Positions 1-64,000 of a DNA stretch of 64,000 nt are shown here, piece by piece. Position numbers and translations under genes: made by a program. The notes beneath the pieces are model-generated. The model made no database searches, was not told the DNA's origin, and saw nothing but the letters and a program-made list of their open reading frames with translations. The stretch's first letter is position 1. Each line of letters opens with the position of its first letter. The DNA is from Pseudanabaena galeata CCNP1313 (GTDB taxonomy: Bacteria > Cyanobacteriota > Cyanobacteriia > Pseudanabaenales > Pseudanabaenaceae). Location: assembly GCF_029910235.1 (NCBI RefSeq), contig NZ_CP112875.1, positions 1 to 64,000 on the forward strand. Direction: 5' to 3'.

Positions 1-3000
1 ATGACCTTCACAGCAGTCCTAGAGAACATCGCCCGATCGCTAATCGCCACAAAAATAGGCGAGAAACTCAAAACAGCCAAAAGCATATCCCTATCAGGAC
101 TATCCTGCTTAGGCAAAGGACTAATTAGCACCCACCTATGTCAACAACAAACCAAACCATTACTCATTGTCACCGCCACCGTCGAAGAAGCCACCCGATG
201 GGCTTTACAACTCCAGTCAATGTCATGGCGCGTCTATCTATACCCTCCCCTTGATACATTTCCCTACGAACCAGCCCAAATCGATTTAGAAACCGCTTGG
301 ACAAGGATTGAGATATTAGCGGAATTGCTTGCTAAACCACAGCATAACTTAGCGATCGCTACCACCATTAACGCGCTACAGCCCCATCTACCATCCACTC
401 AAGTCTTCCAAAAACATAGTCTCTATCTCAATATCGGCGATTCGCAATCGGTTAAATTACTAGCTTCTGCTTTGGCAAGATTAGGATATGAAGAAGTCAA
501 AGAAGTAAAAGAATCAAAACAATGGAGCCGCAAAGGATTCAGTTTTGAAGTGTTTCCAGTTAATCGAAATCAACCCGTGCGCCTAAGCTGTAATCGCGGT
601 ACTGTCGAGAAAATCAGAGAATTTGACCCCACTAATCCCAAAAGCTTTACTGACCTATCTAGCATTGCGATCGCCCCTGTCGATTTGCATGAGTTTGTTG
701 CTCATAAAGCTACATTGCTAAATTATTTACCAAAAAACTTCGTTATCGCTCTTGATGAACCCGAACAATGCCAGAGCTATGGCGATCGCTGGTACGAGGC
801 GGCGGATGAACTTTATAAAAATCAAGATCCTCAATTAGCTACATCCAAACTGCATTGGGACTTTGCTAAGTGCATGACTGAGGCGAAGAAGTTTCAGATG
901 CTTCAGCTTACCGAGCGATCGCTTAAACCCAAAGCCAATATTTTTGACTTTGCCAGTTCTTCTATTCCCATAATTCCCCATCAGTTTGACCAGATTGCAG
1001 CGCTCATTCGCGAATATCTCAAATCGGAATATCAAGTCACCCTGATTTCGGCGCAACCTTTGCGCGTAGCAACTTTACTCAAGGAGTATGACTGCATTGC
1101 TAACTTTGTCAGTGATTCTGATGATTTGCAGTCAATTGCACGGATTCAGAAAGCTGGTAAACCCGTCATTTTGAAATATTCGGGACTGATGGAGATGCAA
1201 GGCTTTGTTTTGCCTAGTTGTAATCTAGCTCTCTTGACCGATCGCGAGTTATTTGGACAGCAATTACTAGCCTCACCAACCTTTGTCCACCCCTCACGCA
1301 TGAATGCGGCTAAGTCGGTTAATCCTGACGAGCTAAATGTGGGCGATTATGTCGTGCATCGTAAATATGGGATTGGCAAGTTTACGCGCTTTGAAACCAT
1401 TGAAGTGAAGGGAGAAAAGCAACCGCATTACATCATTGAGTTTGCTGATGGTAAGACTGCGGTAGCGATCGCGCAGGAAAATGAGAAGATCCTCTCCCGC
1501 TATCGCAGTGCTTCTAATAAGCCGCCCAAGTTAAATAGCATCGCCAATACTAAGGCGTGGGATAACGCGCTAAGCAAATGCCAAAAGGAGATTTACAAGT
1601 TAGCAAGGGATTTACTGCAACTCTATGTCCGCCGCGCCAATTTAGTCGGCTATGCTTTTTCACCTGATACTGATTGGCAACAGGAGATGGAGGATTCTTT
1701 TCCCTATCAACTGACACCAGATCAGGTCAAAGCTGTTCAAGATGTAAAGCAAGACATGGAAAGCGATCGCCCAATGGATCGGCTGGTTTGCGGTGATGTC
1801 GGCTTTGGCAAAACAGAGGTGGCGGTAAGAGCAATTTTCAAAGCGGTTTGTGCGGGTAAACAAGTGGCTCTGTTAGCTCCGACCACGATTCTGGCGCAAC
1901 AGCATTTTCATACGCTCCAAACTCGGTTTGCGGCTTATCCTTTCACTGTGGATATCGTAAATCGGTTTCGCCCTGCGAAGGAGCGCAAGCAGGTTTTACA
2001 AATGGTTGCGGATGGTCAGGTACAAGTCATTGTCGGTACGCATCAGCTTTTGTCGAAGGATGTTGAGTTTCACGATTTGGGTTTACTGGTGATTGATGAG
2101 GAGCAACGCTTTGGGACTTTGCAGAAGGAGAAAATCAAGGCGATGAAGGGGGATGTAGATTTATTAACTTTGAGTGCTACGCCGATTCCGCGTACTCTCT
2201 ATGCAGCGCTTTCTGGGGTGCGGGAGATGAGTGTGATTGCCACTCCTCCTCCCTCAAGGCGATCAATTCAAACCCATCTGTCTGCCTATGATGCGTCACT
2301 TGTGAAAACGGCAATTCGCCATGAGTTAGACCGTGGTGGTCAGGTGTTTTATGTCGTGCCGCGCATTGAGGGGATTGAGGCGATCGCTGATTCTTTGCAG
2401 GTGATGTTACCGAAGGTGAGATTGGCGATCGCGCATGGACAGATGCAGGAGTCAGAGTTAGAGGCGGCGATGGTTGCTTTTAATAACAATGAGGCGGATA
2501 TTCTCCTCTGTACCACGATTATTGAGTCGGGTTTAGATATTCCGCGTGTAAATACGATTGTGATTGAGGATGCTCATAAGTTGGGTTTGGCGCAACTTTA
2601 TCAATTGCGTGGTCGCGTTGGTCGGGCAGGGATTCAGGCTCATGCCTATTTGCTGTATCCGCCTAACCTTGAGTTGACGGATTCAGCGAAGAGGAGATTG
2701 GATGCGATTCAGGAGTTTAGTCAGCTTGGTTCGGGTTATCAACTGGCGATGCGCGATATGGAGATTCGTGGGTTGGGGGATCTCTTGGGTGAGGAGCAGT
2801 CGGGTCAGGCGGATGTGATTGGCTTTGCGCTATATATGGATTTGCTTCAGGAATATATTAATGAGTTACGGGGGAAGATTTTGCCTGAAGTTGCGGATAC
2901 GGAGCTTCAGTTGCCGCGTTTGGTTGCTTTTATTCCTGATAGTTACATAGAAGATAATGAGACGAAGATTAATGCTTATTTGACTTTGGCGAAGGTGAAG

Positions 3001-3339
3001 TCGAAGGAGGAGATTCTCAAGTTGGCTGCGGTTTGGGAGGGACTGTATGGGGCTTTGCCTGAAGAAACGCAGGTATTGCTTAGGGTGATGGAATTGAAGC
3101 TAGTGGCGCGTCAGGTTGGGGTGTTTCGCATTTATGCGTCAGAGGATGGGCGCGATTTGTTTCTGGAATCAAAGCTGACGGATTCGCTTTGGGAGTTACT
3201 TCATGCGAAGATCCCGATTGAGTTCTATTATCGTTTCTCTTTCGAGAAGGGTAAAATTAAGATCACGAGTTTGGCTCTTCTGCCTGGGGATAAGCAGGTG
3301 CATTTCTTGATTGAGTGGTTGGGCTGTTTTTTGAATTGA
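1..3339 (+). CDS. mfd: Transcription-repair coupling factor Mfd
   Basis: Mfd is the SF2 DNA translocase that removes RNA polymerase stalled at lesions and recruits UvrA. The 1112-residue length matches the family. The N-terminal UvrB-like region is followed by the RNA-polymerase-interacting domain (around 440-500, with [15 protein letters not shown]). The helicase core carries Walker A GDVGFGKT at 598-605 and the Walker B box DEEQ at 699-702. Motif VI-like [10 protein letters not shown] is near 870, and a TRCF C-terminal domain follows. The ATG is the first base of the window, so a start further upstream cannot be excluded, but the N-terminus looks natural. It converges on the ATPase gene downstream. 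This is a core chromosomal gene. Confidence 0.95.
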
Positions 3340-3364
3340 GTAGCGGCACTGATTACCGTTACTC
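3338..3364. terminator. Hairpin between convergent mfd and P-type ATPase genes
   Basis: GAGTAGCGG (3338-3346) and CCGTTACTC (3356-3364) form a 9-bp stem with one G-U pair and a 9-nt loop. It sits in the 58-bp gap between two convergent genes. No strong T-run follows, so termination is inferred from position. Confidence 0.4.
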
Positions 3365-3397
3365 ACATCTTGGATTATTTAGAGAATACACTCTCTT

Positions 3398-6136
3398 CTA
3401 ACGGTTTGCTGTAGCATTGGCTTGTGGCGGATCAATTCGATTGACCCAAAGCGCAGTTGGAATCATCGGTAGCATTGGCAGCAAACAAATCAACCATTGC
3501 TGTACAGTTAGGGGAGCCGTTGCAAATAGATTATTCATCACGCTCCATTGACTAAAAAGAACTTGAAGAAACATCGCGATCGCAATGCCGAGTATTAGGA
3601 TTGGTGCTTTGGCGATCGCGGTAGTGCGACCAAGAAGATACTGGACAATATTTGTACCCAGTTGGCTAATGCTCATCAAATAGATAATTCGCGCCGCGAC
3701 CAAGGCTTGAATTGCCATAGTTCTGGATACAGCCAAATCTCCCGTTGTGGACTTTGCCCATTCAAAAATCCCAAAGATCAAAATCCAATTGAAAATGGAT
3801 ACCACCAGAATGCGTCGTAACAATTTTGGAGTTAGTAAAGGTTCTTGAGGATCTTTGGGCAGCTGTTGCATCGTACCGCGAGATTTGGGTTCAAAGGCTA
3901 GGGGAACGGTCATCGTGATCGAATTGATCATGTTCAGCCAGAGAACTTGCAAGGATAAAATCGGCAGATCTCGCGACAACAAAGCACTAATTAAAATCGT
4001 CATCGATTCGCCGCCATTGACAGGCAATAGGAACGCGATCGCCTTTTGCAAATTTTGAAAAACAGTACGCCCTTCTTCCACAGCAGCTTCGATTGAAGCA
4101 AAATTATCATCGGTCAACAGCATATCCGCCGCTTCCCTTGCAACTTCCGTACCACCCTTACCCATTGCAATCCCGATATCCGCTTGTTTGAGTGCAGGCG
4201 CATCATTCACGCCATCGCCTGTCATCGCCACGATGTTGCCCTGAGCTTGCAGGGCTTCCACTAATTGCAGTTTTTGGGCAGGAGCAACCCTCGCAAAGAC
4301 CGAACCCTCGGTCACGGCTTGCTCTATTTCCTGCTCATTCATTTGGGCTAATTGTTGCCCTCCAAAGGCAATCACCCCAGAGGCAGTTTGAATACCCATC
4401 CGTTGCGCGATCGCCCTTGCTGTCGCAATGTGATCACCCGTAATCATCTTGACGTGAATACCTGCGGACTGACAGGCATGAACCGCCGCGATCGCCTCGG
4501 GACGAGGCGGATCAATCATGCCCTGTAAGCCGAGAAAGACTAAATCAGTGGCAATATCCTCATGGTCAATTGCGTGTTGTGCTGTCGCTACTTTGTGGGC
4601 AAAGGCTAAAACTCGCAAACCATGCCCCGCCATTGCATCTACTTCTTGTTTAATTTGCACTTGGTCAAGGGCGATCGCATTGCCCTGTGCATCAAGCATT
4701 TGGTTACAGCGACTAAGCAGCGCCTCCACCGCACCTTTGACATAAATCATCCGAGGCTCAGTATTTTGTAGAGTCGCCATGTACTGATAATCGGACTCAA
4801 AGGGAATCGCGTCCAGTCTAGGCTTTGCCGCAGCCAGCCCTACCTGACTTAGCCCCACTTTTTCAGCTACTGTGATTAAGGCTCCTTCCGTTGGGTCGCC
4901 CACCACTGACCAATCTACTCCCGTTTGTTTTAGCTGGGAGTCATTACACAAAATCCCTGCCGTCAAGCAATCCAATAAAACAGGTGGGATTTGTTCACCC
5001 AAAGGAATATTTTGATTACTATCGTTGACTAGAGTAATGTCACCCTTTGGGCTATAACCACCACCACTTACACGATAATGCTGTCCACCCGCATAGATCG
5101 CTTGGACAGTCATCTGGTTTTCCGTTAATGTACCTGTCTTATCAGAACAAATGACTGTGGCACTACCTAGGGCTTCGACAGCAGGGAGTTTGCGAATAAT
5201 CGCATTGCGCTTTGCCATGCGATTGACTCCGATCGCCAAAGTAATCGTCACAACCGCAGGCAGTCCTTCAGGAATCGCACTGACCGCCAATGCTACCGAA
5301 GCCTCAAACATTTCAATCCAAGATTTTCCCTGTCCTAGACCCACCACAAAGGTAAAAGCTGCCAAAGTCAAGATGGCGTATAGCAATTTATGGCTGAACT
5401 GTTCAAACTTGCGGGTCAAGGGCGTGTTGAGACTAACTCGATTTTCCATAGATTGCGAAATCTGTCCCACTTCCGTAGCACTGGCAGTTGCCACTACAAG
5501 CCCTTGTCCCTGTCCAAAGGTGACGAAACTGCCTGCATAAGCCATATTGCGCCGTTCGGCAAGGGGCGTATCTGTAGGAAGAACGTTGATAGATTTCTCC
5601 ATCGGCACAGATTCTCCCGTTAGTGCAGATTCATCTACCTGTAAGTTCCGAACCCGCAGCAATCGTAAATCGGCTGGGACTTTATCCCCAGATGTCAGTA
5701 AAACCAAGTCCCCAGGCACTAGTTCTCGCGAGGGAATCCTGAGGGGCTGCCCTTCTCGCATTACGGTGGTTTCCGTGGTGACTGCCTTGGCAAGGGAGGC
5801 GATCGCCCCTTCTGCCTTGGCTTCTTGCAAATAGCCGATAATTGCATTGATCAGCGTGACTCCCCAGATTACGGCAGCATTAGTCCAAGAGCCTAGAAAT
5901 GCTTTCACTATGCCAGCTAGGAGCAAAATATACAAAAGTGGCTGATTGAATTGCAACAAAAACCTTAACCATGCAGGTTTTCCTTGCTTAAGCTGCAATT
6001 CATTCCATCCGTACTGTTCATAATAGCGAGCTACATCTTCAGAGTTCAACCCAGTCTCTATATTGCCGCCAAAACTCTCTATGATTTCATGCTCTGAAAG
6101 CACATGATAAGCCGATGAGGGGTGCTGAACTTGCAT
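3398..6136 (-). CDS. P-type Ca2+/cation-transporting ATPase (PII type)
   Basis: This is a membrane cation pump of the SERCA/PacL-like P2 class, 912 residues, a normal length. It has an N-terminal cation-ATPase domain, membrane pairs near 60-110, and the actuator motif TGES at 173-176. A second membrane pair ends in the PEGLPA motif near 290. The phosphorylated aspartate is in DKTGT (D332). The hinge motif TGDGVNDAPALK and a C-terminal cluster of hydrophobic segments follow. PEGLPA in M4 and the overall arrangement favour Ca2+ or a similar divalent cation; the substrate is not proven. It is convergent with mfd. Confidence 0.9.
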   Translation of the reverse strand: MQVQHPSSAYHVLSEHEIIESFGGNIETGLNSEDVARYYEQYGWNELQLKQGKPAWLRFLLQFNQPLLYILLLAGIVKAFLGSWTNAAVIWGVTLINAIIGYLQEAKAEGAIASLAKAVTTETTVMREGQPLRIPSRELVPGDLVLLTSGDKVPADLRLLRVRNLQVDESALTGESVPMEKSINVLPTDTPLAERRNMAYAGSFVTFGQGQGLVVATASATEVGQISQSMENRVSLNTPLTRKFEQFSHKLLYAILTLAAFTFVVGLGQGKSWIEMFEASVALAVSAIPEGLPAVVTITLAIGVNRMAKRNAIIRKLPAVEALGSATVICSDKTGTLTENQMTVQAIYAGGQHYRVSGGGYSPKGDITLVNDSNQNIPLGEQIPPVLLDCLTAGILCNDSQLKQTGVDWSVVGDPTEGALITVAEKVGLSQVGLAAAKPRLDAIPFESDYQYMATLQNTEPRMIYVKGAVEALLSRCNQMLDAQGNAIALDQVQIKQEVDAMAGHGLRVLAFAHKVATAQHAIDHEDIATDLVFLGLQGMIDPPRPEAIAAVHACQSAGIHVKMITGDHIATARAIAQRMGIQTASGVIAFGGQQLAQMNEQEIEQAVTEGSVFARVAPAQKLQLVEALQAQGNIVAMTGDGVNDAPALKQADIGIAMGKGGTEVAREAADMLLTDDNFASIEAAVEEGRTVFQNLQKAIAFLLPVNGGESMTILISALLSRDLPILSLQVLWLNMINSITMTVPLAFEPKSRGTMQQLPKDPQEPLLTPKLLRRILVVSIFNWILIFGIFEWAKSTTGDLAVSRTMAIQALVAARIIYLMSISQLGTNIVQYLLGRTTAIAKAPILILGIAIAMFLQVLFSQWSVMNNLFATAPLTVQQWLICLLPMLPMIPTALWVNRIDPPQANATANR

Positions 6137-6173
6137 TATATTTCCAATGGTTGAGGAGCTTATCTCTTATAAC

Positions 6174-6626
6174 CTAAGCGATCGCTTGCCAGTATTTTGC
6201 ATTTACAAATCTTTCCAAATGTCCCACATTTGTTGTGGCTACTACGACAATGCGATCGCCCTGTGATTCGGCAATTAGTGATGCTTGCGCGGCAAGGATG
6301 ACATCGCCATCTAGTGCGTCTGGACTGGCTGTTGGCTTACCTGTCTGTCTTGCTTCTGCCCAAAATTCAGCAGCTTTCAGCATCGTTGCTGTGGTCAGGG
6401 GTAAATACTCTAAGCGATTTTTTAGCTGATCTAAACGCCTAATACCCGCTAGTTTGTTGGCTCTTAGCAATTCTCGCCTAACTTCGTAGTCGGTAATTTC
6501 AGGAACAATTAACCTATAACCCTTGGTAACTAATCTTTCTGACCAATAGCGACATTCTAGGGTAGCGGGTGTGGAGTTGGGGTTTGATAGAATGCCGAGT
6601 GGGGCTGAGTCGAGTAATACAATCAT
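6174..6626 (-). CDS. PIN-domain toxin, VapC-like
   Basis: A 150-residue protein with PIN-domain features: an acidic residue in LLDSAP near the N-terminus, E in ITDYEVRREL, D in DALDGDVILAAQA, and a final TTNVGHLERF motif. PIN toxins of this kind are Mg2+-dependent ribonucleases. The start codon overlaps the end of the upstream small gene by 4 nt (ATGA), typical of an antitoxin-toxin operon. The first metal ligand lies in LLDSA, as in many cyanobacterial PIN proteins. The RNA target cannot be inferred. Confidence 0.8.
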   Translation of the reverse strand: MIVLLDSAPLGILSNPNSTPATLECRYWSERLVTKGYRLIVPEITDYEVRRELLRANKLAGIRRLDQLKNRLEYLPLTTATMLKAAEFWAEARQTGKPTASPDALDGDVILAAQASLIAESQGDRIVVVATTNVGHLERFVNAKYWQAIA

Positions 6627-6976
6627 GCGGTGAGTGAGAGTGGACGCTCAGTTATCGATTCTTCGCCTAGTGCCTGTTGCAAATATTCCCATGTCTCTCG
6701 CTGTTCATCAGCATCATCTCGGCTATCCCATTCATCGAAAAGATCAATCAATGCTTTTGCCCTTGCTGCAACTTCTTCTGATGTCCTTGTTGGCAGTATG
6801 TAAACGCCTTCAGCATTAACGTAGGGCTGATTGGTGGGGATGGTTGGCTCTGGTTTGATTGTGGTAATGGATGAGTTGGGTTTGCCAAACCATTGCTGTA
6901 GCTGCGTAACCACTACTTCAGTAATCATGGCTTTGAGATCTTCTATGGTTAGATCTGTAATTCGTTTCTGGTTCAT
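6623..6976 (-). CDS. Putative antitoxin partner of the PIN toxin
   Basis: A 117-residue protein starting MNQKRITDLTIEDL. The start at 6976 is chosen because AGGAGGTG lies just upstream of that ATG; a longer frame to 7000 has no such site. The N-terminal helix TIEDLKAMITEVV is followed by a proline-rich linker and an acidic C-terminal half, which resembles the two-part build of VapB-like antitoxins. I do not recognise a named DNA-binding fold. It overlaps the toxin gene by 4 nt, so it is probably translationally coupled and autoregulated. Confidence 0.65.
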   Translation of the reverse strand: MNQKRITDLTIEDLKAMITEVVVTQLQQWFGKPNSSITTIKPEPTIPTNQPYVNAEGVYILPTRTSEEVAARAKALIDLFDEWDSRDDADEQRETWEYLQQALGEESITERPLSLTA

Positions 6977-7063
6977 TTTACACCTCCTAAGAGATCTCAA
7001 GCGTTTACTAGCTATATATTACACCATATAAATCGCCGTTTTATGATGCGATCATCTCAGAGC

Positions 7064-7411
7064 TTATGCCAAAGCATATCCAGTATGCGCTCTCACTTGA
7101 GGCGGATGAAAAGCTAGGACAATATGATCTTTGGGAACTCCTGCTGCAACCAGTTCATCAGTAATGCCATCTTCGATCCCATCATAGTGAATCCAGATTT
7201 TGTCGTTACGAATTTCGGCATGAACAACACATCCATGTACTCGCCGACTGTTTTCCCATCCTTCACGCATCAGCATGAAGTGGTTGCGATCGCGGCTAAC
7301 GACAACGTAAGCACTCACGTCTCCATAGCGATAGGGAAGATCGGCATAGTATTGGAGCAAAGTTTCTAGGGTTTTGCTCCATGAGTCTAGGGTGTTATCT
7401 GTGGTTGCCAT
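7064..7411 (-). CDS. xisI: XisI family protein
   Basis: A 115-residue protein with the XisI pattern: an N-terminal helix (LETLLQYYADLPY), then VSRDRNHFMLMREGWENSRRVHG, then IHYDGIEDGITDELVAAGV and the C-terminal HPPQVRAHTGYA. XisI was defined as an accessory factor in excision of the nitrogenase fdxN element of Anabaena. Homologues are common in cyanobacteria without that element, usually paired with XisH as here. It overlaps xisH by about 25 nt. No excisable element is visible nearby, so an excision role is not shown. Confidence 0.85.
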   Translation of the reverse strand: MATTDNTLDSWSKTLETLLQYYADLPYRYGDVSAYVVVSRDRNHFMLMREGWENSRRVHGCVVHAEIRNDKIWIHYDGIEDGITDELVAAGVPKDHIVLAFHPPQVRAHTGYALA

Positions 7412-7815
7412 TGAATTATGTCCTCACGATCTGGGTCAAAAACAATAAGACGAAAATCTGGTTCTTCTATTATAAGCTGTCCAGCTTCCTCTTGAAATAT
7501 TGTCTCAAATGTACTGAGGCTAATCGCTAAGTACAAACAACGATCTGGTTCTCTTTTTTTGAGCGCTCTGGCATATAAAAAGAATTGTCCCCAAGCATTT
7601 TCCAAATCACGGATGGGAGAAGAACTCAGAAAACTTTTGATTTCAACGGCGATTTTTTGATTGTCTCGTTCGGCGGCGATTAGTTTTTCTGCACCCAAGT
7701 CAATATAGACAGAACGTGTTCCTATACTGAGAACAAGGGGATCGTCTGTGATCGTCCAACCGTCTTTGATGAGGGCATTACAAACATTATCGTGATAGAT
7801 GTCTTTAGCGGGCAT
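7387..7815 (-). CDS. xisH: XisH family protein
   Basis: XisH proteins begin MPAKDIYH; that methionine lies at 7815, and I prefer it to the longer frame opening at 7890. Family motifs present are NALIKDGWTITDDPL, DLGAEKLIAAER, KIAVEIKSF and FRLIVFDPDREDIIQW. The VDLGAE...KIAVEIKSF arrangement (D, then E-x-K) is a PD-(D/E)XK nuclease-type core, as known for the family. It forms an operon with xisI. The biochemical activity is inferred from the fold. Confidence 0.87.
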   Translation of the reverse strand: MPAKDIYHDNVCNALIKDGWTITDDPLVLSIGTRSVYIDLGAEKLIAAERDNQKIAVEIKSFLSSSPIRDLENAWGQFFLYARALKKREPDRCLYLAISLSTFETIFQEEAGQLIIEEPDFRLIVFDPDREDIIQWQPQITP

Positions 7816-7978
7816 AAAGTGTTGCGCTGAGATTGCGTTGGTGTCATTGTAACGCTTTAACAGTCTCATTAAATGGCGATCGCTCTGCAAAACTTGACGG
7901 TTGATTAAAATGAAATTTGGGCTAATTTAGGGATCTACGATTTTAATTTTCAGAAAATCAACGGTGATCGCTTAAACA

Positions 7979-8407
7979 ATGCGATACAATGTCGAAAAGT
8001 TGCAACAATTTGCCAAGTTTGTGTCTTCTGAGAATAATCCATCCCAGTTTGCCTTGACAATCTCCTTTACCGATCCAGAGTTGACTAATGCCGAGCGTGA
8101 TGATGAGGTGGTGCAGCTACTAGAGGCATTAAACGATCGCAGTGATATTGACGCGGTGGATCGTGTACGCGATCCTAATCCACCAAAGGGTAATAAGAGC
8201 GTTGGTGGCTTTTTTGTGGGAATGCTGATGGCGGAAGTTAGTGCGGCAAATGCTAAAAAGGTTTTGGGTTTTTTGGTTAATCGCCTTGGCGATAAGCCGA
8301 TCTCGTTTGAGGTTGAGGGGAATGGTAAAAAACTAAAAGTAAGTGCCAGTAGCCGTGAAGAGTTGGAGTTTGCGATGCAAAAAGCTAGAGAATTTATTGA
8401 GGCTTAG
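7979..8407 (+). CDS. EACC1-like effector-associated protein
   Basis: A 142-residue protein. The central stretch VDRVRDPNPPKGNKSVGGF, a hydrophobic helix (FVGMLMAEVSAANAKKVLGFLV) and the C-terminal EVEGNGKKLKVSASSREELEFA resemble the 'effector-associated constant component 1' family. Members are encoded next to caspase-like or other effectors in predicted bacterial conflict systems. The next gene, 5 nt downstream, is a caspase-like protease, which supports the call. Its molecular role is unknown; an adaptor or sensor role is the usual inference. Confidence 0.6.
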   Translation: MRYNVEKLQQFAKFVSSENNPSQFALTISFTDPELTNAERDDEVVQLLEALNDRSDIDAVDRVRDPNPPKGNKSVGGFFVGMLMAEVSAANAKKVLGFLVNRLGDKPISFEVEGNGKKLKVSASSREELEFAMQKAREFIEA

Positions 8408-8412
8408 TCGTT

Positions 8413-8892
8413 ATGGGACGATACGCGCTGTTAATTGGCATTAGTAACTACAATGCAGGGCTAACACCTTTACCCAGTGCGGTGAAGGATGTCGATGCTT
8501 TGCACCAAGTTTTACTCAATCCTGAGATTGGCGGCTTTGCAGAGTCCGATGTCAAGGTTTTGAGGGATGCCGAAAAGGGTGCGATCGAGACAGCAATTTA
8601 TCACTTGTTTGCAAATAGAACCAATAACGACCTGTTGGTATTTTATTTTTCTGGACATGGTGTAACGGATAGTCGTAGTGACTTTTATCTGACAGGACTC
8701 TCGACAACTAAGGATGCTTTACCGCCGACAGGAGTTTCATCAAACTATGTGCATAATTTGATGAATCAGAGTCGATCTAAGCGTCAAGTTGTGATTTTGG
8801 ACTGTTGCCATAGTGGGGCGTTTTCTAACCTGTATTATTCACGAGATGAGAAAGAGAAACGAAATTCAAGCAAAAACAGATCGTTAAGTTAA
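8413..8892 (+). pseudogene. Caspase-like (C14) protease, truncated by IS1380
   Basis: The N-terminal caspase fold is clear: MGRYALLIGISNY at the start, catalytic His in YFSGHGV, catalytic Cys in ILDCCHSGAF near 138. Eleven bases after the catalytic motif the frame runs into an IS1380 end at 8829, and the last ~20 residues (from LYYSRDEKE) are IS sequence. Joining the flanks across the CTAA target duplication gives ...AFSKRTPE and then a stop, so the gene may already have been short before the insertion. Caspase domains of complete systems are longer and usually carry a fused effector or sensor region, which is missing here. It was cotranscribed with the EACC1-like gene. Confidence 0.75.
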
Positions 8893-9031
8893 GAATGGAG
8901 AGATTTCCATCAATTAAAAGAAGAAAAAGCAATAGAAACAAGAATTAATGGCAAAAATGGACTTAAATGGCTACAAAGAGACAGATTAATCCTATGAGAG
9001 GTCAAAAACTAATCAAAAATACAGAAGTTAG
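8829..9031 (-). mobile_element. IS1380 right-end fragment
   Basis: A 203-bp segment nearly identical to 10018-10220 (differences seen include C/G near 8911 and CAA/AAA near 8973). It begins with the inverted repeat CCTGTATTATTCACGAG and stops at GTTAG, directly against the CCTGAATTATG end of the next fragment. It holds only the region downstream of transposase plus the last few transposase codons. Confidence 0.75.
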
Positions 9032-9127
9032 CCTGAATTATGCATGACAAGGGGAACGAGAACAAGAAAAAGAGCCTAAAAGCTATTAGAATTAGGCTCT
9101 TCAGAATAATAATAGATGTATTTTCTC

Positions 9128-10017
9128 ATGACAGAGTGTAATCAAGAAGCAAAGATCGAATTTTATAAAAAAAAGCGACTAGAAGTAAAGTTTAGTGGCG
9201 AACAATTGAGTAGTGAAGGTGGAATACTGCTGGTGAGACAAGCAGAAGAGAAAGTTAAAATTATCGAAGAGATGGCAGAGAGAATCGAGGATAAGCGAGA
9301 CCAGAATAAAATCAGACACAGCATGGAACAGTTAATCCAGCAAAGGGTATTGCAAATAGCCGGTGGCTATGAAGATGCCATCGATAGCAATCAGCTGAGA
9401 AAAGACCCAATTTTAAAAATTGCCTGCAATCGGTTGCCAATAGATGAAGAAGAGGAACTACTGGCAAGTCAGTCAACCATGACGCGGTTAGAGAATCGGA
9501 TTGCGAAATCAGAGAACAAAGCCATGAGGCGGTTATTTATCGAGAAATATATCGAACAGCACAAGACCCCTCCCAAACAAATCGTACTAGACATAGATGG
9601 GTGGGATGCGCCAACGCACGGAGAGCAACAGATGAGCTTTTTTCATGGATACTATGATCATCATATCTACTATCCCGTATTGATCAATGAAGCAAAAAGT
9701 GGATATCCTCTAGTATTGCAACTGAGAGCAGGGAATAGTCATGCAGGGAAAGGAGTCGCACCAATATTACGTTGGCTATTCTGGCGATTAAAACGGGAAT
9801 GGGCAGGAGTCGAAATCATTTTGCGGGGTGATGGAGGATTCTCCTTACCCGAAATCATCAAAGTCTGTGAGCGTTCGGGTGTTGGCTATGTTTGTGGATT
9901 TTCTAGTAATGCTGTTTTAAAGCGCAAGGTAGCTAATTTGCTGGAACGCGCAAGATTGCAATATTGTCAGACGAGAGAAAAAGCGCGGTTGTTTGATGAT
10001 GTTTACTACCAATCTAG
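9128..10017 (+). pseudogene. IS1380 transposase, 3'-truncated copy
   Basis: Residues 1-297 match the intact transposase at 10198-11550, starting MTECNQEAKIEFYKK and ending YYQSS. The frame then enters the right end of the adjacent copy and stops after about 20 foreign residues. The DDE region is partly kept (LDIDGWDAP and RGDGGFS), but the C-terminal third is gone. One base change upstream creates an extra in-frame ATG at 9116; the natural start is taken as 9128 by comparison with the intact copy. Confidence 0.85.
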
Positions 10018-11646
10018 CCTGTATTATTCACGAGATGAGAAAGAGAAACGAAATTCAAGCAAAAACAGATCGTTAAGTTAAGAATGGAGAGATTTGCATC
10101 AATTAAAAGAAGAAAAAGCAATAGAAACAAGAATTAATGGCAAAAATGGACTTAAATGGCTAAAAAGAGACAGATTAATCCTATGAGAGGTCAAAAACTA
10201 ATCAAAAATACAGAAGTTAGGCTCGGATAAACGCTGAGAAATCAGACAGAATTCTTTAGCAAAGGGAAAGAAATTTGGCAATTCTACCAGCACCCGCCTA
10301 ACCGACACTTTGACATGAGCCGCACATTTGAGCAAAGAATCGCGTAAGCGAATTACTTGAGCTTTGGCTAATGTCGTTGCCGCCGCCGCTTGTCGAATCG
10401 TTAACATGAGAATATAGGCAGCCTGAGCCAGAAGCAGCCGAAACTGGTTAGCCGTAAAACTATGACAACTGAGGCGACCTGCCTTGATACCCAATTTCAA
10501 TTCCTTGATACGATGCTCAGAATCCGCCCCTCTATAGACATAAAATTTATCGTAAAGTTCTTGGGGTGGTAACGCCAAATTGGTAATCAGAAAACGTGGA
10601 TTAGCGCCTTTTTCTAGCCATTCCGCTTTCATTACTAAGCGTCGTGGTTCTGACCATGAACTAGATTGGTAGTAAACATCATCAAACAACCGCGCTTTTT
10701 CTCTCGTCTGACAATATTGCAATCTTGCGCGTTCCAGCAAATTAGCTACCTTGCGCTTTAAAACAGCATTACTAGAAAATCCACAAACATAGCCAACACC
10801 CGAACGCTCGCAGACTTTGATGATTTCGGGTAAGGAGAATCCTCCATCACCCCGCAAAATGATTTCGACTCCTGCCCATTCCCGTTTTAATCGCCAGAAT
10901 AGCCAACGTAATATTGGTGCGACTCCTTTCCCTGCATGACTATTCCCTGCTCTCAGTTGCAATACTAGAGGATATCCACTTTTTGCTTCATTGATCAATA
11001 CGGGATAGTAGATATGATGATCATAGTATCCATGAAAAAAGCTCATCTGTTGCTCTCCGTGCGTTGGCGCATCCCACCCATCTATGTCTAGTACGATTTG
11101 TTTGGGAGGGGTCTTGTGCTGTTCGATATATTTCTCGATAAATAACCGCCTCATGGCTTTGTTCTCTGATTTCGCAATCCGATTCTCTAACCGCGTCATG
11201 GTTGACTGACTTGCCAGTAGTTCCTCTTCTTCATCTATTGGCAACCGATTGCAGGCAATTTTTAAAATTGGGTCTTTTCTCAGCTGATTGCTATCGATGG
11301 CATCTTCATAGCCACCGGCTATTTGCAATACCCTTTGCTGGATTAACTGTTCCATGCTGTGTCTGATTTTATTCTGGTCTCGCTTATCCTCGATTCTCTC
11401 TGCCATCTCTTCGATAATTTTAACTTTCTCTTCTGCTTGTCTCACCAGCAGTATTCCACCTTCACTACTCAATTGTTCGCCACTAAACTTTACTTCTAGT
11501 CGCTTTTTTTTATAAAATTCGATCTTTGCTTCTTGATTACACTCTGTCATGAGAAAATATATCTATTATTATTCTGAAGAGCCTAATTCTAATAGCTTTT
11601 AGGCTCTTTTTCTTGTTCTCGTTCCCCTTGTCATGCATAATTCAGG
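10018..11646 (-). mobile_element. Complete IS1380-family insertion sequence
   Basis: A 1629-bp element with imperfect terminal inverted repeats: CCTGTATTATTCACGAG at 10018, and CCTGAATTATGCATGAC read inward from 11646 (about 13 of 16 identical). It encodes one transposase. Its left side abuts a truncated sister copy, so its own target duplication is not seen individually. Confidence 0.8.
10198..11550 (-). CDS. IS1380 family transposase
   Basis: A 450-residue DDE transposase. It opens with the family's VKFSGEQLSSEGGILL motif. The DDE core includes IVLDIDGWDAPTHG, ILRGDGGFSLPEI and the later YVYRGADSEHRIKELK with the catalytic glutamate region. The C-terminal KVSVRRVLVEL stretch is also typical. 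The ATG lies ~95 nt inside the left inverted repeat. It is the only intact transposase of the cluster and could mobilise the fragments. Confidence 0.9.
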   Translation of the reverse strand: MTECNQEAKIEFYKKKRLEVKFSGEQLSSEGGILLVRQAEEKVKIIEEMAERIEDKRDQNKIRHSMEQLIQQRVLQIAGGYEDAIDSNQLRKDPILKIACNRLPIDEEEELLASQSTMTRLENRIAKSENKAMRRLFIEKYIEQHKTPPKQIVLDIDGWDAPTHGEQQMSFFHGYYDHHIYYPVLINEAKSGYPLVLQLRAGNSHAGKGVAPILRWLFWRLKREWAGVEIILRGDGGFSLPEIIKVCERSGVGYVCGFSSNAVLKRKVANLLERARLQYCQTREKARLFDDVYYQSSSWSEPRRLVMKAEWLEKGANPRFLITNLALPPQELYDKFYVYRGADSEHRIKELKLGIKAGRLSCHSFTANQFRLLLAQAAYILMLTIRQAAAATTLAKAQVIRLRDSLLKCAAHVKVSVRRVLVELPNFFPFAKEFCLISQRLSEPNFCIFD

Positions 11647-11842
11647 CTAAAAGAACTCCAGAATAATCAAAACATAATGTAAAAAAAGCAAGGAAATACT
11701 ATGATAACAACCTCCTCCGAAGTGCGATCGCCTATCAGCGCAATGCAGGATCTAAAGCCAATAACTCAATAAGGGGTAGCTACAGGATACGTGTAAAAAC
11801 CTGCAAGATAGCCTTCAAATATAGACCAGTCATACATTTGAG

Positions 11843-14809
11843 CTATACCGAATCAAGAGGGATTAAAATAGCACCTTCCAAGGGAAATGGAATAGATTGC
11901 AAATCAATCACAAAATCGCCATAGCGCTTCAAATGCCTCGTCAAGTAAGGGCTGAGAGTCACCAACATCGAACGATCAAACTTGAAACCCTCCGCCTTGA
12001 GTTGCTGAATCACGAGAGAAAGGTCAACAGCATTATGAAGAATGACCGCATTAGCAACCAGATCGAGATACTTGAGACGCTTCTCCTGCTCTTCAGGATC
12101 ATTTTCCGTAATAACACCCTCCTTACCAAAAAATATCCAATCAAGGAAATGATTGTAGCCCTCCACCACATTTGTACAAGCCGTAATCTCGCGGCGCAAA
12201 CCACGGTCAGAAATATATTCCAGTAGAAATACTGTACGAACAACCCGTCCTAATTCCCTGAAAGCCTGATAGAGACGATTTTTGCGACTGTAACTACCAA
12301 GCTTTCGTAACAGCGTCGAAGGCAACAACTTACCTGATTGAATTGATAAAACAACCCGCATCAAATCCTGCCAGTGAGTACGAATTAACGACCAATCAAC
12401 CACATCTTTAAACAATGGGTCAATATACTCATAAACAGAGTCCAGACTGGGACGAAAGAACTTACAGTCCTGCCAGTTACGAATCCGAGGCATGAGTTTA
12501 ATTCCCAACAGATAAGACAAGCCAAACACAGTAGTAGACTGTCCTTGGGTATCAGCGTGCAAAGTATCAGGTTGGATATCGGAAGTATTCTTGAGTAAAC
12601 CATCAAGAATATAAACTGCTTCCCAAACACCACAATTGATGAAATGGGTAAACAGAGCAATATAAGTATCAGATACATGATGGTAAGCAATCCCCCCATA
12701 GCCACCATAACGAATGTGATACTCAGACATTAAATTATTCTCATAAAGCTGAAACTTACTACCATCAGCCGCCGCCCGTTTGCCAGTTCCCCAACACTTC
12801 GGTAACTCCAAGCGATTATAAGCATTAATCAAATCTCGCATCGCCGCCTCAAGTTGAGGAATCGAAATATGTTGACGATTCACATAAGCCAGCATCCTTG
12901 AACTGACCTGTCCGCGAGTATGACGAGCAGTTTGATTAGGACCAAGATTACAACCATAGCCAAACACCGTTAAGATATAACGTTCAGACGGATTCTCAAT
13001 CTTTGACTCAGAACCAGAAACATGACCAAAGTGGCGCACCCAATTGAGCCAATGTTCCACATTACAGAGAATATCCAAAACACTACGTTCAGGGAGCCGT
13101 TGTAAAATTGCCGACTCCAACTCTATCGCACCCGATGGAGGCGGCTCCGCCGTAATCCTTTTGAGTACAGGTACAGCATCAGCACTAATCGTCACTTGTG
13201 TACCATCCTTACAGATTTGGTCTACAGCAATCGCAGTTTGAGTCAAACAAGATTGAAGCTGTTCAACAAATTTAGCCGCCGTAAGCGCCATACCTGTTTG
13301 TTGGCAGTAATCAGCCAATTTTGGCTGACACTCATCCCAAGACAATAACTGTTCGCGGAAGTCAGCATAGTTTTCCGAACCCACCACACAAGCATCACCA
13401 CTTTTCAACTCGGCTGCCAAATAGGTAAAGACACAGACCTCGAATTGCTGACGGACTAACTGTGAAATACCATCAGATTCAACCACCACTAATCGTCGCC
13501 AGCGATCGCTCATAAAGCTTAAATCGAGATCTTCCGCAGACAACCATTTAGAGCGACGGTTTTCATGAGCCAAAACCAGAGTCAAAGCTGCCGTCAAGGA
13601 AAGATCTTGGCTAGCAGACTGGATTTCTAACCCACGCACCAAGGGAAACAAAACCGAACGATAGCGACTATAAAACCGCCATATTAAAGGCAAATAATTA
13701 TCGGTATTGTAAGCCGTAATCTCCTCGCACTGTGCTAATAAAGCGGCAGCTCCCCCATGGGTTTCCAAAACAGATTGCACCCGTCCACCCAAACTCGCCG
13801 TATCAGTCTCCCCAGTTGATGTCTGTAAAATCTCGGTTAGCACTGCCAACATCGATTCAGTTTTGGTCAAATTCTGTTCTCGTAACTCCACCAATTTATC
13901 TTTGGCACATTGATGCATTTTCTGCACGCGCTTGAGAAACATCTCTACTAAATGGTCACGGGTTTTAACTTGCACACGATAGAGCAGGCATACCAACAGA
14001 GCGCGACGTTTCGCTAGATTCATCTCTCGGAGATCTGTCATTGCCAAGGCTTTTGCTTGTGCTGCAAAAGATTTGACCTTGGCAGGGGCAATTTTCAGCA
14101 GCAACTGCCTTGCATCACCAAAAGTAAGTATTTGGTCAAACTTAGTTTGTAAAGCCTGAATATGAGAGAGGCGATCACTTTTCGGTGCTGCTCTCAATAA
14201 GCTGAAAGTTAATTCCGATTCTGGCGTTGAATTAGAGACCAATTCATCCACAAAGGCTTGTTGATTTGGACTCATCGCCTTAGCAATACGCTGAAACAAG
14301 CGGTTATTCACAACAGCACGGATATGACCGACCAAACGATCAATCGTACTAAAAGCAGGTAATTCATAACGCGCTTTCACCAACTCTTCAACCGCAACAT
14401 TGATTAAATCAGCAGGATATTCCATGATCTCCGCCGATGTAGCAATGACAGTAGCGATCGCCGTTTGCGCCTTGCGGTCGAAAGGACTAACTCTCAAATA
14501 AGCCCGAATCGCCTCAGCATAGTAGTAACGAGAACGTTCGGGCGGGATAGCACAGATATTAGCACTGAGGTTTAAGCAAGCCCGAATATGACTGATCACT
14601 GTGGGCGGTACATCGGATGACAGTGGGAAATATCCCAATCGTTGAAATGACTTGAGCATGACTAAAAATCGCAGTAACCCCCGCTTACTTTTGACATGAC
14701 CCTTCGCTAGATTTATCTCAGATGCTGACGGAGTATATAGTTCAGCAAGTTCTTTCACGGTTGCTTGAGATTTGAATCGAGGATAAGCCGTGCGTTCAAT
14801 AGCAGTCAT
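11843..14809 (-). CDS. tnpA: Tn3-family transposase TnpA (copy 1)
   Basis: A 988-residue transposase, the normal size for Tn3 TnpA. Catalytic motifs by comparison with the family: D682 in AADGSKFQLY, D753 in HADTQGQSTTVFGLSYLLG, and E883 in TNVVEGYNHFLDWIFFG. The N-terminal region (YPRFKSQATVKELAELY) corresponds to the DUF4158-type domain that binds the terminal repeats. Its protein sequence is identical to the copy at 57098-60064. It probably acts on the 39-bp ends of both copies. Confidence 0.95.
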   Translation of the reverse strand: MTAIERTAYPRFKSQATVKELAELYTPSASEINLAKGHVKSKRGLLRFLVMLKSFQRLGYFPLSSDVPPTVISHIRACLNLSANICAIPPERSRYYYAEAIRAYLRVSPFDRKAQTAIATVIATSAEIMEYPADLINVAVEELVKARYELPAFSTIDRLVGHIRAVVNNRLFQRIAKAMSPNQQAFVDELVSNSTPESELTFSLLRAAPKSDRLSHIQALQTKFDQILTFGDARQLLLKIAPAKVKSFAAQAKALAMTDLREMNLAKRRALLVCLLYRVQVKTRDHLVEMFLKRVQKMHQCAKDKLVELREQNLTKTESMLAVLTEILQTSTGETDTASLGGRVQSVLETHGGAAALLAQCEEITAYNTDNYLPLIWRFYSRYRSVLFPLVRGLEIQSASQDLSLTAALTLVLAHENRRSKWLSAEDLDLSFMSDRWRRLVVVESDGISQLVRQQFEVCVFTYLAAELKSGDACVVGSENYADFREQLLSWDECQPKLADYCQQTGMALTAAKFVEQLQSCLTQTAIAVDQICKDGTQVTISADAVPVLKRITAEPPPSGAIELESAILQRLPERSVLDILCNVEHWLNWVRHFGHVSGSESKIENPSERYILTVFGYGCNLGPNQTARHTRGQVSSRMLAYVNRQHISIPQLEAAMRDLINAYNRLELPKCWGTGKRAAADGSKFQLYENNLMSEYHIRYGGYGGIAYHHVSDTYIALFTHFINCGVWEAVYILDGLLKNTSDIQPDTLHADTQGQSTTVFGLSYLLGIKLMPRIRNWQDCKFFRPSLDSVYEYIDPLFKDVVDWSLIRTHWQDLMRVVLSIQSGKLLPSTLLRKLGSYSRKNRLYQAFRELGRVVRTVFLLEYISDRGLRREITACTNVVEGYNHFLDWIFFGKEGVITENDPEEQEKRLKYLDLVANAVILHNAVDLSLVIQQLKAEGFKFDRSMLVTLSPYLTRHLKRYGDFVIDLQSIPFPLEGAILIPLDSV

Positions 14810-14900
14810 AGAGACGTTTAGAGGACAAGTAAGCTAGTGCTGGCTGTAGGAACACTCAGTTTGCGTAGACAGAGTATAACCAATACTCTATCAATTTTGA

Positions 14901-14917
14901 ATAAACACCCTTTTAAA
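14901..14917 (-). other. Candidate recombination core site (copy 1, tnpA side)
   Basis: ATAAACACCCTTTTAAA, the reverse complement of the site at 56990-57006. It lies between tnpA and the recombinase gene and matches a second site on the other side of that gene at 15 of 17 positions. Inferred to be part of the cointegrate resolution site. Confidence 0.4.
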
Positions 14918-15170
14918 CAATCTATGAATGGGATTTAATCAATATTTAAGTTTGGCTGTTTTCTGAGTTTTGGAGCAGTTGATTTAAAGCTTTGTGAGCA
15001 GTTATCTCTGCTCGTTCAGAAGTAACTTTTTGATAGCGTAAGGTGGTGTTGATATTTGTATGTCCCATTAAGGCGCGTAATTCTTCGATACCCATTAAGC
15101 CAACTCTCTCGGTGGCAAAGGTGTGACGGAGGTCGTGCATTCTGATACCTTGGAGTTTTGGGTCATTCTT

Positions 15171-16232
15171 CTAAGTACAGGACAAAAATTTAATGGAGTT
15201 GAAGAAAGCCTCGGAATTGAGATGGATGTCAAAGATGATATGACGCAGAAAATCAAAACCAAGACGAAAAATGCTTTTAGGTAAGCGACCGTGCTTTTTA
15301 GGTTTGAGGGGATTGAGCTGAGCAAGCCAAAGCCCCGAAGAAAAAGCCCAACATAAAGCGAGGGTGAGTAAAGCAATAAGTTTAGAAAGGCGTTCAGGGG
15401 CTTGAAGGTGAGTAGCCTCCAAACAAAAGCCACGGGATTTAAAACAGCCAAACAAAGTCTCAATCGCCCAACGTTTGGCATAGTCAGCAATAGCGGTATT
15501 AGGGTCATGAGCGGTTGCTACAATTAACAAATCGCCATCCTCCAGACGCATTGCCGCAATATAGAGCCAATGTTGCCAAACAAGCCTCGGCTTAGACAAT
15601 ACTTTCGATTGACCAACTTGGAGATCTTGGAAACAAACGTCAGCCCGTAGTTGCTTCTGCCCATCGTCAAGCAAGGTGTTTTTGCGAATACGGATACGAA
15701 AGTGGGTACATGGGTCACACAGCAAGTAATCAAACCATTCTTCCCCCACAAATTCTCGGTCTGCGGTCAAAAAGTCGATTTTGCGATCTCCAAATATTTC
15801 CAGAAATCGATTACACAATTCACAACGTTCACGGGTGTTCGAGTTACCTTTTTTGTCCAGCATCATCCAGACCAACGGGAATGCGATACCGTGATGCACT
15901 ACTCCCAATGTCAGCACATTAAATACCGTCTTACCAAATCTCCAATCGGTGCGGTCGATACTGATTACCCATGGTTCAGGTATTTTCATCACTTTGACGA
16001 CCATTAAAGCGATGCTTTCATAGTCCACTTCAAACTCTCGAAAAAATCTCTGTAACCGCTTATAGTGTGATTCGACTTTGGCTTCTCCACTAAATCCTGT
16101 CGCGATTTCCGCTAGGTTTACTGTCTTTACTCGCATTAGTGCGATCAGGAACATCGACACAAATAAGAGTCTTGCTCCATTCCATTGCAGATGTTCATGT
16201 AACTTTTCGCAAAATACGCTAATCTCTTTCAT
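15171..16232 (-). CDS. IS4 family transposase
   Basis: A 353-residue DDE transposase. Core motifs: ISIDRTDWRFGKT (first Asp), DFLTADREFVGEEWF (second Asp), and the IS4 signature Y-(2)-R-(3)-E-(6)-K as YAKRWAIETLFGCFK. The stop codon TAG is formed by the first bases of the IS terminus (15171-15173). A 9-bp target duplication is like that of IS10-type members. It is a single intact copy. Confidence 0.92.
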   Translation of the reverse strand: MKEISVFCEKLHEHLQWNGARLLFVSMFLIALMRVKTVNLAEIATGFSGEAKVESHYKRLQRFFREFEVDYESIALMVVKVMKIPEPWVISIDRTDWRFGKTVFNVLTLGVVHHGIAFPLVWMMLDKKGNSNTRERCELCNRFLEIFGDRKIDFLTADREFVGEEWFDYLLCDPCTHFRIRIRKNTLLDDGQKQLRADVCFQDLQVGQSKVLSKPRLVWQHWLYIAAMRLEDGDLLIVATAHDPNTAIADYAKRWAIETLFGCFKSRGFCLEATHLQAPERLSKLIALLTLALCWAFSSGLWLAQLNPLKPKKHGRLPKSIFRLGFDFLRHIIFDIHLNSEAFFNSIKFLSCT

Positions 16233-16311
16233 AGGGGTTTTATTTGTGATGTGGTTATCTTTTATAAAACCCCTTCCTGTCTACTTTTGCAACTTTTTGT
16301 CCTGTACTAAG
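15171..16311 (-). mobile_element. IS4-family insertion sequence
   Basis: An 1141-bp element with ends CTAAGTACAGGACAAAAA and CTTAGTACAGGACAAAAA (one mismatch), flanked by the 9-bp direct repeat GTCATTCTT (15162-15170 and 16312-16320). The uninterrupted target is preserved in the second transposon copy near 56740, so the boundaries are exact to within a base. Confidence 0.92.
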
Positions 16312-17060
16312 GTCATTCTTAGTTAATTTTGTCCAGTCACGATGGGCTGTCTGATAACTCAAGGGGGTAACTTTCTCCGTCACAGGCTGTTGGGTGGTGA
16401 ATAAGGCTGGTGATTCCTTGTGTCGATAGTATTTTAGATATTTTTCTAATCCGGTTGCCGCATCTTCGCTGTAGAAACACCATCGGGTTTTATTGCCTTT
16501 GCCGATCACTTGAAATTTACGTTCTTTGAGGTTGATTTCTGCTAATTGCAAGCTCAGGATTTCCGCGATCCTCGCTCCTGTGCGATGCAGCAAGCAGACC
16601 AATGCTTTCATGCGACCGTCGCGTTCTACGACTTGGTAGAGACTGACGATCTGTTCGGGCGATAGGTATCGAATTACTCCATCGGCATGATGTTCTCCTT
16701 TCTCTGGGTTTGGTTTGCGCCGATGCAGTCGGACGATGGGGTTGGCTTTTAGATAACCGCGCTCTACGGCAAAGTTGAATAGGGCTTGGAGGATGGCTTG
16801 GTGACGGTGATGGGTCGTATAGGCGAGATCTGTTAAGCCTTCTAGGTATTTTGTTAGGGTTGCTCGACTCAATAATTCAATGGGATAACTGCCATATTCT
16901 TTGAGTAGTGGCATTAGGCTTAGTTCGTAGGATTGCACGGTGCTTTGGGCTAGTCCTGTACGCTCTAGGAATTCAGTGGTAACTGTAGCTAGTGTGATAG
17001 TCAATTTATCAGCTAGTTAATGCGGTGAGTTATATAATTCTGTTGATAGTATAGTTTTCT

Positions 17061-17077
17061 ATAAACATACTTTTAAA
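17061..17077 (-). other. Candidate recombination core site (copy 1, XRE side)
   Basis: ATAAACATACTTTTAAA, the partner of 14901-14917, in the divergent promoter region between the recombinase and the XRE gene. Pairs of such sites flank the recombinase in both transposon copies. Confidence 0.4.
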
Positions 17078-17086
17078 CACTATTTT

Positions 17087-17566
17087 GTGAATATTTTACA
17101 GGGTGATAAATCGCCTAACTCTGGTGAAACCTTGGCTGCCTATGTCAAACGTATCCGAATTTCCCTCGGTTTGAATCAGAGGGAGTTGGCGGCGATTTCG
17201 TCGATTCATTTGCAGAGTTTGGGCAAGATTGAACGGGGACTGACGGCTAAGCTGAGTTCTCATAGTAAAACTGGTTTGGCTTCGGCTTTGCAAGTTCCCG
17301 TGGAATATTTAGAGGCTGTTTCTCGTGGTACTTCCATTGAGCCTGTTTCTATGCTTAAGTTCTGTCCATCTTGCTGGACTCCTGGCAATCCTGCTGATCC
17401 TATGTGGATGGATGTCAGGGCTAAGTTTTGCTTTCTCTGTGGGGGGAAACTTGGCGATCGCTGTACTCATTGCCAGCAAACTATTTCTTCGCTCAAGCAT
17501 CACTTCTGTCCTTTTTGTGGTTCTCCCTATAAGTCTAAACTGATTTCTCAAAGCTCGTCTGGGTAA
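17087..17566 (+). CDS. XRE-type regulator with C-terminal zinc ribbons (transposon copy 1)
   Basis: A 159-residue protein starting at GTG. Residues about 13-75 form a Cro/XRE helix-turn-helix (LNQRELAAISSIHLQSLGKIER). The C-terminal half has four Cys pairs: CPSCW, CFLCGGKL, CTHCQQ and CPFCGSP, which read as two zinc ribbons. It is divergent from the recombinase gene, with the candidate recombination site in the shared promoter. A role as repressor of recombinase/transposase is inferred. It is identical to the copy at 55492-55971. Confidence 0.8.
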   Translation: MNILQGDKSPNSGETLAAYVKRIRISLGLNQRELAAISSIHLQSLGKIERGLTAKLSSHSKTGLASALQVPVEYLEAVSRGTSIEPVSMLKFCPSCWTPGNPADPMWMDVRAKFCFLCGGKLGDRCTHCQQTISSLKHHFCPFCGSPYKSKLISQSSSG

Positions 17567-17671
17567 CGCTTTTAAGCCTATCTTGCAGGTTTTTACACGT
17601 ATCCTGTAGCTACCCCAATAACAGACATCAAAAAGACAGGTTACATCCTGACTGAATAGATAGATTTGACA

Positions 17672-17708
17672 AAAAAGTAAAACCTTCACAAGGAAGATTT
17701 TACTTTTT
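17672..17708. terminator. Bidirectional hairpin terminator
   Basis: AAAAAGTAAAA (17672-17682) pairs with TTTTACTTTTT (17698-17708), with CCTT/AAGG inside. A/T runs on both sides make it a good terminator for the minus-strand gene that ends at 17723. Confidence 0.65.
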
Positions 17709-17722
17709 GTAGAGATTGCCGA

Positions 17723-18160
17723 TTAAGCAACAAGTTGCCTGTATCTTGCTTTCACGTTAGGTTTGATGCCTACGGGAATCGGGATACGTGCTGGGAATAC
17801 TCGCAGACGCTCTTCTGCAAATACTCGGAACTTGGCGGTGTGATGTCTACCGCTATTGTTGACTGTCAGGTATACTCGCTCATCCAGAATTGCTTCAATA
17901 GTCGCATCTGGTAATTCTGGGCGTGGATACATTGGAAATATATCCTCATGTTCTTGCAAGAATAATTCCACAATCTCAACAAAGTGTTGTTTGGTCTGTT
18001 CAATGTCAAGACTAGTGATTAAGTCTGTGCCACACCATTGGGCGAATACTTTCTGCTCGATGCTAACTGAATATTTCTTAGCTCGAGCTACCCATTCTGT
18101 ACCTTGATTGGTGGTTCGAGTAGATAGCAAACCTTGATAGCCTTTGTGAGTATAAATCAT
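17723..18160 (-). CDS. Hypothetical protein (145 aa)
   Basis: I do not recognise this protein. It starts MIYTHKGYQGLLSTRTTNQGTEWVARAKKY and is a soluble, mixed alpha/beta sequence with a basic C-terminus (KPNVKARYRQLVA). No catalytic motif or membrane segment is evident. It has a clear terminator downstream and a palindrome upstream (18220-18241), so it is probably a single transcription unit. It lies just outside the transposon's target duplication. Confidence 0.55.
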   Translation of the reverse strand: MIYTHKGYQGLLSTRTTNQGTEWVARAKKYSVSIEQKVFAQWCGTDLITSLDIEQTKQHFVEIVELFLQEHEDIFPMYPRPELPDATIEAILDERVYLTVNNSGRHHTAKFRVFAEERLRVFPARIPIPVGIKPNVKARYRQLVA

Positions 18161-18219
18161 AGTTAATTTCTATTTTTCTTAGCTGGGCAAGAGCCTTGAG
18201 CGATAGCGACTAAAAAAAG

Positions 18220-18241
18220 CAGAGAGCAATATTGCTCTCTG
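18220..18241. terminator. 22-bp perfect palindrome
   Basis: CAGAGAGCAATATTGCTCTCTG is a perfect inverted repeat, preceded by a run of seven A and followed by TTTGTTC. It looks like a bidirectional terminator in the gap upstream of the 145-aa gene. Confidence 0.5.
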
Positions 18242-18592
18242 TTTGTTCAACTAGAAGACATCATAGAAAGCTTACTTTTCCCGTTATCTTGCTGTTTCAG
18301 CATAACCGTCAATATTCTTACCGCCACAAGCCTTATTCCAGCGTTGTATATTGTTATTAAGCAATACTTATTGCAAATATACTTAGCCATGAAACTCTTG
18401 CCTAGAGAGCATTTCAGAGATGACGTGAAAAGTAAGCTAAATATTCGGCTCCTTTGTCGATCAATGCTTGCTGCGTGGCGATCATGGTGGCTGTGTTCAT
18501 GTTTTTGGTTCTTGGCAATTAGCTTTTAGCTTTTAGCTTTTGGCTTTTGGTGTTTTAGGAGTTGTGGTTTGATGCTGAGATCTAGCTAATCG
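18242..18592. other. Intergenic region with short heptamer repeats
   Basis: No convincing gene. It contains AGCTTTT-type heptamers (18519-18550) and (A)GCTAATCGCTAATGG-type repeats (18584-18614), the same family that fills the cas gene gaps 28 kb away. A 61-codon frame at 18344 runs into the repeats and has no ribosome binding site; I do not call it. Confidence 0.6.
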
Positions 18593-18754
18593 CTAATGGC
18601 TAATAGCTAATCGCTTTCTCCTTCTACGTTGGATATGGGTGATTTTTGGATGCTTTTCTTCAACATGCTGCTGTTCTGGTTGGACAGCGATCGCTAGTCG
18701 CAATCGTCCGCACAGGATGCTTTTGTATCTTTTGGTGGTCATATTTGACTCCAT
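18593..18754 (-). CDS. Small basic protein, hypothetical (53 aa)
   Basis: A short frame starting MESNMTTKRYKSILCGRLRL and ending in a strongly basic tail (HIQRRRRKRLAISH). AGGAGG lies 10 nt before the ATG, the main reason to call it. The last codons are formed by the GCTAAT repeat, so the C-terminus may have been altered by repeat spread. Function unknown. Confidence 0.4.
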   Translation of the reverse strand: MESNMTTKRYKSILCGRLRLAIAVQPEQQHVEEKHPKITHIQRRRRKRLAISH

Positions 18755-18815
18755 AACAAATTAGCCTCCTGATTTACATCGAGAGGCTTTTGGATGTTGC
18801 ATATTAGGATTGGAT

Positions 18816-19286
18816 TTAGTCTGGCTTATCTACGACAAATTCTGCTTGCAGTCTGTTTTTGTTGACTTCATAGGCTTGTTTAGCGGTCAGGAATGGATGT
18901 GCGATCACATAGGAGCTAAATCCGCCATCGGTGCGGATAAAGCAAACTACAACTTGATTTTCGGGCTTGTAGTCTCGAATCTGTCTCTTCTCTTCCTTTT
19001 GGAATGGGTTGGGATATCCCGATTCTTTGGCAATGCGCTCTGCTGTGGCTTGGCTTAGATAGCAGCCATAGCTTTCGGAGTTCAGCCATTTTTGATAGGG
19101 GCTGATGCCGATTTGCGATTCTTTGGATTTGCTGACATCGATGATGATCGCTCCTCTTCCTTCGCTTTCATAGCCGTGCCATGCTACTGCTAGCAGTAGT
19201 TCAAGGTTTACACGAATGAATTCCACATGGCTTTGCCGCGATTCGCTGCCACTGGGTAAGTCAGATGCATTATATTTCCACACCAT
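18816..19286 (-). CDS. Hypothetical protein (156 aa)
   Basis: Not recognised. It starts MVWKYNASDLPSGSESRQSHVEFIRVN. It has a conserved-looking core (GRGAIIIDVSKSKESQIGISPYQKWL, then ATAERIAKESGYPNPF) and a C-terminal beta-rich part (QVVVCFIRTDGGFSSYVIAHPF). Soluble, no signal peptide. It may be cotranscribed with the small gene downstream at 18593-18754. Confidence 0.55.
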   Translation of the reverse strand: MVWKYNASDLPSGSESRQSHVEFIRVNLELLLAVAWHGYESEGRGAIIIDVSKSKESQIGISPYQKWLNSESYGCYLSQATAERIAKESGYPNPFQKEEKRQIRDYKPENQVVVCFIRTDGGFSSYVIAHPFLTAKQAYEVNKNRLQAEFVVDKPD

Positions 19287-19401
19287 TATTTTTTTCTACT
19301 CCTTATATTCGTCACGAAACTCCTGCTAAGGACTTTTGACAGACCTTTGTGCTAGAGAATTAGCTTACCCATACTCTTGTAGTAGAATGGGCAAGCTTAG
19401 T

Positions 19402-19650
19402 TCAACTGCAATGGTTTATATCTTTAAATTTTTCAGAGCAGTCTTGTATTTTTCCACTTTCTAGCATTTGCTGAATTGTTCCAGCTTTTGAAGGCAAGAA
19501 AGCCACTGCATCTCGATCGCATTCGAGAATTTTGCAACCATAATGGTCTTTGAGCCTAGATGCTATCTTTTTTGTTGATAACTTGAAACTCACTATTACA
19601 TAATATTTGCTATTTTTATACAGTGACATTTGGCAATTTTCTTTGTTCAT
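19402..19650 (-). CDS. Hypothetical small protein (82 aa)
   Basis: A small lysine-rich protein beginning MNKENCQMSLYKNSKYYVIVSFKLSTKKIASRL. Three alternating hydrophobic strands and one helix can be imagined (YYVIVSFKL, then CKILECDRDAVAFL), a ferredoxin-like pattern, but I cannot assign a family. It has its own promoter space on both sides. Confidence 0.35.
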   Translation of the reverse strand: MNKENCQMSLYKNSKYYVIVSFKLSTKKIASRLKDHYGCKILECDRDAVAFLPSKAGTIQQMLESGKIQDCSEKFKDINHCS

Positions 19651-19832
19651 TTTTACATCTCAAATCTTCACAGACTTTTAGCGATAGCGCATTTTTCTGA
19701 AAGCCTTCAAAATTATGATGCGAACTCGGAAGAATTTGGATAAGCTAAGATTGAGTTACAGCTTTGCTTCATTTTCTTAAGTGCCTGAAAAGTTTTTTAG
19801 CCTGTAGTCTACTCAAATATTGATGCCTCATT

Positions 19833-20708
19833 ATGACCGATCGCCATACGATTGAACTACCAAATTTACAATTGTCATATCTATCTTGGGGACAGGGGAA
19901 AGAGCCTGTCCTATGTTTACATGGCATGGCGGACTGTGGTTTAGTTTGGTCACATTTTGGGCAGTTTGTTACGTCTCAAAGCGATCGCTATTGTGTTGTC
20001 GCTCCCGATCTACGTGGACATGGAGAAAGTACCAAACCTACTGATAATTACTCCTTTGAGAGCATTATTGATGACTTAGAAGGCTTAATGCTATCTCTAG
20101 GATGGCAAAGTGCTCATATTATTGCTCATTCATGGAGTGCCAAAACTGTTTCCCTTTGGGCACAACAATCACCACAACGTTTTCGTAGTTTAATTTTTGT
20201 CGATCCCTTTTTCATGGGACGTTTCCCTTGGTGGGTAAGACTTACTTTTCCTCTTTTCTATCGCGTCTTACCTTTCTTAAAAATTGTGGGCACATTCCCT
20301 ACCTACGCCGAAGCCGAGAAAATTGCTCGAACTCTTAAGCAATATCGTGATTGGACTCCATTCCAAGAAGCTGTCTTTCAGGCTACGATTGCCGAGCAAC
20401 CAGATGGTTCTTGGCGCAGTAAGTTTCCCGTCCAAGCACGAAATCTTATTTTTGAAGCAATTTTAGGAATCGACGGGCTAAACCAATCCATCACTGTACC
20501 AACTCTTTTTGTCCAACCAAAGCAAGGGCTAAACCAATCTGAATGGCAGCTTAAACCCTATAAAATCTACTGCTCAAATCTCCAAATCTGTAAAGTGGAT
20601 GGAAACCATTGGGCTTTTTTAGTCGCTCCAGAATCTTTTGATGAGGTGATTCTCCAATTTCTATCTAACATTCAGCGTGAGTTAGGAGATTGCTCAAAAT
20701 CAGGATGA
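19833..20708 (+). CDS. Alpha/beta hydrolase
   Basis: A 291-residue alpha/beta hydrolase. It has the oxyanion-strand motif VLCLHGMADCGLVW, the DLRGHGES loop, and the nucleophile elbow IAHSWSAK (a variant of GxSxG with Ser in AHSWS). The acid region is near FVQPKQG, and the catalytic His is in KVDGNHWAFL. The family covers esterases, haloperoxidases and lipases, so the substrate is unknown. The stop overlaps the start of the next small gene (ATGA), suggesting coupling. Confidence 0.85.
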   Translation: MTDRHTIELPNLQLSYLSWGQGKEPVLCLHGMADCGLVWSHFGQFVTSQSDRYCVVAPDLRGHGESTKPTDNYSFESIIDDLEGLMLSLGWQSAHIIAHSWSAKTVSLWAQQSPQRFRSLIFVDPFFMGRFPWWVRLTFPLFYRVLPFLKIVGTFPTYAEAEKIARTLKQYRDWTPFQEAVFQATIAEQPDGSWRSKFPVQARNLIFEAILGIDGLNQSITVPTLFVQPKQGLNQSEWQLKPYKIYCSNLQICKVDGNHWAFLVAPESFDEVILQFLSNIQRELGDCSKSG

Positions 20709-20878
20709 ATTTACCTCAATGCCCAACTTGTCAAATTTATCGCAATGGTTGCTCAGTACATCCTCAAGGTGTTATTGGAGATGATTGTCTTGATTTCCGA
20801 CTGAGGTATGAAGTAGAAAAAGTCAAACTAAAGCTGACATGTATAGAAAAGCAGGTTTTTCTATACATGTTTTCATAA
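20705..20878 (+). CDS. Small cysteine-containing protein (57 aa)
   Basis: Starts MNLPQCPTCQIYRNGCSVHPQG, overlapping the hydrolase stop by 4 nt. CPTC plus later Cys and His (GCSVHPQG, DDCLDFR) suggest a small zinc-binding knuckle. The last ~12 codons are formed by the first hairpin of the palindrome at 20837-20920, so the C-terminus may be an extension created by that element. Function unknown. Confidence 0.5.
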   Translation: MNLPQCPTCQIYRNGCSVHPQGVIGDDCLDFRLRYEVEKVKLKLTCIEKQVFLYMFS

Positions 20879-20920
20879 TATGTATAGAAAAACCTGCTTT
20901 TCTATACATATTATGAAAAC
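20837..20920. repeat. Double long hairpin between convergent genes
   Basis: Two adjacent near-perfect palindromes share their middle. The first is 20837-20870 (14-bp arms, ACATGTATAGAAAA, loop GCAGGT). The second is 20869-20920 (23-bp arms starting GTTTTCATAATATG, loop ACCTGC). It separates the plus-strand small gene from the minus-strand fic gene, whose stop codon follows at 20921. It may terminate both transcripts or be a palindromic repeat element. Confidence 0.75.
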
Positions 20921-22000
20921 TTACTTTCCATGCACATTACTCAATAAGTTAAACAGCGCAATGTTAATGTAGTAGTTATCCCGTCCTAGTTTTTGCCTAC
21001 TCATCAATCCTATTCTGGTCATTTCGTTTAAGTATCTTGTTGCAGTGAGGCGCGTTACCTGTAAACTTTGGACGACAAATTCTACTTTGCTGTAGGGATG
21101 ACTAAAAATAATGTTGAGCAAATCTTGACTATAGATTTTGGGTAGTTCTCCTCTTAATTTTATTTTGTATTGCTGCATCAAATCCCTAATGCTGTGAATT
21201 AGCACTATGGTTTGTCGAGAAGTCTGCTCAATCCCTTCTAGCATGAATATTAGCCAGTCTTCCCAATTTCCTTCAGTGCGAACCTCTTGTAATAAACGAT
21301 AATATTCAGTTTTAGATTGGTTGATATAGCGTGAAAGATACAGGACTGGACTACCGAGTAAGCCTTGCTTGACCAGATATAAGATGTTGATGATTCTTCC
21401 TGTTCTGCCATTGCCATCATAAAACGGATGTATGCTTTCAAATTGATGATGGATTACTGCCATTTTGATGAGTTCGTCCCAGTCACAGAGAGTATCATCA
21501 TTTATAAATTTTTCGAGATTACTCATCAACGCTACTATTTCGTCATAGTGCTGAGGTGGTGTATAAACTGTCTCTCCTGTCTGATCGTTCTTCAATGCAG
21601 TGCCAGATAGTTTGCGGTAGCCAGCACGATTTTCTTCTATACAAGCGTGTATTTTGAGAATGTCGTTGTTCGTCAATAGTCCTGTCTGTTTAACTTGGAT
21701 AAATCCATTCCGTAAGGCTGTGGCATAGTTATATACCTCCTTTGCAGCGAGACTAACAAACTGCTCGGCAAGACTATCGCTTCGATACAAATCATCATGG
21801 GTTGTGATGATATTTTCAATTGCTGAGCTATCTTTCGCTTCTTGTAAAGATAGAGTATTAATCAAGATGCTTTGGTTAGGAATACTTGCGGCAACTCCTT
21901 TTAACTCGGCAAGTGCTTGATGTGCTTTTGCCAGTTTTTTTAAGACTGCTTTGCTTTCAATATCGATATCTAAAGGCAAAGTTGGTAATGCGTTGTCCAT
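20921..22000 (-). CDS. Fic/DOC family protein (AMP transferase type)
   Basis: A 359-residue Fic protein. The catalytic loop is HPFYDGNGRTGR (family motif HPFx(D/E)GNGRxxR), near 195-206. An inhibitory helix motif SSAIEN (type S-x-x-x-E-N/G) lies upstream near residue 58, as in class II Fic proteins that hold themselves inactive. The region before it resembles Fic_N, and the C-terminus (LLNIIFSHPYSKVEFVVQSL...TATRYLNEM) is a winged-helix domain. The likely activity is AMPylation of an unknown target. The motif is intact. Confidence 0.9.
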   Translation of the reverse strand: MDNALPTLPLDIDIESKAVLKKLAKAHQALAELKGVAASIPNQSILINTLSLQEAKDSSAIENIITTHDDLYRSDSLAEQFVSLAAKEVYNYATALRNGFIQVKQTGLLTNNDILKIHACIEENRAGYRKLSGTALKNDQTGETVYTPPQHYDEIVALMSNLEKFINDDTLCDWDELIKMAVIHHQFESIHPFYDGNGRTGRIINILYLVKQGLLGSPVLYLSRYINQSKTEYYRLLQEVRTEGNWEDWLIFMLEGIEQTSRQTIVLIHSIRDLMQQYKIKLRGELPKIYSQDLLNIIFSHPYSKVEFVVQSLQVTRLTATRYLNEMTRIGLMSRQKLGRDNYYINIALFNLLSNVHGK

Positions 22001-22096
22001 TAATAGAATGGTTCTTGTTCTGAGGATTATCTAGTAAAGTCATAGCACAGGAGTAAGCATCCGCCAAGCAAATACTTACTCCAATACTTAATTAAT

Positions 22097-22968
22097 TTAG
22101 AACAATGTCAATTGTTCTCTTTGCTCATTTACATTCTTTTGTGGAATCATAAGCTGTTTACCTACTACTGTAAAGTCAGACATTGACTTGAATACAATCG
22201 ACTCTGGTAGTTTCATGCTACTCACGGTTAGATCGAGATCTCCCACAAGCTGCACGATTTGTTCAAGCCAGTTTTCCGAGTCTTGGGCTACCCAATCCTC
22301 GAACTTTCTCTGACTCAATGCTTCCACGATCGCTGTTGATGGTGGTTCTAGTGAAGCCGCACTAGAGTTTCTGTCCCAGAAGATTTCTCTTGATTCTTCT
22401 GGTTCTTCCGCATCTAATCCATGGTCTAATTCATTTTCATCAACAGGAGCTTCATGGGCGATCGCATCAAACATCTCCTTCAAGAATCCTAGCCGATTTG
22501 ATTTCTGCTCGTATTCCTGTGCTTGCTCAAAGGGCTGACTAACCCGATTTTGGAGAATTGGCAGTTCTTGTCTATCTCGTTCGAGAGTTTCTTGGGCTGT
22601 GGTTAGCTTGGCGGCGATCGCATTTCTCACCACATGCAAGAGCGAACTATAGGGCTGCTGGCACTCTGCATTAAATTCATAGCCTGAATTGATGCTCATA
22701 CCAATATACCCATTCACCTCTGAGCCAAATCTGCTCAGAAATACACTCAGTCTTGCAAATTGTCCAATTTGGATTTGGGTCAATCGATAGCTTTCCTTCA
22801 ACCTTTGCACTTGTTCGGTAATGTGATGATCGATGAGTACGGCTTTATCTAGCATCACTCCGCGATCGCTGATGAATTGTTTCAAATTAGCTTGGGCAAC
22901 AGTAGCTAGATCGGCTTGAATGCGCTGAATTTGGGCGGGATAGTTGGTATTAATCCATTCAGCCTTTC
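22097..22968 (-). pseudogene. C-terminal remnant of a large helicase-like protein
   Basis: An open frame without a natural start. Homology-like sequence continues upstream of the first TTG to a TGA at about 22968 (KAEWINTNYPAQIQ...). The content (AQITEQVQRLKESYRLTQIQIGQ..., GYIGMSINSG, then a coiled-coil ETLERDRQELPILQNRVSQPFEQAQEYEQK) looks like the C-terminal tail of large plasmid or phage helicase/methylase proteins of cyanobacteria. The catalytic parts are absent. The family name is tentative, but the 5'-truncation is well supported by the missing start. Confidence 0.5.
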
Positions 22969-22986
22969 ATGACAGTGATTTCTTAA

Positions 22987-23856
22987 TCAATTACCTTGAG
23001 ATAGGAGAGCAGTGACATCGTTAACCGCTAACAATGCTTTCTCTTGAATATCTTGTAAGATAGGATCTGTCGAAATACAAGATTGTAGCGAAGCAATTGA
23101 CATTGCATAAAAGACATCATTTGCTATATTGATAGATTTTTTATTGCAGATTCTTTTAAATTCATGAGTTACAAAACATAAAACCGCACTGAAAAAGAAA
23201 TGTCCTCTTATGTGAGAACGTGGTTTGAAGTCTTTGAGAAGTTCGGCTAATTCATCAAATTCTTGGATGTCTAAATTAAGCGTTTTAATAAAATCAGTTA
23301 TTTTTCTAGAATCAAACTTTGGAGTATCATTTCTAGTTAAGAAAGGAAAACAATATTCTTTTACACATGGTTGACCAATATTATTTTTTTCAATCAAAAA
23401 ATCAGCAATCATTAATGGATAAGTAACTGAATCAAATTCTTCTAACCAAGAATTTATACCATGAGATTCGTATTCAATATCGTGAGACAAATTTCGGATA
23501 ATTGACGTAATATTAAGTGTAAATAGCATTAGATTCTCTATGCTATGGCATTTAGTTTCTACAATTCTTGGATGATTATATAAGCGGTTTAACAGCAATC
23601 TATAATCACTATCTATAGCTACGACAAATTTAGCTCTATCATCCCGCATTTCATGGATGTATTTTTGAACTTCTAAGCGACCACCTACTGGTTTAAGTTT
23701 TCTTTTATAACCATTCAATTCACTTGGAAAGAAATTACTCCAGAATGGGCAATCACTTGAACCTTCTACGATTACAAGATAGAATCCACTATAAAACAGA
23801 TGACTATTCAAAGTCTGAGCATGAATCACCCTCAACACCGTCGGGATGGATGGCAC
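22987..23856 (-). CDS. DUF4435 (TOPRIM-like) protein
   Basis: A 289-residue protein with a GTG start. The segment LVIVEGSSDCPFWSNFF (glutamate of a TOPRIM-like fold), KFVVAIDSDYRLL (DxD) and VETKCHSIENLML (HSIEN) is the DUF4435 signature. DUF4435 is known from the AriB effector of the PARIS phage-defence system, where it pairs with an AAA ATPase, and from fusions to ATPases. No ATPase gene is adjacent here, so it is either an orphan or uses a partner elsewhere. The motif residues look intact. Confidence 0.75.
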   Translation of the reverse strand: MPSIPTVLRVIHAQTLNSHLFYSGFYLVIVEGSSDCPFWSNFFPSELNGYKRKLKPVGGRLEVQKYIHEMRDDRAKFVVAIDSDYRLLLNRLYNHPRIVETKCHSIENLMLFTLNITSIIRNLSHDIEYESHGINSWLEEFDSVTYPLMIADFLIEKNNIGQPCVKEYCFPFLTRNDTPKFDSRKITDFIKTLNLDIQEFDELAELLKDFKPRSHIRGHFFFSAVLCFVTHEFKRICNKKSINIANDVFYAMSIASLQSCISTDPILQDIQEKALLAVNDVTALLSQGN

Positions 23857-23990
23857 AGACTAGGTAGTTGCTGTGGACATTGTTGATGCAGCGATCGCAG
23901 TCGGGTATTTTGGGCATTGGTTTTTTATAGATATAGCGATCGCATAATGTTCAAGTGGGATTTTGACAAGACTTACTGAGATGTTAGCTT

Positions 23991-24521
23991 TTAAGAGTCA
24001 TGGTATAGATTGCTAAAAACCCAGTCCAACAAATAACCATGATGAAAAGCACAACCTAGCTCTTGTTTGCCGACAGTGGGTAAATGTCCTTTTGGAGCAT
24101 TGATTGCATAGGATGTCTCACGGTCAAAACGCCATTCTTCAGCACCAGCACTCAGCCAACCAAGCACAATAGCTAGCGCAGATATTGCAGTCCATCTTCC
24201 GTTTATGGGATATTTTTCTCTAACTACTGTCTTCCCTAACTCTTTTGTCTCAGCAAGAATATCTTGGTAGATTTGCCATTGGACGCTAAAGCCAAAATGA
24301 CCATTGCTATGCTCGACCCAAAGGCGATCGATTTCTTCTAGTTCTTCCGTTGAAAAAGCTTTGATTTTTGGAATAAGTGCTTTCCTTACGGATAAACCAG
24401 AATCGATTTCGAGATCTTCAGAGTTAATTTGAAAAGTTAATCGTTTCGTTTCTAAATCTGCTTCTTGCCAGTTTTGGGCAACTAGAAGATCTTGCAGCGT
24501 TTGATGGTGAGAGTAAAGCAT
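23991..24521 (-). CDS. GUN4-domain protein
   Basis: A 176-residue protein. The GUN4 signature is LQDLLVAQNWQEADLETKRL at the start, then STEELEEIDRLWVEHSNGHFGFSVQWQIYQ. GUN4 proteins bind porphyrins and assist Mg-chelatase. Short standalone and fused GUN4-like proteins are common in cyanobacteria and are often of unknown function. The C-terminal part (ISALAIVLGWLSAG...FHHGYLLDWVF) is outside the classical core, so a role in chlorophyll synthesis should not be assumed. Confidence 0.8.
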   Translation of the reverse strand: MLYSHHQTLQDLLVAQNWQEADLETKRLTFQINSEDLEIDSGLSVRKALIPKIKAFSTEELEEIDRLWVEHSNGHFGFSVQWQIYQDILAETKELGKTVVREKYPINGRWTAISALAIVLGWLSAGAEEWRFDRETSYAINAPKGHLPTVGKQELGCAFHHGYLLDWVFSNLYHDS

Positions 24522-24879
24522 AGATGGGATTTTCAGGATTTTGCAAATGTTTATATCCTATGGCGATCGCAGTCGGTTTTTTGGGGACTTGTTCTATGGG
24601 AAAGCAGCCATTAATTATGATGTCACGCTATCCGTTACAAAGTGAGATCGCATCTTGTAACACATGGCGATCCATACCTAAATCACCTTATTCAATCTGT
24701 GCAGTAACCATTTGACTTGAGATAAGAATCATCATTAATCTGAGCATAATGGGTTTATTAATCAAAAGACTTATTTCAAATGACATAAATATTAAGCTCA
24801 TCGTGAAAAAGGCTTGCGAAACAAATGGCACAATGTTAAGTTTCATTACACACAATAGAACTTAAACAAAAAAACTGCT

Positions 24880-25074
24880 ATGTCTCCTATTTTTTCTCCT
24901 AACTTTAACAACTTTGAAAATATTAGCCAATCTCAAGCTTGGTCTCTATTTTTTGCGTTTGGAAGAAATTCTAGCCTTTTAGGTTCAGGACGCTCTAATG
25001 GTCGCCTTTTCACTTTAGCTCTGACAGCAACAGTGGTTGCATCAGTTGTGGAAGTATTAATTTTATCTATCTAG
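24880..25074 (+). CDS. Small membrane protein, hypothetical (64 aa)
   Basis: Begins MSPIFSPNFNNFENISQSQAW and ends with one hydrophobic helix (LFTLALTATVVASVVEVLILSI) that reaches the C-terminus, so a single-pass tail-anchored protein is possible. No strong ribosome binding site. Unknown function. Confidence 0.35.
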   Translation: MSPIFSPNFNNFENISQSQAWSLFFAFGRNSSLLGSGRSNGRLFTLALTATVVASVVEVLILSI

Positions 25075-25650
25075 CCCAAGCTTCAACTAATCGAAAGATG
25101 GCAAAAAAGAAATGATTTTAAAATTTATTGTTGCATTACTTACCGCCAAGACTTCTCGCAAAAAAAGAGCATTTCCAAAAGAGAAAATCAGAATATCTAA
25201 TGCGCTGCGGTTTTTATAAATAGCGTTCTATTGTCCTTTTCCGATATGGCGATCTGTAAAAATGTAGCGATAAAATTTCGTCTTATTTTGCGAAACATCC
25301 GATCGCCCCAAAATTTGCGATCAGTACTTTCAGCCCAATCGTCAAGCAGACTTTGCACTAAAGTTTAATTCTCACATCATAGTAAGAAGCACCCTAGACA
25401 TTATCTAGGGTGCTTCTTAGTGTATGCACTGGGGCATTGTGAAGAGAGCGATCGCAGTCGGGTAGTTTTGGTATTACTTGAATGGGTAGGCGATCGCATT
25501 GGTTCTAGCGAAACATTCGGTTCTAGGGGAAAATAGTCAGTGATTTATTTTCCATTTGTCGTTAATTGCTATCACCATTTTAGGGATTTGCTTTCTTGAA
25601 ATCTTTTTTTCTCAAAATTTATCATCTAGTACGATTTTGGCTATAGCTTT
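25075..25650. other. Gene-free region with one hairpin
   Basis: I find no gene here. HIP1 octamers are frequent. The only clear structure is the hairpin 25384-25418. Confidence 0.6.
25384..25418. terminator. 15-bp perfect stem-loop
   Basis: AAGAAGCACCCTAGA (25384-25398) pairs exactly with 25404-25418 around the loop CATTA. No adjacent long T-run. It is either a terminator or a palindromic repeat. Confidence 0.5.
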
Positions 25651-26277
25651 ATGTATATCAAATATATTGAAAACACGACAATTGTTACTGCTCGAAATTT
25701 GCTACTTACATTCTTAGATCTGCGAGGATTTGTGAATGATACAAATAATTGGAATGAGAAATTACTTTATCGGAATCCATCAGGCTACTTCAGATTTCAA
25801 CAGTTGGTTGCAATGTTTAACGCCTTTGACATCGAATGGAATCCAGAGGCATTTATCAATGGGAAATTTATAAAATACGACGATCCGAGATATACCTCAT
25901 TATTAGGTAAATTTCACATTTCAATGTTGGAAATGCTACCAGTGGACATGAGAAGAAGCATAAATTACGGTCATGGGTTTGGCGTTCACAGCAATCAATT
26001 AAACGAGTGTTTTAGCATCCTCTTCAAGTATCGAGAGCATGTTGAGAGGATATTAACATTTTCAAACGGTGTACTCGCTACAAGCGGTCTTTACTTTTTT
26101 GCTCATGGGAAAGCAGATGAGTTGAATCGGATCGTCAGAGAGAATATTGACATAATTGATGACATCCTTATTGCTATCATCTGCCCAGAGGGAAAACAAT
26201 TTTCGATGGTACAGATGGTAAATGACTATGGCTATCCAGATGTAGATCTCCGTAAGATTGATTTAGAAGATTTGTAA
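25651..26277 (+). CDS. Hypothetical protein (208 aa)
   Basis: Not recognised. It starts MYIKYIENTTIVTARNLLLTFLDLRGF and has a coherent amino-acid composition with several amphipathic helices (FKYREHVERILTFSNGVLATSGLYFFAHGKADELNRIV). No membrane span long enough for insertion and no known motif. It stands alone, with about 570 bp free upstream. Confidence 0.5.
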   Translation: MYIKYIENTTIVTARNLLLTFLDLRGFVNDTNNWNEKLLYRNPSGYFRFQQLVAMFNAFDIEWNPEAFINGKFIKYDDPRYTSLLGKFHISMLEMLPVDMRRSINYGHGFGVHSNQLNECFSILFKYREHVERILTFSNGVLATSGLYFFAHGKADELNRIVRENIDIIDDILIAIICPEGKQFSMVQMVNDYGYPDVDLRKIDLEDL

Positions 26278-26403
26278 ATAAACCTAAATCCTTTGGATGT
26301 AACTAGAAATTGCAAAAATTTCACGCCAAGCGATCGCAGTTTGTAACACCACCCGATCCAATAATGGCAGTATGGTCATTGCAACCAGAATAAGGCTTTA
26401 CCC

Positions 26404-26784
26404 ATGACTGCAAAAGAAATCATCGATCTCCTCTCGACCCTATCCAAAGATTTACTATTCCCCAGTGAATCCGAATAACCGTTTACTTGGAAATCTGCAA
26501 CCCTCACACCTGAAACTATCCTTGAGCGATCGCAAAAACCTGCGGACACAGCTATTGAAGAAATCCCCCTAGAAGATTTCTTTGCCCCCGTTGTCACCGA
26601 TGAAGATTGGTTTGAAGATGAAGATCGACAAGTCGCGCAAAGGTTTCGCGATCTTCAAGCAGCGATCGCTACTTTAGAAAATGTCCATGTTTTCAAAGTC
26701 GGCAAAATCGAGATCGATGTTTATATTGTTGGTGCGATCGGTCCCGATCTTGTAGGGCTAAAAACTACAGTAGTCGAAACCTAA
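26404..26784 (+). pseudogene. nuiA: Nuclease A inhibitor NuiA-like, in-frame stop
   Basis: The 127-codon frame reads MTAKEIIDLLSTLSKDLLFPSESE, then TAA at codon 25 (26476-26478), then PFTWKSATLTPETIL...PLEDFFAPVVTDEDWF...VFKVGKIEIDVYIVG...LVGLKTTVVET. This is the NuiA family, the tight inhibitor of the non-specific nuclease NucA of Anabaena. In relatives a residue such as Tyr stands at the stop (PSESEYPF), so one substitution explains it. The rest of the gene is open. A remnant of nucA overlaps its 3' end in convergent orientation. Confidence 0.8.
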
Positions 26785-26910
26785 CAGCCTTTCTTTGATT
26801 CGATCTGCTTTTGGATGTCGAGCGGCACGTTGCTTAAAAAGTCATAGCCCATTAGTTTCTCAACGTCGCTAACAGTTGTACAGAAATCTGTCCATTTAAC
26901 GTCAGTTCGA
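26781..26910 (-). pseudogene. nucA: DNA/RNA non-specific endonuclease (NucA-like), C-terminal fragment
   Basis: On the minus strand the last ~40 codons read KWTDFCTTVSDVEKLMGYDFLSNVPLDIQKQ... and end in TAG at 26781. The pattern V-x-x-[IV]-E-x-L-x-GYDF is the usual C-terminus of NucA-type nucleases. The catalytic DRGH part is not present upstream. Sequence before about 26910 is unrelated and includes an inverted GCTGAG/CTCAGC pair. The fragment overlaps the nuiA-like stop by 3 nt. Confidence 0.65.
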
Positions 26911-27009
26911 CAGAGTAGACAAAAGCAAAAGAAAAGCTGAGACTAGGTTTGACAAACTAAAAGCCTCAGCAATATGAACAGTATCGTATCGCACTTGGAT
27001 ATCATTTGC

Positions 27010-27468
27010 TCATAGAAACCTACTCAAATCAAAGTCTTCTTGGTCTCCTCTATCTTTTTCATCTAGTAGTAGCAACAAAATCCCGTCTGTATAATCCACA
27101 CTTCCTTGTAAAGCATTCTGTAGAACTTCAAGTCCTCCATTGGCATATTCTTCAAAGATTTGAACGCGGATATTTCCAGATTCTTCCTCAAGGGCAAGGC
27201 TTTTAGGATCTTTGGTATGGGCGATCGCTATTAAATTGATTACAGGCTCATAGCCTCTAGCTAAAAACTGATCTTGAGGAATTGGATCGGGTTCTTTTCT
27301 TGATGTTTTGCCAAGAGGAATCTTTTTTCCTCGTTTAGCTCCAAGCACAGCCGCAAAAGTCATCACGTCAGCATAGGTCTGAAATGGTGCAGTGGGGTTT
27401 TCGGCTGATCTTAAAGACCGTACTAATTCAGCTTTGTCTTCAGCAATATAAACTCTACGAATGCTCAT
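27010..27468 (-). CDS. DNA phosphorothioation-associated protein 4-like
   Basis: 152 residues from the start MSIRRVYIAEDKAELV, chosen over an upstream ATG at 27495 because family members start near this point. The pattern YADVMTFAAVLGAKRGKKIPL, then LIAIAHTKDPKSLA, then the strongly conserved IFEEYANGGLEVLQNAL matches 'dnd system-associated protein 4'. That gene accompanies DNA sulfur modification/restriction clusters; its function is unknown. A DndD-like ATPase and a PLD-helicase of the same theme lie 2-6 kb upstream on the same strand. Confidence 0.75.
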   Translation of the reverse strand: MSIRRVYIAEDKAELVRSLRSAENPTAPFQTYADVMTFAAVLGAKRGKKIPLGKTSRKEPDPIPQDQFLARGYEPVINLIAIAHTKDPKSLALEEESGNIRVQIFEEYANGGLEVLQNALQGSVDYTDGILLLLLDEKDRGDQEDFDLSRFL

Positions 27469-27693
27469 TATTTGCCCCAAACTCCGCCTTATCATTCGCG
27501 ATCTTTACCCTTGCATCAGCCATTCTTACTTATTCCTTAATACCCAATCTAAAAACATCATACACACAACCAGCCGCCTCATTAACTTCAGTCACCATCA
27601 AACCAGCCATCATCAACAAGCGATCGCCTTTTACAGTGCGTTATAATCTTTATATATTTTACCTGAATATATTATTTCTTAAAATCAATTTAA

Positions 27694-27915
27694 ATGAGCA
27701 GCATTAACTCTGAAAATTTTAAATTTAATCTATCTACGCTCAGTATTGCGAACTTAAATGATGAGGACAAAGAAGATCGTGCATATTGGCTTCTGAAAAG
27801 TCCAAAAGAGCGATTAATTGCCCTAGAATATCTACGTCAAGTATTGTATGGCTATGATCCAAATACCTTCAGACTTCAAAGAATTTTTGAGATTGCTAAA
27901 CTTCCATCAAGTTGA
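27694..27915 (+). CDS. Conserved small protein near HepT/MntA (73 aa)
   Basis: The motif DRAYWLLKSPKERLIALEYLRQVLYGYDP is widespread in small cyanobacterial and other bacterial proteins often found next to nucleotidyltransferase-type genes. No function is assigned to it that I know of. It converges on the HepT gene, ending 4 nt before it. Confidence 0.6.
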   Translation: MSSINSENFKFNLSTLSIANLNDEDKEDRAYWLLKSPKERLIALEYLRQVLYGYDPNTFRLQRIFEIAKLPSS

Positions 27916-27918
27916 TAG

Positions 27919-28398
27919 TCATAGGTTACTCTGCCCTTCTAGAAACTCAGCAAAACCAATTAATTCTCTTCTTGATAGCTCAAAGGCAATAACCAAATCT
28001 TTTACTCCATCTCCAATGATTTCGGAATCAAACTCAAAAGCATAGACATGACGAACAACATGGCGAAACTTACGATAGCCATTGAGCATTTCTTTACAAA
28101 TTTCTGAAATTACCGCAGGGCGAATATTCGATAAATCATTACTCATTTGCATCAACAAAGAATAATGCCATTCATTACCTTCAGGTCTTTCACCATCAAT
28201 ACGAGTGGCAATAATTTCAAAAAGCCTTTCTAGTCCACCATAAAAGCCATGCAAACTTAATGCCACACTATCAAGATACAAATCATCATTAGTTTGTAGG
28301 AACTTTTGCCAACCTGCGATCGCTCTCTCCACAAGCATTTCTATTTCAACCAAATCATTCCTAATTCGCTCAGCGATATCTATTAGAGAACTTTTCAA
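27919..28398 (-). CDS. HepT-like ribonuclease toxin
   Basis: A 159-residue HEPN-type protein. The active-site motif R-X4-H-X-Y is visible as RHVVRHVY in YRKFRHVVRHVYAFEF. HepT toxins are HEPN RNases whose partner MntA AMPylates the Tyr/His motif region to neutralise them. The partner gene overlaps by 4 nt upstream. Longer than the shortest HepT proteins (~110-140), with an extra N-terminal helix. Confidence 0.75.
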   Translation of the reverse strand: MKSSLIDIAERIRNDLVEIEMLVERAIAGWQKFLQTNDDLYLDSVALSLHGFYGGLERLFEIIATRIDGERPEGNEWHYSLLMQMSNDLSNIRPAVISEICKEMLNGYRKFRHVVRHVYAFEFDSEIIGDGVKDLVIAFELSRRELIGFAEFLEGQSNL

Positions 28399-28766
28399 AT
28401 TGCTAAACCCTCTCTATTAATGCGTTCTGCGATAGCTTGACGACAGCGATCAAGATTCACTAGATCAACCTTAAAATCACGGGCAAGAAGTTCTATATCA
28501 TCCACAGCTTGATAAAACTGTTTAAAAGTTAATCCACTAATCGCCAAATCAATATCTGAGTACCTTGTAAAACGCTCTTTATTTGTTAATGAGCCAAAAA
28601 CAATTATTTGCTTTGTCCTATAGCGATCACGTAATAAGCCTGCTATTTTGTGAACAATTTTCCATGCCTCAGTCCATCTCGCCTCATCCTGTAAGCTATC
28701 TAAATTTCTGGATGGGCAATATGCTTGGCGTTCATAGAGCGTTAGTTCAAGAGCAGTTTTTGTCAT
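28395..28766 (-). CDS. MntA-like nucleotidyltransferase antitoxin
   Basis: 123 residues from ATG 28766 (an upstream TTG at 28781 is less likely). The minimal nucleotidyltransferase motif is GSL-x(10)-DID in VFGSLTNKERFTRYSDIDLAI, followed by VDLVNLD for the third acidic residue. It overlaps the HepT gene (ATGA). It is likely to AMPylate and silence HepT. The pair sits within the remains of a dnd cluster. Confidence 0.8.
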   Translation of the reverse strand: MTKTALELTLYERQAYCPSRNLDSLQDEARWTEAWKIVHKIAGLLRDRYRTKQIIVFGSLTNKERFTRYSDIDLAISGLTFKQFYQAVDDIELLARDFKVDLVNLDRCRQAIAERINREGLAI

Positions 28767-28857
28767 AGTTGATAATTTCAAAAAATTTGGAGCTTATACT
28801 GCATCTATAACTAGACAGCTAACTTGTACATCATTTTATAACAAATTTCATTTATCG

Positions 28858-29088
28858 TTAAAAAGCGATCGCATACAAACTAATCACATCATAAACAACC
28901 GAATTATTTCGCCCATGCAGAGAACCATTAGCCGCCATCTCAATCCTCATAGTATCGTGATCATAATAAAACCTAGCCATTTCTTCATGAGCAGGATCGT
29001 CTGCAAGCGCTAAAAACTCGTCCCACGTTGCCTTAACCCAGCGATCGCTGACAATTTCTGCTTTAGGATTCGTAACTGTATTAACCAT
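28858..29088 (-). pseudogene. Uma2-family nuclease, C-terminally truncated
   Basis: Residues 1-75 (SDRWVKATWDEFLALADDPAHEEMARFYYDHDTMRIEMAANGSLHGRNNSVV) match the N-terminal third of Uma2 (DUF820) proteins. The frame ends soon after VISLYAIAF, before the PD-(D/E)XK catalytic residues. The missing part is not found in any frame downstream. Its start overlaps the DndD-like stop by 8 nt, so it was translated with that operon. Confidence 0.75.
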
Positions 29089-31156
29089 GATTCACCTCCA
29101 AGACTTCAGTATATTCATAATCATAGGCACTCTTTCGCACTAACGGATAGCTCTTGCCATAGAGAACGATGTCATCGGTTTGAGTGTCAGGTTTATTAGA
29201 GTTGAATACAAACACATATTCTTTACCAATGCGGGAAGTCATCTCTTCTTCAACTTCCACACGCCATTGGGTTTTAGAAACCATCACTAAAAGCTGATTT
29301 GCTAACTGAGGAATCAATCTTGCCACCTGCCGACGGTAAATTTCATCCAGACTTCCAAAGGGCGAATCCATCACCATTGGGAAAGTGCTGCTATCAGGTC
29401 CCATGACTAGACCAGACTTGCTCCATTCCCTTACGCGATCGATAATGCTACCGATAAAAGACAAACTGAGAATCTGATTCTCACCCGTAGAAGCCCCCGA
29501 TTGAACCTCTTGACCAGCCACAGTTTCTACTAAGCTCAATTCATACTTTTCACTTAGTCTTGGTGTTTGCGCTTTGAACGAGATCTGGCTAAAGATTTCA
29601 CAGATCCGAGTTTCCAATTGCTTACGAAATAGCTCATTACGGTTAGTCTTTAACTCGCTCAGGAGATCGATCGCCTGTTGGGCTGCATCAATGCGTTTCT
29701 GGGCAAGCTTTTGCTTACCTTCATTTTGCTTACTACTCTTAATTTGCTTCTGAAGATTTTCAATTTGCCCTTGATAATCAGTCCATTTCTGGAGCTTCTT
29801 ACCCTTCTCTAAGGTTAAATCCTCAACCTTGCGATCAATCTCATCAAGGCGAGTTTGCATTTGCCGAATATCCTCAACAGGACTCTTGCGTAACTGTTCG
29901 CTAATTGACTCTAGCTCTAATTCAAGGCGAGAGATGGCTGTCTTGAGTTGATTGATATTAGATTGCTTAGTATCAATACCCTGCCAAAAATCCGTAGCCT
30001 GTTTCTCCACCTCATCGACAAAACCTTCCAGTTTCAGAGTGGCCGTTTCCACATCTGCTAAACCTGCTTTCTCTAGCCAAGACCTGACCTGCTCATAGTT
30101 AGGAGAACCATCATGCAAGGCTGCACCACAGATGCATTTACGCCGTTCTAATAGGTCTAGCACAAAGGTCTGTTTAATATCCGCAGGTAGTTCGCCGCGT
30201 TCATGCAGACCACTAACCATTTCTCGAAAATCTGCGATCGCACCCGTCAGAAAGACACTATAGCCCTTGGTAGAAATATCTACCTTCAGTTGGTTCTTTA
30301 AACCGCGCAAGTTACTACGATTTTCACGTTCTTGTTGCTCAAGAGCCTCACGCCGCTTTTGGATTTCATCAATACCACCCAATTCTGTCAAGCGTTGATT
30401 GCAAGATGCTTTCAGTTGATTTTGCGCGTCTAGTTCCTGTTCGATTTCCTTAATTCTTACTTCGCAATCGGCACTATCATTCTCCAGCTTTTGCTTTTGC
30501 GAAATCAAGGTTTTAGTTTGGGCATCACCGATGCTTTGAAGTTCATCCTCAAGGGACTTTCTCGCTTCCTTAAGATGTTTAATCGCATTGTCCAAAACCT
30601 GTACCCCTAAAAGCTTTTTGGTTGCTTCCGCAATCTCATTGCGATTGTCCGATCGCACAATTTGCTCGATTCGCTCACCATCAAAGAAGAAGTACTGATG
30701 CAAACTCTTCGGTAAAATGCCATTAATTACGGCTTCAGGATGATTTTGAGTCACCCAACGTCCATCATCTCCTGCCACTTGCAAAAACAACTCACTTTTG
30801 TTGTACTGAATATTTTTCTCGCCATTATTAGCAAGCTGATAGGCGCGAGTTAACCGCCGCACCCGATAGCGCTTAGCATCATGCTCAAATAAAACTTCAG
30901 CCCAGCATTCTACTGGCTGATTTAATTGTGATTCTGCGATCGCCTGACGGTTGACAAGCTGTTCAGAATCGCCAAAGGCTGAGGTGAATTTTTCGTATAG
31001 CACCCATGTAAAAGCATTGAGCAGCGAGGTTTTACCCGAGCCATTATTGCCATGCATGATCGTAATATTGCGATCGTCCAGTCTGGCTAAAACGATTTCA
31101 GGCGTTTGCTGATAAAAACAACGAAAATTAAAAAGCTTGATCGAGATTAGCTTCAT
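29081..31156 (-). CDS. DndD-like SMC/Rad50-type ATPase
   Basis: A 691-residue ABC-type ATPase: Walker A GNNGSGKTSLL near 40, coiled coil about 200-290 and 400-480, a CxC zinc-hook-like CICGAAL near 340, signature STGENQILSLSF near 565, and Walker B FPMVMDSPFGSLDE near 605. The N-terminal KLFNFRCFYQQ and LLNAFTWVLY are typical of DndD, the ATPase of DNA phosphorothioation. Neighbours (PLD-helicase upstream, dnd-associated protein 4 downstream) support this. DndB, DndC and DndE are absent, so the modification cannot be made by this locus alone. Confidence 0.8.
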   Translation of the reverse strand: MKLISIKLFNFRCFYQQTPEIVLARLDDRNITIMHGNNGSGKTSLLNAFTWVLYEKFTSAFGDSEQLVNRQAIAESQLNQPVECWAEVLFEHDAKRYRVRRLTRAYQLANNGEKNIQYNKSELFLQVAGDDGRWVTQNHPEAVINGILPKSLHQYFFFDGERIEQIVRSDNRNEIAEATKKLLGVQVLDNAIKHLKEARKSLEDELQSIGDAQTKTLISQKQKLENDSADCEVRIKEIEQELDAQNQLKASCNQRLTELGGIDEIQKRREALEQQERENRSNLRGLKNQLKVDISTKGYSVFLTGAIADFREMVSGLHERGELPADIKQTFVLDLLERRKCICGAALHDGSPNYEQVRSWLEKAGLADVETATLKLEGFVDEVEKQATDFWQGIDTKQSNINQLKTAISRLELELESISEQLRKSPVEDIRQMQTRLDEIDRKVEDLTLEKGKKLQKWTDYQGQIENLQKQIKSSKQNEGKQKLAQKRIDAAQQAIDLLSELKTNRNELFRKQLETRICEIFSQISFKAQTPRLSEKYELSLVETVAGQEVQSGASTGENQILSLSFIGSIIDRVREWSKSGLVMGPDSSTFPMVMDSPFGSLDEIYRRQVARLIPQLANQLLVMVSKTQWRVEVEEEMTSRIGKEYVFVFNSNKPDTQTDDIVLYGKSYPLVRKSAYDYEYTEVLEVNHG

Positions 31157-31326
31157 TGCACAGCTTCCTTAACAATTTTGAGAATATCTTCATTAATCCG
31201 CCCCAATTCATTTTTGTCGAGCCGATCCTTTTCGATCTTTAAGACATTACGAATAATTTGTTGAACTTCAGGCGGAGCTTTTTCAATTGGCTCATGAAGA
31301 CTACTTAGACTTTGAACTTTACTCAT
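31153..31326 (-). CDS. Small protein coupled to DndD-like gene (57 aa)
   Basis: A short ORF starting MSKVQSLSSLHEPIEKAPPE and ending ...DILKIVKEAVQ, overlapping the DndD-like start by 4 nt (ATGA). It is charged, helical, and free of stops or rare composition. Its position just before dndD fits the small 'DNA modification system-associated' proteins annotated in such loci; that assignment is from memory and tentative. Too short to be picked up by usual length cut-offs. Confidence 0.6.
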   Translation of the reverse strand: MSKVQSLSSLHEPIEKAPPEVQQIIRNVLKIEKDRLDKNELGRINEDILKIVKEAVQ

Positions 31327-31383
31327 TGCAAACTACTCATACGTTTATCGATTTTATCTCAGAAACCATTTAAGAATTGCTTA

Positions 31384-31469
31384 GATCCCCCCCAGCCCCC
31401 CTTAAAAAGGGGGGAGAATAAATTAAATTATCTTCTTCCCCCTTTTTAAGGGGAATTGAGGGGGATCTC
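31384..31469. repeat. GATCCCCC-type inverted repeat
   Basis: Two arms face each other: AGATCCCCCCAGCCCCCC... and ...TTGAGGGGGATCT. Each has its own inner CCCCCTT/AAGGGG hairpin. This type of C/G-tract palindrome is common in cyanobacterial genomes. Confidence 0.6.
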
Positions 31470-31499
31470 TTAGAGCTTTTGACCGCAGAAAGTAATTCT

Positions 31500-31615
31500 T
31501 ATAGCAATGTAAGTTTTGCTTAGGACATAAAACCAAAAAGATGAGTGGCGGCGCGAAGCGCCGCCACTCATCTTTTTGGTTTTGATTTGTCCTATCTATC
31601 TCTTACATTGCTATA
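31500..31615. repeat. MITE-like palindrome, 116 bp
   Basis: Outer arms TATAGCAATGTAAG (31500-31513) and CTTACATTGCTATA (31602-31615) are perfect inverts. Inside, a 24-bp perfect stem (31531-31554 with 31558-31581) closes on a 3-nt loop GAA. Length and terminal repeats suggest a non-autonomous mobile element. Confidence 0.6.
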
Positions 31616-31690
31616 AATGATTCCTTAGACAAAGCCTAAATCTTCATGAATCTGTAGGTTGTCTGACAAATAGGACTTGTACAAAAGAAC

Positions 31691-31728
31691 GCATCGTAAG
31701 GGCAATTCATGAATTGCCCTTACGATGC
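31691..31728. repeat. 38-bp perfect palindrome
   Basis: GCATCGTAAGGGCAATTCAT and its exact inverted continuation, without any loop. It lies 5 nt before the helicase stop codon, so it may also act as that gene's terminator. Confidence 0.6.
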
Positions 31729-31733
31729 AAATA

Positions 31734-33872
31734 CTATAAATCCATTAATCCATAACGTTGTTGTAAATCCAATAGCTTTAGTCTTGCCTCACCACCGTTA
31801 TCTGCTAAATTCGCAAACTCAACAAAGCGCTGCAATTCCTTTTTGAGTAGATTGCGTTCAACGTCAATTGTCTCTCTCCCCAAATCAGGCGGTAACACAA
31901 TCATGTCAAACAAAGTTGCCCGTTTTTTATGAGATTGCGATTCCTTACAGGATGCATACTGCCGCAAAATCCTCCCTCGACGCTGAATAAATTGACGCGG
32001 ATTGCTGCTACTTGCCAACATAATCGCAGTTTGAATTGCAGGAATATCCACACCTTCATCTAAGCAACGAATTGCCACCAGTCCCTGTAATTCTCCAGAT
32101 TCAAATAAAAGTCGTAAATTCTCGCGGTCTTCTAAAGATGTCTCAGCAGTATATGTGTTAACCCGATATCCCAATTCTGAACCTAACAACTGCGCCACCG
32201 CATCCAACTGCCTCGTACTTTCTTCAGTAACTTGATCCTCAACCGAGCCGTCACCACAATAAATCAATGTATGTGATGTATCCAAACGTTGCTGCATCAG
32301 TTCTCGCAAAGCCACCAACTTATTCGCCGCCGAACCCAATAGCCTAGCCCTTTGCATCAATAAAGCCGCTACCATCTCGTTATCATCACGATCGCCATCA
32401 AAAGCGATCGCCCTGCCAATCTTCTTAGTTAAATCAGCATATTTCTCAGTCTCGGATTCCGTTAGCTCTACCAAAATCGGATAGTAAAGATAATGCACCA
32501 AGGCTCCTGCCCTAATTGCATCCGCTAACGTAAATTCTGGCTGAATCACCGATCCAAAATAATCAAATATAGCCTCCGTTCCTTGGTCATCAAAATATCG
32601 CTCTGGAGTTGCTGATAGAGCTAGTCTTAAACCAACATTGCGCGGCAAACTCTCAACCAAACGTCTTGACCCTAAATTATGAGCCTCATCACCCACGATT
32701 AGAGTTTTCTCAGGCAAATAGCGCAACTGTGACTGTAATCCCTGACCGATCAGCGTTGCATTGGTGGTAATAATCGTCAGAAATTTTTGATTACCCGATC
32801 GCACGTTATAAAGTTGGGTAGATAGACGATCTTGCCAATTATGAACACTTTCAAAAGCCAAGATTGGCTCTAGTCCAAATTTCTGACATTCCCTTGACCA
32901 TTGAATTACCAGATGTCGATAGGGACAAACAATCAGTAAAACCTGCAACCCAATCTTTTGATAAAGTTCCGTCGCGATCGCCAATGCAGTAATCGTTTTA
33001 CCGCTACCCGTCGCCATTTTCAATGTGCCACGTCCATTATTCTTAAACCAATTAGCGATCGCCTGTTTCTGATAGTCTCGCAATTCCAAATTAGCAGGCA
33101 ATATCGGAATACCGTGATTTGGAGTTGTCCTGATCGCAATGTAATCTGGCTTAGGCTCGGTCATGACGGTAGTTCTCTTAGTAAACTCATCAATGGGGAA
33201 CTGGTCAGGACGTAAACGCAACAGCGATCGCCTTGCAGCTTCAGGAAAGTCGATAATTTCTAACATCGGTGTTTCATTTTCCCACAAGCGCCGAAAGTTT
33301 TCGGCTTTGCTTAATGTGCGCTCTCTGACTCCCTCATCCCAAGAACAGAACACATCTACACATTCAAAGTTATCCAGCAAAGCGCTGGCACTCTCGTTTG
33401 CCGACCCTGTAAAAGCGATAATATTCCCCGCATTATCCTCAAATATGCCTAACTTCTCATGATAAATACCTCGATTACGGATATCTTTTCTAATGGCTAG
33501 TTTTATTTCCAATAGATTATGACTCAATAACCAAGCGAGACAAGCCAAACGATCTTGAATTACCTGTGAAAACTCTTGATCGATCTCTCGGATTAGGTTT
33601 TGAGTAATTACCTCTTCTCTTTGCCTAAGCCCCAAAGCGATCGCCTCAGCATCCTGCTCTGACAAACAGGGGGAAGCAATTAGCCGCATCCTGCCCCCCG
33701 ACTGAATCAGCGTAAGCATTCCCCTAGCCACTGAAGCCATCGACGTACTGGAAAAAAATCCTACGGCTCGGCTATAAAGTCTAGAATTCTCTAGACAAGG
33801 AATATAAAAATCTTGAACTAGATCGTCGCGATCGCTACGGTATTCACTTTGAAGATTCAGATCGCTTAGCAC
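31734..33872 (-). CDS. PLD-domain DEAD/DEAH helicase, dnd-associated restriction type
   Basis: A 712-residue protein. Residues ~1-200 are a phospholipase-D-like nuclease domain with IYHEKLGIFEDNAGNIIAFTGSANES (HxK...N/E motif). The SF2 helicase core follows: Q-motif region LRDYQKQAIANW, Walker A MATGSGKT near 288, DEAH box in VGDEAHN, SAT in LALSATPER, and motif VI QFIQRRGRILRQ. The N-terminus (LNLQSEYRSDRDDLVQDFYIPCL) resembles the 'DNA phosphorothioation system restriction enzyme' group. It probably cleaves or unwinds unmodified DNA; activity without the modification genes is uncertain. Confidence 0.8.
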   Translation of the reverse strand: MLSDLNLQSEYRSDRDDLVQDFYIPCLENSRLYSRAVGFFSSTSMASVARGMLTLIQSGGRMRLIASPCLSEQDAEAIALGLRQREEVITQNLIREIDQEFSQVIQDRLACLAWLLSHNLLEIKLAIRKDIRNRGIYHEKLGIFEDNAGNIIAFTGSANESASALLDNFECVDVFCSWDEGVRERTLSKAENFRRLWENETPMLEIIDFPEAARRSLLRLRPDQFPIDEFTKRTTVMTEPKPDYIAIRTTPNHGIPILPANLELRDYQKQAIANWFKNNGRGTLKMATGSGKTITALAIATELYQKIGLQVLLIVCPYRHLVIQWSRECQKFGLEPILAFESVHNWQDRLSTQLYNVRSGNQKFLTIITTNATLIGQGLQSQLRYLPEKTLIVGDEAHNLGSRRLVESLPRNVGLRLALSATPERYFDDQGTEAIFDYFGSVIQPEFTLADAIRAGALVHYLYYPILVELTESETEKYADLTKKIGRAIAFDGDRDDNEMVAALLMQRARLLGSAANKLVALRELMQQRLDTSHTLIYCGDGSVEDQVTEESTRQLDAVAQLLGSELGYRVNTYTAETSLEDRENLRLLFESGELQGLVAIRCLDEGVDIPAIQTAIMLASSSNPRQFIQRRGRILRQYASCKESQSHKKRATLFDMIVLPPDLGRETIDVERNLLKKELQRFVEFANLADNGGEARLKLLDLQQRYGLMDL

Positions 33873-33920
33873 AAGTTTTAGATATTAGTCGAACTATCCA
33901 ATTAAAGCAGTAAGGGTTTT

Positions 33921-33955
33921 CAAAAGACAAAATGGCGTAGCCATTTTGTCTTTTG
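33921..33955. repeat. 16-bp stem hairpin
   Basis: CAAAAGACAAAATGGC (33921-33936) pairs with 33940-33955 around the loop GTA. Perfect stem. Confidence 0.6.
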
Positions 33956-34035
33956 GTAAGACAAGGGACTGTAGCTATATAAATTGGTAAGTAGCTCACC
34001 ATAATTAAAACCTACAGCGCTTTGCGCTCAAATCC

Positions 34036-34094
34036 AAACCAAAGAAAAATTTGAAAGCGTTGCTCCGCAACGCTTTCAAATTTTTCTTTGGTTT
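34036..34094. repeat. 28-bp perfect stem hairpin
   Basis: The left arm 34036-34063 (starting AAACCAAAGAAAAATTTG) is the exact inverse of 34067-34094, with a 3-nt loop TCC. Confidence 0.7.
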
Positions 34095-34170
34095 GTTTGA
34101 TCGGTAATGTAGCGGGCGAGACAGCTTCTAGTTTTTTTAGTTTACTTATGCCTAGCTACTTATTACACTA

Positions 34171-34668
34171 TTGGTAAACCTAGCTAGAACTGATTTTATG
34201 TCATCCAATGGTTCAACTATGCTATCTATGCAAGCTACGATCTCGAAAGGAGCTTTACGACGAGTACATCATATTGCTTTGAATGTGAGAGATATGCAGG
34301 TTTCTTGTGATTTTTATGGTAACATTTTGGGGTTGCACCAACTCATTGGCGAAGAAGTTCCCAGCACTCTAATCGATCTAGTAGCAGCAGGCAAAGTAGC
34401 AAACTTTAGAACTCCCGATGGCACAATTCTTGATTTGTTTTGGGAACCAGAACTTATGCCGCCCGATCTCGATCCGCAGCGACAATTTACCCGTGCTAAT
34501 CATCTAGCCTTTGATATTGCTCCTGAATTGTTTGAGCAAGCAGTGGCGATATTGCGATCGCATCAAGTTCAAATTGAGGGAGAGCCTGTTACTCGTCCTA
34601 CTGGTAGAGGGATTTATTTTTACGACCCCGATGGATTTTTGATTGAAATACGCTGCGATCCTATTTAG
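34171..34668 (+). CDS. VOC-family (glyoxalase-like) protein
   Basis: Up to 165 residues; starts at internal Met codons (34201, 34228) are also possible. Family features: VHHIALNVRDMQVSCDFYGNILGL (first metal His), FRTPDGTILDLFWEP, NHLAFDIAPELFEQA, and GRGIYFYDPDGFLIEIRCDP (final Glu). VOC proteins bind a divalent metal between repeated beta-alpha-beta-beta-beta units. The substrate (dioxygenase, lyase or resistance type) cannot be told. Stands alone. Confidence 0.8.
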   Translation: MVNLARTDFMSSNGSTMLSMQATISKGALRRVHHIALNVRDMQVSCDFYGNILGLHQLIGEEVPSTLIDLVAAGKVANFRTPDGTILDLFWEPELMPPDLDPQRQFTRANHLAFDIAPELFEQAVAILRSHQVQIEGEPVTRPTGRGIYFYDPDGFLIEIRCDPI

Positions 34669-34763
34669 GAGCGCTATAGTTGAAATGGAAACTACGAAGC
34701 AGGTTCGCATTTTTTTCTCTTATGGTTTGTTTTGATTGGTAATTGCTGTAAGCGATTGATTTG

Positions 34764-35624
34764 TCAATCATCTGAATATTTAAGATATAGCGATCGCACT
34801 TTCTCTTTGAACTTTTCGCGCACATCATCAGGTTCAATAATTTCGCAATCTTCGGCATAGGGCATAATTTCGCGATAGAACCAAAAAGTGTTGTTGATTT
34901 TGCGGATTATTTGGCGTATGGGGGGATTGCAGTCGAGCCATGTGTTATCGATGTCTTCGTCTCTTGGTTTATATGCAAAGGCGAGGTTTCCCGATAAATT
35001 AAAGGTGACATGAATTTGATCGAGTTGCGATCGCCATTTGCCGACAATGGGAGTAATCGCGGCTTCGGGGGGAATGCGGTCAAGTCTGAGGGAACGATTA
35101 TGTTGTAGGGCTGGAACTGTATCGGTTCTGGCAATGTCTTCACACCAACAGTCAAGATAAAGTCGCTTGTCGTGGGCGGCAACCTTTGCGTAGTAGATAG
35201 AGAACTCATGGGGGTGTTCGGCAGCATCAAGATATTGCAAGCGAAATGGTTGTTGCTGCTTGATGTAGCGATCAATGGTATGTCGCCAAATCTCAGGAGG
35301 TTTTTCGAGAAATCGTTCAATATCTCGGCGCAGAGGATTATTTATTTCGCTACGCTCAAGTAGTAGATGGGCGATGATTTGCGCTTTTTCAAGCTCCCCA
35401 TAATCAATCAAGAGTCTATAGGTACGAACAAGTGATTCGATACGATCGCTTGCCCAGTCATTATTTTTGGAGATTTGGATTTGTTTACGGGCGATCGCTT
35501 CGACTAGTTTAGAGATGTTTGGGCGATCGCCCCATGTCATGCCAAGTTCGATCGCGATCGCTTCTAAGTTAGCTTTGTCGCGTTCTTTGATAGATAGTGT
35601 GATTGATTCGCCTTTTCGGGACAC
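34764..35624 (-). CDS. RHH-WYL domain regulator, CRISPR-linked
   Basis: A 286-residue protein. The N-terminus (SITLSIKERDKANLEAIAIELG...ISKLVEAIARKQI) looks like a ribbon-helix-helix DNA-binding domain. The C-terminal half has the WYL-type core (FRLQYLDAAEHPHEFSIYYAKVAAHDKRLYLDCWCED and FWFYREIMPYAEDCEII). WYL proteins bind ligands and control defence genes. In Synechocystis a WYL protein beside the type I-D locus is a reported negative regulator of that CRISPR system. The same neighbourhood here makes control of the cas operon at 36.7 kb likely. Confidence 0.8.
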   Translation of the reverse strand: MSRKGESITLSIKERDKANLEAIAIELGMTWGDRPNISKLVEAIARKQIQISKNNDWASDRIESLVRTYRLLIDYGELEKAQIIAHLLLERSEINNPLRRDIERFLEKPPEIWRHTIDRYIKQQQPFRLQYLDAAEHPHEFSIYYAKVAAHDKRLYLDCWCEDIARTDTVPALQHNRSLRLDRIPPEAAITPIVGKWRSQLDQIHVTFNLSGNLAFAYKPRDEDIDNTWLDCNPPIRQIIRKINNTFWFYREIMPYAEDCEIIEPDDVREKFKEKVRSLYLKYSDD

Positions 35625-35671
35625 GGGGTTGGGTAATTGGTAATTGGAGCTTGGGGCTTGGGGCTTGGGGA

Positions 35672-36325
35672 TTATTTTTCCTTTTTCCTTTTTCCTTCTT
35701 CCTTCTTCAGCGCTTCCCGATATTCAATCACGGCTTTAGTTTGACTAGTCTCTTTCGCAAATTGACTGAGTAAATCGAAGTCTAGTTCGGGTAGAAATTC
35801 ACTACGGGAGATGAGTTCGTATTTGGGTTCATTGTCATCTTCTCTCAGGCGATAGAGTTTCCATTGTTGCTGTTTAGCGTACCAAAACCATACTTCTGGG
35901 ATTCCTAATCCTCGATATACTTCTAACTTGTCAATACCACCACTGCTGATGACGATTTCGATCGCGATATCTGGGACTTCTTTGAGTTCGCCAAAACAAT
36001 AGCATTCATCGGGTTCTAGTCCTCTCTGGGCTAGCTCTTGTCTAAAGGTGGTTTGACCATAACCATTGAGATCTATCTGTCTCTCCACGAAATACATCTC
36101 AAGTAGTCGGGCAAAGATTTTTTTGAGGCGTTCGTGTTCGTTGGATGTGGTCATAATTTCTAAAACACCATTGAGATAGGTCATGCGGAGGGAGGGGTAT
36201 TCATCGGTATAAACGTTAACAAGGGTGCTGTATTGTTGCCATGTCACGTCACTGATGATGAGTCTTTGTCCTTCGGTGTTGGGTAATTTGATGGACTCTC
36301 TGGCTAAAACTTCTAAAAGTCTCAT
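35672..36325 (-). CDS. Uma2 family endonuclease
   Basis: A 217-residue Uma2 (DUF820) protein, a PD-(D/E)XK fold common in cyanobacteria. Landmarks: VTWQQYSTLVNVY, RMTYLNGVLEIMTTSNEHERLKK, PDECYCFGE, then EVPDIAIEIVISSGGIDKLEVYRGLGIPEVWFWY with the D...E-x-K-like core (DIAIEIV...KLEVY). The last residues (KKEEGKRKKEK) come from a TTCCTTTTT-type microsatellite at 35672-35710. It is divergent from the cas operon, with 243 bp to the first downstream start. Function unknown. Confidence 0.85.
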   Translation of the reverse strand: MRLLEVLARESIKLPNTEGQRLIISDVTWQQYSTLVNVYTDEYPSLRMTYLNGVLEIMTTSNEHERLKKIFARLLEMYFVERQIDLNGYGQTTFRQELAQRGLEPDECYCFGELKEVPDIAIEIVISSGGIDKLEVYRGLGIPEVWFWYAKQQQWKLYRLREDDNEPKYELISRSEFLPELDFDLLSQFAKETSQTKAVIEYREALKKEEGKRKKEK

Positions 36326-36401
36326 AGCTACTGACCTCTCAGGTTAATAGTTTTATCTATTTTAATCATAGGCGATCGCTAATAATTTTTCCCTGACAAA
36401 A

Positions 36402-36428
36402 AGTATACGGACACTTTTGCAGTATACG
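36402..36428. promoter_or_regulatory. Paired AGTATACG boxes upstream of the cas operon
   Basis: AGTATACG occurs at 36402-36409 and again at 36421-36428, 19 bp apart. Each contains the palindrome GTATAC. They lie between the divergent Uma2 and cas transcription units and are a plausible operator for the WYL/RHH regulator. A TATAAA-rich stretch follows at about 36474. Confidence 0.3.
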
Positions 36429-36568
36429 TCTTGCTAAATGCTTATGTAATATGCAAATATGTGCTTATTAAAGTATATAAAGGCAAAATAAAATTTAATG
36501 GTTAAAAACAAAAAATATAAGGTATATTACAAACAAGTTGATGTAGACATAGCTAGAGGTTATTGCTG

Positions 36569-36709
36569 ATGTTTGTGAGACAGCCAGACTTGACCTATGA
36601 GGAATATCTCACCTACGAACAAGAAAGCCTTACGAAGCATGAGTTTATGAATGGTCAGGCTTTTGCGATCGCGGGGACTAGCGAAGATCGCGCTTTCAGA
36701 TATTTATAA
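36569..36709 (+). pseudogene. Uma2 N-terminal fragment (46 codons)
   Basis: Reads MFVRQPDLTYEEYLTYEQE, then HEFMNGQAFAIAGTSED and stops 12 nt before the cas3 start. The pattern LTYEEYL...HEFxNGQ is the beginning of Uma2-type proteins; everything after it is missing. It has GAGG 9 nt upstream of its ATG, so it may still be translated as a leader of the cas operon. Confidence 0.6.
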
Positions 36710-36721
36710 GAATGTGAGGTT

Positions 36722-38842
36722 ATGACGGAATACAAAATAGTTCTCAAGCCTGTTTATTCTGAGACGGTGGAAACCCCAAAAGGGATCGAAATTCCTGATG
36801 GTTGGCGATTGGCTTGGCATCAGTTAGAGACTTTTAAAGCTTTGCAAGATCCAGATATTGATGTGGTATTTAATACGGCGATGACTGGCGATGGTAAAAG
36901 CTTAGCGGCTTATTTATCCGCTATGACTGGTAAAAATTACACACTTGCAATGTACCCAACTAATGAGCTTGCGAGAGATCAAGAAAAGCAGGTTCAGTCT
37001 TATAAAACCAAGTTTAATCCCAAATATGATCCACAGATTTATCGATTAAATGCGACTACCTTAGAAGATTTTATTGAGACAAATAATTTACCTTCTAAAC
37101 AGTCAGGGTTGCTAAATCGGGTTGACAACTCAGAGATCTTGTTAACAAATCCAGATATTTTTCATTATATCCATGACTTTCGGTATTTAAGGCGCAATGC
37201 TCAAGGGAAGGGAGATAATCCAGACAAGGTATTTAAACGGATTGACGACAACTACAAACTCTTTGTATTTGATGAGTTTCACATTTTCTCATCACCTCAA
37301 ATTGCAAGTATCTTAAATTCAATACTTTTAATGCAACATACAGGAGGAAGACGTAAGTTTTTATTTCTCTCTGCTACGCCTAGCGAGATGCTACAGGAGT
37401 TTTTGACTAAATCAGGCATGAAATATGTTTGGATAAATCCCTTGAGTCATGGGGCTTATTGTTATGACACTCCAAATAATGCAGGACAATGGAGACAGAT
37501 TAATCAGTCTATTAATCTCACTTTTCCGTGTAATTTAGAGCCAAGCTTGCGATCAAGCTATGAATGGATTTTGGAAAATGCAGAAAGTATTATCTTGAAG
37601 TTTTTTCTGGATCATCCTCAAAGTAAAGGAGCAATCATCCTTAATTCGATCGCCGCAGTTAAGAAGCTAACCGTTGCTCTAAAGCCACTATTTAAAAGGC
37701 ATGGGCTAGAAGTTAGAGAAAATACAGGTCTAACGGGAGAATCTGAAAAGGCTTCATCGGTTGAAGAAGCCGATCTCTTGATTGGTACATCGACAATTGA
37801 TGTGGGCGTTGATTTCAAAATAAATTTTCTGGTTTTTGAAGCGGCGGATGGTGGGAATTTTGTACAGCGATTAGGACGACTGGGAAGACATGAGGGATTC
37901 TCAGCATATCAAGCTTATGCGCTGTTACCACATTTCATCCTTTCACGGTTGTTTGAGGTGGAGTCTAAGCCTTTAACTGATGGTGAAACCTATGAACGTC
38001 CAACTTTTAATGATGCAATTCATCAAGCCTATCCGTTTATCAATGAATTTACAGAATATCCAAAACGTTGGGGTGGGATTCAATCTGCTTTTGTCTTTTC
38101 TGAATTGAAAAGAATGTCACAAACCTATCCTGAAGCTGCTGATGGATTTGGCAAAGATGTTCAAAATGCCCTAGGAATTAAGCTTAAACAGCAATATGGA
38201 CATATTGGAGAACTAAAAAATGATGGTAAATCCAAAGTTATTGATGAGGCTCGGAGCTTTCGAGGTAGTAGTCAATTAGATTGTGCAATTTATGATCTAA
38301 CCAATCCTAATGAGCCAGAGTGCGATCGCTTTAAAACCTATAACTTACAGGGCATCCTGAGTAATTTTACCTTTGGATGGATGGAAGAGGATGAATTTAT
38401 TCAAAGAGCAAAAATGGCAAATGCGATGAGAAGTAGATTTAAGGATGTGCTTTGTTATCTCAAATTAACTGGTTATCGAGATGTGCGTGAGGATTGGAAA
38501 TTTTTTATACCTGAAGATTTGGGCGACATAGCGCGACTGGCAAAAGTTCAGGTTTTGAAAGGCTTGGAGGTGTGGCAACCACAGGGAGACGGAATTAACC
38601 AAATTAGCCGATCGCTGAGGAGTCGAGGTTTAGTTTGCTATATCTCTGATCGCGATCGCGCTACACTACGAGCAAAGCTAGGTTTACCAATTCATTTTCA
38701 GGCTTATGGTTTAGCAGATAAGTATAGTTTTAGCGATCGCGGCTCACCACCTTACACGATTGCATTTGGCAAGTCAGCGTTAATTTTAGAAACATTGCTC
38801 AGGTTTTGGAAACCAAAGGAGGACTTAGGATGGATTTGCTAA
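36722..38842 (+). CDS. cas3: Type I-D CRISPR-associated helicase Cas3'
   Basis: A 706-residue SF2 helicase without an HD domain, as in type I-D, where the HD nuclease sits on Cas10d. Walker A is in NTAMTGDGKSLAAYLS near 58, the DEFH box in YKLFVFDEFHIFSSPQ near 185, SAT in FLFLSATPSEM, and motif VI in NFVQRLGRLGRHEGF near 385. It unwinds target DNA after Cascade binding. First gene of the cas operon; it overlaps cas10d by 13 nt. Confidence 0.92.
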   Translation: MTEYKIVLKPVYSETVETPKGIEIPDGWRLAWHQLETFKALQDPDIDVVFNTAMTGDGKSLAAYLSAMTGKNYTLAMYPTNELARDQEKQVQSYKTKFNPKYDPQIYRLNATTLEDFIETNNLPSKQSGLLNRVDNSEILLTNPDIFHYIHDFRYLRRNAQGKGDNPDKVFKRIDDNYKLFVFDEFHIFSSPQIASILNSILLMQHTGGRRKFLFLSATPSEMLQEFLTKSGMKYVWINPLSHGAYCYDTPNNAGQWRQINQSINLTFPCNLEPSLRSSYEWILENAESIILKFFLDHPQSKGAIILNSIAAVKKLTVALKPLFKRHGLEVRENTGLTGESEKASSVEEADLLIGTSTIDVGVDFKINFLVFEAADGGNFVQRLGRLGRHEGFSAYQAYALLPHFILSRLFEVESKPLTDGETYERPTFNDAIHQAYPFINEFTEYPKRWGGIQSAFVFSELKRMSQTYPEAADGFGKDVQNALGIKLKQQYGHIGELKNDGKSKVIDEARSFRGSSQLDCAIYDLTNPNEPECDRFKTYNLQGILSNFTFGWMEEDEFIQRAKMANAMRSRFKDVLCYLKLTGYRDVREDWKFFIPEDLGDIARLAKVQVLKGLEVWQPQGDGINQISRSLRSRGLVCYISDRDRATLRAKLGLPIHFQAYGLADKYSFSDRGSPPYTIAFGKSALILETLLRFWKPKEDLGWIC

Positions 38843-41800
38843 GCAAAAAGAAAACCTCTATGAATGATCAACAACTATCATTCTTTGATAACGATGATGA
38901 TCTTCCTACTGAGTCTATAGACTTTGAATCTACGGAAGATACAGAACAAGATAAACCACCAGAACGACCCGAACTGCTTACAATTCGGTTGTTTAAAGAG
39001 GCAATTAAAAAAGAAAATGAAGGCGATCAAATACTTGAAAAGTTTGCTGATCATGTTTTGCCTAATTTGATTCGTCAGCTTGTCGGCTTTACTGCCAAAG
39101 GTGGTCAATTTACCGAAGATCGCAAGGCTGAAGGTAAAAATGTTGAACGTAGCAAACACGATCAATCTTTAACGGCTCATCTGCTTAACGGGTTATTTCC
39201 GACTTACCGTATTCTAAAAAATCTAAAAAATCATCCAGAAACAAATCAGGTCAAGCGATTATGTGCAGGCAATGATTTTATAGAAGCACTGTTTATCTGT
39301 GACTACATTTTGCATGACTCCGATAAGTTACCCGATTATCAAAGTTGGTTAATTGCCAATGATACGGATGGAAACTTTCGCGATCGCGACTGGAAAAGCA
39401 AACCAGCCAAAAAAGAGGATGCTCCAAACTTTGGACGCGATTTTGTTGAGAAGAAAGTATTAGACTTTGGCTTAGACAAACTTTTTGATAGTAATTGGCG
39501 TGATTACTTAGATGACATCGTATGGGGTATCCATAACGCAGGAGTCAAGTATGACGCTGATCTGGGTATGGAAAAGCGGGGACTCAAGCCTCAATTAGAC
39601 GGCAGGGAAAGAGGTATTCTGTCACGGCTTGTGAGAATTTCTGATCTCTTTGCTTCAGTAATTAAGCATCCCCAAGACATTCAAAGTAGTGGTTTACAGG
39701 AGTTGTTACACGATCTCAGTAATGGACAACTTAAATTTACCTATCATTCACTGTCAGATAATCGAGGCGTTCTTACCAACATCTTAAATAATGCCTTGAT
39801 GGATGCCCATCCCAAGGATGACTATACTCCTTTACTCTTTTTGCCTGATGGTGTTGTTTATCTAGCTAAAGCTAAAGCTATCGAAATCAATACCGATCAA
39901 ATTCCCGATCAAGTTATTGCCAAAATCCGATCGCTTTGTGCGGGGCAACTAAAACGTAGACAAACTGGCTTTGGACGTGATGGTAAAGGCTTTAAATTTG
40001 CAGATTACTACTGGCTATTTTTTGACAGTGTGCAACTCATGCAAGTAAGCGTTAGCGCTGCCTCAAAGCTAATCCCAATTACTAAAGTTTCTTCAGCGAA
40101 AAAGCGTGGTGATAGCTTGGCAAAAGCTCAGGCATCAGGAGAGTTACCAGACAATCTAGATTTAGATTTTCCTGATAATCCATTGATTGACCGATTAGCC
40201 GAATTTGGCGATACCCTATGTCGTGGGATTTGGCGAGAATGGTGCGATCGCGCTAATAACTGGCAAAAACAACAACCAAAAGCAGAGCGTAAAGCTTTGC
40301 CAGAGTTAGATTTAACTGAGAAGTTAGCTGAGGTTCTCGATTTGGCTAACGAAATTCCAATAGTAAAGGCAATTCAATCTCTCAAAAAAACAGGAGGAGT
40401 TCCCCTAGATTGGTATTATCTAGCTGCTCAATATTGCCGTAAGCATCCTGATCTTGATGACAATGGCAGTCGCCAGATCATGGAAGTATTAACCAGTCAC
40501 GCAGCAGAGTTAATCCGCCCAATTTATGAAGAATTTACTTTTCCTGATGGTTGGGATGATTTACGGACATACGTTAGCCGCAGTATTTCCTTACCATCGG
40601 GAGCAGTAATTGCACCTCAGCCTGATAGCTTCTTAGTTGAAATGGGACGCTACAAAGCCGCTAAAGTAGTTGGACGTGGTAGAGAAAATGTCTGTGCGAT
40701 GTCTAGCTCTGCTTACACCGTCAGCGAACAAATGGAATCGGCAACTCTCTTTGCTCCACAGGTTTATAGTAATCGTCAGATTCTATTTAATGCCCAAGCA
40801 GCAAAGCGCCAAATTTGTTCTATCTGGTCAATTGAAATTATGCTACGGCAAATTTTAATGAATCAGACTAACTCCACTGGTGGGGACTTTGAAGGACGCA
40901 AATATCGTTATCTCTATCTTTATCCAACGTACTTTTTCACACCAGAAACGAATAAATTCTTGCAAAAAGCCTATTCGTGGATTGCTAGAATTAGATTTGA
41001 TGCAGATATTCGTAAACATTTAATTAGTGAGGATCAAGTTGCTAAGTTTGAGATTGCGAATTATCAAAGTGTTGACTCTTTACTAATTCAGGAGAACTTA
41101 AACCCAGAAGACGATCGCACATTTAAAATGTTGGGCTATCCCGATGATCAGCCCCTTACATTTTTCTTTCTTGCTCTACCACCGAGCCGAGATGCTACAG
41201 ATACAGAATCTTGGGTAATGCCGTCATGGTTAGCGATGGCATTACCTCTCATCCTTGACGTAAAAACTGTTGTTTCTGAGTCACCTGTACCACCTTTTAT
41301 AAGTGGTGCTGATTTTGAGGAGACAGCTTTACTCGATGGTGAGCATCAAGCTATACGTTCGTTAATCAAACGCGATCGCATTCGCCTTGATGCGATTATT
41401 CCTAGAGAGACAGCAGAGCGTAAATTCTCACCTCTCAATGCTTTGAGTACAGCCTACTGCATTCATTTAGAGGCTAATCGAAAAAAAGATGGCGATCCTG
41501 ACTGGGGAAAACTGTCGGCATTAGCCCGTGACCTAGAAACCAGTCCTCTATTTGTTTTCCACTATCTCAATGTGTGGTTACGCAAACAAGACCGAGATAC
41601 TGTACCAATCCAAAAGGTGAAACTCTATCTCGATCTCTACTACTATCTTGATCCAGAGGGAAAAGACGTGAATCAACTTCGTAAACTAACTCAGCTTTAC
41701 CGTGCGTTTTATCGTGCTAAGAGTCAGTATGCCAAAGCCAATGCTGTTCTCAAACCGATTGATGAAGCAGCAGATGTGATTATCAAGATCAACAAAACCC

Positions 41801-42177
41801 TAGCTAATGACACAGAGTCACTCACTGATATTGTCTCGGCAAGGCTTGCTAAACTCATGACCAATGTTCGGCGGAGGGCAGCAGAAGGCAAGCCAACCCT
41901 TACTTTTGTTGATGGTAAGTGGAAACCTGCACTCACTAGCGAACAGGAGCGTCAAGCCATTTATGAGTTCTCACTATTTTTTGTCAAAGAAATCTTTGAG
42001 GGGACTTTTAAAGGCGATCGCTCTCGTTTAGCAGGAACACAACTCAATCTAATCAGAGATACTTGTGATTATCTCTATCGTCTCGAAGATGATCGAGAAC
42101 GTCAGGAGCGTAAGGTTGACGAACCCAGCGAAATCCCTGAAATTCTTGAAGATGACACCGATCAATCAAATCTTTAA
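38830..42177 (+). CDS. cas10d: Type I-D large subunit Cas10d (Csc3)
   Basis: 1115 residues from the ATG at 38830, preferred because AGGAGG lies 6-7 nt upstream; it overlaps the cas3 stop. The N-terminal HD nuclease region shows KHDQSLTAHLLNGLFPTYRIL, DYILHDSDKLPDY and HNAG. The middle contains palm-like domains; I see no GGDD polymerase motif, as usual for Cas10d. The helical C-terminus corresponds to the small subunit Cas11d, which may also be made from an internal start (see 41668). Nuclease of the I-D effector complex. Confidence 0.93.
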   Translation: MDLLSKKKTSMNDQQLSFFDNDDDLPTESIDFESTEDTEQDKPPERPELLTIRLFKEAIKKENEGDQILEKFADHVLPNLIRQLVGFTAKGGQFTEDRKAEGKNVERSKHDQSLTAHLLNGLFPTYRILKNLKNHPETNQVKRLCAGNDFIEALFICDYILHDSDKLPDYQSWLIANDTDGNFRDRDWKSKPAKKEDAPNFGRDFVEKKVLDFGLDKLFDSNWRDYLDDIVWGIHNAGVKYDADLGMEKRGLKPQLDGRERGILSRLVRISDLFASVIKHPQDIQSSGLQELLHDLSNGQLKFTYHSLSDNRGVLTNILNNALMDAHPKDDYTPLLFLPDGVVYLAKAKAIEINTDQIPDQVIAKIRSLCAGQLKRRQTGFGRDGKGFKFADYYWLFFDSVQLMQVSVSAASKLIPITKVSSAKKRGDSLAKAQASGELPDNLDLDFPDNPLIDRLAEFGDTLCRGIWREWCDRANNWQKQQPKAERKALPELDLTEKLAEVLDLANEIPIVKAIQSLKKTGGVPLDWYYLAAQYCRKHPDLDDNGSRQIMEVLTSHAAELIRPIYEEFTFPDGWDDLRTYVSRSISLPSGAVIAPQPDSFLVEMGRYKAAKVVGRGRENVCAMSSSAYTVSEQMESATLFAPQVYSNRQILFNAQAAKRQICSIWSIEIMLRQILMNQTNSTGGDFEGRKYRYLYLYPTYFFTPETNKFLQKAYSWIARIRFDADIRKHLISEDQVAKFEIANYQSVDSLLIQENLNPEDDRTFKMLGYPDDQPLTFFFLALPPSRDATDTESWVMPSWLAMALPLILDVKTVVSESPVPPFISGADFEETALLDGEHQAIRSLIKRDRIRLDAIIPRETAERKFSPLNALSTAYCIHLEANRKKDGDPDWGKLSALARDLETSPLFVFHYLNVWLRKQDRDTVPIQKVKLYLDLYYYLDPEGKDVNQLRKLTQLYRAFYRAKSQYAKANAVLKPIDEAADVIIKINKTLANDTESLTDIVSARLAKLMTNVRRRAAEGKPTLTFVDGKWKPALTSEQERQAIYEFSLFFVKEIFEGTFKGDRSRLAGTQLNLIRDTCDYLYRLEDDRERQERKVDEPSEIPEILEDDTDQSNL
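41668..42177 (+). CDS. cas11d: Cas11d small subunit, predicted internal translation product
   Basis: In type I-D systems the small subunit is known to be translated from inside cas10d. An in-frame GTG at 41668 is preceded by AGAGGG with a 7-nt spacer. It would give 169 residues (VNQLRKLTQLYRAFYRAKSQ...), an all-helical protein matching the expected position of Cas11d. The start codon is inferred; other internal starts cannot be excluded. Confidence 0.5.
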   Translation: MNQLRKLTQLYRAFYRAKSQYAKANAVLKPIDEAADVIIKINKTLANDTESLTDIVSARLAKLMTNVRRRAAEGKPTLTFVDGKWKPALTSEQERQAIYEFSLFFVKEIFEGTFKGDRSRLAGTQLNLIRDTCDYLYRLEDDRERQERKVDEPSEIPEILEDDTDQSNL

Positions 42178-42191
42178 TCTTGGTATGACCT

Positions 42192-42803
42192 ATGACTAAA
42201 CTTCTTAACCCCGATGATACATATACTTTTAGCCGATATTTTGAGCTAAAGATTGAAGCCGAAGATCTTGCTAAAGAATTTGGCTACACCCTAGAAACCA
42301 AAAGATTGAGTTTACCCAAATATACTGGTGAGCTAGATCGCATTCAACAAACACAGAGTAGAATTGAAGAAATTCTGCCCTATGTTACTCTCTCGAATGA
42401 ATCCGCACGGAGAGAATGGTTAATCGCTCCTCTTTTAGCTGATGTTATCCATTACACAAAAGCTAAAGTGAGAGTTGAATATCCCATCAAAGTTTCTAAG
42501 TATCTACAGGGTAATCTTGACTATTTCATTGAATCATCTCAAGCACTTCTCATCGTGGAAGCTAAAAAGGCTGATTTGAACTTTGGTATGACACAGCTAG
42601 TATCTCAGTTGATTACCCTTGATCAATGGCAAGAAGATCACACACAAGAACATTTTATTGGTGCTGTCACGACTGGTAAAACTTGGGAATTTGCTCGGCT
42701 CAACCGCCAGAGTAAGCACTTTGAGCAAGGTTTTGAAGATTATTCAATCCCTGATGATCTTGACGAAATCACCCGAATTCTTGTCCAAGAACTAATTGGT
42801 TAA
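42192..42803 (+). CDS. PD-(D/E)XK nuclease-like protein inside the cas operon
   Basis: A 203-residue protein between cas10d and csc2, not a standard type I-D gene. After a helical N-terminus (REWLIAPLLADVIHYTKAKVRVEYPI) comes GNLDYFIESSQALLIVEAKKADLNFGMTQLVSQL. This is D, then E-x-K on a hydrophobic strand, followed by a Gln helix: the PD-(D/E)XK core as in HsdR-N-type and DUF-type nucleases. 14 nt separate it from cas10d and 62 nt from csc2, all on one strand, so it is cotranscribed. An accessory nuclease role in interference or adaptation is inferred, not shown. Confidence 0.7.
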   Translation: MTKLLNPDDTYTFSRYFELKIEAEDLAKEFGYTLETKRLSLPKYTGELDRIQQTQSRIEEILPYVTLSNESARREWLIAPLLADVIHYTKAKVRVEYPIKVSKYLQGNLDYFIESSQALLIVEAKKADLNFGMTQLVSQLITLDQWQEDHTQEHFIGAVTTGKTWEFARLNRQSKHFEQGFEDYSIPDDLDEITRILVQELIG

Positions 42804-42865
42804 GGATTAATAGCCATTTCCACCTTTCAATTTATATACAAAACTAATTTCACAAGGAAAAAACC

Positions 42866-43885
42866 ATGACATTTCTAAAATCTGTTGATCCCAAGTTTTT
42901 TCACGATGCAATCCCTGCAAAGCCTATGGGCAAGTATGCTCATTTTCTAACCTTGCGGATCACAGAGTCTTACCCACTCTTACAAACCGATGGAGAACTG
43001 AATCGGGCGAGAATTCGTGCTGGTATTCAACACAACGAGACAATTAGCCGTTTAGCTTTCTTTAAGCGCAAACAATCAACGCCTGAACGTTTAACAGGTC
43101 GTGAATTGCTGCGTAAGTATGAGATTGGAGATGCTGCAAATTGTGATTACAACGTAGAATTTAGCAAGACCACTCCTGACTGTGTTCTCTATGGATTTGC
43201 AATCGGTGATTCTGGCTCTGAAAAGTCTAAGGTAGTAGTCGATACGGCTTACTCAATTACACCTTTTGATGATTCGCATTTTAACTTCACTTTGAATGCT
43301 CCTTTTGAAAGTGGCACAATGAGCCGTAAAGGTGAAGTAACAAGCCGCATCAATAGCCAAGATCACATTTTGCCACAGGTGTTCTTTCCCAGCATCGTAA
43401 CTCTAAAAGATCCGACAGAAGCAGGATTCCTCTATGTCTTTAACAATATTTTGCGAACCAGTCGCTATGGAGCGCAAACAACCCGCACAGGTACAATTCG
43501 CAATGAGTTGATCGGTGTTGTATTTGCAGATGGTGAAATTGTGAGCAATCTACGCTGGACTCAAAAAATCTATGATCTTTTGAGCGATCGCCAACAAATT
43601 AATCTTCCCGATCCATTAGACGAAGATTTTGCCCTAACTGCTGCTGTCGATGCAATTCGTGATTTGATTTCCCAAGAATATGTATGTCACACTGATTTGA
43701 TTGGAGATGCTTTTAAACCTTTACTAAGTGAGGTTCAATCTTTAATCAGTAATGAATCTCGATTGATTGAAATATTGACAAAGGCTAATGCTGAGTCATC
43801 GAACTATGCTCAAACTTGGATTCTCAAACCATCTAAAGATGCTAAAAATGATGAGAAAAAGGCGGCAAAAGTAGGTAAAAAGTAA
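42866..43885 (+). CDS. csc2: Type I-D backbone subunit Cas7d (Csc2)
   Basis: A 339-residue Csc2, which forms the crRNA-coating filament. It has the N-terminal KYAHFLTLRITESYPLLQTDGELNRARI, then QVFFPSIVTLKDPTEAGFLYVFNNIL and TRYGAQTTRTGTIRNELIGVVFADGE, all typical of the family. AAGGA lies before the ATG. Its TAA overlaps the csc1 start (TAATG). Complete length. Confidence 0.92.
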   Translation: MTFLKSVDPKFFHDAIPAKPMGKYAHFLTLRITESYPLLQTDGELNRARIRAGIQHNETISRLAFFKRKQSTPERLTGRELLRKYEIGDAANCDYNVEFSKTTPDCVLYGFAIGDSGSEKSKVVVDTAYSITPFDDSHFNFTLNAPFESGTMSRKGEVTSRINSQDHILPQVFFPSIVTLKDPTEAGFLYVFNNILRTSRYGAQTTRTGTIRNELIGVVFADGEIVSNLRWTQKIYDLLSDRQQINLPDPLDEDFALTAAVDAIRDLISQEYVCHTDLIGDAFKPLLSEVQSLISNESRLIEILTKANAESSNYAQTWILKPSKDAKNDEKKAAKVGKK

Positions 43886-44586
43886 TGACTCATATCTATC
43901 GCTGTGAGCTTGAGCTACATGACACGCTCTACTTTGCCACCCGTGAGATCGGACGCTTGTATGAAACCGAAGCGATCATTCATAACTATGCCCTTTGCTA
44001 TGCCTTGGGGCTAGTTGATAGCGATCGCTACGGTACACAAGTATCAGCCGAACATGAATATCGCTACTTCTGCCGCGAACAAGTTCCCATGTATGAGGAG
44101 CATTTGAGCAAACTCAACGAAGTGGGAATCTATGTCACACCTGCGCGATCGCTTCAGCATACTTCTGTGTTACACACATGGAAATATGCCAATAATAACT
44201 ATCACGTTGAGATGGAGAAAACTCAAAAAAATATTCCTAGCTTTGGCAGAGCTAAGGAAATCGCGCCCGAAAGTGCTTTTGAATTTTTCATCTTGTCCCA
44301 AAATCCCTTACCTAAACTTTCTAAATGGATTCGTTTGGGTAAATGGATGAGTAAAGCAGAGTTGCAAGTAAAAAAGCTAGATAAAGTTAAGCAGGGAAAT
44401 GGAGATTTTATATTTCCTTATCCCCTTAATCCCCTTGATGTAATGTTTACTCACCAAGTCTTGAGCTATGACACCGTAAATATGCCGCCTGTTAGTCTGA
44501 TTCGCAATGTCAGCATGAATGGACATTTTTATGATGTTGATGGCTTCAAAATCCCTGCTCGTATGCAATATCGCTTTAAGGTATAG
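43885..44586 (+). CDS. csc1: Type I-D subunit Cas5d (Csc1)
   Basis: A 233-residue Csc1, the subunit that holds the crRNA 5' handle. Starts MTHIYRCELELHDTLYFATREIGRLYETEAIIHNYALCYAL. Further landmarks are TPARSLQHTSVLHTWKYANNNYHVEM and the C-terminal RLGKWMSKAELQVKKL and MPPVSLIRNVSMNGHFY. Overlaps csc2 by one base. Downstream, 3 nt after its stop, an 11-codon frame (MTIQELCDRQF) ends at 44625; it may be the remnant of a gene start disrupted by the antisense insertion. Confidence 0.92.
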   Translation: MTHIYRCELELHDTLYFATREIGRLYETEAIIHNYALCYALGLVDSDRYGTQVSAEHEYRYFCREQVPMYEEHLSKLNEVGIYVTPARSLQHTSVLHTWKYANNNYHVEMEKTQKNIPSFGRAKEIAPESAFEFFILSQNPLPKLSKWIRLGKWMSKAELQVKKLDKVKQGNGDFIFPYPLNPLDVMFTHQVLSYDTVNMPPVSLIRNVSMNGHFYDVDGFKIPARMQYRFKV

Positions 44587-44626
44587 GTTATGACTATTCA
44601 AGAACTATGCGATCGCCAGTTTTAAC

Positions 44627-45070
44627 CTAACCACCAAAACCCTTTTTCTTTTTATTCGATTTGATTGGCTTGAGTGACTTACCACTATTTGCGATCGCTA
44701 ATCTCGTATTTCGCTTTTTCTGATATTCCTTGATTCTAGATGCCAACGGATGACTCGAATCAAGTCTGAGATGAGTAAGAGACATTACAAATGCACCAAC
44801 ATTTTTATCGTCTTTTGAGGCTTCTCCAGCCTTGGCAATTAAGGTGCAGAGGATACCACCCATATCACTGGAGTAAAACAGTTTTTCGATTTCATACACC
44901 TGATCTGGATCGGAAACGTTAACACTCTGCTCTTTGAGTCCCTGAAATCCTCTTTCTGTAATCCGAACATTTATGGGAAGGCTAGATTCCATATCTACAT
45001 AAAGTTTACGGGCTAGAACTGGATCGTCAATTGTTGCGATCGCAAACATTTTCTCGGTTTGTTCATCCAT
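44627..45070 (-). CDS. Hypothetical protein antisense within cas operon (147 aa)
   Basis: Lies between csc1 and cas6 on the opposite strand. Starts MDEQTEKMFAIATIDDPVLARKLYVDME and ends with a Lys-rich tail (SGKSLKPIKSNKKKKGFGG). The segment AFVMSLTHLRLDSSHPLASRIKEYQKKRNTRLA recalls a conserved cyanobacterial hypothetical family, but I cannot name it. Its insertion interrupts the spacing of an otherwise tight operon. A link to CRISPR function is not supported by any motif. Confidence 0.6.
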   Translation of the reverse strand: MDEQTEKMFAIATIDDPVLARKLYVDMESSLPINVRITERGFQGLKEQSVNVSDPDQVYEIEKLFYSSDMGGILCTLIAKAGEASKDDKNVGAFVMSLTHLRLDSSHPLASRIKEYQKKRNTRLAIANSGKSLKPIKSNKKKKGFGG

Positions 45071-45155
45071 AGTTTTTGGTAATTGGTAATTGGTGATTTT
45101 GTCGTTTTCTTTTCAAAATCGTAAATGCAAGACATATTTCAAGGAATAAATAATC

Positions 45156-46052
45156 ATGCCTCATAGCTTAGTTGTTAATTTTATGCCAAAAACACCGATT
45201 TATCCTGAATATCTAACAGGACGGCATATTCATGCGCTTTTTTTGACATTGGTTAGCTCTGTAGATAAAGAACTAGGCGATCGCCTGCATGGTGAAAAAG
45301 CGAATAAAGGATTTGGGTTGAGTCCGATTCAGCAATTGGCGGTTAGCGATCGGCAATTAGCGGTTAGCTCTGACAAGAACAAACCCAAGCTAAAGAAAGC
45401 CAACAGCCAACAGCTAAAAGCTAAAAGCCTCTCTTGGCACAATCAAGAAATCTCCCCCTCAACTCCCTGCTGGTGGCGCATCACCCTATTAGATGAAGTT
45501 CTCTTTAGCAAACTCACAGGACTTTGGCTCAATCTCAACCCCGATCGCGCTTTTCATCTTGGTTCCGCCGACCTCTATATCACCAGTATTCTCGGCACAC
45601 CCCAATCGAGCCAACCTTGGGCAAACTTCGCCACCTATCAACAAATCTACGATCGCGCCTCAGATACAGAAAAAGCGATCGCCTTTCACCTCGCTACACC
45701 CACCGCATTCCGTCAGGGTAAATATGACTCGCCATTACCCACTCGCGACAATGTATTTAAAAGCCTATGCGATCGCTGGAACACCTACAGCGAAATCCCA
45801 ATTAATCCCGAAATTATCGAATATATCTTTCCCAGTAAATTTGACATTAAGACAGAAGTTGTCAAAAACTATGACACCCATAGTTTTATCGGTTGTGTCG
45901 GTGAGATTGGTTATCGAATTCTCGGTGATGCCTCACCAGATGCGATCAAACAAATTAATGCTCTAGCGGACTTTGCGATGTTTGCTGGAATTGGGAGGAA
46001 GACGACGATGGGGATGGGGATGGCTAAGAGGCTGTTAGCGATTAGCTGTTAG
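45156..46052 (+). CDS. cas6: CRISPR pre-crRNA endoribonuclease Cas6
   Basis: A 298-residue RAMP protein. Family landmarks: SLVVNFMPKTPIYPEYLTGRHIHALFL at the start, STPCWWRITLLDE in the middle, VGEIGYRIL, and the glycine-rich loop FAMFAGIGRKTTMGMGMAKR at the C-terminus. Residues about 64-92 (QQLAVSDRQLAVSSDKNKPKLKKANSQ...) are encoded by heptamer-like repeats (45341-45435) and interrupt the core between KGFGLSPI and SWHNQE. The final codons (LLAISC) also come from a repeat. Cas6 releases crRNAs by cutting in the repeat; whether the insertion is tolerated is unknown. Confidence 0.88.
   Translation: MPHSLVVNFMPKTPIYPEYLTGRHIHALFLTLVSSVDKELGDRLHGEKANKGFGLSPIQQLAVSDRQLAVSSDKNKPKLKKANSQQLKAKSLSWHNQEISPSTPCWWRITLLDEVLFSKLTGLWLNLNPDRAFHLGSADLYITSILGTPQSSQPWANFATYQQIYDRASDTEKAIAFHLATPTAFRQGKYDSPLPTRDNVFKSLCDRWNTYSEIPINPEIIEYIFPSKFDIKTEVVKNYDTHSFIGCVGEIGYRILGDASPDAIKQINALADFAMFAGIGRKTTMGMGMAKRLLAISC
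45341..45435. repeat. Heptamer-type repeats inside cas6
   Basis: Units such as CAATTGGCGGTTAGCGATCGG, CAATTAGCGGTTAGC, CCAACAGCCAACAGC and TAAAAGCTAAAAGC follow each other within the cas6 coding frame. They belong to the same AGCTAAA/AGCCAAA/GTTAGC family seen in the gaps downstream. The frame stays open. Confidence 0.7.
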
Positions 46053-46262
46053 CTTTTAGCTTTTTTGATGAAGAGGCTGTTAGCGATTAGCTTTTAGCTT
46101 TTAGCTTTTTTGTTTTATCGGTCTTGCTAAAAATATACTTGTAATCACTAATCTCCAAAAGCTAAAAGCTAAAAGCTAAAAGCTAAAAGCTAAAAGCTAA
46201 AAGCTAAAAGCTAAAAGCTAAAAGCTAAAAGCTAAAAGCTAAAAGCTAAAAGCTAATCGCTA
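46022..46262. repeat. Heptamer repeat block between cas6 and the four-helix gene
   Basis: AGCTTTT/GTTAGC units at 46030-46115, then an uninterrupted run of about 14 AGCTAAA units (46157-46255) just before the start at 46268. The two halves are partly inverted, so a large hairpin could form. Confidence 0.85.
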
Positions 46263-46267
46263 AAAAA

Positions 46268-46627
46268 ATGAAAGACTTCAAAGAATTAAAAGTATGGCAA
46301 CGCTCTCATCAAATCACCCTCAAAATTTACAAGATTACGGCAAGTTTTCCCAAAGAAGAACTTTATGGTCTAGTTAGCCAAATGCGCCGATCTTCTTCAT
46401 CGATTCCGACAAATATTGCAGAAGGTTGTGGTAGAGGTTCTGATGCTGACTTTGCAAGATTTTTGCAAATAGCAATGGGATCAGCTAGTGAACTGGAATA
46501 TCAGCTATTACTATCTGTAGATCTTGGCTTCATCAATCAAGAAACATACCAAGCCATCAACCCAGAACTAATCGAAACAAAAAGAATGCTCAATTCTTTC
46601 CTACAAAAACTAAGATCCAAAAACTAA
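46268..46627 (+). CDS. Four-helix bundle protein (S23/IVP type)
   Basis: A 119-residue member of the family first found in 23S rRNA intervening sequences: MKDFKELKVWQRSHQITLKIYKITASFPKEELYGLVSQMRRSSSSIPTNIAEG, then FARFLQIAMGSASELEYQLLL. The fold is a pentameric four-helix bundle related to bAvd of diversity-generating retroelements; the function of standalone copies is unknown. It sits between cas6 and cas4, with a heptamer block on each side, as if carried in together with them. Confidence 0.88.
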   Translation: MKDFKELKVWQRSHQITLKIYKITASFPKEELYGLVSQMRRSSSSIPTNIAEGCGRGSDADFARFLQIAMGSASELEYQLLLSVDLGFINQETYQAINPELIETKRMLNSFLQKLRSKN

Positions 46628-46732
46628 CCCCTAAAAGCCAAAAGCCAAAAGCCAAAAGCCAAAAGCCAAAAGCCAAAAGCCAAAAGCCAAAAGCCAAAAG
46701 CTAATCGCTAATCGCTAAAAGCCAAAAGCCCT
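46627..46732. repeat. AGCCAAA heptamer block before cas4
   Basis: A run of about ten AGCCAAA units, then CTAATCGCTAATCGC, ending at the cas4 start. cas4 has no recognisable ribosome binding site because the repeats occupy that position. Confidence 0.85.
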
Positions 46733-47320
46733 ATGAATGAACCAATCCCCATCGCCGCTTTAAACCAATATGCATATTGTCCTCATCGGTGTTGGCGAAT
46801 GTTTTGTGCAGGAGAATTTGTTGAGAATCATTACACGATTGAGGGGACAGATCTACATCAGCGCGTGCATACGGTTGGCGAAAATCAACGGGAGGAGACA
46901 TGGCAAATCAGGGCGATCTGGTTAAAGTCGGAACAATACGGATTGATCGGCAAATCGGATTTGATTGAAGAAGTTGATGGTAATCTCTATCCCATTGAAT
47001 ACAAACGTGGACATAAAGGGGAATGGGATAACGATGCGATGCAAGTTGTGGCTCAAGCCCTCTGTTTAGAAGAGATGACGGGTAAAACGATTACGAAGGG
47101 CTATGTTTATTATGCTCAAACGCACCAAAGACAAGAGATTGAGATTACATCTGAGTTGCGAGATGAGGCGATCGCAATGATTACCGAAATCTCGCAAATG
47201 ATGGAAACTAGCAAAATGCCTCCTGCTATCTATGGCAATCGGTGTAAAGGTTGCAGTCTGTTTACTCAGTGTGTACCGATGGCGAAGGAAAAGGTTGGGA
47301 AGTATAAAGAGGGCTGTTAG
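46733..47320 (+). CDS. cas4: Cas4 nuclease (adaptation)
   Basis: A 195-residue RecB-type nuclease with an iron-sulfur cluster. The first Cys is in YCPHRCW near 17. The nuclease core is GLIGKSDLIEEVDGNLYPIEYKRG (D, then E-x-K), and the C-terminal cluster cysteines are in CKGCSLFTQC. Cas4 trims prespacers and selects the PAM. Start and stop are both at repeat edges. Confidence 0.93.
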   Translation: MNEPIPIAALNQYAYCPHRCWRMFCAGEFVENHYTIEGTDLHQRVHTVGENQREETWQIRAIWLKSEQYGLIGKSDLIEEVDGNLYPIEYKRGHKGEWDNDAMQVVAQALCLEEMTGKTITKGYVYYAQTHQRQEIEITSELRDEAIAMITEISQMMETSKMPPAIYGNRCKGCSLFTQCVPMAKEKVGKYKEGC

Positions 47321-47488
47321 CTGTTAGCTTTTAGCTGTTAGCTGATAGCTGTTAGCTTTCCCGTCTTTAGGTTCAAAAGCTACTCTCGACTTCTCAATGT
47401 AGTGAAAACGTCTAATTTATTCAAAAAAACAACCACTAAAAGCTAAAAGCTAAAAGCTAAAAGCTAATCGCTAATCGCTAATCGCTAA
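47318..47488. repeat. Heptamer repeats between cas4 and cas1
   Basis: GCTGTTAGCTTTTAGCTG-type units at 47315-47360 and AGCTAAA units then GCTAATC units at 47428-47488. About 65 bp of ordinary sequence lies between them. No gene in this 177-bp gap. Confidence 0.85.
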
Positions 47489-47497
47489 ATAAAAACT

Positions 47498-48573
47498 ATG
47501 GGAACTCTCTACATAACTCACGATGATTCGTTTATTGGCAAGACTGATGAGCGTTTGACGGTCAAGGCTGATAAGAAACAGTTGATTGATGTGCCACTGA
47601 TTAAGGTTGAAGGTGTGGTCATCCTCGGTCGCGCCACAATTTCTCCTGCGGCGGTGATAGAACTGTTGGAGCGCAAAATTCCGATGTCGTTTATGACAGG
47701 AACGGGGCGCTTTCTTGGTCGTTTGGAGCCTGAGCTAACTAAAAATATTTTTGTAAGGCGATCGCAGTGGGATGCGGCAGGGGAGACACCGAAGGCAATT
47801 CATATGGTGCAAGCCTTTGTGCGCGGCAAGTTAAAAAATTATCGTGGGTCATTAATGCGGCATCTGCGGGATTATCCTGATAATGATTTACAGAAGGCGA
47901 TTGATGCTCTCGAACGGGCAATTGATTCGTTGGCGGCGATTCAGGCGATCGCTAGTTTGCGAGGTGTGGAGGGGCATGGCAGCGCTGTCTATTGGCAAGC
48001 TTTCCCGAAATTAATTCGCGCTGAAGGTTTTAGCTTTACAACTCGCAATCGCCGCCCGCCCACTGATCCTGTGAATGCGATGTTGAGTTTTGGCTATTCC
48101 CTGTTACGTCATGATGTTCAGGGGGCGCTAAATATTGTCGGTTTCGATCCCTATCTTGGCTATTTGCATACAGAGCGCTATGGTCGTCCCAGTCTTGCCC
48201 TTGATCTAATGGAGGAGTTTCGCCCCTTGATTGTGGATGCGATCCTTACAGATTTTCATGGTTATCTCCAAATAAAGAAATGGAGGAGTTTCGCCCCTTG
48301 ATTGTGGATGCGATCGTGCTGTCGGCTATTAATCGCAAGGCGATCGCGCCCAAGGATTTTACTTCTGAGCCATTGAGTAAGGCGATTTCTCTGTCTAATG
48401 AGGCGAGAAAAGTATTTTTAACGCTGTACGAGCAGAAAAAACAGTCAGAATTTAAGCATCCTGTAATGGGTCGTAAATGTACTTATCAGGAGGCTTTTGA
48501 GCTTCAGGCTAGGCTTTTGGCTAAGTATTTGATGGATGAGACGGATAAGTATCCTCCTTTGGTTTTGAAGTAG
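47498..48573 (+). pseudogene. cas1: Cas1 integrase, frameshifted by a 71-bp repeat-spacer-like insertion
   Basis: Residues 1-249 are normal Cas1: TLYITHDDSFIGKTDERLTV, SLRGVEGHGSAVYW with catalytic Glu158, GYSLLRHDVQGAL...GFDPYLGYLH, and LALDLMEEFRPLIVDAI. A 71-bp insertion (37-bp duplication plus 34 unique bp) then shifts the frame and ends translation at 48301 after 267 residues. The correct C-terminal part (VLSAINRKAIAPKDF...LARYLMDE-like) continues in another frame to 48573. Removing 71 bp restores a 334-residue Cas1, the usual length. Cas1 is the spacer integrase; the truncated form lacks about 85 C-terminal residues and is probably inactive. Confidence 0.9.
48208..48315. repeat. 37-bp direct repeat around a 34-bp unique segment in cas1
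   Basis: AATGGAGGAGTTTCGCCCCT...GATGCGATC occurs at 48208-48244 and again at 48279-48315. The 34 bp between (48245-48278, starting CTTACAGATTTTC) are foreign to cas1. The CRISPR repeat of the adjacent array is also 37 nt and its spacers are about 34-45 nt. Confidence 0.95.
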
Positions 48574-48806
48574 CGATTAGCTTTTAGCTTTTAGCTTTTA
48601 GCTTTTAGCTTTTAGCTTTTAGCTTTTAGCTGTTAGCTGTTAGCTGTTAGCTGTTAGCTGTTAGCTGTTAGCTTTTAGCTTTTAGCTTTTAGCTTTTAGC
48701 TTTTTAATGAAGTTAAAGCTTGAGATTCAGTTGAAATTTATTAGACTTCCTTTTCGTTAATTCTTAAATTAGCTAACAGCTAACAGCTAATAGCTAACGG
48801 CTACCC
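48573..48806. repeat. Heptamer repeats between cas1 and cas2
   Basis: A block of AGCTTTT units, then AGCTGTT units, then AGCTTTT again (48574-48705), and a shorter inverted set of AGCTAAC/AGCTAAT units (48765-48806). No gene in this gap. Confidence 0.85.
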
Positions 48807-48818
48807 CCTTTAATCCCC

Positions 48819-49091
48819 ATGTTCCTAGTCATCTCCTACGATATTTCTGAAGATAAGCGCCGTACTAAGATCCACAAGATCCTGAAGTCCTATGGGCAAT
48901 GGATGCAGTTTAGTGTGTTTGAGTGTGAGCTTACGGATGCTCAATACGCGAAATTGCGATCGCGTTTGAGTAAGTTAATCAAGCCTGATGAGGATAGTAT
49001 CCGTTTTTATACGCTATGTGCTTGCTGTCAGCCTAAAATAGAACGTATTGGCGGTGAACAGGTGCGAGATAATACAATATTTTTCGCTTGA
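48819..49091 (+). CDS. cas2: Cas2
   Basis: A 90-residue Cas2: MFLVISYDISEDKRRTKIHKILKSYGQWMQFSVFECELTD with the ferredoxin-like first strand and Asp (YDI), then DSIRFYTLCACC. It bridges Cas1 dimers in the integrase complex. Intact, but its partner cas1 is frameshifted. Last gene before the leader. Confidence 0.93.
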   Translation: MFLVISYDISEDKRRTKIHKILKSYGQWMQFSVFECELTDAQYAKLRSRLSKLIKPDEDSIRFYTLCACCQPKIERIGGEQVRDNTIFFA

Positions 49092-49359
49092 TTTCTGGTT
49101 CATTGGTTGCGCGAGTTGGTGGATGTTTTTTTAATTGTATGCTGTTTGGTATTTTACAAGTCTTGGCAGGTATGTTTTTGAGGGCGATCGGACGAGTTGG
49201 TCGATTCGCGCAAGTCTGGAATGTGTTGGTAAATATAGTTTTGTATTGGTTGGTGGAAGTTGTAAAATCTGTTCAACAGGTTCAAATCTGCTACAATTTG
49301 TATGGTTCGCGCAAATGTACCTTGAAAACTAAATATGATATGCTTTACAAACGCGGGCG
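49092..49359 (+). promoter_or_regulatory. CRISPR leader
   Basis: 268 bp between cas2 and the first repeat. T-rich, no gene. TACAAT at 49292-49297 could be a -10 box about 60 bp before the first repeat, with TTGAAAACTAAATATG after it. New spacers would be added at its 3' edge. The short frames that cross it and enter the array are not genes. Confidence 0.7.
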
Positions 49360-52300
49360 GATTCAAAGCCTCTGAAACCCTTTTAGGGATTGAAACGAGA
49401 AGCGGATCGAGAAAGTCGTTATCGCTGGTGGCGATTCAAAGCCTCTGAAACCCTTTTAGGGATTGAAACGCTCAAATCAATGCTGAGAAGCAAATAGAGA
49501 CCACTAGATTCAAAGCCTCTGAAACCCTTTTAGGGATTGAAACAAGTCTTCTTTGAGTTTGGATTTATAAGCGTCCGTATTATGATTCAAAGCCTCTGAA
49601 ACCCTTTTAGGGATTGAAACCAGCCTATAAAAACTTTCACGGCTTCACACAAAATGATTCAAAGCCTCTGAAACCCTTTTAGGGATTGAAACGCAGCAAT
49701 TTCAACATCAGCACTACCACAAATGAATTTTGCTGATTCAAAGCCTCTGAAACCCTTTTAGGGATTGAAACTTTTATCTCAAGCCAATTGGTACAGGAAA
49801 CCCATAGATTCAAAGCCTCTGAAACCCTTTTAGGGATTGAAACATTGTTTATTACGAATAGGTGACAAAATGGCTTGGTGATTCAAAGCCTCTGAAACCC
49901 TTTTAGGGATTGAAACAGAAAAATCACTGGTTTTTGTTCTAGAAATAAAAGTGATTCAAAGCCTCTGAAACCCTTTTAGGGATTGAAACATACCTTTGAT
50001 CGGCGTGCCATCTTTTAGTGAAACTTTTGTAGATTCAAAGCCTCTGAAACCCTTTTAGGGATTGAAACATCTACCAAGTTGGATTTGGCAGAAAAAGCAA
50101 GGCTGATTCAAAGCCTCTGAAACCCTTTTAGGGATTGAAACTAAACTCATAACTTCTTCACTATCAAGACGTGACAAAGATTCAAAGCCTCTGAAACCCT
50201 TTTAGGGATTGAAACAGGTTAGCTACGGTATTTAGTCCAGCGTCGATAGAGCGATTCAAAGCCTCTGAAACCCTTTTAGGGATTGAAACTCAATAGCTTG
50301 CAATGCTGACAATTGATCTTCGAGATTCAAAGCCTCTGAAACCCTTTTAGGGATTGAAACAAGTGCTGTAAGAGCAAGTTTGATACCCTTTGTACGATTC
50401 AAAGCCTCTGAAACCCTTTTAGGGATTGAAACATCGAACTTAATCTAGAGAATGCCTTGGTGCAATAGATTCAAAGCCTCTGAAACCCTTTTAGGGATTG
50501 AAACAAAGGAAACAAGGGCGTGGTTCTCAATGGACGCGCCCCGAGATTCAAAGCCTCTGAAACCCTTTTAGGGATTGAAACTCTTTGGATGTGCGCTCTT
50601 TAACGAGTGATTGCGGGGTGGATTCAAAGCCTCTGAAACCCTTTTAGGGATTGAAACATAGTTCCAAAACCTCAATATCATCAGGGGATACAGATTCAAA
50701 GCCTCTGAAACCCTTTTAGGGATTGAAACGAAATTGTCCCCCTAGGTTTGGGTGACACAGCATACGATTCAAAGCCTCTGAAACCCTTTTAGGGATTGAA
50801 ACACTCAGGATAGAGGTAAAACTACTGTTGCTGAATTTGCGGGATTCAAAGCCTCTGAAACCCTTTTAGGGATTGAAACTCAATGCCATTGCTAACCCTA
50901 ATAAGATCTTTGGATTCAAAGCCTCTGAAACCCTTTTAGGGATTGAAACTGATCATTGTTTATTGCAGTGCTACGCATAGCGATCGCGCGATTCAAAGCC
51001 TCTGAAACCCTTTTAGGGATTGAAACTTGAATCCCAAGGCGAAGCAATTACTCAAGTATTCGGAACGATTCAAAGCCTCTGAAACCCTTTTAGGGATTGA
51101 AACGAAGAGATCGCAGCTAAGAAGCCCACAGCAGCTAAGGATTCAAAGCCTCTGAAACCCTTTTAGGGATTGAAACATTAACAAGCCGTCAGCATCCCCA
51201 AAGGCGACGCGAAATAGATTCAAAGCCTCTGAAACCCTTTTAGGGATTGAAACATAACGATCGCCTATTTTTATTTGAGTGCTTCGGATTCAAAGCCTCT
51301 GAAACCCTTTTAGGGATTGAAACCTTTTACTCACGCATTCACTCCTTTAAAAGCACCAATTGATTCAAAGCCTCTGAAACCCTTTTAGGGATTGAAACCA
51401 ATCTCGATCCTAATAACTTTCTCATGATGATTAAGATTCAAAGCCTCTGAAACCCTTTTAGGGATTGAAACAGATCGGAATACAGACTCCGTACCATTAA
51501 ACACGCTCTTGATTCAAAGCCTCTGAAACCCTTTTAGGGATTGAAACGCAGTAGCCATGACGTGAATCTCCTTTTAGAATAAGATTCAAAGCCTCTGAAA
51601 CCCTTTTAGGGATTGAAACATCAGGGGAGAATGCAACAACATAGATCGAAGATGTGACAGATTCAAAGCCTCTGAAACCCTTTTAGGGATTGAAACAAAG
51701 CACTTTTTTCTATACTGCATAAGACTTTTAGGTGATTCAAAGCCTCTGAAACCCTTTTAGGGATTGAAACGAATGATTTCACCAAATATACTGCTTTTCC
51801 AATCTGATTCAAAGCCTCTGAAACCCTTTTAGGGATTGAAACAAGATTTTGGCTGTGTTCTCCATGAGGCGCTATAATGATTCAAAGCCTCTGAAACCCT
51901 TTTAGGGATTGAAACAGAGCTTTGTGATTATCAAGTTTACGGCTCTATTTCGGATTCAAAGCCTCTGAAACCCTTTTAGGGATTGAAACCTAGTGACATA
52001 CCCGACACTCATTTTGTAAACAAAGATTCAAAGCCTCTGAAACCCTTTTAGGGATTGAAACATCGTTTTTGCCACTAATCCTGTAGGCGGTGCGGGGATT
52101 CAAAGCCTCTGAAACCCTTTTAGGGATTGAAACCCAGCGATTGTCATCTTTGGTGACTGAGATAAGGTAAGACTGGATTCAAAGCCTCTGAAACCCTTTT
52201 AGGGATTGAAACGCGTCATTTCTTGACCAGTGCAAAGGTGATTGGGATTCAAAGCCTCTGAAACCCTTTTAGGGATTGAAACTTAGTACGATATGGGTTG

Positions 52301-55300
52301 CTCCATTCAATCAAAAAATCACGCGATTCAAAGCCTCTGAAACCCTTTTAGGGATTGAAACGCTACGAAGTAACTCTTGCCAGACTAAATCAAAGATTCA
52401 AAGCCTCTGAAACCCTTTTAGGGATTGAAACTGGATCAGTGACAGATGAAGGAACATCCAAGCTAGATTCAAAGCCTCTGAAACCCTTTTAGGGATTGAA
52501 ACGCTACTCCTAAGCCCACAAACGAAGTAGCTGTAAAGATTCAAAGCCTCTGAAACCCTTTTAGGGATTGAAACTGATCCTCAAGGTGAAAGTAATTTTA
52601 TGACTAAACGATTCAAAGCCTCTGAAACCCTTTTAGGGATTGAAACGCAGCCGCCGAAAAGAGAGCGCAAGAAGCTTTGGAGATTCAAAGCCTCTGAAAC
52701 CCTTTTAGGGATTGAAACATAAGGCGCACCCATCTCTACTCGCTTTAGTGCTTTGGATTCAAAGCCTCTGAAACCCTTTTAGGGATTGAAACACTACCTT
52801 AGTAGCATTTGTGTCTTTAGCTGCTGCTAATTTAGATTCAAAGCCTCTGAAACCCTTTTAGGGATTGAAACTTTAGCTTTAGCTCAATCAAAAATGCTAA
52901 CGATTTGATTCAAAGCCTCTGAAACCCTTTTAGGGATTGAAACTTATGGCTATGGGCTAGAGGCTCCGATAGATACAAGTAAGATTCAAAGCCTCTGAAA
53001 CCCTTTTAGGGATTGAAACGAAAAATTGCGTATGAAAATCACCGTCACACTAAACCGATTCAAAGCCTCTGAAACCCTTTTAGGGATTGAAACCTAGCAA
53101 CTTCTCAAGCTTTGCAGAGCCAATCCTGATTTGATTCAAAGCCTCTGAAACCCTTTTAGGGATTGAAACCCTCAAGAGGTGCAAAATTGGTATGAGAAAC
53201 TAATGGATTCAAAGCCTCTGAAACCCTTTTAGGGATTGAAACCAACCAAATCAAGGTAATCAAAGAACAAATCATCTGATTCAAAGCCTCTGAAACCCTT
53301 TTAGGGATTGAAACATGAGGCTCCCACAGAAGAAGATCCTGACAACTTTGGATTCAAAGCCTCTGAAACCCTTTTAGGGATTGAAACATCATATCTTTTA
53401 ATAGTTGTGGATTCACTGGATGGCAGATTCAAAGCCTCTGAAACCCTTTTAGGGATTGAAACGAGCTGTTTCTAACTTTGCAATATTAGCTAATTCAAGA
53501 TTCAAAGCCTCTGAAACCCTTTTAGGGATTGAAACCCGTTGTAATCTTGCAACGCCTTGCCACTGCGGATTCAAAGCCTCTGAAACCCTTTTAGGGATTG
53601 AAACTATTCAAAACAACCCTAGGACATGGCTGATCTTTGGATTCAAAGCCTCTGAAACCCTTTTAGGGATTGAAACAGAAATCAATCTAGCTCTTATCTC
53701 ATCCCTGACTACGATTCAAAGCCTCTGAAACCCTTTTAGGGATTGAAACTTTGGCTGTGGGAATGCAAAGGGGTAAGGGATAGAGATTCAAAGCCTCTGA
53801 AACCCTTTTAGGGATTGAAACGTTTTACCTCTATCTTGAGTGACAATAAACTGATCAGATTCAAAGCCTCTGAAACCCTTTTAGGGATTGAAACTAATCT
53901 GCGAGAGGGGCGCTACTCCCTCTCAGTGGCGCTGTGTGGGATTCAAAGCCTCTGAAACCCTTTTAGGGATTGAAACCTTGAGCGATTTCCGAGACTATGA
54001 CCAAGGGCGCAAATTCGATTCAAAGCCTCTGAAACCCTTTTAGGGATTGAAACGCAAAGCGAACTCGATCTAGAGTTGCCGAAGCGAGGAAACCCAAGAT
54101 TCAAAGCCTCTGAAACCCTTTTAGGGATTGAAACTTTATAAGCGTAAAAGGCGAAAGCACGATAGAGATCACCGCGATTCAAAGCCTCTGAAACCCTTTT
54201 AGGGATTGAAACGATGGATTGCGGAAATAGAGATAAGCAGATTGAGATTCAAAGCCTCTGAAACCCTTTTAGGGATTGAAACTTGGTTGAGGCTAGATAT
54301 GTAAATCAACTTTACGGATTCAAAGCCTCTGAAACCCTTTTAGGGATTGAAACATTTGCAATTCTATCCGCCTGAGGTGATTGAAACGATTCAAAGCCTC
54401 TGAAACCCTTTTAGGGATTGAAACTATGGCTAATAATGAGGCTTTAGAGCAGAAATTAAAGATTCAAAGCCTCTGAAACCCTTTTAGGGATTGAAACAGA
54501 CCAGATTAGAGACAGCATTCAAACGGTACGGACTCAAGATTCAAAGCCTCTGAAACCCTTTTAGGGATTGAAACTTTTTAGAGAGAGAATAATCAACAGC
54601 TATTACAATTGGGATTCAAAGCCTCTGAAACCCTTTTAGGGATTGAAACGATGATGGGGTAAATATTCTCCCCATAGGAAACAAGATTCAAAGCCTCTGA
54701 AACCCTTTTAGGGATTGAAACTGTCCAAGCGGCGAAACTATTTATCAAGCAAGAGGATTCAAAGCCTCTGAAACCCTTTTAGGGATTGAAACAATGCCTC
54801 TAGCTAAGGCACTTGCTGAGGCGTTGTGATTCAAAGCCTCTGAAACCCTTTTAGGGATTGAAACGAGTCGTAACTCTGACTTTGCCTGCCTCAGGGCATG
54901 ATGATTCAAAGCCTCTGAAACCCTTTTAGGGATTGAAACTCGTCTGGAAGCCCATCGTCCTTATCCTCATCGTCTAGATTCAAAGCCTCTGAAACCCTTT
55001 TAGGGATTGAAACACGCAAAATATTAGAGACTCTATCCTGACTCTTGCGAGATTCAAAGCCTCTGAAACCCTTTTAGGGATTGAAACACCATTACAGAGT
55101 ATGTCAATAATCGCGCCTGACGATTCAAAGCCTCTGAAACCCTTTTAGGGATTGAAACAAGTTTGAGGGAATCGAAGATTCGATATCTCAAATTGATTCA
55201 AAGCCTCTGAAACCCTTTTAGGGATTGAAACATGTGGATAGCTTGCGTGATAACAAGCGATTGGCGATCGCGATTCAAAGCCTCTGAAACCCTTTTAGGG

Positions 55301-55441
55301 ATTGAAACTATTAAAGTAATCAGTCCACTGCTCAGGTTTGGGGCGATTCAAAGCCTCTGAAACCCTTTTAGGGATTGAAACCCATTTGATAATGTTAAGG
55401 CGGCATAGCGCCGCCGATTCAAAGCCTCTGAAACCCTTTTA
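49360..55441 (+). CRISPR. Type I-D CRISPR array, ~82 full repeats plus one truncated
   Basis: The 37-nt repeat begins GATTCAAAGCCTCTGAAACC and ends TTTTAGGGATTGAAAC, the ATTGAAAC end being the usual crRNA 5' handle source. I counted 83 repeat starts; by eye I saw no mutated repeat. Spacers are mostly 34-40 nt, one is 45 nt. Average period is about 74 bp. The leader and cas genes are on the left, so the oldest spacers should be on the right. The last repeat is cut after 26 nt by the Tn3-family element, so the original trailer is missing. Confidence 0.98.
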
Positions 55442-55491
55442 GGGGTAGCTACAGGATACGTGTAAAAACCTGCAAGATAGGCTTAAAAGCG

Positions 55492-55971
55492 TTACCCAGA
55501 CGAGCTTTGAGAAATCAGTTTAGACTTATAGGGAGAACCACAAAAAGGACAGAAGTGATGCTTGAGCGAAGAAATAGTTTGCTGGCAATGAGTACAGCGA
55601 TCGCCAAGTTTCCCCCCACAGAGAAAGCAAAACTTAGCCCTGACATCCATCCACATAGGATCAGCAGGATTGCCAGGAGTCCAGCAAGATGGACAGAACT
55701 TAAGCATAGAAACAGGCTCAATGGAAGTACCACGAGAAACAGCCTCTAAATATTCCACGGGAACTTGCAAAGCCGAAGCCAAACCAGTTTTACTATGAGA
55801 ACTCAGCTTAGCCGTCAGTCCCCGTTCAATCTTGCCCAAACTCTGCAAATGAATCGACGAAATCGCCGCCAACTCCCTCTGATTCAAACCGAGGGAAATT
55901 CGGATACGTTTGACATAGGCAGCCAAGGTTTCACCAGAGTTAGGCGATTTATCACCCTGTAAAATATTCAC
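55492..55971 (-). CDS. XRE-type regulator with zinc ribbons (transposon copy 2)
   Basis: Same 159-residue sequence as 17087-17566: XRE helix-turn-helix followed by four Cys pairs. GTG start, divergent from the recombinase gene. The shared intergenic region contains the candidate recombination site 55981-55997, so binding there could regulate both genes. Its stop lies about 50 bp from the transposon end. Confidence 0.8.
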   Translation of the reverse strand: MNILQGDKSPNSGETLAAYVKRIRISLGLNQRELAAISSIHLQSLGKIERGLTAKLSSHSKTGLASALQVPVEYLEAVSRGTSIEPVSMLKFCPSCWTPGNPADPMWMDVRAKFCFLCGGKLGDRCTHCQQTISSLKHHFCPFCGSPYKSKLISQSSSG

Positions 55972-55980
55972 AAAATAGTG

Positions 55981-55997
55981 TTTAAAAGTATGTTTAT
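55981..55997 (+). other. Candidate recombination core site (XRE side)
   Basis: TTTAAAAGTATGTTTAT, followed by ATAGAAAACTATACTATC. It is repeated with two mismatches at 56990-57006 on the other side of the recombinase gene, in the same orientation. Confidence 0.45.
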
Positions 55998-56052
55998 AGA
56001 AAACTATACTATCAACAGATTATATAACTCACCGCATTAACTAGCTGATAAA

Positions 56053-56961
56053 TTGACTATCACACTAGCTACAGTTACCACTGAATTCCTAGAGCGTACA
56101 GGACTAGCCCAAAGCACCGTGCAATCCTACGAACTAAGCCTAATGCCACTACTCAAAGAATATGGCAGTTATCCCATTGAATTATTGAGTCGAGCAACCC
56201 TAACAAAATACCTAGAAGGCTTAACAGATCTCGCCTATACGACCCATCACCGTCACCAAGCCATCCTCCAAGCCCTATTCAACTTTGCCGTAGAGCGCGG
56301 TTATCTAAAAGCCAACCCCATCGTCCGACTGCATCGGCGCAAACCAAACCCAGAGAAAGGAGAACATCATGCCGATGGAGTAATTCGATACCTATCGCCC
56401 GAACAGATCGTCAGTCTCTACCAAGTCGTAGAACGCGACGGTCGCATGAAAGCATTGGTCTGCTTGCTGCATCGCACAGGAGCGAGGATCGCGGAAATCC
56501 TGAGCTTGCAATTAGCAGAAATCAACCTCAAAGAACGTAAATTTCAAGTGATCGGCAAAGGCAATAAAACCCGATGGTGTTTCTACAGCGAAGATGCGGC
56601 AACCGGATTAGAAAAATATCTAAAATACTATCGACACAAGGAATCACCAGCCTTATTCACCACCCAACAGCCTGTGACGGAGAAAGTTACCCCCTTGAGT
56701 TATCAGACAGCCCATCGTGACTGGACAAAATTAACTAAGAATGACCCAAAACTCCAAGGTATCAGAATGCACGACCTCCGTCACACCTTTGCCACCGAGA
56801 GAGTTGGCTTAATGGGTATCGAAGAATTACGCGCCTTAATGGGACATACAAATATCAACACCACCTTACGCTATCAAAAAGTTACTTCTGAACGAGCAGA
56901 GATAACTGCTCACAAAGCTTTAAATCAACTGCTCCAAAACTCAGAAAACAGCCAAACTTAA
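56053..56961 (+). CDS. Tyrosine recombinase (TnpI-like resolvase)
   Basis: A 302-residue phage-integrase-family recombinase with a TTG start. SAM-like N-terminal domain (TEFLERTGLAQSTVQSYELSLMPLL). Catalytic residues: R145 (TGARIAEIL), H240 and R243 (HDLRHTF), H265 (MGHTNINTTL) and nucleophile Y274 (RYQK). In Tn3-family elements such as Tn4430 a tyrosine recombinase of this kind resolves cointegrates. Complete here, split in copy 1. Confidence 0.9.
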   Translation: MTITLATVTTEFLERTGLAQSTVQSYELSLMPLLKEYGSYPIELLSRATLTKYLEGLTDLAYTTHHRHQAILQALFNFAVERGYLKANPIVRLHRRKPNPEKGEHHADGVIRYLSPEQIVSLYQVVERDGRMKALVCLLHRTGARIAEILSLQLAEINLKERKFQVIGKGNKTRWCFYSEDAATGLEKYLKYYRHKESPALFTTQQPVTEKVTPLSYQTAHRDWTKLTKNDPKLQGIRMHDLRHTFATERVGLMGIEELRALMGHTNINTTLRYQKVTSERAEITAHKALNQLLQNSENSQT

Positions 56962-56989
56962 ATATTGATTAAATCCCATTCATAGATTG

Positions 56990-57006
56990 TTTAAAAGGGT
57001 GTTTAT
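56990..57006 (+). other. Candidate recombination core site (tnpA side)
   Basis: TTTAAAAGGGTGTTTAT between the recombinase and tnpA. It matches 55981-55997 at 15 of 17 positions and may be the second binding site of the recombinase. Confidence 0.45.
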
Positions 57007-57097
57007 TCAAAATTGATAGAGTATTGGTTATACTCTGTCTACGCAAACTGAGTGTTCCTACAGCCAGCACTAGCTTACTTGTCCTCTAAACGTCTCT

Positions 57098-60064
57098 ATG
57101 ACTGCTATTGAACGCACGGCTTATCCTCGATTCAAATCTCAAGCAACCGTGAAAGAACTTGCTGAACTATATACTCCGTCAGCATCTGAGATAAATCTAG
57201 CGAAGGGTCATGTCAAAAGTAAGCGGGGGTTACTGCGATTTTTAGTCATGCTCAAGTCATTTCAACGATTGGGATATTTCCCACTGTCATCCGATGTACC
57301 GCCCACAGTGATCAGTCATATTCGGGCTTGCTTAAACCTCAGTGCTAATATCTGTGCTATCCCGCCCGAACGTTCTCGTTACTACTATGCTGAGGCGATT
57401 CGGGCTTATTTGAGAGTTAGTCCTTTCGACCGCAAGGCGCAAACGGCGATCGCTACTGTCATTGCTACATCGGCGGAGATCATGGAATATCCTGCTGATT
57501 TAATCAATGTTGCGGTTGAAGAGTTGGTGAAAGCGCGTTATGAATTACCTGCTTTTAGTACGATTGATCGTTTGGTCGGTCATATCCGTGCTGTTGTGAA
57601 TAACCGCTTGTTTCAGCGTATTGCTAAGGCGATGAGTCCAAATCAACAAGCCTTTGTGGATGAATTGGTCTCTAATTCAACGCCAGAATCGGAATTAACT
57701 TTCAGCTTATTGAGAGCAGCACCGAAAAGTGATCGCCTCTCTCATATTCAGGCTTTACAAACTAAGTTTGACCAAATACTTACTTTTGGTGATGCAAGGC
57801 AGTTGCTGCTGAAAATTGCCCCTGCCAAGGTCAAATCTTTTGCAGCACAAGCAAAAGCCTTGGCAATGACAGATCTCCGAGAGATGAATCTAGCGAAACG
57901 TCGCGCTCTGTTGGTATGCCTGCTCTATCGTGTGCAAGTTAAAACCCGTGACCATTTAGTAGAGATGTTTCTCAAGCGCGTGCAGAAAATGCATCAATGT
58001 GCCAAAGATAAATTGGTGGAGTTACGAGAACAGAATTTGACCAAAACTGAATCGATGTTGGCAGTGCTAACCGAGATTTTACAGACATCAACTGGGGAGA
58101 CTGATACGGCGAGTTTGGGTGGACGGGTGCAATCTGTTTTGGAAACCCATGGGGGAGCTGCCGCTTTATTAGCACAGTGCGAGGAGATTACGGCTTACAA
58201 TACCGATAATTATTTGCCTTTAATATGGCGGTTTTATAGTCGCTATCGTTCGGTTTTGTTTCCCTTGGTGCGTGGGTTAGAAATCCAGTCTGCTAGCCAA
58301 GATCTTTCCTTGACGGCAGCTTTGACTCTGGTTTTGGCTCATGAAAACCGTCGCTCTAAATGGTTGTCTGCGGAAGATCTCGATTTAAGCTTTATGAGCG
58401 ATCGCTGGCGACGATTAGTGGTGGTTGAATCTGATGGTATTTCACAGTTAGTCCGTCAGCAATTCGAGGTCTGTGTCTTTACCTATTTGGCAGCCGAGTT
58501 GAAAAGTGGTGATGCTTGTGTGGTGGGTTCGGAAAACTATGCTGACTTCCGCGAACAGTTATTGTCTTGGGATGAGTGTCAGCCAAAATTGGCTGATTAC
58601 TGCCAACAAACAGGTATGGCGCTTACGGCGGCTAAATTTGTTGAACAGCTTCAATCTTGTTTGACTCAAACTGCGATTGCTGTAGACCAAATCTGTAAGG
58701 ATGGTACACAAGTGACGATTAGTGCTGATGCTGTACCTGTACTCAAAAGGATTACGGCGGAGCCGCCTCCATCGGGTGCGATAGAGTTGGAGTCGGCAAT
58801 TTTACAACGGCTCCCTGAACGTAGTGTTTTGGATATTCTCTGTAATGTGGAACATTGGCTCAATTGGGTGCGCCACTTTGGTCATGTTTCTGGTTCTGAG
58901 TCAAAGATTGAGAATCCGTCTGAACGTTATATCTTAACGGTGTTTGGCTATGGTTGTAATCTTGGTCCTAATCAAACTGCTCGTCATACTCGCGGACAGG
59001 TCAGTTCAAGGATGCTGGCTTATGTGAATCGTCAACATATTTCGATTCCTCAACTTGAGGCGGCGATGCGAGATTTGATTAATGCTTATAATCGCTTGGA
59101 GTTACCGAAGTGTTGGGGAACTGGCAAACGGGCGGCGGCTGATGGTAGTAAGTTTCAGCTTTATGAGAATAATTTAATGTCTGAGTATCACATTCGTTAT
59201 GGTGGCTATGGGGGGATTGCTTACCATCATGTATCTGATACTTATATTGCTCTGTTTACCCATTTCATCAATTGTGGTGTTTGGGAAGCAGTTTATATTC
59301 TTGATGGTTTACTCAAGAATACTTCCGATATCCAACCTGATACTTTGCACGCTGATACCCAAGGACAGTCTACTACTGTGTTTGGCTTGTCTTATCTGTT
59401 GGGAATTAAACTCATGCCTCGGATTCGTAACTGGCAGGACTGTAAGTTCTTTCGTCCCAGTCTGGACTCTGTTTATGAGTATATTGACCCATTGTTTAAA
59501 GATGTGGTTGATTGGTCGTTAATTCGTACTCACTGGCAGGATTTGATGCGGGTTGTTTTATCAATTCAATCAGGTAAGTTGTTGCCTTCGACGCTGTTAC
59601 GAAAGCTTGGTAGTTACAGTCGCAAAAATCGTCTCTATCAGGCTTTCAGGGAATTAGGACGGGTTGTTCGTACAGTATTTCTACTGGAATATATTTCTGA
59701 CCGTGGTTTGCGCCGCGAGATTACGGCTTGTACAAATGTGGTGGAGGGCTACAATCATTTCCTTGATTGGATATTTTTTGGTAAGGAGGGTGTTATTACG
59801 GAAAATGATCCTGAAGAGCAGGAGAAGCGTCTCAAGTATCTCGATCTGGTTGCTAATGCGGTCATTCTTCATAATGCTGTTGACCTTTCTCTCGTGATTC
59901 AGCAACTCAAGGCGGAGGGTTTCAAGTTTGATCGTTCGATGTTGGTGACTCTCAGCCCTTACTTGACGAGGCATTTGAAGCGCTATGGCGATTTTGTGAT
60001 TGATTTGCAATCTATTCCATTTCCCTTGGAAGGTGCTATTTTAATCCCTCTTGATTCGGTATAG
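57098..60064 (+). CDS. tnpA: Tn3-family transposase TnpA (copy 2)
   Basis: 988 residues, identical to copy 1, with D682, D753 and E883 as the likely catalytic triad. The last ~60 codons are repeated downstream in the 249-bp tandem duplication. The ATG at 57098 follows about 135 bp of intergenic DNA that contains one of the candidate recombination sites. With an intact recombinase and regulator in the same element, this copy should be fully mobile, provided the right end used is the first one at 60134. Confidence 0.95.
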   Translation: MTAIERTAYPRFKSQATVKELAELYTPSASEINLAKGHVKSKRGLLRFLVMLKSFQRLGYFPLSSDVPPTVISHIRACLNLSANICAIPPERSRYYYAEAIRAYLRVSPFDRKAQTAIATVIATSAEIMEYPADLINVAVEELVKARYELPAFSTIDRLVGHIRAVVNNRLFQRIAKAMSPNQQAFVDELVSNSTPESELTFSLLRAAPKSDRLSHIQALQTKFDQILTFGDARQLLLKIAPAKVKSFAAQAKALAMTDLREMNLAKRRALLVCLLYRVQVKTRDHLVEMFLKRVQKMHQCAKDKLVELREQNLTKTESMLAVLTEILQTSTGETDTASLGGRVQSVLETHGGAAALLAQCEEITAYNTDNYLPLIWRFYSRYRSVLFPLVRGLEIQSASQDLSLTAALTLVLAHENRRSKWLSAEDLDLSFMSDRWRRLVVVESDGISQLVRQQFEVCVFTYLAAELKSGDACVVGSENYADFREQLLSWDECQPKLADYCQQTGMALTAAKFVEQLQSCLTQTAIAVDQICKDGTQVTISADAVPVLKRITAEPPPSGAIELESAILQRLPERSVLDILCNVEHWLNWVRHFGHVSGSESKIENPSERYILTVFGYGCNLGPNQTARHTRGQVSSRMLAYVNRQHISIPQLEAAMRDLINAYNRLELPKCWGTGKRAAADGSKFQLYENNLMSEYHIRYGGYGGIAYHHVSDTYIALFTHFINCGVWEAVYILDGLLKNTSDIQPDTLHADTQGQSTTVFGLSYLLGIKLMPRIRNWQDCKFFRPSLDSVYEYIDPLFKDVVDWSLIRTHWQDLMRVVLSIQSGKLLPSTLLRKLGSYSRKNRLYQAFRELGRVVRTVFLLEYISDRGLRREITACTNVVEGYNHFLDWIFFGKEGVITENDPEEQEKRLKYLDLVANAVILHNAVDLSLVIQQLKAEGFKFDRSMLVTLSPYLTRHLKRYGDFVIDLQSIPFPLEGAILIPLDSV

Positions 60065-60383
60065 CTCAAATGTATGACTGGTCTATATTTGAAGGCTATC
60101 TTGCAGGTTTTTACACGTATCCTGTAGCTACCCCTTTCTCTCGTGATTCAGCAACTCAAGGCGGAGGGTTTCAAGTTTGATCGTTCGATGTTGGTGACTC
60201 TCAGCCCTTACTTGACGAGGCATTTGAAGCGCTATGGCGATTTTGTGATTGATTTGCAATCTATTCCATTTCCCTTGGAAGGTGCTATTTTAATCCCTCT
60301 TGATTCGGTATAGCTCAAATGTATGACTGGTCTATATTTGAAGGCTATCTTGCAGGTTTTTACACGTATCCTGTAGCTACCCC
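59886..60383. repeat. 249-bp tandem duplication of the transposon right end
   Basis: 59886-60134 (from TTTCTCTCGTGATTC in tnpA to the terminal CCCC) is repeated at 60135-60383. The second copy carries a 3' piece of tnpA and a second terminal repeat. The junction shows CC before TTTCTC in both places, a 2-bp microhomology. Confidence 0.95.
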
Positions 60384-60677
60384 TCGAAACTCTCACATAA
60401 CCTACTGCCTTAGTCATTTGTTTACTTTGTCTTACTTTATGTAAAACAGTATGTCATACATATAATCTAATGTAAAGCATTTTGTATGACAATTTGTAAA
60501 ACATACTTATTTTGTTTGACAAAAGTTTTACACGGTTTTACAAAAGGGAGCGGTTTTGTAAAACTCTGTATGACTCTATGGTTTACATAGTATTTTATCT
60601 ATGTATTACATTTTGCTTTACAGAGTATGACAATATGCTATGATGTAAAACATAAAGTAAAGCATGAGTAAAACATT
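60384..60677. promoter_or_regulatory. Operator-like repeats upstream of the RHH gene
   Basis: TGTAAAAC or TGTAAAGC occurs at least five times in direct orientation (for example 60440, 60471, 60495, 60558 and 60644) and GTTTTACA at least twice inverted. TATGAC recurs between them. Such clusters are typical operators or iterons for a plasmid RHH protein, which starts at 60678. Confidence 0.55.
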
Positions 60678-61082
60678 ATGGTAGACACTAAGGCGGTGTC
60701 GGTTCGCTTGCCTCTCGACTTACTCAATGAGTTAAATAGCTATGCCACTGATAAAGGTATGGTTAGGGGCGGTGATGCAAATATAGGCGGCGCGATCATT
60801 GCAGTCCTTAGAGAGCGTTTTTTTGATAAGTCTGACAATGTAAAACAAGTGTCTGACAATGTGGATATTGAGAGTATTGTTAATATTGCTGTTGAGAGCC
60901 GTCTAGAAGCTGTTTTAAGTCAGGTTGAAAATCTTCGGCTTGACGTTCACTCAGTAAAAACCGATGACTTGCTGTATGAAAATTTGCGGACTAATTTAAC
61001 AGTGTTGCAAGGCAAGGTCGAGATTCTTGAAACTCGCACGGAGGCTACAGCACCCGCAAAAAAGTTGAAGATAGTCGCTTAA
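60678..61082 (+). CDS. RHH (ribbon-helix-helix) plasmid protein, zero-frame product
   Basis: 134 residues in the zero frame. The N-terminus AVSVRLPLDLLNELNSYATDKGM is a ribbon-helix-helix DNA-binding motif. A coiled coil follows (AVLSQVENLRLDVHSVKTDDLLYENL...LQGKVEIL). It ends ...PAKKLKIVA at 61082. The coiled-coil pattern continues without a break in the -1 frame, so a longer product to 61618 is likely (see the frameshift site at 61058). A role in plasmid partition or copy control is inferred from fold and place. Confidence 0.7.
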   Translation: MVDTKAVSVRLPLDLLNELNSYATDKGMVRGGDANIGGAIIAVLRERFFDKSDNVKQVSDNVDIESIVNIAVESRLEAVLSQVENLRLDVHSVKTDDLLYENLRTNLTVLQGKVEILETRTEATAPAKKLKIVA

Positions 61083-61109
61083 CTGAACTTGAAACCGAAA
61101 TTAAGCGGC
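61040..61109 (+). promoter_or_regulatory. Candidate programmed -1 ribosomal frameshift signal
   Basis: The slippery heptamer A AAA AAG is at 61058-61064 in the correct frame. A Shine-Dalgarno-like GGAGG is at 61040-61044, 13 nt upstream. A stem pairs GTCGCTTAA (61074-61082) with TTAAGCGGC (61101-61109), one G-U pair, 18-nt loop, 9 nt after the heptamer. The zero-frame stop TAA (61080-61082) is inside the stem. The layout matches that of dnaX in E. coli. A plain mutation in the six-A run is the alternative. Confidence 0.6.
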
Positions 61110-61618
61110 TTAATAATGCCATTGGCATTAAAGATAATGAGATTGAACACCATAAAAAGGAGATATCGAACAAGACACATAAAATAAATGATTTGCAGAT
61201 CGAGATACAGGATTACCACCGCGATCAACTAGAAAAATCTGGGATCTCTCTCCCACCTAGAGAAGAAACAGTCCTAACTCTTAGTGGCAATTTTACACAA
61301 AAGGATTTAGATAAGGCGGCTAAAAAGGGAACTAAGAAGCAATCGACTATCGCAGCTCCTACGATTGAAAAATCCTTAGATAATGAGACTTTGAGCGATG
61401 CGATCGCCGCGACTGCAAAGCCAAAATTAACTAAGAAGCGATCCACAAAATCGGATGCTGATAGAAGATTTACCTTAGATGAAGCTGTGAATTTTTATAA
61501 CTCTACTCATCCTAGCGATCGCCCCTTAAAAGCAAACTCACTCAAGCAGAATGCAAAAATGTACGGATTCATGATTAAGGAGCGCGGATCGGGTATGTAT
61601 GCCCTCATCGACAGCTAA
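61064..61618 (+). CDS. -1 frame extension: coiled coil and C-terminal domain
   Basis: Reading from GTT at 61064 the -1 frame gives VEDSRLTELETEIKRLNNAIGIKDNEIEHHKK..., a heptad coiled coil, then a Lys/Ala-rich linker. A folded-looking C-terminus follows (RRFTLDEAVNFYNSTHPSDRPLKANSLKQNAKMYGFMIKERGSGMYALI) that resembles a small DNA-binding domain. No good start codon or ribosome binding site lies at the beginning; a TTG at 61193 would cut the coiled coil. So it is most likely made as a fusion with the RHH protein (about 313 residues in total). Confidence 0.55.
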   Translation, partial: VEDSRLTELETEIKRLNNAIGIKDNEIEHHKKEISNKTHKINDLQIEIQDYHRDQLEKSGISLPPREETVLTLSGNFTQKDLDKAAKKGTKKQSTIAAPTIEKSLDNETLSDAIAATAKPKLTKKRSTKSDADRRFTLDEAVNFYNSTHPSDRPLKANSLKQNAKMYGFMIKERGSGMYALIDS

Positions 61619-61641
61619 AACCCATACATAGCAACCGTTTT

Positions 61642-61674
61642 AAGCCTATAGCCTAATTTAAGCGCTGTAGGCTT
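61642..61674 (+). terminator. Rho-independent terminator
   Basis: AAGCCTATAGC (61642-61652) pairs with GCTGTAGGCTT (61664-61674), one G-U pair, followed by TGATTTTATC. Placed 24 nt after the stop of the preceding gene. Confidence 0.65.
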
Positions 61675-62353
61675 TGATTTTATCAAGGTAGGATTGCATA
61701 CCCCGTAAGGTTTTTGAGCCTTGTGGAGCTTATTTTTTTGTGTATTTTTGGTGGTGTTTTGGTACGGTTTTGGCATAGTGTGATAGTTAAAATTTCGTTT
61801 TCTCTCTATCCTTTGCGCTGTATGGCTTTCAGGTTCTGAAAGCATGTTTTTAAGTTATACTCTTACACTACTTTCATACTGGTTTTACCCCTGTTTTGGA
61901 GCTAGCACAGTAGTTAAAATTTCGTTATCTCTCTGTGCTATACGGTGTAAGGTTCTCAGCTTTTGAAAGCCGTATTTTTACCTATGCTTTGTCTATGCTT
62001 TGTCTATGCTTTTTTTGTGGACATAAATTGGACATAAATTGGACAAAATGACAATTTTATATGTCAGCTACCTTACATTAAACCTACATTAACCCTATAT
62101 TATTCTTCTATTATTCCTAGGTTATTCTTAGGTATCCGCCGACATTTCTGCCGACACCTTGCCGACACAGTAAAGCTTAAAAGTCTTGGCTAGAGAGTGT
62201 TTGCAGTTTTTTTATTTTGTCGTTTTTATGTGCCAGTTTTTGTGACAAATTTTGTGACATAGATCGGACAAAATGACGGACATAGCAACGGACACAAAAC
62301 GGACAAAATGCATTTTCTTGGGTCAACTACCCCATATAAAACCTAGGTAAAAC
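61675..62353. other. Iteron-rich region, putative plasmid origin
   Basis: About 680 bp without a gene. It contains a 16-bp direct repeat TAGTTAAAATTTCGTT (61784 and 61911), three TATGCTTTGTC-like units near 61984-62015, two GGACATAAATT units, several (C)GGACAAAATG/CGGACAC units (around 62041 and 62266-62310) and three CCGACA units. It also holds AT-rich stretches with CCTATATTATTC-like units. Position next to a replication gene supports an origin. Confidence 0.5.
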
Positions 62354-64000
62354 CTAGTAACCCGCCGCCGCCTGATATGCCACTTGGCAAAACTCAGTTA
62401 GTGGCTCGTTTAACCGTCTGATGCGATCGTATAAGCTCTCATTTTGGTGCGGTTGCGGTGAAACGACCTCATGAAAGAGGGGAATGTTAGGGGCGATCAC
62501 CATAGGCTGTAAATCTTCCTTTGGTGTTTGCTGTGCGATCGGACCAGGGGCGATCGCTTCGGTTGGTATATTCATAGATGTGGGATTTACTATTTTTTCT
62601 ATAGGCTTAATCTCTTTCTCTATAACGGTTTGAGGTTGGTCACACACCTCTTGTATATCACTATTAACAAGAGGTGTGTGACTGCCATAAAGCCTCTCTA
62701 CAAAAGCTTTTTGAGGATCGGCTTTTAACTCGCCATATTTCTCAACATTGCGTTTTAACCTTGCGATTAAATCTGTTTTGGTTAGTTCTAAGTCTTTGGT
62801 ATCGAGACGGTAAACGCTGTATTTTTTGCCTGTGGTGCTTTGCAGTTGCGATCGCACTGTCTCAAGTCCAAAGTAGTTTTTAAGCAATGCCCCAAAAACT
62901 GCGTTAATGGTGGCATTTTTCCCACAAGTAAGCTTGATATCCATCTTGGCTAAAGCATCACGGCTATCGATGAGTTTTTGGGTGAACGACTCAACCTGTA
63001 CTGTGATAGCGCTCCAAGAGTTGCCAGACAAAATAAAATCCAAAACTTCACCTATGCCAAGTTTATCGAGAGCTTCTACCCGCAAAGCATGGTGACTAAT
63101 ATCCTGATGTGCAATCCCTTCACCGTGCTTAGTTTGTTTCTCGACTGAAGACTTATCGATCGCGACTGCAATTTGTGGAAAAGACTGCATTTCTAAATTA
63201 GATACAGCCTTGCGTTTTTTGCCCTTCCTATCGCGTTGCACTCGTTCTAAGGTCAATTGATCGGGCGTGAGACATGACCAGTCTGCAATCTCAAATTTTG
63301 TGATTGCAAGGCGTTCTCGTTCGCTTAAATTTGGTTCATCCTTTTTAGCTAGATACTGCTCAAGTGTGTAGTTATCACCCTCAAAAACATTTACAGGATA
63401 AGTAGCGCGGTACTCTTTAAGCTTTGCGGTTAGCTCCTTAGTTACCGCTTTGCGCTCCTTTTCGGATAGTTGCGAGCGCATATACTCGACTGTCTCGACA
63501 TCACGCTCTAACCTTGCAAATAGATCGGCTCTGAGATGTGCCAAGCTCCAGTTAGTTTCGGCTTTGTAGTGAAAGTAAGGATCGTCAGGATTAATAAAGC
63601 TTGCTTCACCCTCATTTACCTTTTGGGCTTTTGCCTTTGCCAGTCGAGTCTTAAATAACTCATCACTGGTTAGCCCGTCAAATCTACCTGATGAGTAATC
63701 ACAGTAAATGTGCCTCTCGACATCAGGGCGGTATCGGTTAAGGAATTGGATTAAGCCCTTTGCGGGTATGTTGTCAGCTTTAAACCAGCCGAATACATAA
63801 TCGAAAGCATCAACTTTGATACTAAATCCTGTGCCAAATACGGGGCTAACTGCCATGAGGATCGGCTTATTGTTCGGTAGCCAAGTATTCGGCTTGTCTA
63901 ATAAGTCCTGATAGTCTCCAGAATTATCAGCATGAACTGCTACAGCACCATAGGCATAAGCTAAAAATTTAGCGTCTTCTTTGCGGGTACATAGGACTAA
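62354..64000 (-). CDS. CyRepA1-like plasmid replication protein, partial (5' end outside window)
   Basis: The frame is open from 62354 to the window edge (549 codons); an internal ATG at 63856 is not the true start, since coding sequence continues upstream (TRKEDAKFLAYAYGAVAVHADNSGDY...). The upstream part resembles the end of a helicase core: motif-like KPILMAVSPVFGTGFSI and FDYVFGWF, then QFLNRYRPDVERHIYC with the arginine-finger-type region. Length and content fit the C-terminal half of the large cyanobacterial plasmid replication proteins with a helicase domain. The tail is proline-rich. Family name is moderately sure; the rest lies beyond 64000. Confidence 0.65.
   Translation of the reverse strand, partial: LVLCTRKEDAKFLAYAYGAVAVHADNSGDYQDLLDKPNTWLPNNKPILMAVSPVFGTGFSIKVDAFDYVFGWFKADNIPAKGLIQFLNRYRPDVERHIYCDYSSGRFDGLTSDELFKTRLAKAKAQKVNEGEASFINPDDPYFHYKAETNWSLAHLRADLFARLERDVETVEYMRSQLSEKERKAVTKELTAKLKEYRATYPVNVFEGDNYTLEQYLAKKDEPNLSERERLAITKFEIADWSCLTPDQLTLERVQRDRKGKKRKAVSNLEMQSFPQIAVAIDKSSVEKQTKHGEGIAHQDISHHALRVEALDKLGIGEVLDFILSGNSWSAITVQVESFTQKLIDSRDALAKMDIKLTCGKNATINAVFGALLKNYFGLETVRSQLQSTTGKKYSVYRLDTKDLELTKTDLIARLKRNVEKYGELKADPQKAFVERLYGSHTPLVNSDIQEVCDQPQTVIEKEIKPIEKIVNPTSMNIPTEAIAPGPIAQQTPKEDLQPMVIAPNIPLFHEVVSPQPHQNESLYDRIRRLNEPLTEFCQVAYQAAAGY

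What the first reader, a model, noticed from the sequence alone, without database searches (positions are those of the whole stretch)
48208..48315. cas1 carries what looks like an off-target CRISPR spacer integration
Seen: a 37-bp direct repeat (48208-48244, 48279-48315) flanks 34 bp of unique DNA inside cas1. 37 bp is exactly the length of the repeat in the adjacent array, and 34 nt is within its spacer range. Deleting 71 bp restores a full 334-residue Cas1 frame. Known: Cas1-Cas2 integration duplicates a repeat-length target and inserts a prespacer, and off-target integration outside arrays has been reported. Inference: the integrase wrote a spacer into its own gene at the conserved DLMEEFRP segment and disabled itself. 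Read on the other strand, the 34-mer has GGAG followed by ATGAAAATCTG, like the start of a foreign gene. This would be a natural brake on adaptation.
Basis: partly seen in the sequence, partly recalled or inferred. Interest (0 to 1): 0.95.

Follow-up and report, generated by a model that had tools for sequence, protein, structure and literature searches.

The report
Misplaced CRISPR spacer inside cas1
In what is probably a Pseudanabaena genome, the CRISPR spacer-inserting machinery appears to have written a spacer-sized piece of unknown DNA into the gene for its own enzyme and broken it, a recent natural accident that shows a cost of CRISPR memory-making.

Summary
A perfect 37-bp direct repeat (48208-48244, 48279-48315) flanks 34 bp of unrelated DNA inside type I-D cas1 and frameshifts it. 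In 13 of 13 congeneric cas1 loci compared, the 37-bp block occurs once, the 34-mer is absent and the gene has 334 intact codons. Thirty-seven bp is the length of the adjacent I-D repeat; the five arrays found on the contig with the other two Cas1 genes have 35-nt repeats. Thirty-four nt is within the native spacer range (32-45; 7 of 82 are 34). In 2.80 Mb of the 5.84-Mb genome, 26 exact non-array pairs of similar size exist, but only this one is a clean duplication around unrelated DNA, leaving out a heptamer tract and a CRISPR repeat missed by the mask. The 34-mer has no second genomic copy at up to 3 mismatches. Apart from the insert the gene shows no decay. Off-target full-site integration by type I-D Cas1-Cas2 is the best explanation (0.83). 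Not shown: the donor, read support, significant likeness of the target to the leader-repeat junction, a 'brake'. Left open: the 37-bp repeats could make the lesion revertible.

The parts
48208..48244 (+). first copy of the duplicated 37-bp target (AATGGAGG...GCGATC)
   Evidence: 100% identical to 48279-48315; present once in 13 of 13 relatives
48245..48278 (.). 34-bp insert, the spacer-like sequence
   Evidence: absent from 13 of 13 empty sites; single copy in the whole own genome at up to 3 mismatches; found in 1 of 26 genus genomes, the own one
48279..48315 (+). second copy of the duplicated 37-bp target
47498..48301 (+). cas1 fragment 1, 267 aa: 249 native residues plus 18 frameshifted; keeps E158, H224 and the DLMEE motif
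48280..48573 (+). cas1 fragment 2, 97 aa, possible restart at the ATG in the second copy; C-terminal part of Cas1
   Evidence: TIGR04093 positions 240-334
46733..47320 (+). cas4
   Evidence: TIGR00372
48819..49091 (+). cas2
   Evidence: TIGR01573
49092..49359 (+). leader region of the I-D array (extent inferred)
   Evidence: the stretch 48819-49360 (cas2 plus leader) aligns at 95% in two relatives, G005 and G011
49360..55443 (+). type I-D CRISPR array: 82 perfect 37-nt repeats, last repeat (from 55416) cut by a Tn3-family element (end read by eye)
38806..42177 (+). cas10d/csc3, type I-D signature
   Evidence: TIGR03174
36722..38842 (+). cas3' of type I-D
   Evidence: TIGR03158
45156..46052 (+). 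cas6
   Evidence: TIGR01877

Best explanation
A prespacer of about 34 bp loaded on the type I-D Cas1-Cas2 (with Cas4) complex was integrated at a non-CRISPR site in the cas1 gene. The two strand transfers hit opposite strands 37 bp apart, the spacing used on the native repeat; repair of the gaps duplicated the 37 bp and left the 34 bp between the copies. The attacked 5' bases are A on the top strand (48208) and G on the bottom strand (opposite 48244). The 71-bp gain shifts the frame after residue 249 and splits Cas1 into a 267-aa fragment and a possible 97-aa restart product, very probably stopping new type I-D spacer acquisition while leaving the array and the interference genes tested here in place. 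Shown: the structure, the empty site in relatives, the length matches, no template found, no decay of the gene. Inferred: the enzyme, the loss of Cas1 function, the foreign origin of the 34-mer.
For: Exact 37-bp duplication around a 34-bp insert. 13 of 13 relatives have the empty site and an intact gene. The repeat is 37 nt and 34 is within the native spacer range; five arrays found by one repeat motif on the contig with the other two Cas1 genes all have 35-nt repeats, which points to the I-D complex. No second genomic copy of the 34-mer; its longest match in 2.4 Mb of own genome is 14 bp, inside the range 12-16 of 30 shuffles. No other clean A-B-A outside arrays in 2.80 Mb except a heptamer tract. 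The array fits type I-D: spacers 1 and 35 match one phage contig with 4 and 2 mismatches and GTT just upstream, in line with the I-D PAM GTN (PMC10212523, passages). In S. thermophilus, off-target integrations, likely half sites, prefer G (54-57%) then A (21-22%) (PMC6895254, passages); here the attacked bases are G and A. CRISPR repeats as target duplications are generally 25-50 bp, against 14 bp for a casposase (PMC6977970, passages).
Against: No donor sequence found. The target does not significantly resemble the native repeat (14 of 37 in register, reached by 7.3% of window 37-mers; 10 of 37 on the other strand) or the leader-repeat junction (4 of 10 on either side, reached by 22% of cas1 positions). 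The insert's GC (29%) is low for this array (mean 42%; 3 of 82 spacers are as low). A single genome; no reads. No further off-target event in the 48% of the genome scanned, so no wave of such events.
Confidence: 0.83

Rival explanations
1. Non-CRISPR break repair: a break with long staggered ends was filled in and a 34-bp filler captured, giving by coincidence a repeat-length duplication and a spacer-length filler.
For: A-B-A structures can arise this way in principle; the target resembles neither repeat nor leader junction significantly.
Against: No copy of the 34-mer elsewhere in the whole own genome at up to 3 mismatches, no partial match above chance in 2.4 Mb; no other clean structure of this size outside arrays in 2.80 Mb except a heptamer tract; needs the coincidence of exactly 37 bp and a spacer-range insert in the adaptation gene itself.
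Confidence: 0.07
2. Off-target integration by one of the two other Cas1 proteins of the genome (contig C5, open frames of 665 and 730 aa) rather than by the I-D complex.
For: Both genes look intact.
Against: The five arrays found on that contig have 35-nt repeats, not 37. Arrays with other repeats were not sought.
Confidence: 0.05
3. Assembly or sequencing artefact at this place.
For: No reads available; one genome only.
Against: The 34-mer is not elsewhere in the assembly, so it is not a misjoin of known parts; the rest of the gene shows no error-like changes (0 private residues at columns invariant in 13 relatives; the relatives themselves have 0-9).
Confidence: 0.04
4. Insertion or excision scar of an insertion sequence, MITE or casposon.
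For: Near-identical copies of a Tn3-family element at two places in the window and one on contig C3 suggest recent transposition.
Against: The 34-bp insert shows no terminal inverted repeat by eye and is single copy; a 37-bp duplication is far beyond the 14-15 bp of casposases (PMC6977970) and of usual insertion sequences (recalled).
Confidence: 0.01

Closest known systems
Non-canonical (off-target) spacer integration in vivo, Nivala et al. 2018 (not held; known here through passages of PMC11788318 and PMC9456107, and from recall)
   Same: Spacer-sized DNA integrated outside arrays by Cas1-Cas2; I recall that the paper also proposes several putative natural cases in Yersinia pestis and Sulfolobus islandicus
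   Different: There E. coli with overexpressed Cas1-Cas2 plus putative natural cases; here a type I-D cyanobacterial genome with the empty site in 13 relatives, and the target is the integrase gene itself
Off-target integration by S. thermophilus Cas1-Cas2 in vitro (PMC6895254, passages)
   Same: Non-CRISPR targets, preference for G then A at the attacked base
   Different: There probably half sites on plasmids with a leader-repeat-like context; here a completed two-sided event without significant resemblance
Insertion-sequence inactivation of cas genes in natural genomes (PMC10359306, abstract start, passages)
   Same: Natural loss of a cas gene by insertion
   Different: The inserted DNA is spacer-sized with a repeat-length duplication, not a transposon
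Casposase integration (PMC6977970, passages)
   Same: Cas1-type integrase making target duplications
   Different: 14-15 bp duplications and terminal inverted repeats; neither is seen here

Membership tests
Off-target Cas1-Cas2 spacer integration | target duplicated on both sides of the insert, single in relatives | tested here: met
   (13 of 13 relatives)
Off-target Cas1-Cas2 spacer integration | duplication length equals the cognate repeat | tested here: met
   37 = 37; five arrays found on contig C5 have 35
Off-target Cas1-Cas2 spacer integration | insert length within the native spacer range | tested here: met
   34 in 32-45, 7 of 82
Off-target Cas1-Cas2 spacer integration | insert stems from invader DNA with a PAM | tested here: inconclusive
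   no donor; as a yardstick, 20-base cores of three leader-end spacers gave a phage match for 1 of 3
Off-target Cas1-Cas2 spacer integration | target resembles the leader-repeat junction | tested here: not met
   14 of 37 in register, reached by 7.3% of window 37-mers; 4 of 10 at both junctions, reached by 22% of cas1 positions. Taken as a tendency, not an obligate feature: low-level sites broadly distributed over plasmids are reported (PMC6895254)
Off-target Cas1-Cas2 spacer integration | attacked 5' bases mostly G, then A | tested here: met
   A (48208, top) and G (48244, bottom); weak evidence
Off-target Cas1-Cas2 spacer integration | dependence on active Cas1-Cas2 | not testable with these tools
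   needs an experiment
Type I-D CRISPR-Cas | Cas10d/Csc3, Cas3', Cas1d, Cas4, Cas2, array | tested here: met
   TIGR03174, TIGR03158, TIGR00372 and TIGR01573 over their cut-offs; TIGR04093 (Cas1d) is the best model for both cas1 fragments but neither fragment alone reaches its cut-off; array
Type I-D CRISPR-Cas | GTN PAM | tested here: inconclusive
   of four protospacers in one phage contig, the two best (spacers 1 and 35) have GTT upstream, the two weaker (spacers 24 and 46, 7 and 8 mismatches) have GCT and ATT
Insertion sequence, MITE or casposon | terminal inverted repeats, duplication up to about 15 bp, multiple copies | tested here: not met
   37-bp duplication, single copy; no terminal inverted repeat seen by eye in the letters
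Templated or slippage insertion | template of the insert nearby or in the genome | tested here: not met
   whole genome at up to 3 mismatches; 2.4 Mb and the surrounding 7 kb for partial matches

The most novel reading that the evidence does not exclude
Off-target integration into cas1 is self-limiting and revertible: the event switches off the integrase that made it, while the 37-bp direct repeats it leaves allow precise excision of 71 bp by slippage or recombination, restoring cas1. The lesion would then act as an accidental, heritable off-on switch of CRISPR adaptation, seen here in its off state. The fragments may even still work as a split Cas1, since fragment 1 keeps the catalytic positions and both carry MEEFRPLIVDAI.
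Probability: 0.12. Interest if true: 0.9.

Novelty: new variant of a known kind. Interest (0 to 1): 0.7.

Why it matters
Off-target spacer integration is known from purified proteins and overexpression, with (as I recall) only a few putative natural cases; whether it matters in nature is open. A nearly unscarred natural case in the integrase gene itself, with the empty site in 13 relatives, shows a genetic cost of adaptation, gives a signature (repeat-length duplication around a spacer-length insert, empty in relatives) that can be sought in other genomes, and offers a system in which reversion can be tested. It would also mean that the type I-D system of this strain probably no longer added spacers when it was sequenced.

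Tried and rejected
Donor search: the exact 34-mer in viral contigs gave 0; three 20-mers gave 1, 0 and 0 hits. The one hit, L027, matches a likely ribosome-binding site and start codon in a viral contig but only about 23 of 34 positions overall (counted by hand); judged chance. A 22-mer in genome contigs gave 0. Phage and plasmid records gave only hits with E of 0.9 and above among the rows shown. A degenerate start-region pattern in the two viral contigs that match native spacers gave 0 of 2. One search used a mistaken pattern and says nothing.

Yardstick: the whole array against phage records gave 7 records: four Microcystis MaMV records (matched at repeat-like sequence, seen in one of them), two LMM01 records and one Nostoc phage record only weakly. 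Native spacers thus rarely find a donor either, and the missing donor of the 34-mer says little.

Recurrence: a survey of 388 cyanobacterial genomes with the C-terminal fragment gave 127 with a match, 136 matches by my count of the table, 6 with an open frame under 220 aa. For the five besides the window's genome, the profile coordinates show no overlapping split pieces (one, G385, has two adjoining pieces like a frameshift); their DNA was not read. The survey misses lesions inside the fragment that keep the frame long, and genes cut by contig ends.

My first repeat scans were narrower than I first wrote: one search covered 2,403,546 bp, only periods of 58-91 bp. One search repeated the exact scan on 2,803,546 bp and lists all 26 pairs, those against the reading included.

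Considered and dropped: a neo-CRISPR making crRNA from the 37-bp block (no significant likeness to the repeat); a programmed brake (no recurrence found, empty in relatives). A structure prediction of the fragments was not run. The odds were reset to sum to one (0.85 to 0.83 for the best explanation), and interest went from 0.74 to 0.70 because I recall putative natural cases in the paper that is not held.

Full report
What is there. The window lies on contig C2 (225,631 bp) of a 5.84-Mb genome in 6 contigs, completeness 100. The genus is taken to be Pseudanabaena: the closest named hit is the Pseudanabaena sp. ABRG5-3 plasmid at 85%, and a genome listed as 'same genus' (G022) has a contig of the same length with cas1 at the same coordinates. 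The locus is type I-D: cas3', cas10d/csc3, cas6, cas4, cas1, cas2, leader and array. Inside cas1 a perfect 37-bp direct repeat flanks 34 bp of unrelated DNA, with unambiguous borders.

Empty site. A DNA search of 58 genomes, the own one included, gave 13 other genomes of the genus with the cas1 locus (L008-L020). In 13 of 13 the 37-bp block occurs once, the 34-mer is absent and the frame of 334 codons is intact. The ABRG5-3 plasmid is not independent of G022. Two more distant genomes of the class (G048, G049) show the same gap in the alignment pieces but were not read and are not counted. The event therefore happened on the branch to this genome. The joined flanks give 334 codons; pN/pS against four relatives is 0.06, and no residue is private at columns invariant in the 13 relatives, whose own numbers are 0-9. 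The gene thus shows no decay, and the lesion is recent.

Why spacer integration. CRISPR adaptation is the process I know of that duplicates 25-50 bp around a short foreign insert (PMC6977970 gives this range for CRISPR repeats and 14 bp for its casposase; passages). Three things agree: 37 bp is the length of the repeat next door (82 perfect copies); 34 bp is in the native spacer range (32-45, mode 35; spacers taken up by the Synechocystis I-D system are most often 35, PMC10212523, passages); and the place is the adaptation operon, about 1 kb before the first repeat. The genome has two further Cas1 genes on contig C5, but the five arrays found there by one repeat motif have 35-nt repeats. The attacked 5' bases, A and G, are the two preferred by S. 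thermophilus Cas1-Cas2 off target (PMC6895254, passages).

Controls. In 2,803,546 bp of own genome (48%), 26 exact non-array pairs have A of at least 30 bp and B of 20-60 bp. In 23, B resembles one of the flanks by the alignment score used, as in degenerate tandem repeats; one of these is a 37/35 pair in a 491-codon frame (C1:1975275, score 0.91) and another a 40/35 pair in a 329-codon frame (C1:1909408, score 0.51). Three pass: the cas1 case, a heptamer tract just after cas1 (48591), and a CRISPR repeat on C5 missed by the mask. A mismatch-tolerant scan for periods of 58-91 bp gave 7 non-array candidates, 4 of them clean: cas1, the same C5 CRISPR repeat, a dispersed repeat outside long frames (C1:1238798), and the 1909403 repeat. 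The 34-mer has no further copy in the whole genome at up to 3 mismatches; its longest match in 2.4 Mb is 14 bp, inside the 12-16 of 30 shuffles, and 9 bp in the surrounding 7 kb.

Results against or neutral. The target's likeness to the repeat (14 of 37; reached by 7.3% of window 37-mers) and to the leader-repeat junction (4 of 10; 22%) is not significant, so orientation cannot be told. The donor is unknown: searches found none. As a yardstick, 20-base cores of three leader-end spacers gave one spacer with a match in viral contigs. The viral contig stretch found this way (L181, 13.5 kb of 75.5 kb) matches 4 of 82 native spacers at 2-8 mismatches against 12 for the best of 82 shuffled ones; the best two have GTT upstream, the other two GCT and ATT. 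So the array records phages of this kind, partly with a type I-D PAM, but L181 does not hold the 34-mer (best 14 mismatches), and a start-region pattern found nothing in the whole contig.

Consequence. Fragment 1 (267 aa) keeps E158, H224 and the DLMEE motif; their catalytic role is recalled from Cas1 biology, and they align with solved Cas1 proteins. It loses the C-terminal 85 residues and gains 18 frameshifted ones. Fragment 2 (97 aa) could start at an ATG in the second copy, 19 bp before fragment 1's stop codon, with no clear ribosome-binding site by eye. Loss of Cas1 activity is likely but inferred.

Brake or accident. This is one case in one genome; in a survey of 388 cyanobacterial genomes (follow-up) no second overlapping split was seen. 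I therefore treat it as an accident kept by chance or by a relaxed need for adaptation. The repeat-flanked form makes precise reversion possible (inference from general knowledge of direct repeats), which is the boldest reading left open.

Literature. The listings of searches showed no title or abstract start describing spacer integration into a cas1 gene; besides listings only the passages cited were seen. The key paper on off-target integration in vivo (Nivala et al. 2018) is not held; from recall it reports off-target integrations in E. coli and putative natural cases in Yersinia pestis and Sulfolobus islandicus, so natural off-target integration as such is not new. What I have not seen described is integration into the integrase's own gene.

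Noticed in passing
window 55416-60384: A Tn3-family element (988-aa transposase, integrase-like ORF, zinc-ribbon HTH ORF) sits inside the last CRISPR repeat, cutting the array at its trailer end; the far side of the element is not the rest of that repeat (by eye).
   Followed up: partly
G000:C3:122790-122826 (L050 12790-12826): The only copy of the 37-nt repeat outside the array (perfect; whole genome at up to 3 mismatches) lies on another contig, beside a spacer-length stretch and another copy of the same Tn3-family element; perhaps the displaced trailer end of the array. A similar repeat-trailer junction with 3 mismatches occurs in 2 of the 25 other genus genomes.
   Followed up: partly
window 59884-60384: Perfect 249-bp tandem duplication of the transposase 3' end with the element's terminus.
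   Followed up: partly
window 11767-17620: A second, nearly identical copy of the Tn3-family element.
   Followed up: no
L181 (13.5 kb of a 75.5-kb IMG/VR contig), L180: Viral contig with terminase, portal and scaffold genes and a PAPS-reductase-like gene, matched by native spacers 1, 24, 35 and 46 at 4, 7, 2 and 8 mismatches; a candidate phage of this host or a relative.
   Followed up: partly
L182 1190-1302 (Microcystis phage MaMV-CH01): Two CRISPR-like repeats ending in CCCTATTAGGGATTGAAAC flank one spacer-like stretch that is nearly the reverse complement of the phage's own DNA just upstream (by eye): a phage-borne mini-array with a self-matching spacer.
   Followed up: partly
window 46157-46265, 46633-46730, 47436-47489, 48577-48704: Heptamer tandem repeats (AAAAGCT-like and the complement) between cas6, cas4, cas1 and cas2, also dispersed in the genus.
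   Followed up: no
window 46268-46627: A four-helix-bundle ORF (TIGR02436, 23S rRNA intervening-sequence protein family) between cas6 and cas4.
   Followed up: no
window 44627-45070: Antisense 147-aa ORF upstream of cas6 without a family match in NCBIfam or Pfam; a hypothetical gene of similar size and orientation sits before cas6 in the ABRG5-3 plasmid.
   Followed up: no
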